Assembly (NCBI GenBank): GCA_947166705.1
Contig: CAMVFE010000023.1
Location: forward strand, 1-34,766
Source: an uncultured Clostridia bacterium
Lineage (GTDB): Bacteria; Bacillota; Clostridia; Christensenellales; Aristaeellaceae
Reading direction: 5' to 3'
DNA length: 34,766 bases
Both the position numbers and the translations under genes were made by a program. Below the pieces are notes generated by a model. The model ran no database searches. It was not told where the DNA came from and worked only from the letters and a program-made list of their open reading frames with translations. This document shows positions 1-34,766 of the stretch, one piece after another. Position 1 is the stretch's first letter. Each line of letters starts with the position of its first letter.

Positions 1-1
1 T

Positions 2-40
2 CCCATCGACGGTGGCTTCTCCGCCTATTCCGGCGTGTAA
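2..40 (+). CDS. C-terminal end of SDR-family oxidoreductase (partial)
   Basis: The first bases read, in frame 2, PIDGGFSAYSGV followed by a TAA stop. A short DGG(F/W)xAYxG ending is typical of the C-terminus of classical short-chain dehydrogenases/reductases, where it follows the last strand of the Rossmann fold. Only 12 residues are inside the window, so substrate and cofactor cannot be told. The gene would converge with the alpha/beta hydrolase that lies on the opposite strand. What else: any protein with the same tail, but the match in sequence and in position before a stop is good. Confidence 0.55.
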   Translation, partial: PIDGGFSAYSGV

Positions 41-57
41 ACGGGTAAAAACAGAAA

Positions 58-162
58 TCTTATCCTGCAAATTGATACAGTGCGTTGCATGAGCGTTTCG
101 AGAGTGAACCCCGAGTACCGAAAAATGGCCGTCCGAGGAATTCTTATCTTGTAAATTGATAC
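58..162 (+). repeat. pair of 21-bp imperfect direct repeats, 84 bp apart
   Basis: Positions 58-78 and 142-162 are identical at 19 of 21 bases (two C/T differences); both end in AAATTGATAC and contain TATC...GATA arms. The start-to-start distance is 84 bp, about eight helical turns. They lie between two convergent gene ends (SDR and hydrolase), where no gene is visible. Function unknown; could be a protein-binding pair or what is left of a tandem duplication. Confidence 0.6.
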
Positions 163-167
163 CATCC

Positions 168-926
168 TCAAACTGGAATTTTCCCGCCCTGAACGATTTC
201 TCGTATAAAGTCAGCATAGCAGGCCGCATGGTTGATCGAGAATTCACCGTGCCTGAGGCCGGGCAGACGGTGCAGCCTGCAGGCCGGGCGCATCCTGCAG
301 ATGGCTTCTGCTGAGCGCAGGATGACGCGGGTTTCCTTTTCCCCGACACATATATGCACCTCCGCGGCAGCCTCCGGGAATGCATCCTTCAGTGCATAGG
401 ATGTGTTCGCCCTCAGAAAAGCAATCATGTCCTGCTTCCGGATCCGGCAGGTATCCCGGTAATAGTCTTCAAACAGTTCCGGCTTGATGTGCAGGGATTG
501 AAACTGCAGCCGGGCAAAGCTTCTGCGCCTGATCAGCCCGTAGCTGCTCCCGAAGGCAGGCGCGATCAGGGCATGGGTCAGCTTTGACGGAATGACGGCG
601 GCGCTCTCAACTAATGCATGGGAGCAGAGGTCTTTGCGCTGCGACAGCATTTCAAGCAAAACCTGTCCGCCCAGAGAAAGACCTCCGATCAGGGAAGCGG
701 AGCCACCCAGCTGTTCGTCGATGAAAGAGATGATCCCGGAGGCGTTTTCCTCAATCGATGTAAAGGGACGATCACTCCCTGCGTGTCCGTCCAGGATGGG
801 CAGGATGATGCGGAACCGATCCTGCAGAAGCTCGGCTGCTTCCCGATAGTTCCACCATGACAGTCCGCCGCCGTGGAGCAGAAGGATTGCGGGATTCTGC
901 TTCTGCCCATATTCCTGAAACTTCAT
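168..926 (-). CDS. alpha/beta hydrolase
   Basis: A protein of 252 residues of the alpha/beta hydrolase fold, probably a soluble cytoplasmic esterase, lipase-like or C-C hydrolase. Visible marks are the oxyanion-hole motif HGGG near residue 18, the nucleophile elbow GLSLGG near residue 82 with Ser as nucleophile, and a C-terminal LRHGEF segment that supplies the catalytic His; the acid residue is probably in the VGEKET segment. The substrate cannot be told. An in-frame GTG lies nine bases upstream at 935, but GAGGTG sits eight bases before the ATG at 926, which decides the start. A sigma-A promoter (978-1007) precedes it, so it is probably a single-gene unit. Confidence 0.85.
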   Translation of the reverse strand: MKFQEYGQKQNPAILLLHGGGLSWWNYREAAELLQDRFRIILPILDGHAGSDRPFTSIEENASGIISFIDEQLGGSASLIGGLSLGGQVLLEMLSQRKDLCSHALVESAAVIPSKLTHALIAPAFGSSYGLIRRRSFARLQFQSLHIKPELFEDYYRDTCRIRKQDMIAFLRANTSYALKDAFPEAAAEVHICVGEKETRVILRSAEAICRMRPACRLHRLPGLRHGEFSINHAACYADFIREIVQGGKIPV

Positions 927-977
927 GGAGTTCACACCTCACCGAATCCCGATATGACGGCCTCTTCGATCAAACCC

Positions 978-1007
978 ATTATAGGCTGAGCATGAGCTTA
1001 CTATCAA
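978..1007 (-). promoter_or_regulatory. sigma-A type promoter of the alpha/beta hydrolase gene
   Basis: On the minus strand TTGATA (1002-1007), an 18-bp spacer and a perfect TATAAT (978-983) precede the hydrolase start by about 50 bases. Confidence 0.65.
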
Positions 1008-1034
1008 GCCCATACCTGTTGTTTCGCCGCAAAC

Positions 1035-1063
1035 GGAAAAACTCCTGTCAATGCGACAGGAGT
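1035..1063 (-). terminator. Rho-independent terminator (minus strand)
   Basis: A perfect 9-bp stem (ACTCCTGTC / GACAGGAGT, 1041-1049 with 1055-1063) closes a 5-base loop and is followed on the minus strand by TTTTCC. It stands upstream of the hydrolase promoter and downstream of the small 41-codon frame at 1096-1221, so it separates the two units. Confidence 0.75.
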
Positions 1064-1095
1064 GAAGGTGGATCGGGCCATCAGATTCCAATAGA

Positions 1096-1221
1096 TCAGG
1101 AGATACATGGCTCAGCATCCATAAATGAGTTGAAAAGCCTGATAATGGGCTTCTTCGCCACCTTATACAATAACGTGCCTGCCGCGTTTCCGATAAGCGG
1201 CCCCACTTTGTATGGCATCAT
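1096..1221 (-). CDS. possible small protein (41 aa), unrecognised
   Basis: A 41-codon frame beginning with two Met codons encodes a short basic peptide with an amphipathic or weakly hydrophobic middle (GPLIGNAAGTLLYKVAKKP) and a C-terminal Cys near residue 39. It has a purine-rich site AAAGGGGA about ten bases before the start and a strong minus-strand terminator 33 bases after its stop. It lies between the terminator of the feo operon and this second terminator, so a separate short transcript is likely. I do not recognise the family; the transcript could instead be a non-coding RNA. Two hairpins lie just upstream (1254-1268 and 1272-1299). Confidence 0.35.
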   Translation of the reverse strand: MMPYKVGPLIGNAAGTLLYKVAKKPIIRLFNSFMDAEPCIS

Positions 1222-1365
1222 TTCAAACAGTCCCCTTTCATATCTTCTTCGTCACCGCAATCTGCGGTTTACCGGATCAGAGCCACGGGAGCGATCCGGG
1301 CTTCATTACAGAAGGAAGATGAGCCCCAGGAACATAATAACCTGACATTTTCATCAAAGCCGAAG

Positions 1366-1397
1366 GAAAAAGGAGGCACGCAGCCCCGTGCCTCCTT
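1366..1397 (-). terminator. Rho-independent terminator of the feo operon
   Basis: A perfect 11-bp stem (AAGGAGGCACG / CGTGCCTCCTT, 1370-1380 with 1387-1397) with a six-base loop is followed on the minus strand by a T-rich run. It begins five bases after the stop codon of the FeoB-associated peptide. Confidence 0.9.
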
Positions 1398-1401
1398 CCG
1401 G

Positions 1402-1575
1402 TTACGGCTGCCTGTGGCAGGATCCCGCCATGGGACAGCTGCCGCAGCTGCAGCCGCAGGATGATTTCCCCTGCCGCCTGTCCTTTCTCAGCTGAAGGAT
1501 AATGGCTGTGACAACCCCGATCAGAACGAGCGTAACAAGAATGGTTCCCGCATGCTTTGCAATGATCTCCGGCAT
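1402..1575 (-). CDS. FeoB-associated Cys-rich membrane protein
   Basis: A 57-residue protein with one N-terminal membrane helix (about residues 9-28, GTILVTLVLIGVVTAIIL), a basic stretch (RKDRRQGK) and a Cys-rich tail, CGCSCGSCP followed by another Cys near residue 53. This matches the small FeoB-associated Cys-rich membrane protein family found directly after feoB in many Firmicutes, where an accessory role at the inner face of the ferrous-iron channel is assumed but not proven. The start is four bases after the feoB stop, so translation is probably coupled, and the operon terminator follows at once. The basic residues after the helix place the Cys tail in the cytoplasm. Confidence 0.85.
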   Translation of the reverse strand: MPEIIAKHAGTILVTLVLIGVVTAIILQLRKDRRQGKSSCGCSCGSCPMAGSCHRQP

Positions 1576-1579
1576 TTTT

Positions 1580-4042
1580 TCACACTTTCCGGGTCAGCCT
1601 GGCGGCCTCATGGTACTTCTTGAAGAACAGCATGTAGATCATCGCGCCCAGCACGGCCACCGCCGCGATCAGGCCGGGAACGTTTACACGGCCCGTGAAA
1701 AGCAGGCCGAACTGATTGATCATCAGCGCAACGGCATAGGCAAACGCGCACTGATAGCCAATCGCGAACCAGGTCCATCCGGCGTTGTTCATTTCCCGCT
1801 TGATGGCGCCGATCGCGGCGAAGCAGGGAGCGCACAGCAGATTAAAGACCAGGAAGGCATAGGCGGCAATGCCGGAGAATGACGCGGCCAGGTTGGCGTA
1901 GGTTTCCGTACCGCCGTAGAGGATCCCCATCGTGCCCACGATGTTCTCCTTGGCGATCAGGCCGGTGATGGACGCGACCGTCGCCTGCCAGGTGCCGAAT
2001 CCCAGCGGTTTGAAGATCCAAGCGATCAGTCCGCCGAATCCGGCCAGAATGGACAGCTCCAGTTCCTCCTCCTCCAGCATCCGGAAAGTGCCGTCCGCTA
2101 CGCCGAACCGGCTCAGGAACCAGACCAGGATGGTAGAGAGCAGAATGATGGTCCCGGCCTTTTTGATAAAGCTCCAGCCGCGTTCCCACATGGAGCGGAG
2201 CACGTTTCCGGCGGTCGGCCAGTGATAGGCCGGCAGTTCCATCACGAAGGGGGCAGGCTCTCCGGCAAATCGTCTGGTCTTCTTCAGCATGATGCCGCTG
2301 ACAATGATCGCCGCCATCCCGATGAAGTACGCGCTCGTGGCGACCCAGGCCGACTTGTGGAAAACAGCGCCGGCGATCATGGCAATGAAAGGTACTTTCG
2401 CGCTGCAGGGAATGAACGTGGTGGTCATGATGGTCATGCGCCGGTCGCGCTCGTTCTCAATGGTTCGGGAGGCCATAATGCCGGGCACCCCGCATCCCAC
2501 GCCGATCAGCATGGGGATGAAGGATTTGCCGGACAGGCCGAACTTGCGGAAAATCCGGTCCAGTACGAAAGCGATACGCGCCATATATCCACAGGCCTCC
2601 AGGAAGGCCAGCAGCAGGAACAGGACCAGCATCTGGGGCACAAAGCCCAGCACCGCGCCCACGCCTGCGACAATGCCGTCCAGAATCAGGCCCTTCAGCC
2701 AGTCCGCCGTTCCGATTCTGTCCAGGGCGCGTTCAACCAGCGCCGGGATCCCGGGTACCCAGGTGCCGTAATCGGCCGGATCGGGCGCGCCGACATCGGA
2801 TTTGTAGTCCTCCCCGGTGCTCAGATATTCCGCCGCGGCAGCCTCCAGATCCGCCTTCCCGGTACCGGGATGCTCCTCGACGGCCAGGTTTTCCTCATCC
2901 TGCGTGATGTAGGTCACGCTGGCGTCGTCGGGTGTCGCGGCCAGGAGCGCTTTCAGGGATTCCTCGGGGTTTTCGCTATCGAACGCCACGCCGTACTGTT
3001 CCGCGAAGGCCTCGATAATCTGATCCGTGTCGCCGTAGCGTTCTGCCGCCGCCTCATAGGCCGCGGTACCGTTGCCGAACAGGTGATAGCCGTCTCCGAA
3101 CAGCCCGTCGTTGGCCCAGTCCGTCGCGGGTGCGCCGACAGCCACCATGGCAATCCAGTAAACCGCGAACATGACCAGCGCGAAGATGGGAAGCCCCAGC
3201 CACCGGTTCGTAACCACCCTGTCAATCCTGTCGGATGTGCTCAGGCCGCCCGCGTTGTGCTTGCGGTAGCAGGACCTGATCACCTCCGAGATGTAAACGT
3301 ACCGCTCGTTGGTGATGATGCTCTCCGCATCATCGTCCAGTTCCTTCTCTGCGGCGGCGATGTCAGCCTCGATGTGCTGCCTGGTCTCGGCAGGAATGCT
3401 GAGCTGCTCAAGCACCTTGTCGTCCCGTTCAAACACCTTGATGGCATACCAGCGCTGCTGTTCTTCCGGCATCCCGTGCACGGCAGCTTCTTCGATATGC
3501 GCAAGCGCATGCTCCACCGGTCCGGAGAAGGTGTGCTGCGGGATGGTTTTTCCTCCCTCGGCCGCCTGAATCGCCGCTTCCGCGGCCTCCGTAACGCCCG
3601 TTCCCTTCAGCGCGGAAATCTCTGTCACCCTGCAGCCCAGCTGTCTGGAAAGCTCGTCGGTGTTCAGCTTGTCGCCGTTTTTCCTGACCACATCCATCAT
3701 ATTGATGGCCACGACGACCGGGATTCCCAGCTCCACCAGCTGGGTGGTGAGATACAGGTTGCGCTCGAGGTTTGTGCCGTCAATGATATTCAGGATGGCA
3801 TCCGGCCGCTCGTTGATCAGGTAATTCCGTGCAACGACTTCTTCCAGCGTATAGGGGGACAGGCTGTAAATGCCCGGCAGGTCGGTGATAACAACGCCCT
3901 CATGCTTCCGAAGCCTGCCTTCCTTTTTCTCCACGGTTACTCCGGGCCAGTTGCCCACAAACTGATTGGAGCCGGTCAGGGCATTGAACAGCGTGGTTTT
4001 TCCGCTGTTGGGATTGCCCGCCAGGGCAATGCGGATATTCAT
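1580..4042 (-). CDS. feoB: ferrous iron transport protein B
   Basis: FeoB, 820 residues, the GTP-dependent Fe(II) transporter of the cytoplasmic membrane. The N-terminal G domain shows G1 GNPNSGKT (residues 9-16), G3 DLPG near 54 and G4 NMMD near 120. A helical linker follows, then the first membrane helix (about 283-303) and the polytopic core with the Gate-type segments and conserved Cys-containing stretches (VGCGVPGIMASR; FIPCSAKVPF; LLCAPC). Between the first helix and the rest lies an acidic segment of about 130 residues (about 305-434, rich in Asp, Glu and Ala) that is far longer than the loop in E. coli FeoB. The start has GGGAGGA nine bases upstream. It follows two feoA genes and is followed by the Cys-rich peptide. 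Confidence 0.97.
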   Translation of the reverse strand: MNIRIALAGNPNSGKTTLFNALTGSNQFVGNWPGVTVEKKEGRLRKHEGVVITDLPGIYSLSPYTLEEVVARNYLINERPDAILNIIDGTNLERNLYLTTQLVELGIPVVVAINMMDVVRKNGDKLNTDELSRQLGCRVTEISALKGTGVTEAAEAAIQAAEGGKTIPQHTFSGPVEHALAHIEEAAVHGMPEEQQRWYAIKVFERDDKVLEQLSIPAETRQHIEADIAAAEKELDDDAESIITNERYVYISEVIRSCYRKHNAGGLSTSDRIDRVVTNRWLGLPIFALVMFAVYWIAMVAVGAPATDWANDGLFGDGYHLFGNGTAAYEAAAERYGDTDQIIEAFAEQYGVAFDSENPEESLKALLAATPDDASVTYITQDEENLAVEEHPGTGKADLEAAAAEYLSTGEDYKSDVGAPDPADYGTWVPGIPALVERALDRIGTADWLKGLILDGIVAGVGAVLGFVPQMLVLFLLLAFLEACGYMARIAFVLDRIFRKFGLSGKSFIPMLIGVGCGVPGIMASRTIENERDRRMTIMTTTFIPCSAKVPFIAMIAGAVFHKSAWVATSAYFIGMAAIIVSGIMLKKTRRFAGEPAPFVMELPAYHWPTAGNVLRSMWERGWSFIKKAGTIILLSTILVWFLSRFGVADGTFRMLEEEELELSILAGFGGLIAWIFKPLGFGTWQATVASITGLIAKENIVGTMGILYGGTETYANLAASFSGIAAYAFLVFNLLCAPCFAAIGAIKREMNNAGWTWFAIGYQCAFAYAVALMINQFGLLFTGRVNVPGLIAAVAVLGAMIYMLFFKKYHEAARLTRKV

Positions 4043-4102
4043 CGTGCATTCCTCCCGTTTATTGTAACTAATTTGTCATTGCTAACTCTATGGTAAAAAA
4101 AA

Positions 4103-4324
4103 TTATTCCACTTCAATGCTTTCGGCATCCGCCTTGCGCAGGGAGAGCTCATACCCGCGTACGGTAATCTCGATGGGGTCTCCCAGGGGCGCGACCTTCC
4201 TCACATAAATCTCCGCACCCTTCGTGATACCCATGTCCATAATCCTCCGCCTGACTGCCCCTTCGCCGTGGATTCTGACGACCTTCGCCCTGCTTCCGAC
4301 CGGAACTTCCCTCAGATTGTTCAT
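4103..4324 (-). CDS. feoA: ferrous iron transport protein A (second copy)
   Basis: A 73-residue FeoA: a small SH3-like beta-barrel protein that acts in the cytoplasm with FeoB. The family pattern is clear: LREVPVGSRAKVVRI, then RRRIMDMGITKGAEI and the final RGYELSLRKADAESIEV. It is separated by 14 bases from the other feoA and by 60 bases from feoB. That 60-base gap is AT-rich and holds a GTTAGC copy like the half-site in the operon operator. The start is preceded by GGAGGT. Confidence 0.93.
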   Translation of the reverse strand: MNNLREVPVGSRAKVVRIHGEGAVRRRIMDMGITKGAEIYVRKVAPLGDPIEITVRGYELSLRKADAESIEVE

Positions 4325-4338
4325 GTCCGCACCTCCAT

Positions 4339-4551
4339 TTATACCATAATCCTGCGCGCCATTTCCCCGTCAATGGCCACGCGTGATTCCTTCACTTTCA
4401 CAATCACATTCCCGTTCAGGGATGAAATGACGGTAGCCGTACCTCCCACGACGAAGCCCAGATTCTCCAGGTGTTTCCTTACCTCCGGGCTCCCGCCGAT
4501 CTTCCGGATCACCGATTCTTCACCCGGGTTTGCATAGTTTAATGGCATCAT
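4339..4551 (-). CDS. feoA: ferrous iron transport protein A (first copy)
   Basis: A 70-residue FeoA-domain protein, first gene of the operon. It has the FeoA pattern VRKHLENLGFVVGGTATVIS followed by NVIVKVKESRVAIDGEMARRIMV. It differs from the second copy in lacking its basic N-terminal loop, which fits the common Firmicutes layout of two dissimilar FeoA proteins before FeoB. GGAGGAG lies five bases before the first of two Met codons. Promoter and two palindromic operators lie 40-95 bases upstream. Confidence 0.9.
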   Translation of the reverse strand: MMPLNYANPGEESVIRKIGGSPEVRKHLENLGFVVGGTATVISSLNGNVIVKVKESRVAIDGEMARRIMV

Positions 4552-4593
4552 CCGATCTCCTCCAAGTTCACTCAGGTTTCCTGCATATCGGAC

Positions 4594-4609
4594 GTTAGCT
4601 CTTGCTAAC
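4594..4609. promoter_or_regulatory. palindromic operator at the feo transcription start
   Basis: A perfect inverted repeat, GTTAGC-4-GCTAAC, lies just downstream of the -10 box, over the expected transcription start. Its arms resemble the second palindrome (TTAGGC/GCCTAA) 29 bp upstream, centre to centre. The likely ligand is an iron-responsive repressor of the DtxR/IdeR type. Confidence 0.6.
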
Positions 4610-4616
4610 TATTGGA

Positions 4617-4645
4617 ATTATAATTAGGCTTGCCTAACTTGTCAA
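4617..4645 (-). promoter_or_regulatory. promoter of the feo operon
   Basis: On the minus strand a perfect TTGACA (4640-4645), 17-bp spacer and perfect TATAAT (4617-4622). Such a consensus promoter needs repression, which fits the two palindromes over its spacer and start site. Confidence 0.9.
4624..4637. promoter_or_regulatory. iron-box-like operator inside the feo promoter spacer
   Basis: TTAGGC-TT-GCCTAA, a perfect inverted repeat between -35 and -10. It resembles the known DtxR/IdeR box (TTAGGTTAGCCTAACCTAA), so a DtxR-family Fe(II) repressor is the best guess. A Fur box would look different (GATAAT units). Confidence 0.65.
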
Positions 4646-4798
4646 GAGGTTTCTTCGCTGTTCTGTTCCGTTTTTGCCCGTAATATGTTTCCCCGTGATC
4701 TTTTATATTATTCGGAATGACCCGGCCTCATCAGGGCATCCCGCCCGGAATCCCGTCTGAAGGCGCGGCCTGCCTTTTTCCGCGGTGCCGGGATCCCT

Positions 4799-5383
4799 TC
4801 ACCCCCGGATATTCTGCAGTCCCATCAGTCCCAGGCAGATCAGAAGCGTGCCGGCCAGCATGGCCAGGAATGACGCCGGCCATTTCCCTCCCCTGTTGAA
4901 GCCGTAGAAATCCTCCCAGCGTTTTCCCTCCGGCGCAAAGACGGTTCTGTAGAGATAGTACGGTCCGTACAGCGCCACGGGCAGCATGCCCCACAGGGCT
5001 TCTCCGAAGGCCATACCGCGCCTCTCCCAGAGCCCGAACGTCAGCAGGGCTGCCAGGGGGGTCAGCAGATGAAGAAAAAGCTCCGCTCCCTGAATCAGCT
5101 TCCGCAGGCCTCCCATTGTCGGCGCCAGGAACAGGAGTACCGTCATCATGGTCACGGTCACCGCCGCCGTTCCGATATATTTCAGCATCCGGAAAAGCCT
5201 GTTTTCCGGCGCAATGCACATAAGCAGCGCGGAAACAGCGCAAAGCACATTGCTCAGCGTGGTGAAGAAGCGGAAAGCGGCTTTCCCCCGTCCGGGATTC
5301 CATTTCCCGTTCTCCCGGAAAAAGCGGATCACCAGGACCAGCGTGACCGCAAAAATCATTCCATTGATCATTCTGTCCGTCAT
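4799..5383 (-). CDS. multi-pass membrane protein, Pr6Pr-like
   Basis: A 194-residue protein with about six membrane helices. The N-terminal half has the sequence FFTTLSNVLCAVSALL and a later helix with HLLTPLAALLTFGLWERR, which resemble the Pr6Pr family of small six-helix membrane proteins (FFTxxSN... and H...P...). The function of that family is not established. The start codon overlaps the stop of the HAD gene by four bases (ATGA), so the two are translationally coupled. No clear terminator is visible after it. Confidence 0.6.
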   Translation of the reverse strand: MTDRMINGMIFAVTLVLVIRFFRENGKWNPGRGKAAFRFFTTLSNVLCAVSALLMCIAPENRLFRMLKYIGTAAVTVTMMTVLLFLAPTMGGLRKLIQGAELFLHLLTPLAALLTFGLWERRGMAFGEALWGMLPVALYGPYYLYRTVFAPEGKRWEDFYGFNRGGKWPASFLAMLAGTLLICLGLMGLQNIRG

Positions 5384-6018
5384 ACGGCATGCTCCCCTTC
5401 CATCGTCAGGTCCTTCAGGCTTCGGATGATCCGGTCCTCCTGTCCCGTCGGAATCACACAGGAATCATCCGGCAGATACAGGACGGCCTGCACCCCGGCG
5501 TCCTTCGCGCAAAGCACGTCCAGCGACCTGTCCCCCACGTAGGCCGTATCCTTCCTGCCCAGGGCATATTTTTCCAGCAGATATTTTACGCCGTCCCCCG
5601 AAGGCTTCGGGCGGAATCCCTGATCATGCGTCACGATCTCCGCAAAAAAGGAGGCAATTCCGAGGCGGTCCAGCAGCGGCAGGGTGGATCCTCCCCTGTG
5701 CGTATAGACAAAATGCCTGGCTCCCTTTTTCCGCAGTGCTTCCAGCGTTTCCGCGGCGTCAGGGATCAGGGTGATTTCGTTCAGTTTCCGATGGCTGACC
5801 GCCCGGTACTCCCGGAACAGCTCCTCCGATTTCCTTCCGCTTTTCGCGGACAGGGCCCGGAGATATTCCGTGACGGATCCCCGCTTGACCGTCCTCATGA
5901 TCGTTTCAGCGGAATCCTCAGTCCCGCAGTTCCCGGCCACTTCCGAAAGGCTGGACACAATCGACCCGTAAGAGTCAAACAGGGTGCCGTCCAGATCCCA
6001 GATATATGCTTTCAGCAT
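5380..6018 (-). CDS. HAD-family hydrolase, phosphoglycolate-phosphatase-like
   Basis: A 212-residue soluble HAD phosphatase. Motif I is DLDGTLFDS (residues 8-16) with the nucleophile Asp8 and acid/base Asp10; motif II is the Thr in YTHRGG; motif III/IV are the KPSGDGVKYLLEKY lysine and YVGDRSLDVLCAKDAG with acidic pair. A helical cap lies between motifs I and II (subfamily I, as in Gph/PGMB). Substrate not told. GAGGG lies seven bases before the start. A weak promoter candidate (TTGACA at 6103-6108, 17 bp, GAGAAT) overlaps the livF terminator. It is the first of a two-gene unit with the membrane protein. Confidence 0.85.
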   Translation of the reverse strand: MLKAYIWDLDGTLFDSYGSIVSSLSEVAGNCGTEDSAETIMRTVKRGSVTEYLRALSAKSGRKSEELFREYRAVSHRKLNEITLIPDAAETLEALRKKGARHFVYTHRGGSTLPLLDRLGIASFFAEIVTHDQGFRPKPSGDGVKYLLEKYALGRKDTAYVGDRSLDVLCAKDAGVQAVLYLPDDSCVIPTGQEDRIIRSLKDLTMEGEHAV

Positions 6019-6056
6019 ATCCTTTCCCTCTTCTCTCCGTTCGCTTCACGGCAGGC

Positions 6057-6094
6057 AAAAAAAGGCCCGCCGGATTTTTATTCTCCCGCAGGCC
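6057..6094 (-). terminator. Rho-independent terminator after livF
   Basis: On the minus strand GGCCTGC pairs with GCGGGCC (with one G-T pair) around a loop of about 17 bases, and seven T follow (6057-6063 as A on the plus strand). It closes the liv operon. Confidence 0.65.
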
Positions 6095-6131
6095 CCGTAC
6101 TGTGTCAATCTTTTTTTGTCCGTTTCCGGCA

Positions 6132-6854
6132 TTACTTCTTGCTGCTTTTCCCCAGGTAGGCCTCCTGAATCGCCTCGCTGGAAAGCAGTTCCTCGCCCGT
6201 GCCGCTCATGGTAATCCGGCCCGTCTCCATCACATAGGCATAGTCGCAGGCGTGAAGCGCCGCGTTGGCATTCTGCTCAATCAGCAGCACGGTCATGCCC
6301 GTATCCTTCAAAGTCTGAATGATCCGGAAGATATCCTTCACCACCAGGGGCGCCAGCCCCAGGCTGGGCTCATCCATCATGATCAGCTTCGGCCGGGTCA
6401 TCATGGCCCTTCCCACCGCCAGCATCTGCTGCTCACCGCCGGAGAGCGTGCCTGCCAGCTGCCAGGAGCGCTCCTTCAGGCGGGGGAAGAGCTCATAGAC
6501 GTACTGGATATCCTCCTCGATGACGTCCCGGTCCTTCCGCAGGTAGGCGCCGATCCGCAGGTTTTCCAGCACCGTCAGGTTGGCGAAAACCCGGCGGCCT
6601 TCCGGCACCATGGCGATGCCGGTTTCCACAATCTTCTGGGTTCCGTAATCGGTGATGTCCCGGCCCTCAAAATAGATCCGGCCTTCCCGGCCCTTCACCA
6701 GGCCGGAGATGGTACGCAGGGTGGTGCTCTTGCCCGCGCCGTTGGCGCCGATCAGCGTCACGATCTGACCCTGCTCCACTTCGAAGGAGATGCCCTTCAA
6801 CGCTTCGATGCCGCCGTAGCTGACGACCAGATCCGTTACCTTCAGCAGGCTCAT
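6132..6854 (-). CDS. livF: branched-chain amino acid type ABC transporter, ATP-binding protein LivF
   Basis: A 240-residue ATPase of the HAAT family (LivF type). Walker A GANGAGKST (about residues 33-41), signature LSGGEQQ, Walker B LIMMDEPS and the switch His are replaced as usual by the family pattern ending in IEQNANAAL. It forms the cytoplasmic ATPase pair with LivG. Its start overlaps the livG stop by four bases. It is the last gene of the liv operon and is followed by a terminator. The true substrate may be branched-chain amino acids, other amino acids or urea; the sequence alone does not decide. Confidence 0.93.
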   Translation of the reverse strand: MSLLKVTDLVVSYGGIEALKGISFEVEQGQIVTLIGANGAGKSTTLRTISGLVKGREGRIYFEGRDITDYGTQKIVETGIAMVPEGRRVFANLTVLENLRIGAYLRKDRDVIEEDIQYVYELFPRLKERSWQLAGTLSGGEQQMLAVGRAMMTRPKLIMMDEPSLGLAPLVVKDIFRIIQTLKDTGMTVLLIEQNANAALHACDYAYVMETGRITMSGTGEELLSSEAIQEAYLGKSSKK

Positions 6855-7705
6855 TCTTCCTCCACCCCCAGATACGCCGCAATGACCACCGGATTCTGCT
6901 GCACTTCCTCCGGGGTGCCCTGCGCGATTTGCTTTCCGAAGTCCAGGACGTAGATCCGGTCCGAGACGTCCATGACCAGGTTCATGTGGTGCTCGATCAT
7001 CAGCACCGTCAGGTTGAAGCGGTTCTTGATGTCCACGATAAACTCGCCCAGCTCGTCGGTCTCCTGGGGGTTCATGCCCGCCGCCGGCTCGTCCAGCAGC
7101 AGCAGCGTGGGATCCGTGGCCAGCGCGCGGGCGATCTCCAGCCGCCTCTGCTTGCCGTAGGGCAGGCTGGTGGCCAGCTCATTCGCTTCGTCCTTCAGGC
7201 CGACCGTCTCCAGCAGGCTCATAGCCTTTTCCCGCATAGCCAGCTCCTCCTTCCGGTTCAGCCGGAAGGTCGCGGTCAGGAAATTGCTGGTTCGCCGCAG
7301 GTGCGTCGCGATCAGCACATTTTCGAAAGCCGTCTGGCTTTTGAAAAGCCGGATATTCTGGAATGTCCTGGCAATTCCCAGCGCCGTAATCCTGTCCGCG
7401 GACTGGGAAACCACCGGCTCCTTCAGATACTTCTCCGCGTTGATCCCGGCGTACTGCTTCGTCATTTTTCCCTGCGGATGGTTGACCACGATGGGCTTGC
7501 CGTGGAAAAAGACGGCGCCGTTGGTCGGCTCGTACACGCCGGTAATGCAGTTGAAGGCCGTGGTCTTCCCCGCGCCGTTCGGCCCGATCAGCGCCACGAT
7601 CTCCCCTTGGTTCACTTCCATGCTCAGATTGTTGATGGCCACGACGCCGCCGAACTGCATCGTGATATTCTCCAGCCGGAGCACATTCTTTCTGTCCTCG
7701 CTCAT
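6851..7705 (-). CDS. livG: branched-chain amino acid type ABC transporter, ATP-binding protein LivG
   Basis: A 284-residue LivG-type ATPase: Walker A GPNGAGKTT near residue 40, a Q-loop segment RTFQNIRLF, family signature LPYGKQRRLEIARAL (LivG proteins have this in place of LSGGQ), Walker B LLLLDEPAAGMNP and switch IEHHMNLVM. The frame is open further upstream, but the ATG at 7705 overlaps the livM stop by four bases and has AGGAAGAAGG before it, so this start is chosen. An insertion of about 30 residues after the Walker A domain (KMTKQYAGINAEKYLKEP) is longer than in E. coli LivG. Confidence 0.93.
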   Translation of the reverse strand: MSEDRKNVLRLENITMQFGGVVAINNLSMEVNQGEIVALIGPNGAGKTTAFNCITGVYEPTNGAVFFHGKPIVVNHPQGKMTKQYAGINAEKYLKEPVVSQSADRITALGIARTFQNIRLFKSQTAFENVLIATHLRRTSNFLTATFRLNRKEELAMREKAMSLLETVGLKDEANELATSLPYGKQRRLEIARALATDPTLLLLDEPAAGMNPQETDELGEFIVDIKNRFNLTVLMIEHHMNLVMDVSDRIYVLDFGKQIAQGTPEEVQQNPVVIAAYLGVEEE

Positions 7706-8775
7706 GCCTTCTTCCTGCCTCCCTTCGCGCCGCGCCGGGCTCCGATCTCCCACAGCTCACGGTCGCCCATGATGCCCTTCCGGAAGAACAGCACCACCAC
7801 CATGATCACGACGGAGAACACCACCATCCGGAATCCGGGAGCCAGCAGCGGAACCTTGAAGTTCCCGATCAGCATTTCCGAATCCAGGAAACGCATCCAC
7901 CATTCGCTGGCCGCAATGAACAGGAAGCTGGCCATGACGCTTCCGGAAACCGAGCCCAGGCCGCCGATCACGACGATCAGCAGGATCTCATAGGTCATGG
8001 AGCTCTTGAAGCTGTTGGCCTGCAGCGATCCCTGGTACATGGCCAGCAGGGCGCCGCCGATGCCGGCGAAGAAGCTGGAGATGACAAAGGCCATCTGCTT
8101 GTGGTGGAAAAGATTGATGCCCATGGCCTCCGCGGCGACCTCGTCGTCCCGGATGGCCTTGAAGGCGCGCCCGTAGGTGGAATTAATCAGCAGCAGGATC
8201 AGCCCGATGCAGATGCCAACCGCCAGGAAGGTAAACAGCACCGTATTGCCCGGCATGATGTTCTTCAGGGTCGGATAGGTTTTCAGCAGGTTAGACCCGT
8301 TGGTCAGGGGGCCGATACCGTCCCACTGCACGATGGCGCGGATGATTTCCGCAAAGCCCAGCGTGGCGATGGCCAGGTAGTCGCCCTTCAGCCGGAGGAC
8401 GGGCATGCCGATCAGCGCGGCGAACAGCGCCGCCGCGGCGCCGGCCAGCAGCAGCGCCGGAAGGAACCCGATCGTGAACTGGACCCAGCCTCCGTTATAG
8501 TACTGGTAAACCGCGGCGCGCTTGGCCATGGGAATGGTCAGCACCGCGTAGGTGTAGGCGCCCACCAGCATGAACCCCGCCTGTCCCAGGGAAAAGAGCC
8601 CCGTAAAGCCGTTCAGCAGGTTCATGGAAACCGCGATCAGGGCATAGACCGCGCCCTTCTGCAGTACGGTGACCGCCATGGACTGCGTCCCCTGTGTCTG
8701 CTCCACCAGCCAGGCCAGGAAAAAGAGCGCCGCGACCGCCAGCAGGGAGATGATCAGCTTCTGATTCTTCTTCAT
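7702..8775 (-). CDS. livM: branched-chain amino acid type ABC transporter, permease LivM
   Basis: A 357-residue LivM permease with about nine to ten membrane helices. The family landmarks are NLLNGFTGLFSLGQAGFM near residue 53 and the EAA-like cytoplasmic segment GRAFKAIRDDEVAAEAMGIN near residue 205, followed by KQMAFVISSFFAGIGGALLA. It pairs with LivH to make the membrane channel. GGAGGGAGAG lies before the ATG. Overlaps livG by four bases and follows livH by 12 bases. Confidence 0.95.
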   Translation of the reverse strand: MKKNQKLIISLLAVAALFFLAWLVEQTQGTQSMAVTVLQKGAVYALIAVSMNLLNGFTGLFSLGQAGFMLVGAYTYAVLTIPMAKRAAVYQYYNGGWVQFTIGFLPALLLAGAAAALFAALIGMPVLRLKGDYLAIATLGFAEIIRAIVQWDGIGPLTNGSNLLKTYPTLKNIMPGNTVLFTFLAVGICIGLILLLINSTYGRAFKAIRDDEVAAEAMGINLFHHKQMAFVISSFFAGIGGALLAMYQGSLQANSFKSSMTYEILLIVVIGGLGSVSGSVMASFLFIAASEWWMRFLDSEMLIGNFKVPLLAPGFRMVVFSVVIMVVVLFFRKGIMGDRELWEIGARRGAKGGRKKA

Positions 8776-8787
8776 GTCTCTCCCTCC

Positions 8788-9666
8788 TTACACCTTGTCC
8801 GTTGTCTTTTCCCCGAACAGGCCCGTGGGCCGGAACAGGAGCACCACAATCAGCAGGGCGAAGGTAAAAGCGTCCGAGAACGCCGTCCAGCCCGCCGCCT
8901 TAATGAGGTTTTCACTGATGCCGATGATCAGTGCGCCGATCATGGCGCCGGGGATCGATCCGATGCCGCCGAACACCGCGGCGACGAACGCCTTCAGGCC
9001 CGGCATGGCACCGATGGTGGGCGTGACCGCCGTGTAGTTGGTGAAATACAGCATGGAGCCGATCGCCGCCATCGCGGATCCGATCACGAAGGTGACGGAA
9101 ATGACATTGTTGATCTTGATGCCCATCAGCTGCGCCGTCTCGAAGTCCACGGACACCGCCCGCATGGCCATGCCGATTTTCGTATGGTTGATCAGCAGGA
9201 CCAGCGCAATCACCAGCCCGATGGTCAGGAAGGGCGTGGCAATCGTCACGATCTTCGTGGAAGCGCTGCCGATCTGCACCGTTTCGGACAGTCCCGGAAG
9301 GCCGGGATACTGCTTGGCCAGTCCTCCCGTCAGATACCACATCAGGTTCTGAAGCAGGTAGCTGACGCCGATGGCCGAGATCATGATGGACATGCGGGGC
9401 GCGGTGCGAAGAGGCTTGTAGGCCACCCGCTCCACGGTGAAGCCAAGGATCACCGTCAGGATAATCACCAGCGGCACGGAAATGCCCACCGGCAGACTGG
9501 CCGCCAGATAGACCATAAAGAAGCCGGCCGCGGTAAAAATATCCCCGTGGGCAAAATTGATCAGCCGCAGAATTCCGTAGACAAGCGTATAGCCCACCGC
9601 GATCAGCGCGTACTGGCCGCCCACGGAGATGCCCGCCAGCAGATACGGCAAGAGTGTGTTGAACAT
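8788..9666 (-). CDS. livH: branched-chain amino acid type ABC transporter, permease LivH
   Basis: A 292-residue LivH permease. Landmarks are the N-terminal GGQYALIAVGYTLVYGILRL and NFAHGDIFTAAGF, then RTAPRMSIMISAIGVSYLLQN and the EAA-like segment GMAMRAVSVDFETAQLMGI. About eight membrane helices. AAAGGAG lies seven bases before the ATG. The 92-base gap to livK holds a strong hairpin terminator, so livH and the genes after it are probably expressed by read-through at a lower level than the binding protein. Confidence 0.95.
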   Translation of the reverse strand: MFNTLLPYLLAGISVGGQYALIAVGYTLVYGILRLINFAHGDIFTAAGFFMVYLAASLPVGISVPLVIILTVILGFTVERVAYKPLRTAPRMSIMISAIGVSYLLQNLMWYLTGGLAKQYPGLPGLSETVQIGSASTKIVTIATPFLTIGLVIALVLLINHTKIGMAMRAVSVDFETAQLMGIKINNVISVTFVIGSAMAAIGSMLYFTNYTAVTPTIGAMPGLKAFVAAVFGGIGSIPGAMIGALIIGISENLIKAAGWTAFSDAFTFALLIVVLLFRPTGLFGEKTTDKV

Positions 9667-9706
9667 GCTGTTCTCCTTTTCCCGGAGCTTTCAGGCCCGT
9701 TAATCA

Positions 9707-9746
9707 GGAAAAGAGGGGGCAGCTGCCTTGCGCAGCGGCCCCCTCT
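9707..9746 (-). terminator. terminator or attenuator between livK and livH
   Basis: A long hairpin: AGAGGGGGC (9712-9720) with GCCCCCTCT (9738-9746) and an inner GCTGC/GCAGC stem, one mismatched pair between them, followed on the minus strand by TTTTCC. It is inside the operon, so partial read-through is expected, as is usual for binding-protein genes. Confidence 0.85.
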
Positions 9747-9758
9747 GATCTCATGCGT

Positions 9759-10922
9759 TTATTCCGCTACGCTCTGGGTCTTCACGAAATCGAACGCGCC
9801 GGTCTCCGGATTGGCAAACTTGATGTAGGCCATATCCTTGCGGGCGTCGCCGTTCTCGTCGAAGGCGATGGCGCCGGTCACGCCGGTGTAGGTCACACCC
9901 GGCAGCGCCGCGGCGATGGCGGCGGGATCCGCGCTGTCGGCGGCGGTGATGGCGGCCAGCGCGACGTTGTAGGCGTCGAAGCCCAGGGCGGAAACCGCAG
10001 CGACGATGTCGTTGCCGCCGTTGTTGGTCTTCTTGCCCTCATCCGCGTTCAGCCAGGCCTTGAAGCCGGAAACGAAGTCCGCAGCCGCGGCGGAGTCGTC
10101 ATTCTCGTCAAAGAAGGTGGAGCAGTAAACCTTGACGTCCTTGCCCTTCGCGGCGTCCAGGATCGCGGAGTTCTCCCAAGTATCGCCGGCCAGGATCGGG
10201 AAGGTCACGCCCTGGGAGGCGGCCTGCTCGATGATCAGCGCGGCATAGGTGGTGGCGCAGGGCGCGAAGATCACGTCGCATCCGCCGTTCACCGCGTTGT
10301 TGATGTAAGCCGCGAAGTCGCCGTTGCCTTCGGTGAAGTTCTCTTCGATCACTTCGCCGCCCAGCTTCTGGAAGGCATCCACGAAATACTTGCCCAGGCC
10401 CACGCCGTAGTCCTCACCCAGCATGGTCAGCACATAGGCCTTGGTGGCGCCCAGCTCCTTGGCGAAGTTCGCCATGACGGTGCCCTGGAAGGGATCGAGG
10501 AAGCAGATCCTCCAGTAGTAATCGCACAGCAGGGTCACGTTGGGGTTGGTGCAGCTGACGCCGATCGCCGGAACGCCCGCTTCCGCAAACACGTCGCCGC
10601 CGGCCATGGAGGCGCCGGAGCCGTAGGAGCCCAGCACCACGGAAACATTCGCTCCGACCAGGGACTGCGCGGCGGAGACCGCCTTGTCCGTCAGGGACTG
10701 GTTGTCCGCGATCTCCAGCTTCACCTGGTATTCCTGTCCGCCGATCGTCACGGTCGGGGTCAGGCTGTTCGCGTACTCAATGCCCAGGATCTCCTGCTTT
10801 CCGCCGGCGCCGTTGTCGCCCGTAGAGGGTTCAAAAACACCGATCTTGATCACATCTTCCGCCGCGGCGAAGACCGGAACAATCATCATTACCGCCACGA
10901 GCAGCGCAAGCAGTTTCTTCAT
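9759..10922 (-). CDS. livK: branched-chain amino acid type ABC transporter, substrate-binding protein LivK
   Basis: A 387-residue type I periplasmic-binding-like protein (Peripla_BP_6 / LivJK). A signal peptide MKKLLALLVAVMMIVPVFAAA is followed by VIKIGVFEPSTGDNGAGGKQ, the usual start of the mature fold. Later segments are VLGSYGSGASMAGGDVF and GVPAIGVSCTNPNVT (ligand-binding serine/threonine region). There is no lipobox Cys at the cleavage site, which is unusual for a monoderm Firmicute because binding proteins there are usually lipoproteins; it may be held by other means or released. GAAGGAGG lies before the ATG. A promoter stands 45-75 bases upstream. Confidence 0.93.
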   Translation of the reverse strand: MKKLLALLVAVMMIVPVFAAAEDVIKIGVFEPSTGDNGAGGKQEILGIEYANSLTPTVTIGGQEYQVKLEIADNQSLTDKAVSAAQSLVGANVSVVLGSYGSGASMAGGDVFAEAGVPAIGVSCTNPNVTLLCDYYWRICFLDPFQGTVMANFAKELGATKAYVLTMLGEDYGVGLGKYFVDAFQKLGGEVIEENFTEGNGDFAAYINNAVNGGCDVIFAPCATTYAALIIEQAASQGVTFPILAGDTWENSAILDAAKGKDVKVYCSTFFDENDDSAAAADFVSGFKAWLNADEGKKTNNGGNDIVAAVSALGFDAYNVALAAITAADSADPAAIAAALPGVTYTGVTGAIAFDENGDARKDMAYIKFANPETGAFDFVKTQSVAE

Positions 10923-10966
10923 TTCTTTATCCTCCTTCTTTGTCTTCCCTTTGGGATAGTGAATTC

Positions 10967-10995
10967 AGTATAGCCCCCGCATCCTTGAAAAACAA
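10967..10995 (-). promoter_or_regulatory. promoter of the liv operon
   Basis: TTGTTT (10990-10995), 17 bp, TATACT (10967-10972) on the minus strand, 45 bases before livK. The -35 box is weak, the -10 is close to consensus. Confidence 0.5.
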
Positions 10996-11023
10996 GTCCT
11001 GAACAGAAGAAAGACAAAACAGG

Positions 11024-11059
11024 AAAACGCCGGGGCTGCGTTGAACCGCTGCCCCGGCG
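11024..11059 (-). terminator. terminator of the small secreted protein gene
   Basis: CGCCGGGGC (11028-11036) and GCCCCGGCG (11051-11059) form a perfect 9-bp GC stem, followed on the minus strand by TTTTCC. It lies 30 bases after the stop codon of the gene at 11089-11610. Confidence 0.85.
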
Positions 11060-11088
11060 CTTTCCATTCCGGATGAATCTCCGCCCGC

Positions 11089-11610
11089 TTACTGCGGAAG
11101 CTGAATGGAGGCCACGATGCTGGCCTTCACCTCATCCCATCCGTCCTCGTTCAGGGGGGAGAAGGTAAAGGTAATAAGGGTGGTGCTGTCCACCGGAACG
11201 ATCGCCATGTCCAGGTCGTCGTCAGGCTTTTCCGCGGAGATCACCTGAAGGCCGTTGACCATCATAAGATTCGCGGTATCCGCGACGCCCTGCGCGTTGA
11301 TATATTCTTCCAGGCTGTTCACCCGAAGGGCAAATACGGACACGGAGTATTTTGAGTCCTCGGTCGCAAAAGCCGCGATCGGACGTATTTCGGGCGCAAT
11401 CGCGCTGACATCCGCCGGAGCCAGGTTGGAAGGAATCCAATAGTTCAGGGTCAGTTCAGGATCCTGAATCGAGATGGCCTGGAACTCCCCGCTCTCCAGC
11501 AGCTTCTCGGTATCCAGATCGCTCCAGTTCAGTTCCGGCGGAGCGTCTTCAGCCCACGCCAGGGAGCAGAGCAGCCCCAGTGCCAGAATCAGTGCAAGCA
11601 GTTTCTTCAT
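11089..11610 (-). CDS. secreted protein of unknown function
   Basis: A 173-residue protein with a signal peptide (MKKLLALILALGLLCSLAWA, cleaved before EDAPPEL) and an acidic mature domain of about 150 residues. The frame runs open much further upstream, but AGAGGA lies six bases before the ATG at 11610 and the signal peptide begins there. The mature part has LNYWIPSNLAPADV, SVSVFALRVNSLEEYI and TLITFTFSPLNEDGWDEVKASIVASI; this looks like a compact alpha/beta domain in which a lipid- or protein-stability assay was not possible from sequence. I do not recognise a family. It has its own terminator; no clear promoter is seen in the 220 bases upstream, though two short hairpins lie there (around 11625-11660). 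Confidence 0.75.
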   Translation of the reverse strand: MKKLLALILALGLLCSLAWAEDAPPELNWSDLDTEKLLESGEFQAISIQDPELTLNYWIPSNLAPADVSAIAPEIRPIAAFATEDSKYSVSVFALRVNSLEEYINAQGVADTANLMMVNGLQVISAEKPDDDLDMAIVPVDSTTLITFTFSPLNEDGWDEVKASIVASIQLPQ

Positions 11611-11834
11611 TTGTTCCTCTTTCCCGGGCCGAAGCCGGCCCAAATATAATACTCCCTCCGGGAGCTTTCTTTTCTTACAATAACCGCTTCCCCGGCTGAA
11701 ATCAAGTCCGTGCGGGGCTCCGGCTGTATTTTCTGTGTTTTTCCGGTTCCTTTCCCCTATGCATTTTCCCCTTTCCGTCCTGCGGCCGCCGGCAGTCCGG
11801 CCGGGCCGTTCCGCCCGGGCGGAGCCGATCGGTT

Positions 11835-12581
11835 CTAAATCAGCAGCGCCCCCGCGATCAGCGCCGCGCTGAACACGGCCGCCGCCAGGTCCAGCGCCGT
11901 AAAGGGATACCGCTTGTAAGCTGACTGGCGCGTGCGCAGGCGGAAGCCGCGGAGCTCCGCGGCCGCGGCGGTCTGATCCGTCCTCCGGACGGAGGAGATC
12001 AGCAGCGGTGCGCACAGCGGCAGAATCATGGAAAACTTTTTCAGGCCCCTGGCCTTGTCGAATGCCACCCCGCGGGCGGTCTGCGCCTCCATGATGCCGT
12101 TCATTTCCTCCAGAAACTGGGGAATGAAGCGGATGGCGGTGGACAGGGTAAAAGCGTACTGATAGGGCACATGCAGCACCTGCACGAAAGAATTGGTCAG
12201 GTCGCTGATTCGGGTCACCGCGAGCACCAGGGCCAGCGGCATGCAGACGATGACCAGGCGCAGCACAACCCTCACCGCCGTCAGCAGTCCCTCGTCCGTG
12301 ATAATCCAGAAGACCGGCGTGCCCCGGCGGATCATCAGAATCTGGAGTGCAAACAGGAAAAGGGCAATCTTCAGCAGCCCGCGGAAAATGGTCAGGGTCT
12401 TTCCCGGCACGCCGGCGGCAAACCCGATCAGCAGGTCGACCGCCAGCAGGCCGGCCAGGTAAGCCAGGTTGTCGGAGATGAAGGCCGCGACGCAGACCGC
12501 GATCGTCAGAAAGATTTTGGTCACGGGATTCAGCCGGTGAATCACGGAATTTCCGGGAACGTATCCGAACAGGTTATTCAT
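11835..12581 (-). CDS. ecfT: ECF transporter transmembrane protein EcfT
   Basis: A 248-residue T-component that couples the S-component to the two ATPases. It begins NNLFGYVPGNSVIHRLNPVTK, the usual EcfT start, and has about five to six membrane helices. The two coupling-helix signatures are seen as EAQTARGVAFDK (the A-R-G motif) and TAAAAELRGFRLR (second A-R-G motif). The frame is open upstream, but AGGAGG nine bases before the ATG at 12581 decides the start; it overlaps the ecfA2 stop by eight bases. Last gene of the Trp ECF operon. No strong terminator is visible after the stop. Confidence 0.92.
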   Translation of the reverse strand: MNNLFGYVPGNSVIHRLNPVTKIFLTIAVCVAAFISDNLAYLAGLLAVDLLIGFAAGVPGKTLTIFRGLLKIALFLFALQILMIRRGTPVFWIITDEGLLTAVRVVLRLVIVCMPLALVLAVTRISDLTNSFVQVLHVPYQYAFTLSTAIRFIPQFLEEMNGIMEAQTARGVAFDKARGLKKFSMILPLCAPLLISSVRRTDQTAAAAELRGFRLRTRQSAYKRYPFTALDLAAAVFSAALIAGALLI

Positions 12582-13401
12582 GCTTCGCGCCTCCTCTCCG
12601 GGCGTCCAGCACGGTCTGGACGATGGTATCCGTAGAATCGCACTGTTCAAAGCCTTTTCCCAGGCGCAGGCTGAGTCCGATCATCTGCGGCGGCAGGATG
12701 GAGGCGGCCTCCATCAGCGCGGCATCCCGGAAGATCTCCCGCACGCCGCCGTCCGCCAGCAGCCTTCCTCCGGCCATCACCAGGGCCCGCTTCGCGTAGT
12801 CCAGCACAACCTCCATGTCGTGGCACACCATGACGACCGTCACCTGTTGTTCCTCGTTCATCCGGCGGATACGGTCCATGATATGGCAGCATTCCAGGTA
12901 ATCCAGCCCCGTGGTCGGCTCGTCGAGAATCAGGATCTCGGGCTCCACCGCCAGGATGGAGGCAAGCGCGACCCGTTGGCGCTGTCCGCGGCTGAGGGAA
13001 AAGGGTTCTTCGTCCCCCGTGAAGGAAAAATCCTTCAGGATTTCATCCGTCCGCGCCTGCAGCGCTTCCTCCTTCTCATCCCCGCGCACGCTGCGCAGCC
13101 CGAAGAGGATCTCCTCCCGGACCGTGTTGCGGCAGATCTGCCGGTCGGGATTCTGAAACAGGAAGCCGACGCGGCGCGCGCGTTCGCTGACGGAGCTCTC
13201 CGCCGTATCCGCGCCGTGAATCAGGACCTTCCCCGAATCCGGTTTGATCAGGCCGTCGATCAGGCGGACAGTCGTCGTTTTTCCGGCGCCGTTGGCGCCC
13301 AGAATCGCGATGAATTCGCCCTTCTCCGCGTGAAAGGATACGTTCTGAACCGAAGGGCCCTGGCCGCGGTATGAAAAACTGACATTTTCAAGCCGGATCA
13401 T
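12574..13401 (-). CDS. ecfA2: ECF transporter ATPase EcfA (second)
   Basis: A 275-residue CbiO/EcfA ATPase. Walker A GANGAGKTT near residue 37, Q-loop LFQNPDRQI, signature LSRGQRQR (Arg for the usual second Gly), Walker B ILILDEPTTGLD and switch VCHDMEVV. It forms a heterodimer with the other EcfA. The QNPD-type Q-loop is typical of ECF ATPases. It overlaps the preceding gene by four bases and ecfT by eight, so the operon is tightly coupled. The A1/A2 naming follows gene order and is tentative. Confidence 0.92.
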   Translation of the reverse strand: MIRLENVSFSYRGQGPSVQNVSFHAEKGEFIAILGANGAGKTTTVRLIDGLIKPDSGKVLIHGADTAESSVSERARRVGFLFQNPDRQICRNTVREEILFGLRSVRGDEKEEALQARTDEILKDFSFTGDEEPFSLSRGQRQRVALASILAVEPEILILDEPTTGLDYLECCHIMDRIRRMNEEQQVTVVMVCHDMEVVLDYAKRALVMAGGRLLADGGVREIFRDAALMEAASILPPQMIGLSLRLGKGFEQCDSTDTIVQTVLDARRGGAKHE

Positions 13402-14237
13402 TTCATCAGCCCCCTTACCATGGCCTCCGCCTCATCCAGGTTGATGCAGACAGGCTGTTCCCTGCCCGTCCCCGCGCTCAGCGCGCGGGAAAGCGTCGTC
13501 ACACGCGGGATATTGATGCCGAGGTCCTGCATTTCTTCCGCGTGGGCAAGCACTTCCCGGGTTTCGCCCTGGAACGCGATCCTCCCCCCGTTCATCACGG
13601 CCAGCTGCTTCGCGAACTCGCACAGCAGCATGATCTTCTGCTCAACAACGATCACCGTGACCCCCTGTTCCTCGTTCAGCTCCTTCAGCAGCGAAAACAC
13701 CTGCAGGCTGCTGTGAGGATCCAGCTCCCCCGTGGGCTCGTCCAGCAGAAGCACGCGCGGCCTGAGCGCGATGATGGCGGCGACGGCGGTTTTCTGCCTC
13801 TGCCCGCCGGAAAGGGAAGCGATATCCCTGTAGCGCAGATCGGGGATGCCGACCTTCCGGAGCGCCTCCCCGATCCGCTCGGGTATTTCCTCCCGCGGCA
13901 CGCCGAAATTCTCCAGCCCGTACAGCAGCTCGTCCTCCACCATCGGGGAAATGATCTGGCTGTCCACATCCTGGAACACGGTGCCGACCTGCCTGGAGAT
14001 TTCCGCCAGGGAGGTCTCGAAGGTGTCCATGCCGTTCACCGTCACGCTTCCGTAAAAGTCTCCGGGGTACAGATGCGGAATCATCCCGCTGACCGCGCGG
14101 ATCAGCGTGGTTTTTCCCGCGCCGGCCGGGCCAGTCACCCCGAGGAAGCCTCCCTCGGGGATATCCAGGCTGACCTCGCGAAGCGCCGGATTCTTTTCAT
14201 CCTTATAGGTAAAAGTCAGATCCCTGATTGCTATCAT
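13398..14237 (-). CDS. ecfA1: ECF transporter ATPase EcfA (first)
   Basis: A 279-residue EcfA ATPase. Walker A GPAGAGKTT near residue 36, Q-loop VFQDVDSQI, signature LSGGQRQK, Walker B VLLLDEPTGELDP and an altered switch region VVEQKIML, in which the usual switch His is replaced by Gln; the partner keeps His, so the two ATP sites are probably unequal, as in other ECF heterodimers. GGGGGAGAG lies before the start. It follows the S-component gene by 52 bases. Confidence 0.92.
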   Translation of the reverse strand: MIAIRDLTFTYKDEKNPALREVSLDIPEGGFLGVTGPAGAGKTTLIRAVSGMIPHLYPGDFYGSVTVNGMDTFETSLAEISRQVGTVFQDVDSQIISPMVEDELLYGLENFGVPREEIPERIGEALRKVGIPDLRYRDIASLSGGQRQKTAVAAIIALRPRVLLLDEPTGELDPHSSLQVFSLLKELNEEQGVTVIVVEQKIMLLCEFAKQLAVMNGGRIAFQGETREVLAHAEEMQDLGINIPRVTTLSRALSAGTGREQPVCINLDEAEAMVRGLMK

Positions 14238-14289
14238 TTTTCTCTCCCCCGGCCTTGATGTTTTCAGGCTGTCGTACGCAGGCGGATAT

Positions 14290-14829
14290 TCAGCGCTTCA
14301 GGACCTTTTTCAGCGGAAGGTACAGCAGCTGAACGATGACGCTTCCGATGGCGGCGGTGCCCAGCACGATCGGAATGTACGCCACCATGCTGGAGGTGTC
14401 CGCGCCCATGAACGCCAGCAGGCATACCACGAAGCTGCCTCCGGAAATCACCGTGGAGACAAAGGTGGACAGCAGCGGATTCAGGTCGAGCTTTCCGAAG
14501 CGGAACGGAATCCGGATCATGAAGAACATCGCGGCGGCTCCCAGCAGCTCGGAAATCAGGTTCAGCCACGGCGTTCCGGGCAGGAACTGGCAGATGGCGC
14601 CCGCCAGGATGCCGATGATCAGGCACCCGATCAGCTTCGGCCTCACCAGCAGAATCGCGAGGCAGTAGGACGCGATGATGAAATTCGGTTTCATACCGAA
14701 GAAATTGATGACGCTGCCGACGAACAGCTTCAGCACCGTGCCCGCGGCCAGAAGCACGGCCACAACGATCAGCTCCTGGATGGAAAAACCTTTGTTTGCT
14801 TCTTCTCTGAGCACTCTCTTTTCTGTCAT
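14290..14829 (-). CDS. trpP: tryptophan ECF transporter S-component, TrpP family
   Basis: A 179-residue membrane protein with about six helices, the substrate-binding (S) component of an ECF transporter. The segment FFGMKPNFIIASYCLAILLV followed by ILAGAICQFLPG and FVSTVISGGSF agrees with TrpP (YhaG of Bacillus), whose members have GMKPD and TVISG at the same places. The family is a tryptophan transporter. The start at 14829 is set by AAGGAAGGA; the longer open frame upstream runs through the T-box terminator. A T-box with a UGG specifier codon heads this operon, which independently points to tryptophan. In Bacillus TrpP works alone or with shared ATPases; here a dedicated A-A-T module follows in the same operon. 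Confidence 0.85.
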   Translation of the reverse strand: MTEKRVLREEANKGFSIQELIVVAVLLAAGTVLKLFVGSVINFFGMKPNFIIASYCLAILLVRPKLIGCLIIGILAGAICQFLPGTPWLNLISELLGAAAMFFMIRIPFRFGKLDLNPLLSTFVSTVISGGSFVVCLLAFMGADTSSMVAYIPIVLGTAAIGSVIVQLLYLPLKKVLKR

Positions 14830-14904
14830 GGGAATCCTTCCTTTCTTTTCTGTCCTTTGGAGGACTTTGTTTCCCGCCGGTTCCCCGGCCGGGTTCTTTC
14901 CGGG

Positions 14905-14945
14905 ACAGAAAAGACCTGTCCCAGTTATTTTGCTGGGACAGGTCT
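14905..14945 (-). terminator. regulated terminator of the T-box leader
   Basis: AGACCTGTCCCAG (14912-14924) and CTGGGACAGGTCT (14933-14945) form a perfect 13-bp stem with an 8-base AT-rich loop, followed on the minus strand by TTTTCTG. Confidence 0.92.
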
Positions 14946-15175
14946 GAAAAAAACAGCCTGCGGTGCCACCCGGCTTGGCGCGTGCGCGCCCACTCATGCG
15001 TACCGTCATACGCGGACCTTTGATTACGGAGGGTCGTCTCCGTCTCGCATACTCGGCGTCCCTTTCTGCTCGCCCTCAGAAGCCCATTCCCTTTCCGCTC
15101 CCTGCCGCGCTTCCACCGCCGGCGGCTCTCTGTGAGGGATCACCGGAAAAGTACTCACTCTTCCTCAACGGTTTA
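14905..15175 (-). ncRNA. T-box riboswitch leader, specifier UGG (Trp)
   Basis: The minus-strand leader shows the T-box parts in order. Stem I has GAGUAC, then CAGAGAGCC and GGCGGUGGAAG (distal loop region). The specifier region GGGAA-UGG-GCUUCUGAG has the usual GAA before the codon at 15084-15086 and GAG after it. The T-box sequence GGGUGGCACCGCAGG is at 14959-14973 (plus-strand numbering). The terminator with a perfect 13-bp stem is at 14912-14945. Uncharged tRNA-Trp would bind UGG and stabilise the antiterminator, raising transcription of trpP-ecfA-ecfA-ecfT when tryptophan is short. Other reading offsets (AUG, GGG) are less well supported by the flanks and by the gene. Confidence 0.92.
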
Positions 15176-15179
15176 CGGG

Positions 15180-15208
15180 ATCATAACATAGCTTTTTACC
15201 ATTTTCAA
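15180..15208 (-). promoter_or_regulatory. promoter of the T-box/trpP operon
   Basis: TTGAAA (15203-15208), 17 bp, TATGAT (15180-15185) on the minus strand. Transcription would start near 15173, giving a leader of about 270 bases before the terminator, the usual T-box length. Confidence 0.8.
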
Positions 15209-15325
15209 GAGGTTTTTGGCCCCCGGATTGTTTTTGCTGTGTATTCCCTCACCGGAGAGGGAAGGTCCCCCGATTCCTCTTCCCCGCTGTTCTTCTGAAA
15301 CCGTGCTTTCGGCGGCGCGTTTTCC

Positions 15326-15354
15326 TTGACAGCCCGGGCTGTCCGTAGTACATT
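15326..15354 (+). promoter_or_regulatory. promoter of the dehydrogenase operon with 16-bp palindrome
   Basis: TTGACA (15326-15331), 17 bp, TACATT (15349-15354). A perfect 16-bp palindrome, GACAGCCC/GGGCTGTC (15328-15343), covers the end of the -35 box and most of the spacer and is a good operator candidate. The last spacer bases CTGTCCGTAG plus TA are shared with the promoter at 24210-24238. The leader to the first start codon is about 170 bases and contains further hairpins (for example GCCGG-CAGGG with CCCTG-CCGGC around 15436-15480). Confidence 0.6.
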
Positions 15355-15529
15355 GTTCCTGAGCTTTCAGATGTCAGATTATTTCGGGCGTAAACGCCGG
15401 ACGGATTATTTCTGCCGCGGTTTCTTTCATTTTTTGCCGGCAGGGACGGTATCGTGCCTTTTGCCCTGTTCCGGCCGCGGGCCAGGTTCCGGCGTCCTGA
15501 AATGATCTATGAAAAGGAGGTCCCAGATC

Positions 15530-16741
15530 ATGGGAAGCGGTATATTCGGAACCTTTTTCCAGAACGATCCGGAAAAGCCCCTGGCCTACGGCGAGGTGAA
15601 TCTCATCAATCCTCCCCGCCGTCGTCTCCGCGGCGAACCTGAGAAGGAAGGCATTCCGGTTCAGCCGGTGATCGTGGGCTTCTGCGGGACGGACCATGAG
15701 CTGATGATGATGGGAAAGCGGGGAGAGCTTTCCCCAAAGTTTCCTGCCGGGCAGAACCGGCTGATCAACGGGCATGAGGGCGTGGTCTGGGTGCCCTCTC
15801 AGGATCGGTTCGCCATCGTGCTGATCCGGGGCGGGGACAGCATTGACCCCACGCGCTACACCGAGGAAGAGAGCTATTTTGAATACGGCTGCGACCAGGC
15901 GGACGGCCTGTTCTGCGACCGGATGTATGTGAATCCGGATATGCTGCTGGAAATCCCGGAGGGGCATGTACACGGCGGCCGGCTGGATCTGAGCTTCGCG
16001 AAGAAAATGGTCTTTCCGGATCCCTTTGCCTGCATGCTCTTTCAGCTTGAGCGCATGGAGGATCTCGGATCCGCTCATCTTTTCCGGCGTACGGCCCGGC
16101 GCCTGGGCTGCGGGGAGGTGCAGGCCCGCGCGGCCGCGGCGGAGGAAATCTTTGAGCGCACCGTGATCTTTGGCCTTGGAACCGCCGGCATGTTTATCGG
16201 GGACCTGATCCGCCGGGCGCATCCGGATTCCCGGATCGTCTTCGTCGCCAGAAGTCCGGAGGACAGCCCCAAGGTTCGGTTTGCACTCAGGCAGGCAGGT
16301 GGGACCTATGTCCGCAGCTGCCACAGCCGCCCGGAGGACCTGGCGGCGGATATCTGCGCATCTCTCGGCGGCCGGGCCACCGTCTTCATCGGGGTCAGCG
16401 GCTCCGCCGCGGAGCATGAGATGGCTTTCCGGCACCGTGTGCTCGGCTGCAACGGCCTGTACAACAGCTTTTCGCTCGGGCCGAGGATCACCTTTGATTC
16501 CATGCCCTTCGGCTTTGAAAACCACCTGATCTTCGGATCCATCAACTTCCGGCAGGATCATATGGAAAAAGCCATCCGCATGCTGGAAGCCAGCCCATAC
16601 GATCAGATCGTCGAGCTGATCGATAAGGACGAGTTCACCGCTGACCCGATCGGTTCCTATGAGAACCGAATCTACTGCAAAAATGCTCCGATGAAAACGG
16701 CGGTTGTCTGGAACCGGAGCAGGATCAACCCGGAAGGCTGA
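15530..16741 (+). CDS. zinc-dependent medium-chain dehydrogenase, glucose-dehydrogenase-like
   Basis: A 403-residue protein of the MDR superfamily. The N-terminal catalytic domain has VGFCGTDHELM and INGHEGVVWV, the zinc-site Cys and His-Glu of the family; YGCDQADGLFCDRMYVNPD resembles the substrate loop of zinc glucose dehydrogenases (Gdh of archaea, YGCSKADG...). The Rossmann part contains VIFGLGTAGMFIG (residues about 208-220) and the tail FGSINFRQDHMEKAI matches the C-terminal glucose-dehydrogenase segment. It probably oxidises a sugar or cyclic polyol with NAD(P). AGGAGG nine bases before the ATG at 15530 decides the start; an earlier ATG lies over the ribosome site. First gene of a three-gene operon. 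Confidence 0.75.
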   Translation: MGSGIFGTFFQNDPEKPLAYGEVNLINPPRRRLRGEPEKEGIPVQPVIVGFCGTDHELMMMGKRGELSPKFPAGQNRLINGHEGVVWVPSQDRFAIVLIRGGDSIDPTRYTEEESYFEYGCDQADGLFCDRMYVNPDMLLEIPEGHVHGGRLDLSFAKKMVFPDPFACMLFQLERMEDLGSAHLFRRTARRLGCGEVQARAAAAEEIFERTVIFGLGTAGMFIGDLIRRAHPDSRIVFVARSPEDSPKVRFALRQAGGTYVRSCHSRPEDLAADICASLGGRATVFIGVSGSAAEHEMAFRHRVLGCNGLYNSFSLGPRITFDSMPFGFENHLIFGSINFRQDHMEKAIRMLEASPYDQIVELIDKDEFTADPIGSYENRIYCKNAPMKTAVVWNRSRINPEG

Positions 16742-16754
16742 GGAGGAACCACAG

Positions 16755-17780
16755 ATGAAAGCAATTACCATCGTCGCGCCGCATCGGATTGAGATTCGGG
16801 ATATTCCCATGCCCCGGCCCGCTCCCGGCGAAGCGCTGCTGCAGGTTCAGTACTGCGGAATCTGCGGCGCGGATGTTGCCAGCTTCACCGGAAATCAGCC
16901 CTTCACCACTTACCCCCGGATCCCGGGGCATGAATTCTCCGCCCGGATTGTTTCCGTTCCCGAAAACGGCCGCGGCCTGAAGCCGGGCGATCTGGTCACC
17001 TGTAATCCGTATTTTAACTGCGGAACCTGCTATGCCTGCAGGAAAGGCCGCGTCAACGCCTGCATGGATAATCAGACCATGGGGGTCCAGCGGGACGGAG
17101 CTTTCTGCGAATATATCGCCATGCCCGTTGAAAGGATCATCCCCGGCTGCGGTCTCAGCGCAAAACAGCTCGCGCTGATCGAGCCCTTTGCCATCAGCCG
17201 CCATGCCATCAGCCGCGCCGAGGTGCTGCCGGGCGACCGGGTGCTGGTGGTCGGCGCCGGGCCGATCGGCCTTTTCGCCCTGCTCGCCGCCAAAGCCAGA
17301 GGCGCCGAGGTCACGGTCTGCGACCTTCTTCCCGGCCGGCTGGACAAGGCCGCGCAGTTTGGCGCAGACCACCTGGTGCTGGCGGGCAGGGAGGACGAAG
17401 CCGCTCAGTACGCCGCCCTCACCGGAGGCAGCGGCTTTGATGTCTGTGTGGAAGCCTGCGGTCAGTCCGTCACCTTCCTGAAATGTATCGAGCAGGCCTG
17501 TCACGGCGCGTCCGTGATCCTCATCGGCAACGGCAAAACCGAAACTACCTTCCTCCATTCCATCCTCCTGAAGAAGGAGCTGAATCTCTACGGCAGCCGC
17601 AATGCCTACACAAAGGACTTTGAGGCGCTGATCAGCCTGATTGCCTCCGGCGCCGTTCCGGTCACGGATATGGTCAGCGCGGAATACGGCTTCCGGGACG
17701 CGGCTTCCGCATTCGACGCCCTTACGCATAACGACGGAAGCCTGGAGAAGGTTCTTCTCCGGTTTTCCGATCCGGTCTGA
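16755..17780 (+). CDS. zinc-dependent alcohol/polyol dehydrogenase
   Basis: A 341-residue MDR dehydrogenase of the sorbitol/idonate/threonine dehydrogenase type. Catalytic zinc site CGICGAD (Cys near residue 37), GHEF (near 60) and Glu in ALIEPFA; structural zinc Cys cluster CGTCYACRKGRVNAC (about residues 92-106); NAD-binding VVGAGPIGLFAL (about 166-177). It lies 13 bases after the previous gene with GGAGG before the ATG; a longer upstream frame overlaps that gene and is not used. Likely oxidises a sugar alcohol or sugar acid at a secondary hydroxyl, in the same pathway as its neighbours. Confidence 0.85.
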   Translation: MKAITIVAPHRIEIRDIPMPRPAPGEALLQVQYCGICGADVASFTGNQPFTTYPRIPGHEFSARIVSVPENGRGLKPGDLVTCNPYFNCGTCYACRKGRVNACMDNQTMGVQRDGAFCEYIAMPVERIIPGCGLSAKQLALIEPFAISRHAISRAEVLPGDRVLVVGAGPIGLFALLAAKARGAEVTVCDLLPGRLDKAAQFGADHLVLAGREDEAAQYAALTGGSGFDVCVEACGQSVTFLKCIEQACHGASVILIGNGKTETTFLHSILLKKELNLYGSRNAYTKDFEALISLIASGAVPVTDMVSAEYGFRDAASAFDALTHNDGSLEKVLLRFSDPV

Positions 17781-17805
17781 CAAATCCGGAAGGGGGATTG
17801 CCTTC

Positions 17806-18675
17806 ATGATTGACGCGCATGCGCATCTCTGGCTGGAACAGCACGGGGTCGTGGACGGCCTTCCCGTTTTCGCGCTGAGCGGCGGGCGGAGCCGGTTCGG
17901 CCGGGAAATCCGGCAGATGCTTCCCCCTGCCATGGCGGACGGGATCAACAGCGCGGAGCGCTTCCTGGCCCATATGGATTTTTCCCGGGTGGGTGGAGCC
18001 GTGATCACCCAGGAATATATTGACGGAAATCAGGACGCCTATCTCCGCGCGGTCAGGCGGACCTGGCCTGAACGCTTCCGCGTCTGCGCGCTTTATGAGG
18101 AAAGCGGCGTCCCGGACACGGAGGGAATGGACGGCATCAAGATCTGCGGAAGCCGTCTGAAGGAACCCGACCTGCTCCGGCATGCCGCCGTCTTTGCGGA
18201 AGCCGACCGCCGCGGGCTTTTCATCAGCATAGACATGGCGGACGGAGCCCTGCAGACCGAAGCGCTCCGGGAGCTTGCCCTGTCGCATCCCGCGCTTCGG
18301 ATCGCCGTCGGCCACTTCGGCATGGTGACCCGGCCGGGATGGGAGGAGCAGATCCGCCTCGCCAGACTTCCGAACGTATTTATCGAGTCCGGCGGCATCA
18401 CCTGGCTGTTTAATGCCGAGTATTACCCCTTCCCCTCCGCGGTCCGGGCCATCCTGACGGCCAGGGACCTCTGCGGCATCGGCAAGCTGATGTGGGGTTC
18501 GGATTATCCCCGGACGATGACGGCCGTCACTTACCGGATGAGCTGGGATTTTATTGATAAGTCCTCCCTCCTGACGGAAGAGGAGAAGCGCCTGTTCCTT
18601 CACGAAAACGCGTATGGATTCTATCATTTCAAAAAGCTTCCGGATCTTCCGCTCATCCGCCACATGGCGGAGTGA
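17806..18675 (+). CDS. amidohydrolase-family (PF04909-type) hydrolase
   Basis: A 289-residue metal-dependent hydrolase of the amidohydrolase-2 type: MIDAHAHLW at the N-terminus with the metal ligands His5 and His7, a strand with VGHFGM (metal or catalytic His) and the final MWGSDYP with the conserved Asp. Such TIM-barrel enzymes open lactones or decarboxylate or hydrolyse carboxylated rings. A lactonase-like step after the two dehydrogenases is a fair inference but not shown. The start ATG at 17806 has AAGGGGG before it and lies 25 bases after the previous stop. The frame open further upstream is a shadow of the dehydrogenase. Confidence 0.8.
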   Translation: MIDAHAHLWLEQHGVVDGLPVFALSGGRSRFGREIRQMLPPAMADGINSAERFLAHMDFSRVGGAVITQEYIDGNQDAYLRAVRRTWPERFRVCALYEESGVPDTEGMDGIKICGSRLKEPDLLRHAAVFAEADRRGLFISIDMADGALQTEALRELALSHPALRIAVGHFGMVTRPGWEEQIRLARLPNVFIESGGITWLFNAEYYPFPSAVRAILTARDLCGIGKLMWGSDYPRTMTAVTYRMSWDFIDKSSLLTEEEKRLFLHENAYGFYHFKKLPDLPLIRHMAE

Positions 18676-18747
18676 AGGCGCGGGCCGGGCCCCGTCTGAG
18701 CAAGTCTCCGGGAAGCCTGGAAAGGCCGCTTCCGGCTGCCCTCAGAG

Positions 18748-18777
18748 TTGACACCGGGGGCGATGCCGGAATAAAAT
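18748..18777 (+). promoter_or_regulatory. promoter of the MATE transporter gene
   Basis: Perfect TTGACA (18748-18753), 18-bp spacer, TAAAAT (18772-18777), followed by the MATE start about 47 bases downstream. Confidence 0.7.
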
Positions 18778-18823
18778 ACCCCTGAGAAATGTTTTGCTCT
18801 TACATTGCGGGGATATGAAGCAC

Positions 18824-20170
18824 ATGGAAAAGATAAACGGAAAAAAAGGCAGCGGCCGTCTTGATGCGGAGAACCCGGTATCCGGTTATTTCCGCCTCTC
18901 TCTTCCGGTGGTTTTGGGTTCGATCGTTACGATAGTCTACAATCTGGCTGACACCTATTTTATCGCCCGGACGGGGGATGAGCTCCTCGTGGCCGGGGTT
19001 TCCGTCTGCGCGCCGGTCTTTATGATCCTGATGGCTTTCGGGAATATCTTCGGCCAGGGCGGCAGCTCCCTTCTCTCCAGGCTGCTGGGCGCGAAGCGCC
19101 TGGCGGAAGCCGCCCGGGTCAGCGCCTTCTGCTTCTGGGCTGCGCTGATCTCGGGCGCCGCCGTCGGCGGGCTTCTCCTGGTTTTTCGGGATCCGTTTCT
19201 TCTGCTGCTCGGCTCCAGCGGGAACACCCTTCCCTACGCCAGGGAATACGGAACCGTGCTCCTGCTCGGCGCGCCGCTGATCGTTGTCAGCTTCATTCAT
19301 ATGAACCTGCTGCGCTGTGAAGGCATGCCCCAGCTTTCCATGGCGGGCACCATCATCGGCGCCGTCGTCAATGTGATTCTGGATCCGCTGCTGATTCCCG
19401 GAATGGGAGCGGCCGGCGCCGCGGCCGCGACCGTCATCGGTTATGCATGCACCGACCTTTTCCTGCTGGCTGTGGTTCTCCGCCGCAGCGCCGTCCTGTC
19501 GATCCGCCCCGTCCTGAAAATCGAAGCCGGCTTTCTGAAGGATATCCTGTTCATCGGCGTGACGGCCGCGATCACGAATATTGCCTCCAGCCTGTGCACC
19601 ATCCTGATGAATCAGAAGCTGCTTCCCTTCGGCGACGGCCGCATCGCGGCCATGGGAATAGTCCTCAAGGTCACCATGATCGTCCAGATGATTCTTGTCG
19701 GTTTCTCCTTTGGGGGCGTGCCGCTCTTCGGATATCTGAGCGGCGCCGGGGAGCAGGACCGGATCCGGAAGCTGCTCCGCTTCTGCCTCTGCTTCCTGAG
19801 CGCGCTCGCGCTGGGGATGACCTGCGTCCTCATCGCGGCGGCCGGCCCGGTCATCCGGGCGATTACGCCCGATCCCGTGCTTGCCGAAGCCGCGGTTCCC
19901 ATGCTGCGCTGGCAGGTATCCGGCAGCGTTTTCGCCGCCGTCGTCATGCTGATGACCTGCCTGTGCCAGGCTTCCGGAAAAGCGCTTCCGGCGCTGATCC
20001 TTTCCCTGAGCCGTCAGGGCGTCGTCTACGCGGCCGTTCTTCTGGCCGCCTCCGCGCTCTGGCCCTATGACGGCATTCTGGCATCCCAGTGTATCTCGGA
20101 CGTGCTCAGCGCCGCGCTGGCGCTTCTGCTGGCCCGGCGCTTCGTCTTCAGGAATCCGGCCGGCTCCTGA
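18824..20170 (+). CDS. MATE family efflux transporter
   Basis: A 448-residue protein with twelve predicted membrane helices in two MatE halves: the first begins SLPVVLGSIVTIVYNLADTYFIAR, the second around FIGVTAAITNIASSLCTILMNQ. DNA-level repeats GFSFGGVPLFGYLSGAG and NLLRCEGMPQLSMAGTIIGAVVNVILDPLLI are characteristic of the family (the NxxLDxxLI helix). It exports cationic drugs or metabolites by Na+ or H+ antiport. The ATG at 18824 has GGGGA ten bases upstream; earlier in-frame starts (ATG 18815, TTG 18794) are less well placed. It has its own promoter. Confidence 0.93.
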   Translation: MEKINGKKGSGRLDAENPVSGYFRLSLPVVLGSIVTIVYNLADTYFIARTGDELLVAGVSVCAPVFMILMAFGNIFGQGGSSLLSRLLGAKRLAEAARVSAFCFWAALISGAAVGGLLLVFRDPFLLLLGSSGNTLPYAREYGTVLLLGAPLIVVSFIHMNLLRCEGMPQLSMAGTIIGAVVNVILDPLLIPGMGAAGAAAATVIGYACTDLFLLAVVLRRSAVLSIRPVLKIEAGFLKDILFIGVTAAITNIASSLCTILMNQKLLPFGDGRIAAMGIVLKVTMIVQMILVGFSFGGVPLFGYLSGAGEQDRIRKLLRFCLCFLSALALGMTCVLIAAAGPVIRAITPDPVLAEAAVPMLRWQVSGSVFAAVVMLMTCLCQASGKALPALILSLSRQGVVYAAVLLAASALWPYDGILASQCISDVLSAALALLLARRFVFRNPAGS

Positions 20171-20229
20171 GGAGGGAGGAAAAACCGCGCCGCGACGTCC
20201 GGTCTCTGATCCCCATACCTGGTTTTTTT

Positions 20230-20253
20230 CGGCACATTGTCAGCGCTGTGCCG
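20230..20253. promoter_or_regulatory. inverted repeat before the Gfo/Idh/MocA gene
   Basis: CGGCACA (20230-20236), ten bases, TGTGCCG (20247-20253), forty bases upstream of the oxidoreductase start; a run of seven T lies just before it. It may be an operator for the following genes or part of a weak terminator for the MATE gene. Confidence 0.35.
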
Positions 20254-20293
20254 GGAGAATAAACAGCACCCCAAAGTCAAGGAGGATTGAACC

Positions 20294-21463
20294 ATGGAAC
20301 GCAAAGTCAGGACAGCGGTTATCGGATGCGGTATGATCAGCAAAATCTACATCAAGAACCTGAAGAACCTGTTTTCCATCATTGACCTGGTCGCCGTGGC
20401 CGACCTGAACCGGGCCGCGGCGGAGGGAAAAGCCGCCGCCTATGGTGTGGAGCGTGTCATGACCATCGATGAGGTTGCCGCCGACAGGGATATCGAACTG
20501 GTCATCAATCTGACTCCCGCTTTCGTACACTATGACATCATCCGGCGGATGCTGGAGGCCGGAAAGCATGTCTGGACCGAGAAAACCCTGACCGTGACGG
20601 TGGAACAGGGGCGGGAGCTGGTGGCGCTGGCCGATGAGAAGGGGCTTTATCTGGGCGTCGCGCCCGACACCGTGCTGGGCGCCGGAACGCAGACCGCGCG
20701 CCGCGCGCTGGATACGGACATGATCGGAGAGGTGACCTCCGGCGTGGCGGTCATTAACCGCAATCAGTCCCTGAACGCCGAGGTCTTTACCTTCCTGCGC
20801 GGGAACGGCGGTTCCCTTCCCTTCGATGTCGGAGTCTACTATATCGGTACGCTGATCAGCCTGCTGGGTCCCGTGGAATGCCTGCACGCCTTCGGCGCCC
20901 CCGCCAGGCGCCATGAGCCGGAGTTCCTCTTCCGCAACGCGGAAGCTGAGCCCTGGACGATTCCCGGAAGCAACCTTGTCAGCGCTTCCCTGAAGTTCGT
21001 TTCCGGAGCGCTGGTCAGCGTTCATTTTGACGGCAACACCATCGGCGCGGAGCAGCACAACATCACGCTCTTCGGAACCCGCGGCATTCTGAAGGTCGGC
21101 GACCCCGACAAATTCAACAGCCCGGTTTCCCTGATCTACGCGGGCCAGCCGGAATGCACGCTTCCCTTCACCCATGGCTATGACGGCCAGAACACGGTCG
21201 AGGCAACGCCCTTCGACTTCTACGGCCACAGGGGCGTCGGCGTGGCGGAAATGGCCTACGCCATCCGTCAGGGCCGTCCCAACCGCTGCAGCAAGGAGTA
21301 CGGCCTGCACTGCCTCGAGATCCTTGCCGGCATGGAACAGTCCGTCCTCTCCGGTGAAACCGTGAAAATAGAGTCCCGCTTCGACATGAAGCCGCTCGCG
21401 CCCGGTTATTATTCCGGCTTTGGCTCCGGCCGCGGCGACGCTGAAATGTCTCTGGTTCACTGA
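20294..21463 (+). CDS. Gfo/Idh/MocA family oxidoreductase
   Basis: A 389-residue NAD(P)-dependent oxidoreductase. N-terminal Rossmann fold VIGCGMISKIYIKNL (near residues 9-23) and a typical VINLTPAFVHYDIIRRMLEAGKHVWTEKTL, where the EK in the loop is the catalytic-Lys motif of the family; the C-terminal part is a beta-sheet domain ending in IESRFDMKPL. Likely substrate is an inositol- or glucose-like sugar or sugar derivative. AGGAGG is seven bases before the ATG. It opens a group of three plus-strand genes (this gene, the TIM/propeller fusion, the FMN enzyme) with 77- and 96-base gaps. Confidence 0.88.
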   Translation: MERKVRTAVIGCGMISKIYIKNLKNLFSIIDLVAVADLNRAAAEGKAAAYGVERVMTIDEVAADRDIELVINLTPAFVHYDIIRRMLEAGKHVWTEKTLTVTVEQGRELVALADEKGLYLGVAPDTVLGAGTQTARRALDTDMIGEVTSGVAVINRNQSLNAEVFTFLRGNGGSLPFDVGVYYIGTLISLLGPVECLHAFGAPARRHEPEFLFRNAEAEPWTIPGSNLVSASLKFVSGALVSVHFDGNTIGAEQHNITLFGTRGILKVGDPDKFNSPVSLIYAGQPECTLPFTHGYDGQNTVEATPFDFYGHRGVGVAEMAYAIRQGRPNRCSKEYGLHCLEILAGMEQSVLSGETVKIESRFDMKPLAPGYYSGFGSGRGDAEMSLVH

Positions 21464-21540
21464 GAGTCCGCCCGCGGTCGCGTTCCCTCCGGGGTCGTCC
21501 TGCCGGAGCGCTCCTGATTTTGAGAAAAGAGGACATCTGC

Positions 21541-23175
21541 ATGAAAATCGGCATCAATCTCTACGGGTTCCTCCTGAACCGCCGTGACACGCTTGCCGCC
21601 CTGAAGGAATTGCGGGATCTGGGTTACAGCAGCGTGGAGCCCTGTATCGCGCCGTCGTCCTTTGAGGGGCTGGAGCACGTCTTCTGGCCCGCGGACTGGC
21701 TGAAGGAACATATCGGGGAGATCCGCGTCCTGGGGCTGGAAGTTTTTTCCGTCCATCTCGTCGGCTGGAATCCCGCCCTTCAGCGCCAGGCGCTGAAGGA
21801 ACTGGCGGCCGCCTGCGGCATCCGGCATTTTGTGGTCAAAAGCCCGGAGGACCTGAGCGCAGTTTCCCTGCATGAGACGGCGCTGGCTTATACCATGCTG
21901 GCCGAAGTCCTGGCGGAAGCCGGGGCGGAGCTCCTGATTCACAACGAGCGGAACGACATCGCCGCCCGCATCGGGGAGAAGACCGCTTTCGAGCATCTGA
22001 TCGGCCTGTGTCTGGGCACGGTGGGCGCGCAGGTGGACGCCGGCTGGGCGCTGGCCGGCGGCGAGGATCCGGAAAGGCTGCTCTGGCGGTTGGGAAACCG
22101 GGTCCGCAGCCTGCACTACAAGGACTTTTCCATGGGCGGCGGCGAACCCGTTCCCGCTGTGCCGGGCCGGGGCAGCCTGAATATTTCCGCCTGCCTTCAG
22201 TTTGCCCGCTTCAGCGGGATTCCCCAGCTGGTGGATCTGGACGCCTTCGGCCCGGATCCCGCGGCGGATCTGACGGAAAGCCTGCGCGCCCTGGCTTTCC
22301 GTACCCAAGAGCGGGAGCCCTCCGTCAGCTTTCTCAACATCCTGGACGTGGAGACCGGGGAAATCCGAACCCTGCGCCGTTTCGACCGCGTAATCGAGGC
22401 GCCCAACTGGCTGAAGAACAGCCGCGCCATGATCTTCAATTCGCAGGGAAGGATTTATCGCTACGACCTGGACACCGGCGCGGAGGCCATGATCGACTCC
22501 GGGGACTGCGACAGCTGCAACAATGATCATGTGGTTTCCCCGGATGAATCGATGATCGCTGTCAGCTGCGGAAGCCGGGGCGGCGGCTTCACCTCCCGGA
22601 TCTATGTGCTGCCGGCCGCCGGCGGCGAGCCCCGTCTGGTGACGCCCAACACCCCCAGCTTCCTTCACGGCTGGTCCCCGGACGGAAAGGAATTTGCCTA
22701 CTGCGCCTTCCGGGACTGCGGCGGCGTTCAGTCCGTGGATATCTATACCATTCCCTTCGAAGGCGGCGAGGAAAAGCGTCTGACCTTCGAGGGCTTCAAC
22801 GACGGTCCCGAGTACAGCCCGGACGGGCGGCACATCTGGTTTATCTCCACACGAACCGGGCTGATGCAGGTCTGGCGCATGAACCGGGACGGCAGCGGGC
22901 AGACCCAGATGACCTTCACCCGCAGAAACAACTGGTTCGGCCACGTATCCCCCGATGGGAAGAAGGTCGTCTACCTCTCCTACGGGCCCGACGATCTGGA
23001 GCCGGCGGAGCATCTTCCCAATATGCGGGTCCAGCTGCGGATCATGAACGCGGACGGCAGCGATGACCGCAGGCTCCTGACATTCTTCGGCGGCCAGGGC
23101 TCCATCAACGTGAACAGCTGGGCCGGAGACAGCCGGCACATCGCCTTCGTCAGCTACGAGCTTCTCCATCCCTGA
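21541..23175 (+). CDS. fusion: xylose-isomerase-like TIM barrel + TolB-like beta-propeller
   Basis: A 544-residue protein with two parts. Residues about 1-255 look like a sugar phosphate isomerase/epimerase (AP endonuclease 2 / xylose-isomerase-like TIM barrel): MKIGINLYGFLLNRRDTLAAL and DLGYSSVEPC at the start, a central LLIHNE and DAGW, and HYKDF near the metal site. Residues about 260-544 form a WD40-like/PD40 (TolB-type) propeller with at least four clear PDGK/SPDG repeats (SPDGKEF, SPDGRHI, SPDGKKV). No signal peptide, so it is cytoplasmic. The start ATG has AAAAGAGGA before it; an earlier TTG is rejected. I know each fold but not this fusion. Confidence 0.8.
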   Translation: MKIGINLYGFLLNRRDTLAALKELRDLGYSSVEPCIAPSSFEGLEHVFWPADWLKEHIGEIRVLGLEVFSVHLVGWNPALQRQALKELAAACGIRHFVVKSPEDLSAVSLHETALAYTMLAEVLAEAGAELLIHNERNDIAARIGEKTAFEHLIGLCLGTVGAQVDAGWALAGGEDPERLLWRLGNRVRSLHYKDFSMGGGEPVPAVPGRGSLNISACLQFARFSGIPQLVDLDAFGPDPAADLTESLRALAFRTQEREPSVSFLNILDVETGEIRTLRRFDRVIEAPNWLKNSRAMIFNSQGRIYRYDLDTGAEAMIDSGDCDSCNNDHVVSPDESMIAVSCGSRGGGFTSRIYVLPAAGGEPRLVTPNTPSFLHGWSPDGKEFAYCAFRDCGGVQSVDIYTIPFEGGEEKRLTFEGFNDGPEYSPDGRHIWFISTRTGLMQVWRMNRDGSGQTQMTFTRRNNWFGHVSPDGKKVVYLSYGPDDLEPAEHLPNMRVQLRIMNADGSDDRRLLTFFGGQGSINVNSWAGDSRHIAFVSYELLHP

Positions 23176-23271
23176 TCCTCTTTCGGTCCAGGCCGCATAT
23201 CCTTTCATTCCCGGAACCTGTCCCTGATGGCCTGCCGATCAGCAGCCCTGACAAAGAAGGAGGAAAACATC

Positions 23272-24156
23272 ATGAACAACCCCCATGCCAACTCCGATGC
23301 GATTGCCCGCAAGTATCTGGATTCTCTTGTGATTGAGCAGCGCGTCCTCGGAGCCGTAACTCCCAGCGCGAAAGTCACCTTCCTGGGCAGGGAATATGAA
23401 ACGCCCATCATGACCGGCGCCCTGAGCCATCTGAAGAACGGCATGGCCGGCTATGCCGAAGGCGCGCGTCTGGCCGGCGCCGCGGCGTGTATCGGAATGG
23501 GTGATAATGAGGTGCTGGGAGCCTGCCTGGATACCGGAGCCAGCGTCGTCAAGATCATTAAGCCCTATGCCGATCGGGATGAAATCTTCTCCCGCCTCCG
23601 TTTCGCCGAGGAACACGGCGCAATCGCCGTAGGCATGGACAGCGGCCATGCCATCAAGCCCGAATCCCCTGCCTTCGACACCATTGTGGGCAGCCCCATG
23701 AAGCTTCCCACGCTGGACGAATTGAAAGAATACATCTCCTCAACGAAGCTCCCCTTCTTCTTCAAGGACATTCTCAGCGTGCAGGACGCGCTGCTGGCCC
23801 GGGAAATCGGCGCCGCGGGCGTCATCCTCAGCCACCACCACGACCTGATGCACTGGGCTGTTCCCCCGATCTTCCTGCTTCCGGAAATCCGCCGGGCCGT
23901 CGGGAATGACTTTATCCTGATCGCCGACGGCGGTATTGAGGACGGCTTCGACGCCTTCAAGGCGCTGGCTCTCGGGGCGGACATGGTCTGCACCGGGCGC
24001 GCGCTGATGGGGCCCTATGCGAAGGAAGGCGCCCAGGGCGTCGCCGCTGCCCTTCGGACCATGACGGACGAGCTGCTGTCCATGATGTACCGCACGAACG
24101 CCGCGGATGTGAAGAGCATCGATTCCTCGGTGATCCACGAAGCCCGCTGGCTTTGA
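23272..24156 (+). CDS. FMN-dependent alpha-hydroxyacid dehydrogenase-like protein
   Basis: A 294-residue TIM-barrel flavoprotein of the FMN_dh family (lactate/glycolate oxidase, LldD). The C-terminal part FILIADGGIEDGFDAFKALALGADMVCTGRALMGP is the phosphate-binding and FMN motif of the family, and FFFKDILSVQDALLARE holds the strand-6 Lys. The catalytic SNHGGRQLD motif is changed here to ILSHHHDLMHW (near residues 186-196), so the His is there but not the Arg, and the reaction could differ from normal 2-hydroxyacid oxidation. GGAGGA lies eight bases before the ATG at 23272; a longer open frame upstream is not used. Shorter than the usual 350 residues. Confidence 0.7.
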   Translation: MNNPHANSDAIARKYLDSLVIEQRVLGAVTPSAKVTFLGREYETPIMTGALSHLKNGMAGYAEGARLAGAAACIGMGDNEVLGACLDTGASVVKIIKPYADRDEIFSRLRFAEEHGAIAVGMDSGHAIKPESPAFDTIVGSPMKLPTLDELKEYISSTKLPFFFKDILSVQDALLAREIGAAGVILSHHHDLMHWAVPPIFLLPEIRRAVGNDFILIADGGIEDGFDAFKALALGADMVCTGRALMGPYAKEGAQGVAAALRTMTDELLSMMYRTNAADVKSIDSSVIHEARWL

Positions 24157-24209
24157 TCTCCGCGGGAATCCTCCGTTTCCGCCCTCTCGCCGCGGGATAT
24201 TCGGAATAT

Positions 24210-24238
24210 TTGACCATTGGCCCTGTCCGTAGTATGAT
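24210..24238 (+). promoter_or_regulatory. promoter of the GlsB/YeaQ gene
   Basis: TTGACC (24210-24215), 17 bp, TATGAT (24233-24238), 70 bases before the start. The spacer end CTGTCCGTAG followed by TA matches the promoter at 15326-15354 for twelve bases in a row at the same place relative to the -10 box. Confidence 0.65.
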
Positions 24239-24308
24239 ATCCTCCGGCGGGTGGGTGTCGTTTCTCCGCCGCTGATTATCTGCTGTGCAGTCGGAAAGGA
24301 TGATTGGA

Positions 24309-24572
24309 ATGCTTTGGCAATGGATTATTAAAATTGCGCTCTGGACGCTGGCCGGTTATCTCGGCAGCCGGATCATGAAGGACGGAAAGCCCAACGGATG
24401 GCTGGGCAATGTGATTCTGGGCCTGGTCGGCGGGTTAATCGGCAGTTTTGCCTTCGGGCTGATCGGCCTGGGCGCCAGGGGAATTGTGGGAGACATCCTT
24501 GTCTCCGTCGTCGGATCCTGCCTGGTCATCTGGCTGGTCCGGAAATTCAATCTCGGCCGCTGGTTTGACTGA
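24309..24572 (+). CDS. GlsB/YeaQ/YmgE family stress response membrane protein
   Basis: An 87-residue protein with three membrane helices and the family pattern AGYLGSRIMKDGKPNGWLGNVILGLVGGLIGSF, seen in the Transgly_assoc/GlsB/YeaQ group of small stress-induced envelope proteins. Its biochemical role is unknown; homologues are induced by general or envelope stress. AAAGG lies about ten bases before the ATG at 24309; two earlier in-frame starts lie over that site. Single gene: own promoter (24210-24238) and own terminator (24643-24672). Confidence 0.88.
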   Translation: MLWQWIIKIALWTLAGYLGSRIMKDGKPNGWLGNVILGLVGGLIGSFAFGLIGLGARGIVGDILVSVVGSCLVIWLVRKFNLGRWFD

Positions 24573-24642
24573 TTCCCGCGGCAGGCCTGTTTTTGAAATG
24601 GGAAACCCGGTCATGGAGCCCTGCGGCTTGCGGCCGGGTTCT

Positions 24643-24672
24643 GAGGCAGAGAACCGCGCTCTGCCTCTTTTC
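24643..24672 (+). terminator. Rho-independent terminator of the GlsB/YeaQ gene
   Basis: GAGGCAGAG (24643-24651) and CTCTGCCTC (24659-24667), a perfect 9-bp stem with a 7-base loop, followed by TTTTCTTCTTT. A second longer hairpin (AACCCGG...CCGGGTT) lies just upstream at about 24604-24640. Confidence 0.9.
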
Positions 24673-24774
24673 TTCTTTCTCCCCTGCTCTCTCGCCGCCC
24701 GGCGCTGGAAAAGGCGATCCCCGATATCAGCCCGGTCTCTGTCCTCCGACCGCTGTAGATAAGGAGCGTATCCG

Positions 24775-26763
24775 ATGCCGTTCACTGCTGAACCCTCCGC
24801 CCTGCAGAAGGATTGCATTCGCAGCTGTGAGATCTATCTGAAATACCTGGAAGAAAACCGTGAAAACGGAAAGGGGCTCCTTCGCGCCCAGGTCAGAAGC
24901 TCCCAGGCTTCGCTGCTCGACAGCAGCGTGACGCTGCAGCTGGACCGGGAAATCCGCGGCGCCGACGGAATCAAGCTCCGAATCGGCGGCGCGGTCTACG
25001 AAAACACGGAGGATCAGACGCTTTTCCTCGTGCAGAGCGTGGACCGCCGTCGGATTTCCCTCATCCCTTCTCCCGAACTGACGGAGCGGCTGGCCGGCGC
25101 GGAAAGCGTGGGAGAGAAAACCTTCGTGGAAATTGATCTGACCTTTCTGGTCAGCCGGATCAGGGATTGGTACAAAAAGCACGGCGGGGAAATCGAACTC
25201 CCCTCCTTCCGGTCCGGATGCCGCCTCGCTCCCGATAACCCCATCATGCTCAGCGACGAACAGTACAGCTGCGCCGAGACGGCGATGTCCCATCCCCTTT
25301 CCTATATCTGGGGGGCTCCGGGAACGGGAAAGACCAAGCATGTGCTGGCCAGCTGCGTGTACAGCTGCATTCAGGCCGGGAAAAAGGTGATCCTCGCAGC
25401 CCCGACCAACAACGCGCTCGAGCAGAGCCTGGAAGGCCTGCTCCGGGCCCTGGCTGAAGCGGGAATCAATCCCGACGGGCAGGTCCTGCGGATGGGATAT
25501 CCCAGCGAGAGCTTCCGGGCTGCCTGGCCGAACATCTGCGAGGCCGGGGCTTACCGATACCTGAAATCCCTGGACGATGAGGAAATCGGCCGCCTGAACT
25601 ACGAAAACAGGCTCCTGGAGGAAAGTCTGAAAGTCCGCGCCGGAAGGGCGGAGGCAGGCATGGAGGACCGGTATCCGAAGGCCGGCGCGCGGTCTGTGAA
25701 AGTACAGATCAAAAAAAACGCGGAAAGGCTTGCCGCGCTTCTGGCTCAGAGCCATGGCATGGCGGAAGGCGGGAATGTCCCGCCGATGATTTCGCGGTTC
25801 GCCGTGATCGCCTGCACCGTGGATGCCTGCATCTACCGTCTGCCGCCCGGGGGCGCCTTCCGGCCCGACCATGTGTTTCTGGATGAGGCGGGCTACTGCA
25901 GCGTCATAAAGGGGCTGCCGCTGACCGCCTTCGGCTGTCCGCTGACCATGCTGGGCGATCACAGACAGCTCCCTCCGGTCTTTGACTGTGAGGACCGGGC
26001 TTTGCTCCAGGATCCCGAAAAGCGCATCATCCGGCTCTGGCAGATCAGCACGCTGTATCTGGAGGATACCGTAGAGGATGAGCGCAGAGCCCGGCTCTGC
26101 TTCCGCGAGCCCGACCTCCCGTCCTTCAGCCGGACGGAAGCCTGCGCTCTCCGGGAAACCTACCGGTTCGGTCCTTCGCTGGCGCGGATCCTGGCCGGCA
26201 GAGTATACGGGCGTCAATTCCGCAGCCTTGCCGCGGATGAAACCCGCATTCTGTATGTCAGCGCGCCGAAAAGCGAGGAAGACAAAGGGCGTGATGCATC
26301 CGGCGAATACAGGCGGATCAGCGTCAGCGAACGGAAATGCATCCTGTCGCTGATGGAGCGCAACCTGTCCCATTGGGGCTATTCGGTCGGAATTCTCACG
26401 CCCTATGCCAAGCAGCGGAATCTGCTGGCTTCCGGTCTGAACCGGCTGATGAAAAAGTACGGACGGCCGGACGACATGGACGACGACGTGGTCACCGTAC
26501 ACCGTTCCCAGGGCAGGGAATGGGATGTCGTTCTGTTCAGCGTCACGGATTCCTTTGATGAGAAGTGGTCAACGAATTCAGCCAGGCCGGACGCGCTGAA
26601 GCTCATCAATACCGCAGTGAGCAGAGCCAGAAAGCTGCTGATCCTCGTGGGAGATGCGGCGGACTGGATGAAGCGTGACGGGCAGCTGATCACGGATCTG
26701 TTCCGCGCCGCGCGGGAAGTGAATCCGGATATTCTGTTCGACCGCTTCCTTGATCCAGGCTAA
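24775..26763 (+). CDS. superfamily 1 helicase (DNA2/NAM7/Upf1-like)
   Basis: A 662-residue SF1B helicase. N-terminal region of about 160 residues without known motif, then Walker A WGAPGTGKT (near 180-187), motif II DEAG (near 370; most relatives have DEAxQ), motif III LGDHRQLPPV (near 395), a C-terminal half with VTVHRSQGREWDVV (motif V, near 572-585) and NTAVSRARKLLILVGD (motif VI). It would unwind DNA or RNA; whether it belongs to repair or to defence cannot be told, since no nuclease domain is visible in or next to it. The start has AAGGAG eight bases upstream. A small GC hairpin lies over the stop codon (26752-26775). Confidence 0.88.
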   Translation: MPFTAEPSALQKDCIRSCEIYLKYLEENRENGKGLLRAQVRSSQASLLDSSVTLQLDREIRGADGIKLRIGGAVYENTEDQTLFLVQSVDRRRISLIPSPELTERLAGAESVGEKTFVEIDLTFLVSRIRDWYKKHGGEIELPSFRSGCRLAPDNPIMLSDEQYSCAETAMSHPLSYIWGAPGTGKTKHVLASCVYSCIQAGKKVILAAPTNNALEQSLEGLLRALAEAGINPDGQVLRMGYPSESFRAAWPNICEAGAYRYLKSLDDEEIGRLNYENRLLEESLKVRAGRAEAGMEDRYPKAGARSVKVQIKKNAERLAALLAQSHGMAEGGNVPPMISRFAVIACTVDACIYRLPPGGAFRPDHVFLDEAGYCSVIKGLPLTAFGCPLTMLGDHRQLPPVFDCEDRALLQDPEKRIIRLWQISTLYLEDTVEDERRARLCFREPDLPSFSRTEACALRETYRFGPSLARILAGRVYGRQFRSLAADETRILYVSAPKSEEDKGRDASGEYRRISVSERKCILSLMERNLSHWGYSVGILTPYAKQRNLLASGLNRLMKKYGRPDDMDDDVVTVHRSQGREWDVVLFSVTDSFDEKWSTNSARPDALKLINTAVSRARKLLILVGDAADWMKRDGQLITDLFRAAREVNPDILFDRFLDPG

Positions 26764-26845
26764 ATAGCCCGGATCCGCAGGACTCAGGCAAAATATTTTT
26801 TGATTTATTTTACCAAAACAACATTGGATTCTGAGGACAAACGCT

Positions 26846-27412
26846 TTGGACAGGAAGGCATTGCTCAGGTACTTGTCTGCATTGCTGCTCTTTGGCCTCA
26901 ATGGCATCGTAGCAAGCCAGATTGCGATGAGCAGTTATGAGATCGTGTTTTTAAGGACGATGATCGGCAGCGGCAGCACCTGGGGACTGTTTTGCGGTGC
27001 CATGTCGGCCTTGATGTACTTTTTCATGGTGACCCTGAACAAACAATCCCGCCGGATCACCGGTCTGGAAAACGCAGTGATTCAGCTGACTGTCAGCTTT
27101 CTTACTGTTGCTGTATTTGTTGGATTCAGGCAGGCTTTCGTCCTTCATGTTCCGGAAGGTGCATGGCCCTGGATATTGATTCTCGGCATTGTGAATACCG
27201 GAATAGGATGCTATCTGTATTTTTCTCCGCTGGCAAAGCTGCCTGTTCAGACCGTTGCGATCTGTGGATACCTTGAACCGCTTTCTGCGGTGGTTTTTGC
27301 GGCGATCCTGCTGAATGAAAGGATGACCATGATCCAGATTGCCGGTGCAGCCTGTATTATTGGCGGTGCCATGGTTGGCGAACTGATTAAGCCAAAGCAT
27401 CCTGACGTATAG
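26846..27412 (+). pseudogene. EamA-type transporter with internal deletion
   Basis: The 188-residue frame starts with TTG (GAGGA about ten bases before) as MDRKALLRYLSALLLFGLNGIVA, runs through SSYEIVFLRTMIGS, then directly joins GSTWGLFCGAMSALMYFFM. In normal EamA/DMT transporters of about 290-300 residues these two segments are separated by about 100 residues containing helices 2 to 5; all of that is missing, while the C-terminal EamA domain (NTGIGCYLYFSPLAKLPVQTVAICGYLEPLSA) is complete. The join lies on a tandem GGCAGC GGCAGC (26966-26977), the kind of short repeat left by recombination. The frame is kept, so a short product may be made; six helices would remain. Probably inactive. Confidence 0.75.
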
Positions 27413-27869
27413 TAACTGAATGATGCAGAGACAACCCGGAATTCATAGAATCAATAGCTTTTGAGTTAAACGAATATCGACCAATCGGGATTCTAATAAA
27501 AACATTTTAGGCTTGATTATATAGTTTTGTCAAGTGTTATGGAATCGCCGAAGTTCCTTGAAATCACGGGGATTTATTGATGTAATATCTCCCCATTTTG
27601 CCTCTTGGTATCATAGCTTTTCATAAATACTATGGCACCTTCGAAGGGAAAAAGCAAGGGAAATATTGCAAACAAAAAACCGGCAACGGGTCATGTGATT
27701 ATTGTGCAAACAGCAAATCAGGCAAGGACTGTGAAAGCTCACAGCCTTTGCCTGATTTCAAGCATGTCCATCTTCTATCTCAAAAAACAAATCAGGTTTT
27801 AGGAGGATCTCAACCGAAGAGAAGGCGATTTTATGTCGCGTCGCGTCCTCGCTCATTCCCCATCTGAAC
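27413..27869. other. gene-free AT-rich stretch with a large hairpin
   Basis: No convincing gene on either strand. The stretch is clearly more AT-rich than the region to the left and is probably the edge of an acquired segment. It holds short inverted sequences and the 44-base hairpin at 27715-27758. An 89-codon frame (27598-27867) lies over that hairpin, has a TTG start with no ribosome site and is not accepted. Confidence 0.55.
27715..27758. terminator. large inverted repeat, probable bidirectional terminator
   Basis: A 20-base left arm AAATCAGGCAAGGACTGTGA and its near-complement on the right (18 of 20 pairs) close a 4-base loop. AAATC/GATTT ends give short U tracts in both directions. It stands 111 bases beyond the last gene of the minus-strand island and about 300 bases beyond the EamA remnant, so it may end both. 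Confidence 0.7.
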
Positions 27870-29189
27870 TCAATTCAATGTGAAGCGCATCGTGTAGACC
27901 TTAAATCCGCTGTAGAAGAAATCCAGCGTGTAGTCTCCCGGCGGATAGCCGCCGAATTTCTCCAGCAGACGATATTCATCGTGAAAGATGTTCAGGAAGG
28001 TGTATTTTGCGTCTCCATACATGAGTGACTCTTTGATGAAGTTCATGACGTGGAAGCCGGGTCCGCTCAACATCTCGGAAAACGATAGCCACCTCGCGTC
28101 GGGATAATACTGCTTCTCCCAGTTTATACGGTACATTATATCGTCCGTTTGTTCCACGAGGATCTCTTCCCCCAGAAACGCTTCCGACTCATTTTCGGCC
28201 CACTGCCGCAGCAGATCGTTCAGTGCCTGCGCGGATGTAGGCGCATATTCGCTGGCATACTTGTGTACTGTCTGCAAATCGCTATTGAGGCGCGCATCTG
28301 AGCATGCTTTCCAGCCATTAACGGTGTTCCACTTCAAGAGCTTAACATCCGTAACGGTAAAGGGCGGCGCGTCCGGGCTTTCCTCGAAGAAATAAGGCTC
28401 GGACGCCCAGTAGGCGCTGCTCTCGAACATCGTCGCCGCATTCACGAAGAAAGCGGTGTAGCAGCCGGGAATCACTTCCAGCGTCACCGTGTCCTCCGGC
28501 GGTTTAACGACCACCTGGTCCCTGGGCAGGATGTACAGCATGGCGGTGCCGGGCGGCTGATACTGAATAAGTCTCTCCGCATCCTTGTCCGGGCCGAGGC
28601 AATACCAGTAGATGTTGTACCTGTCTGCGGGCTGGTTGATCTTTAACTTTATCGTTGCAGTACCATTACGATTGTCCGTCACAGTGTCGATCATCACTGC
28701 AGGCTCGGCCTGTGGTGCTTCCGTGGCATGCGGTTGAGGTGCGGCTTCGGGTTGCGACGCTGCTTCGGGTTGTGCTGTCGGTTCAGACGTCTCGATCACC
28801 GCCAGCGGCTCCACCGTTGGCTTGTTTGCCTCCACGCTCTTTACGTAGTTGTCGGCCAGGAACCTTCCGCCCAGGGCAGCCAGAACGACGATCAGGATCG
28901 CTATCCAAACACCGCCCTTCTTCTTTTTCTTCGGCGGTTCCGGGGCAGGCGGGGGCGGTGGCGCGTAGGCTGTTCTACTCTCCTTCACCGGCTCGGGGCG
29001 GAGCGCTTCGGGTTCGACTCTGCGCTTCGGCGGCGTATAGGTTTTGGGCATTTCCGCCGTCGATGGGGTTTTTACGGCGGCATCCGCCTCGTCTCGCCTG
29101 CCGTCGCCGCAGATTTCGCAGACCGTGTTCTGCCAGTCGTTCAGCCCATCGCAGTACGGGCAGCGCCAGCGCTTGTTCTCTTCGCTCAT
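27870..29189 (-). CDS. membrane-anchored RanBP2-type zinc-finger protein
   Basis: A 439-residue protein, last gene of the island. N-terminal zinc finger W8-x-C10-PY-C13-x10-C24-EI-C27, the RanBP2/NZF pattern with N17; then a Pro/Lys-rich stretch of about 60 residues; one membrane helix (about residues 92-112, GGVWIAILIVVLAALGG); a Glu/Pro/Ala/Gln-rich linker; and an extracellular domain of about 270 residues with unknown fold (RYNIYWYCLGPDKD, YPPGDYTLDFFYSGFKV). The finger is therefore on the cytoplasmic side. AGGAG eight bases before the ATG at 29189 decides the start over a GTG nine bases earlier. The 82-base gap to the previous gene is the widest in the operon. Confidence 0.75.
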   Translation of the reverse strand: MSEENKRWRCPYCDGLNDWQNTVCEICGDGRRDEADAAVKTPSTAEMPKTYTPPKRRVEPEALRPEPVKESRTAYAPPPPPAPEPPKKKKKGGVWIAILIVVLAALGGRFLADNYVKSVEANKPTVEPLAVIETSEPTAQPEAASQPEAAPQPHATEAPQAEPAVMIDTVTDNRNGTATIKLKINQPADRYNIYWYCLGPDKDAERLIQYQPPGTAMLYILPRDQVVVKPPEDTVTLEVIPGCYTAFFVNAATMFESSAYWASEPYFFEESPDAPPFTVTDVKLLKWNTVNGWKACSDARLNSDLQTVHKYASEYAPTSAQALNDLLRQWAENESEAFLGEEILVEQTDDIMYRINWEKQYYPDARWLSFSEMLSGPGFHVMNFIKESLMYGDAKYTFLNIFHDEYRLLEKFGGYPPGDYTLDFFYSGFKVYTMRFTLN

Positions 29190-29271
29190 AGTTCCCACTC
29201 CTGTATGATCTATAATGGATCAGTCGTTCAGCACACGCTGCTCTTGTATTGAGAAAGAGCTCTCAGAGACA

Positions 29272-30393
29272 TCAGAGCCTTCCATAAGCATAGTCGCTGA
29301 ATGTATAACCCTTGTCGGTATCGGTCAGTTGATTGCCAAAGCCAAACAAGCTCAGGTTGTATTTGACAAAGTGATTGAAATCATACTTGCCCTTTAGGAA
29401 AAACTGGTATTCGGTTTCGCCTTTGCCCAGATCCCAGGTCGCGTCAAGGTAGTAACACTTGCCGCCCAACTTGACAAAGTTCCAGGCGTGGGTCGAACTG
29501 GTCACCACGCGCGCCTCCAGCCCGGCGGTGTTCGCCATGTAATAGAACAGGTCTGCGACGCCGGCGCAAACTGCCGTGTGATTCTTCAGCGCCGCATAGC
29601 CGGTGTATTTCAGCGTATAGCCGTCGTCGTTCAAGTGCGCTTCATCATAGGTCACATTCGAGCAGATGTACTTGTAAATCGCGCGCACCTTTTCGTAGTC
29701 GGACATGCCGTCGACGCGCAGCTGCGCCAACACCTTTTTGACAGCCGTATCAAACTCTTTATCCTGCTCGGCAGTGGTATAATACTCGGTCTTGATGCTC
29801 AGGTTCAGGGTCTGCAGCTCTCTGATTCCCTGCTTGGTGAGATAGCTACGGCGTTCGACGGGGCTGCACACCAGCGCGAGATGATCGCCGTGGCGTGGGT
29901 CGCCGTCATAGGTGAAGGACGCCTTCTGCATCTTCATCATGACGTCGTCCGACAGGAGGTTCAACGCGAGCTTGGTCTCTCCGGCCTTGTAGGGGGACAG
30001 TTCTCCCTTAAAGCCGTCTACGTTGAAGGCAACGATGACCGGGGATTTGTGGTCGACCATTTGGGTCGCGGCGGCTTTTCCGGCGGAAGCGTAGTCCGTA
30101 TAACCTTCGCCGACAAAATTGTCGCCGATCCAAGAGACGACCGCCCAGATGAAGACGGCAATCAGCGCAACGGAGAGCAGCCTGTTGATCGGCCCCGGCT
30201 TCTTTTTCGGGCTTTCCGCTGAGGGGGCAGAGGCTGTCCTGCCGTCGAAAGCGGTCGGTGTAAAGTTTCCTCCGGGTGCGCTGCTGTCCGAAAAGGTCAG
30301 CTTTGCGCCGCAGTTCACACAAAAGGCATCGCCAAGCTCCGTCTTTTTGCCACAATTGGGGCAACAGCCGCCGCTCATGCGAAAATCGCTCAT
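29272..30393 (-). CDS. zinc-ribbon, membrane-anchored transglutaminase-like protein
   Basis: A 373-residue protein. Cytoplasmic zinc ribbon CCPNCGKKTELGDAFCVNCG (Cys11, Cys14, Cys25, Cys28), low-complexity linker, one membrane helix (about residues 72-89, LLSVALIAVFIWAVVSWI), an extracellular domain, and a transglutaminase-like cysteine-protease core with the triad Cys276 (HTAVCAGVADLFYYM), His302 (STHAWNFV) and Asp317 (YYLDATWD). Such domains act as peptidases or cross-link proteins or peptidoglycan-bound proteins. GGAGG eight bases before the ATG. Fourteen bases after the previous gene. Confidence 0.82.
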   Translation of the reverse strand: MSDFRMSGGCCPNCGKKTELGDAFCVNCGAKLTFSDSSAPGGNFTPTAFDGRTASAPSAESPKKKPGPINRLLSVALIAVFIWAVVSWIGDNFVGEGYTDYASAGKAAATQMVDHKSPVIVAFNVDGFKGELSPYKAGETKLALNLLSDDVMMKMQKASFTYDGDPRHGDHLALVCSPVERRSYLTKQGIRELQTLNLSIKTEYYTTAEQDKEFDTAVKKVLAQLRVDGMSDYEKVRAIYKYICSNVTYDEAHLNDDGYTLKYTGYAALKNHTAVCAGVADLFYYMANTAGLEARVVTSSTHAWNFVKLGGKCYYLDATWDLGKGETEYQFFLKGKYDFNHFVKYNLSLFGFGNQLTDTDKGYTFSDYAYGRL

Positions 30394-30407
30394 GGATGTC
30401 GCCTCCG

Positions 30408-30824
30408 TTATAGCTTCGCGCCGCAGTTCACGCAGAATGCATCTCCGGGCTCAACCTTCGTGCCGCACTTGGGGCAAAAGCCACCCCTTGTCGCCGCTGG
30501 ACGTGCGTCCGTCGAGGTCGCCGCCGAAGAGGCGACGTAAGTCGCTGACGCGGTCGCCGCAGGTGTGGCAGTAGCTCGCATCTTATCATACTTGCGCTGA
30601 GCCAGCCAAGCCGCCAGTTTCCAAAGGGCGATGCCCACGACCGCAAAGACCGCCGCGACGAGCAGGCTTTCGCCCAGCGAGTCGTTTTCGCTGCGCATGC
30701 CCTCCCAGTTGAATACATAGCCCACTGAAAAGAAGAGCGCGATAATGAAGCAAAACGTTGCCATGAAACTGACACAAGTGGCAAGCGGGGCCTTTTTATA
30801 GCGCCGGAAAAATACAGGGATCAT
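30408..30824 (-). CDS. two-helix membrane protein with C-terminal zinc ribbon
   Basis: A 138-residue protein: short N-terminus (MIPVFFRRYKKAPL), two membrane helices (about residues 15-37 and 54-72), an Ala/Thr-rich linker of about 40 residues and a C-terminal zinc ribbon GFCPKCGTKVEPGDAFCVNCGAKL that ends the protein. With both ends cytoplasmic, the ribbon faces the cytoplasm. The start at 30824 has GGGAGGA before it; a TTG 18 bases earlier is not used. The family is not one I can name beyond zinc-ribbon domain-containing membrane protein. Confidence 0.72.
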   Translation of the reverse strand: MIPVFFRRYKKAPLATCVSFMATFCFIIALFFSVGYVFNWEGMRSENDSLGESLLVAAVFAVVGIALWKLAAWLAQRKYDKMRATATPAATASATYVASSAATSTDARPAATRGGFCPKCGTKVEPGDAFCVNCGAKL

Positions 30825-30845
30825 GTAAAGATCCTCCCTCAAGCA

Positions 30846-31439
30846 TCATTCCTTGATCTTTGCGCCACAGTTGACACAGAAGGCATCATCCGGTTCCACT
30901 TTCGCTCCACACATTGGGCAAAAGCCATTGGAAACGCCCGAAGATGCCGCGTGAGGCGCACCGGATACCGCAGCGGCATTCCCAAAGAGATGCGCCCGCT
31001 TGTTGTAATAAATCCTGTTTACGATGATCATCACGACGCTTGATACGATGGAGGTGAGCGTCTGCGAATTCGCCAGATCGCCGATGGGTCTTTTGATCGT
31101 GCTGGATACTGCGATCATGTACCCCAGGAAAGCGGCAAGCTGAACCACATAGGCGATGGTCAGCTTATTGGGCGCACCTTCTTTGAAACCGGCCAGTTGG
31201 AAACGCACATAGATGAGCAACGCAGCGGTGATAAGGTAGAGCACGCCGAAGATGCTGTCCACAGATTTTAAGCCTCCGTAGACCCGATACACCTGTTCGG
31301 CGGTGCCATCGGCGCCATAGATGCTGCCGGTCAACAGTTGTATGGCACTGGCAACGCATAAGATCGCGCCGGCCCACAGGCTGAAATAGATGAGAAACTT
31401 GTGCCATTTCATCGGCATATCATAGCTGTTGGTATTCAT
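30846..31439 (-). CDS. four-helix membrane protein with C-terminal zinc ribbon
   Basis: A 197-residue protein with four membrane helices (about residues 13-35, 60-80, 90-110, 125-145), a short linker and a C-terminal zinc ribbon GFCPMCGAKVEPDDAFCVNCGAKIKE. The ribbon is nearly the same as that of the next gene (30408-30824), but the membrane parts are not alike. Even helix number puts the ribbon in the cytoplasm if the N-terminus is also inside. AAGGAG seven bases before the ATG. 11 bases after the 103-residue zinc-ribbon gene. Confidence 0.72.
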   Translation of the reverse strand: MNTNSYDMPMKWHKFLIYFSLWAGAILCVASAIQLLTGSIYGADGTAEQVYRVYGGLKSVDSIFGVLYLITAALLIYVRFQLAGFKEGAPNKLTIAYVVQLAAFLGYMIAVSSTIKRPIGDLANSQTLTSIVSSVVMIIVNRIYYNKRAHLFGNAAAVSGAPHAASSGVSNGFCPMCGAKVEPDDAFCVNCGAKIKE

Positions 31440-31450
31440 AAGTATCTCCT

Positions 31451-31762
31451 TTACAAGTCGCCAGGGTCAGAGAACCACTCGTCGAATTGTCCGTTGGAGC
31501 TGCTGGATTTCGTCTCTCCCATCGTGACGACCAGCTTCGGAGCCTCCACCGTCTCCGTCGGCGGCACGTAGATGACGGACTTTCCAGAATCATCCCGCAT
31601 CAGTAGCGTCTTGACCTCCTCGACGGGCGTCGAAGGCTTCGCCGATTCGACGGACTTGGCGGGGGGCGTCGCCGCGGCAACCGCTGTCGGCGCGGGCGCG
31701 CCGCATTTGGCACAGAACTTTGCTCCCGTCCTCAGTTGCGTTCCACACTTTTTACAGAACAT
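31451..31762 (-). CDS. soluble zinc-ribbon protein with Ser/Thr/acidic tail
   Basis: A 103-residue soluble protein starting MFCKKCGTQLRTGAKFCAKCGAPAP, a zinc ribbon at residues 3-21, followed by a linker rich in Pro, Val, Thr and Ser and an acidic, Ser-rich end (KSSSSNGQFDEWFSDPGDL). No membrane helix. The tail has many Ser/Thr and is the sort of peptide a Ser/Thr kinase could modify, but that is inference. The frame is open upstream, but GAGGAGGGG before the ATG at 31762 decides the start. It lies 13 bases after the vWA gene and 11 bases before the membrane ribbons, so it may link the two halves. Confidence 0.72.
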   Translation of the reverse strand: MFCKKCGTQLRTGAKFCAKCGAPAPTAVAAATPPAKSVESAKPSTPVEEVKTLLMRDDSGKSVIYVPPTETVEAPKLVVTMGETKSSSSNGQFDEWFSDPGDL

Positions 31763-31775
31763 AGCTATCCCCTCC

Positions 31776-32453
31776 TCAAATGCTGTTGCAGATCGCATCG
31801 ACGATCTCCTTGTAGGTGTACTCCGCCAGGCCTTTTCCCGCCGTGGACGGATAGTGTATGACGTTGTTCCAGGTAGAAGTGATCTGCTGCCAGTACGGAG
31901 CGTTCGGTGCGAACAGCACCAAGCGCTTGGCGGCATTCTTGATGTAGGGCTCCATCTGGCTGTCGCCCCACCACTGGGTCAACTCGTTGAAATCCCTGGG
32001 CATGCCCTTGGGATACTTGAGCTGATCCTTGGCGTAGCCGATCTCATGGGTGGAGGCGTCCGTCCAGACCACGATGACGTTTCGCCGCTTGGTGCCCTCC
32101 TTGGTCCAGTCGGAGCGAATGGCGTAGGCCAGCGCCTCCAGGCCGTCCTCTGGCTCGTCGCCGCCACCCTTAGCCTCGATGCTGTTGATCGCGGCCTCAA
32201 ACTGCGCGGCCTGAGCGGGCAGATCGAAAAACTTGCTGACCATCATCGGTTGCTCATCGGCCACGTAGTCGCGGAACACGATCACGCGCACCCGCATGTT
32301 GTCCAGGCTCTTCTGCTTGCGCGCCATCTCCTCGGTCACGTCCTTGTAAAAAGACAGTGCGTTTTCCTTCACCTTGGAGATGACGGGGCCCATGCTGCCT
32401 GTCGCGTCGATGCAGAAGCACATATCCACGTTGTAAGTCATCTTCAGTGCCAT
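31776..32453 (-). CDS. von Willebrand factor A domain protein (TerY-like)
   Basis: A 225-residue single-domain vWA protein. The MIDAS motif is DATGSM at residues 16-21 (D-x-T/S-x-S form), and the later metal ligands are in GGGDEPEDGLEAL (near residue 96) and VVWTDAST (near 127-134). The length and the single domain are as in TerY-type vWA proteins. These form a triad with a PP2C phosphatase and a Ser/Thr kinase. It probably acts as a metal-dependent scaffold in the cytoplasm. It lies 27 bases after the kinase; AAGAAACATGG-type site GGAGGAAAG lies before the ATG. Confidence 0.85.
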   Translation of the reverse strand: MALKMTYNVDMCFCIDATGSMGPVISKVKENALSFYKDVTEEMARKQKSLDNMRVRVIVFRDYVADEQPMMVSKFFDLPAQAAQFEAAINSIEAKGGGDEPEDGLEALAYAIRSDWTKEGTKRRNVIVVWTDASTHEIGYAKDQLKYPKGMPRDFNELTQWWGDSQMEPYIKNAAKRLVLFAPNAPYWQQITSTWNNVIHYPSTAGKGLAEYTYKEIVDAICNSI

Positions 32454-32480
32454 GTTTCTTTCCTCCTGTATGCTTGGTCG

Positions 32481-33395
32481 TTATATCAAATCGCCCGCGG
32501 GCATGAGATACGTTTCAACCGTCTCGCTTTCGGCAGCGTTCGCCGTGCCCTTCAGCACGCTCTCCGCAGCGTCCAGGCTGATGCGTACCTCCGGGTCAGC
32601 CTTCAGCATTTGGCAAATCAGCCGCCGCCATTCGCTGGGCATCTCCTCCGCGACGGAAAGCTCCATGCCGTCCAGCGCCGCTTCAAAGGGATAATCGTAT
32701 TGCGCCGTATCAAACCCCGGCGTTCGCCCGGTAAAGATTTGGTGGAATACGATGCCCAGTGCGAATACATCAATGGCCCGGCCGATCGTACCCTCCTCCG
32801 TCTGCATTATCATGAAGGTCTCCGGAGCCATGTATACCAAATCGCCGTGAATCTCCTCGTCTGGGCGCGGTGGCTGCTTTTCCCAGAAACAGCTGTCAAA
32901 ATCGGTCAGCTTGCCTGTCACTTTACCTGACGGCAGACGGCGGAAGAGTATGTTATCCAACTTGATGTCCGCGTGTACGATGCCAGCTTTGTGTAAGCCG
33001 CTCAGGCAGTGCACCAGCGCTTTACACACCCGCAGCTTGTCCTCCTCGGTGATGCGCTTCACCTGGTCGATGCCGATGGCGTCCACCTTTTCCATGACCA
33101 GGTAATAGTGGCTGCCGCAGCGGAAGAAATCCTCAATGTAAATCAAATTGCCGTCGGAGCAATCGTTGATGGCGTGATACAGCAGCCTGCTCCTGTCCTC
33201 AAACTGCTGGCAAATGTCCCGCTTGCGGGCCAGTACCTCCGGGCTCAGCAGCCCCACGTCCACGGGATAAACCGGGTCGATCAGTTCCTTGATGAACACC
33301 TTCTTGCCACCCTTTTCCGCGAAGCCCCACTTGGAAAAGCCGCTGTTGGTGGTTTTCAGCTCGCCGTTCAATAGGTATCCGTTGATTTCTTTCAT
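32481..33395 (-). CDS. Hanks-type Ser/Thr protein kinase, TerY-P type
   Basis: A 304-residue cytoplasmic kinase without membrane helix or PASTA repeats. Conserved parts: VFIK with the ATP Lys36, then a PVYPVDxGLLSPEVLARKR segment, catalytic loop HADIKLDN (residues 141-148, HAD in place of HRD), DFD (165-167, in place of DFG), an APE segment MAPETF and DVFALGIVFHQIF. The Gly loop is weak (TTNSGFSKWGFA). The order, FIKExxxPVYP with an RKR segment, resembles the kinases of TerY-P triads. Start: ATG at 33395 with GAGG six bases upstream, two bases after the phosphatase stop. Activity is likely because Lys36, Asp143, Asn148 and Asp165 are all present. Confidence 0.88.
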   Translation of the reverse strand: MKEINGYLLNGELKTTNSGFSKWGFAEKGGKKVFIKELIDPVYPVDVGLLSPEVLARKRDICQQFEDRSRLLYHAINDCSDGNLIYIEDFFRCGSHYYLVMEKVDAIGIDQVKRITEEDKLRVCKALVHCLSGLHKAGIVHADIKLDNILFRRLPSGKVTGKLTDFDSCFWEKQPPRPDEEIHGDLVYMAPETFMIMQTEEGTIGRAIDVFALGIVFHQIFTGRTPGFDTAQYDYPFEAALDGMELSVAEEMPSEWRRLICQMLKADPEVRISLDAAESVLKGTANAAESETVETYLMPAGDLI

Positions 33396-33397
33396 GT

Positions 33398-34480
33398 TCA
33401 ACCTCTTTCAGAACCGTCATCATTGCCGGACATCATACTTTCATAGTCGGATTTATAGGCCTCCCACTGGTCAAAGAGCGCTTCCTCTGACTCCACCCGC
33501 GGGTAATTCCCTTCGATAAATACCAGCCGATCGCGGAAGGCTCGTTTCATCTCCCGGAAATCATTGAAGCGATGCGGCCACGCGATCAACGTGTAGTCGT
33601 CGCCGGATACGCGACCAATTTGCGCGTCAAGCCTGCGCTTCCATTCTTCGATGCCGGAGGATTGCGCCATGGTCTTCAGCAGAAGCCTTTCAAAGGCCAT
33701 TGGCGAGGGCAGATATCCAAAGCAGCCATCCGTCGCGGCGAATATCACTGCGGGCTGACTGATTTTCAGCCGTTTTTCATGGAGCTGGAAGGGCTGGGAG
33801 GCACTGGCGACGTTGGTCATCGGCGCGTCCTCCCGCAGGTTGCGCATGGCATCTTGTATGGCAACATCGTCTGCCGTCACCTGATGGAGTCCGTCCGCGT
33901 CCAAGACATAACACCGCGAATCTCCGCACCAATAGAAGTCGGCAAAATCGCTCTCAATTTCCTTGCAAAATGCGGCGACCGTCGTTGGGAACTCTTTGCT
34001 CAGGTTGCCCAGCAGCACCTGCCTAGCAGGTTCATGGGATTTGCACGCTTGCAGGGCATTGTTCAAGCAGGCCGACAAATCGGAATCCTCTTGAGCATCC
34101 TCGAATGAAGCTGACAGAAACCATTCCCGTGCCGCAATGGTCGCGGCCCTTGAGGCCGCCCAAGCGCCGGTATGCCCGCCAAAGGAGGCGTATGTCTTCC
34201 CTCCGCTGCCGCCGCAGCCATCGAATACACCGAGAAAGACATATTGCCCTTCCCGTGCCGCCAAAAATGAATCCTCGCAGCGATCCTTCACCTGTGCCCG
34301 ATAGACGACCAGCATCTGCTTGTCGTCCGTCGAACCGGGCGTGTCCCGCAGCAAGGAATACAATTCGTTCTCGGCAGGTTCACATTGCGCCGTGTCCTCC
34401 CGCTCTTTTCCCAAGCCCATATTGCCGCGCCTGATAGGCGCCAGCTTTGAGAGCTTATTCAAAATCTTATCTATTTCCAT
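33398..34480 (-). CDS. PP2C-type protein phosphatase
   Basis: A 360-residue metal-dependent Ser/Thr phosphatase. PP2C motifs in order: CEDSFL (metal Asp), VFDGCGG (metal Asp-Gly), YWCGDSRCYV, IFAATDGCFG and SGDDYTLI (metal Asp). About 55 residues lie before the catalytic domain and about 50 after it, with no membrane helix. It would reverse the action of the kinase that follows two bases downstream. ATG at 34480 is taken as start with a poor ribosome site (GAGTG); an in-frame GTG at 34489 is the alternative. First gene of the eight-gene island operon. Confidence 0.87.
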   Translation of the reverse strand: MEIDKILNKLSKLAPIRRGNMGLGKEREDTAQCEPAENELYSLLRDTPGSTDDKQMLVVYRAQVKDRCEDSFLAAREGQYVFLGVFDGCGGSGGKTYASFGGHTGAWAASRAATIAAREWFLSASFEDAQEDSDLSACLNNALQACKSHEPARQVLLGNLSKEFPTTVAAFCKEIESDFADFYWCGDSRCYVLDADGLHQVTADDVAIQDAMRNLREDAPMTNVASASQPFQLHEKRLKISQPAVIFAATDGCFGYLPSPMAFERLLLKTMAQSSGIEEWKRRLDAQIGRVSGDDYTLIAWPHRFNDFREMKRAFRDRLVFIEGNYPRVESEEALFDQWEAYKSDYESMMSGNDDGSERG

Positions 34481-34523
34481 CCAGTACACTCTATCAATTC
34501 GTCTTCATCCAAAGCAAGTCGGG

Positions 34524-34529
34524 ATTATA
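34524..34529 (-). promoter_or_regulatory. possible -10 box close to the PP2C gene
   Basis: A perfect TATAAT lies 45 bases before the phosphatase start on the minus strand, but no good -35 box is found 16-18 bases upstream, so an activator would be needed if it is used. Confidence 0.3.
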
Positions 34530-34573
34530 GGGGAAATCCAATCATGGCATACGCGCGGCGCGCAAAGTAGAAT

Positions 34574-34603
34574 ATGTGCACCGCACATTAACTATGCATG
34601 TGC
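34574..34603. promoter_or_regulatory. three alternating ATGTGC half-sites
   Basis: ATGTGC (34574-34579), three bases, GCACAT (34583-34588), nine bases, ATGTGC (34598-34603). This gives one tight palindrome and one wider inverted pair, between the two promoter candidates of the island. A good place for a dimeric regulator. Confidence 0.5.
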
Positions 34604-34655
34604 AGCGCTCTAAAATGCAGAAAACGCCTAAATCCCTTTTTTACCCATCGATATG

Positions 34656-34684
34656 ATTTTACCATAGTAGGCGCATAAAGTCTA
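34656..34684 (-). promoter_or_regulatory. extended -10 promoter of the kinase/phosphatase island
   Basis: TAGACT (34679-34684), 17 bp, TGGTAAAAT with TAAAAT at 34656-34661 and the extended TG. Transcription would run through the ATGTGC half-sites and a 170-base leader to the PP2C gene. Confidence 0.5.
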
Positions 34685-34766
34685 CAATAATATCCAAAAT
34701 TAGTTTTCATAATTGTTGGTTTGTCAAACATAGGTTACACATTTTCCCTGTAGCAGGGTCAAGGCA

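What the first reader, a model, noticed from the sequence alone, without database searches (positions are those of the whole stretch)
27870..34489. Kinase-phosphatase-vWA triad fused by operon to a membrane zinc-ribbon set
Eight minus-strand genes with gaps of 2, 27, 13, 11, 21, 14 and 82 bases encode a PP2C phosphatase, Ser/Thr kinase, vWA protein, soluble zinc-ribbon protein, two membrane proteins with C-terminal zinc ribbons, a membrane transglutaminase-like protein with a zinc ribbon and a membrane RanBP2-type finger protein. The first three form the known TerY-P type triad. The rest suggests a pathway in which phosphorylation in the cytoplasm is passed through zinc-ribbon contacts to membrane and outer-surface effectors. 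No TerD, TerC or TelA-type gene is in the window, so it is not a standard tellurite cluster. The flanks are AT-rich with a deleted transporter nearby, which fits an acquired stress or defence island.
Basis: partly seen in the sequence, partly recalled or inferred. Interest (0 to 1): 0.9.

Follow-up and report, generated by a model that had tools for sequence, protein, structure and literature searches.

The report
Tail-tagged kinase and zinc-ribbon surface operon
A gut bacterium carries a mobile signalling operon in which a protein kinase and a small zinc-binding protein end in the same short peptide, suggesting an address label that wires changeable cell-surface proteins to one switch.

Summary
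The eight minus-strand genes are real, at the stated coordinates and gaps. PP2C, kinase and vWA form a TerY-P-like triad by composition, but in one comparison the vWA and PP2C had no detectable similarity to TerY or the PP2C of plasmid R478. The zinc-ribbon genes do belong with the triad: operon neighbours carry zinc ribbons in 161 of 297 cases versus 31 of 594 other genes (90 loci). One clade has the triad alone. New here: kinase and soluble zinc-ribbon protein share a C-terminal tail (window: YLMPAGDL and WFSDPGDL). A motif model trained only on kinase tails finds it in 37 of 288 operon partners against 4 of 562 outside genes. It finds both window tails even with the window's clade left out of training, and tail variants match within loci. 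Of 20 selected partners, 9 carry PASTA, subtilase, LRR or thermolysin-like domains, so envelope signalling fits better than phage defence. The vWA–zinc-ribbon block was recently exchanged between genera. What binds the tail is untested: structure prediction never completed.

The parts
33398..34489 (-). PP2C phosphatase
   Evidence: Pfam PP2C_2 1.2e-11; motifs FDGCGG, GDSR, ATDGCFG, SGDDYT located
32481..33401 (-). Ser/Thr kinase; ATG start at 33395
   Evidence: Pfam Pkinase 8e-27; motifs FIKEL, HADIKLDN, TDFDS located
32484..32510 (-). kinase C-terminal tail YLMPAGDLI (motif M2)
   Evidence: score 11.6 with a model trained on kinases outside the window clade
31776..32453 (-). vWA protein with MIDAS-like DATGS
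   Evidence: VWA_4 5.7e-12; 100% amino-acid identity to G192
31451..31762 (-). zr1: soluble zinc-ribbon protein with long linker and conserved tail
   Evidence: Zn_Ribbon_1 8.6e-9; alignment A3 of six sequences
31517..31534 (-). motif M1 (LVVTMG) in zr1
31454..31477 (-). zr1 C-terminal tail WFSDPGDL (motif M2)
   Evidence: score 13.3 with the leave-clade-out model
30846..31439 (-). zr2m: membrane protein with C-terminal zinc ribbon
   Evidence: Zn_Ribbon_1 2.5e-8; 3 hydrophobic segments
30408..30842 (-). zr3m: membrane protein with C-terminal zinc ribbon; ATG at 30824
   Evidence: Zn_Ribbon_1 4.9e-9; 2 hydrophobic segments
29272..30393 (-). tg: N-terminal zinc ribbon, one TM, transglutaminase-like ectodomain
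   Evidence: Transglut_core 3.9e-11, Zn_Ribbon_1 2.8e-6; Cys/His/Asp motifs starting at 274, 301, 314
27870..29198 (-). rbp: RanBP2-type finger, TM, variable ectodomain; ATG at 29189
   Evidence: first 116 aa 94% identical to a G192 homologue, remainder 30%
29050..32449 (.). block 97.5-100% identical (200-base windows) to a genome of another genus
34714..34766 (.). repeat at the contig edge, found at the ends of four other contigs and beside a transposase gene in G218
   Evidence: transposase named by eye
26846..27412 (+). EamA transporter remnant flanking the operon
   Evidence: EamA 2.8e-19, one match

Best explanation
A horizontally moving envelope-signalling module. The cytoplasmic core is kinase, PP2C and vWA. 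The kinase and the soluble zinc-ribbon protein zr1 end in the same tail, apparently disordered (aromatic-x-x-A/P-G-D-L). In related loci, tails of this kind also sit on membrane partners. I infer that the tail is a docking tag: every tagged protein binds one common site in the core, most likely the vWA domain (possibly its metal site, through the conserved Asp). zr1 and its relatives would then bridge, through their zinc ribbons, to membrane proteins whose cytoplasmic zinc ribbons or fingers connect to interchangeable outside domains (here a transglutaminase-like domain and a variable domain). Kinase and phosphatase would switch this assembly to sense or remodel the cell surface. Shown by sequence: gene set, co-occurrence, shared tail, covariation of tail variants, near-confinement of the tag to these clusters in the genomes tested, ectodomain diversity, inter-genus exchange. 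Inferred: tail disorder and binding, its receptor, zinc-ribbon bridging, topology, phosphorylation flow, envelope function.
For: Tail model from kinases only: 37/288 operon partners vs 4/562 outside genes, vWA 0/91, PP2C 0/81, odds ratio 20.6, p=1.9e-14. Leave-clade-out model finds the window kinase and zr1, while 0 of 99 other window-clade genes exceed 6. Eight held-out regions: in the four with a close vWA, 4/4 kinases carry the tail, 4/4 have zinc-ribbon neighbours, 3/4 have a tagged zinc-ribbon partner. Tail similarity within loci exceeds all 10,000 permutations (32 loci) and all but 7 of 20,000 with 18 hand-thinned loci. Genome-wide, an AGDL-type tail pattern lies at cluster genes in 27 of 35 matches in 23 genomes, the other 8 not in plausible genes; a wider pattern fitted to zr1 in seven window-type genomes lies in the clusters in 9 of 14. 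23 genomes without the triad give 11 matches, none in a plausible gene. Zinc ribbon in 161/297 operon partners vs 31/594. Surface-type domains in 9 of 20 selected partners.
Against: No structure or binding test ran. Only 27 of 50 tail-kinase loci have a partner above threshold, and over all partners the rank test is not significant (p=0.12). Six loci whose kinase was classed without the tail still have a tagged protein (in L101 it is the split-off kinase end). Loci overlap in ancestry, and the hand-thinned set still holds up to four loci of one clade. Motif M1 and the first tail regex were defined after seeing both protein sets. Two of the 50 kinases classed as tail-bearing (L106, L131) look doubtful by eye. 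'Plausible gene' was judged by frame length and composition by eye; one outside match in the window's own genome sits in a 413-codon frame that I judged a wrong-frame reading.
Confidence: 0.5

Rival explanations
1. The tail docks on zinc-ribbon domains rather than on the triad core: kinase and zr1 both bind membrane zinc ribbons, and zr1 chains to itself or its neighbours head to tail. (The rivals are not all exclusive of one another.)
For: Tail-type kinases go with zinc-ribbon partners (47 of 50 loci) and the solo clade lacks both (0 of 16). L084 keeps both tails without a PP2C gene detected in its 13.6-kb contig, so PP2C need not be the receptor.
Against: Five outgroup loci (L045-L048, L050) have zinc-ribbon partners but kinases without the tail. 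Some tagged proteins lack a zinc ribbon themselves.
Confidence: 0.25
2. The tail is an autoregulatory or substrate-like segment that binds the kinase itself, so tagged partners are simply kinase substrates.
For: The tagged partners lie beside a kinase gene; tails are often preceded by Ser/Thr-rich stretches and some by an LKSTMRT-like motif.
Against: The commonest form of the tail core (FKPAGDL) has no Ser or Thr; partner tails match their own locus's kinase tail variant, which a generic substrate site would not need. Not directly tested.
Confidence: 0.15
3. The island is an anti-phage defence system of the TerY-P kind.
For: TerY-P was reported to act against T7-like phages (PMC7699616 passage); the locus is accessory and mobile; a related triad sits beside integrase-like genes in MT836186; the kinase matches PADLOC kinase models, best mad6 2.1e-27 and PD-T4-6 7.4e-22.
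Against: No TerY similarity; no nuclease domain among the eight operon proteins; the other seven proteins match no PADLOC model, and the kinase falls far below NCBI's cut-off for MAD6 (63.7 vs 460 bits); partners carry outward-facing wall and surface domains.
Confidence: 0.12
4. The C-terminal tail is a shared degradation tag that keeps kinase and partners at matched levels.
For: It is C-terminal and in its commonest form ends in a hydrophobic residue.
Against: Variants end in D, E, Q or W, and the AGDL-type pattern was found on no plausible protein elsewhere in 23 genomes, unlike a general degron.
Confidence: 0.05
5. The zinc-ribbon genes are unrelated neighbours on a gene-rich mobile island.
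For: The triad occurs alone in one clade; satellites vary much in number and family.
Against: Strong enrichment (odds ratio 21.5, p=1.6e-61), a zinc-ribbon partner in 62 of 90 loci, and the shared tail.
Confidence: 0.03

Closest known systems
TerY-P triad (TerY-like vWA, PP2C, Ser/Thr kinase)
   Same: Same three domain types side by side; accessory distribution
   Different: Window vWA and PP2C show no phmmer match (and the vWA profile no match) at E<=10 to R478 TerY, second vWA or PP2C; the kinase has no fused zinc ribbon or OB fold, the zinc ribbon is a separate tailed protein; membrane satellites with ectodomains
TerY-P of type II/III-A CoCoNuT systems (PMC11090510, passages seen)
   Same: vWA + PP2C + kinase with a zinc ribbon, there fused to the kinase
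   Different: No McrB-like GTPase, helicase or nuclease among the eight operon genes here; a superfamily 1 helicase lies further left
Kinase + PP2C + vWA theme in GAP1-N2 GTPase systems (PMC7159879, passages seen)
   Different: No such GTPase among the 18 window ORFs scanned; described there as restricted to actinobacteria
Herpetosiphon pHAU01 triad Haur_5138-5140
   Same: vWA (profile E=3e-85), PP2C (1.1e-37) and kinase (1.7e-46) are homologous, in a nine-sequence comparison
   Different: No zinc-ribbon neighbours annotated (not scanned); the kinase ends in MDL without the aromatic AGDL tail
PASTA kinase (PknB/PrkC) signalling, recalled
   Same: Ser/Thr kinase linked to wall-facing domains; one partner here has PASTA repeats (L119)
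   Different: The outside domains sit on separate membrane proteins, not on the kinase

Membership tests
TerY-P triad | vWA, PP2C and Ser/Thr kinase genes adjacent | tested here: met
TerY-P triad | vWA homologous to TerY | tested here: not met
   no match at E<=10 to R478 TerY or its second vWA, by phmmer and by a profile of 12 relatives; one reference plasmid only
TerY-P triad | kinase fused to a C-terminal zinc ribbon or OB fold (as described in PMC11090510) | tested here: not met
   kinase of 306 aa matches kinase-type Pfam families only; zinc ribbon is a separate gene
TerY-P triad | kinase homologous to the TerY-P kinase | tested here: inconclusive
   R478 kinase cut at the edge of the fetched stretch
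TerY-P triad | antiphage activity | not testable with these tools
   needs plaque assays
Tellurite (ter) cluster | TerD, TerC or TelA-type genes nearby | tested here: not met
   none among 18 window ORFs scanned with Pfam; not all ORFs of the window scanned
PADLOC anti-phage systems | system-specific component models | tested here: not met
   only the kinase matched (34 models, best mad6 2.1e-27); seven other proteins none
Tail-tagged triad group (proposed here) | kinase and a zinc-ribbon partner share the aromatic-xx-AGDL-type tail | tested here: met
Tail-tagged triad group (proposed here) | tail binds a common receptor | not tested
   structure prediction did not complete; no binding assay

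The most novel reading that the evidence does not exclude
Gut Clostridia use a peptide-address system: a C-terminal tag shared by a kinase and by otherwise unrelated zinc-ribbon and membrane proteins plugs interchangeable surface sensors and effectors into one vWA/PP2C/kinase core, and the modules, vWA included, are swapped between genera.
Probability: 0.5. Interest if true: 0.8.

Novelty: new variant of a known kind. Interest (0 to 1): 0.68.

Why it matters
Kinase/PP2C/vWA triads are known mostly from gene neighbourhoods, with little idea of what they act on. A shared tail gives a concrete, cheap handle: it names likely client proteins from sequence alone, predicts one binding site, and can be tested by changing eight residues. 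If right, it is a bacterial example of adaptor-by-short-motif signalling, and it links cytoplasmic phosphorylation to swappable cell-surface proteins in gut and rumen bacteria.

Tried and rejected
Viral contigs: 86 pattern matches, none a relative by tblastn. Plasmid DNA search of the whole operon: no match; phage DNA search: only MT836186, 12% covered. Solved structures: no match for the vWA. The zr1 profile in 396 order-level genomes matched 291, mostly over the common zinc-ribbon part, so it says little about zr1 itself. Literature searches for a shared tail or this gene set found nothing on point. The key TerY-P paper PMC4104200 is not held; I know it only through other papers' passages and recall. 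Repeats were sought within each flank separately: short ones on the left only; a repeat shared by both flanks was not tested. No tandem repeats.

The first alignment mixed strands and was discarded. Alignments A4 and A5 had misplaced rows and were replaced by A7 and A6. I first took a match on a second contig of G675 for a second kinase copy; it is a 244-base contig-end overlap (99.6%) with the L116 locus.
Full report
OBSERVATION. The eight genes lie on the minus strand as described, with the stated gaps if internal ATG starts are used. Pfam confirms PP2C_2, Pkinase, VWA_4, four Zn_Ribbon_1 proteins and Transglut_core; the last protein has no Pfam match but carries a RanBP2-type finger pattern.

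WHERE IT SITS. The window is a whole contig (C23) of an incomplete genome (73 contigs, 71% complete). The vWA was found in 33 of 300 family genomes including the own one; no other genome of the same genus appears among the matches, and 20 same-genus genomes are listed without one. Flank 14000-24000 has its best matches (81-82%) in same-genus genomes; all 20 genomes tried match it somewhere, the best of another genus at 75%. The operon's best match is a genome of another genus, G192. Against G192, 200-base windows from 29050 to 32449 (rbp start through vWA) are 97.5-100% identical, the kinase 80-89.5%, PP2C 61-64.5% over the windows measured, and the rbp ectodomain does not align as DNA. The rbp protein is 94% identical over its first 116 residues and 30% beyond. 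So the vWA plus zinc-ribbon block moved recently between genera, and the ectodomain diversifies. The right edge of the contig is a repeat also at the ends of four other contigs of this genome and beside a transposase gene in a same-genus genome (transposase named by eye). A chimeric contig is made unlikely by the diverged kinase and PP2C and by the same-genus left flank, but is not excluded.

DISTRIBUTION. In the window and five loci of two related genera, triad and zinc-ribbon genes run together; zr1 is in all six, the transglutaminase gene only in some, and PP2C is missing from one (L064, the same contig as L084). A genome-contig scan kept 80 loci of 179 relatives. With ten loci from the genome search and the window I used 91 loci, 90 of them in the operon counts; some are near-copies. 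Elsewhere the family is sporadic: 10 of 393 genomes at class level and only the own genome of 398 at phylum level at E<=1e-30. Zinc ribbons occur in 161 of 297 same-operon partners (same strand, gaps under 250 bases) against 31 of 594 other genes (odds ratio 21.5, p=1.6e-61), zinc ribbon plus TM in 126 of 297 against 17 of 594. Of 50 loci whose kinase scores above 8 for the tail, 47 have a zinc-ribbon partner; of 16 solo loci none; of 20 others 14; of 4 without a usable kinase 1. The solo loci fall in one clade of 21 rows (SH-aLRT 100, quick tree).

THE SHARED TAIL. Window kinase and zr1 end in YLMPAGDLI and WFSDPGDL. In six zr1 sequences the zinc ribbon and this tail are conserved and the linker is not. 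A position model trained only on kinase C-termini scored above 8 for 37 of 288 operon partners, 4 of 562 outside genes (three of those four are same-strand cluster neighbours that my gap rule left out), 0 of 91 vWA and 0 of 81 PP2C. Over all partners the rank test is not significant (p=0.12), since most partners have no tail. The training set included the solo kinases, so I repeated it on 42 kinases outside the window clade: window kinase 11.6, window zr1 13.3, seven other zr1 proteins 7.8 to 17.1, none of 99 other window-clade genes above 6. Tagged non-triad proteins above 8 number 40 in 34 of 81 loci, in 17 homology groups after removing the tail; one is a split kinase end and one probably chance. 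In locus L107 the tail ends six proteins including the kinase, with 35 synonymous and 13 non-synonymous pairwise codon differences, so the peptide and not copied DNA is kept.

COVARIATION AND CONFINEMENT. Within-locus kinase-partner tail similarity is 16.0 against 10.1 +/- 1.0 permuted, 0 of 10,000 (32 loci, three near-copies dropped); with 18 loci thinned by hand from the tree, 7 of 20,000, though some clades there keep two to four loci. Loci whose kinase ends in an FD type have FD partners in 3 of 4 cases against 1 of 28 (p=0.003). The pattern [F/L/W/C]xxAGD[L/F]-stop (in DNA it also admits TGG at the end) matched 35 times in 23 genomes with the triad: 26 at cluster genes by position or peptide, one a contig-end overlap of such a gene, eight elsewhere, of which three end in TGG and five sit in frames of 17-69 codons (two of the three TGG cases judged from the matched letters only). 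The reversed-pattern control gave none. This pattern does not fit the window's own tails, so I ran a wider one, Fxx[A/P]G[D/N][L/F]-stop, on seven window-type genomes: 14 matches, nine in the clusters including the window's zr1; five elsewhere, in frames of 16-71 codons and one of 413 codons whose composition looks like a wrong frame; reversed control two. In 23 genomes without the triad the first pattern gave 11 matches, three with F or W and a true stop, in frames of 30-82 codons that I judged non-genes by eye; the reversed control gave six there. Solo kinases end instead in a NGLSRFMKK-like tail; that pattern matched 11 times in 18 solo genomes, each at the position of the kinase itself.

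HELD-OUT CHECK. Ten new regions were fetched; two have the contig lengths of known loci (L096, L107) and were dropped. Of the remaining eight (seven genomes), the four with the strongest vWA scores (E<=5.5e-103) have 4 of 4 kinases with the tail, 4 of 4 zinc-ribbon neighbours and 3 of 4 a tagged zinc-ribbon partner. The four more distant ones have no tail.

A SECOND MOTIF. An LKSTMRT/LVVTMG-like stretch upstream of the tail also recurs: kinases 18 of 87, partners 13 of 288, outside 4 of 562 (p=3.6e-4). I defined it after seeing both sets, so it is weak.

WHAT THE PARTNERS DO. I scanned 20 large partner proteins of my choosing. Nine carry surface-type domains by my count: PASTA (1), BspA-type LRR (2, one also with Big_2), subtilase (4, one also with SH3_3), LRR with FHA (1), thermolysin-like (1); others match WG, TPR or NPCBM, zinc ribbons only, or nothing. 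FHA matches lie on three membrane proteins, two subtilases and one LRR protein; the L098 one is below Pfam's cut-off. Most zinc-ribbon membrane partners have the ribbon before the first hydrophobic segment (88 against 37). This looks like surface sensing or remodelling. FHA domains, which read phosphothreonine (recalled), fit a phospho-signal reaching membrane proteins.

MECHANISM. Shown: gene set, association, tail, covariation, mobility. Inferred: tail docking, most likely on vWA; zinc-ribbon bridging; phosphorylation of partners. Clues on the receptor: L084 keeps tails without a detectable PP2C gene in its contig, while L148 in the solo clade lacks both PP2C and the kinase tail; these are single cases pointing different ways for different tails. 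Structure prediction to decide this could not be completed.

COMPARISON. By composition it resembles the TerY-P triad, but the vWA and PP2C do not match the R478 TerY-P proteins, and the kinase lacks the fused zinc ribbon described for TerY-P in PMC11090510 (passages). PMC7159879 (passages) describes an actinobacterial kinase-zinc-ribbon, PP2C and vWA set next to GTPases. PMC7699616 (passage) reports TerY-P activity against T7-like phages. I found no paper on the shared tail in nine searches, in an open-licence library that lacks most subscription journals; I saw listings and start of abstracts there, not the papers.

Noticed in passing
window 24775-26763 +: Superfamily 1 helicase (AAA_11/AAA_12) left of the operon; 24775-27412 has almost no DNA match in the same-genus genomes searched, so the island may extend left to include it.
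   Followed up: partly
window 23227-24156 +: FMN-dependent dehydrogenase matching only the C-terminal part of the Pfam model (203-349 of 350).
   Followed up: no
L045-L048, L050: Outgroup triads with zinc-ribbon partners; in L046-L048 also a HerA/VirD4-like ATPase (named by eye). Their kinases lack the tail, and in L045, L046, L048 and L050 a zinc-ribbon partner ends in a DDL/DDM-like tail.
   Followed up: partly
L183 (MT836186.1) 109-2783: A record filed as phage holds a PP2C-kinase-vWA triad beside two integrase-like genes, a MazF-like gene and repressors (named by eye), like a mobile element; its kinase tail is the same as that of F. prausnitzii locus L109.
   Followed up: partly
L186 3026-4966: R478 TerY and the second vWA of its ter cluster both end in a PPPPPE...VL tail, another shared C-terminal peptide, though these two are paralogues.
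   Followed up: no
L098, L100, L101: Membrane proteins joining an FHA match to a subtilase (L098, L101) or LRR (L100) domain beside the triad.
   Followed up: no
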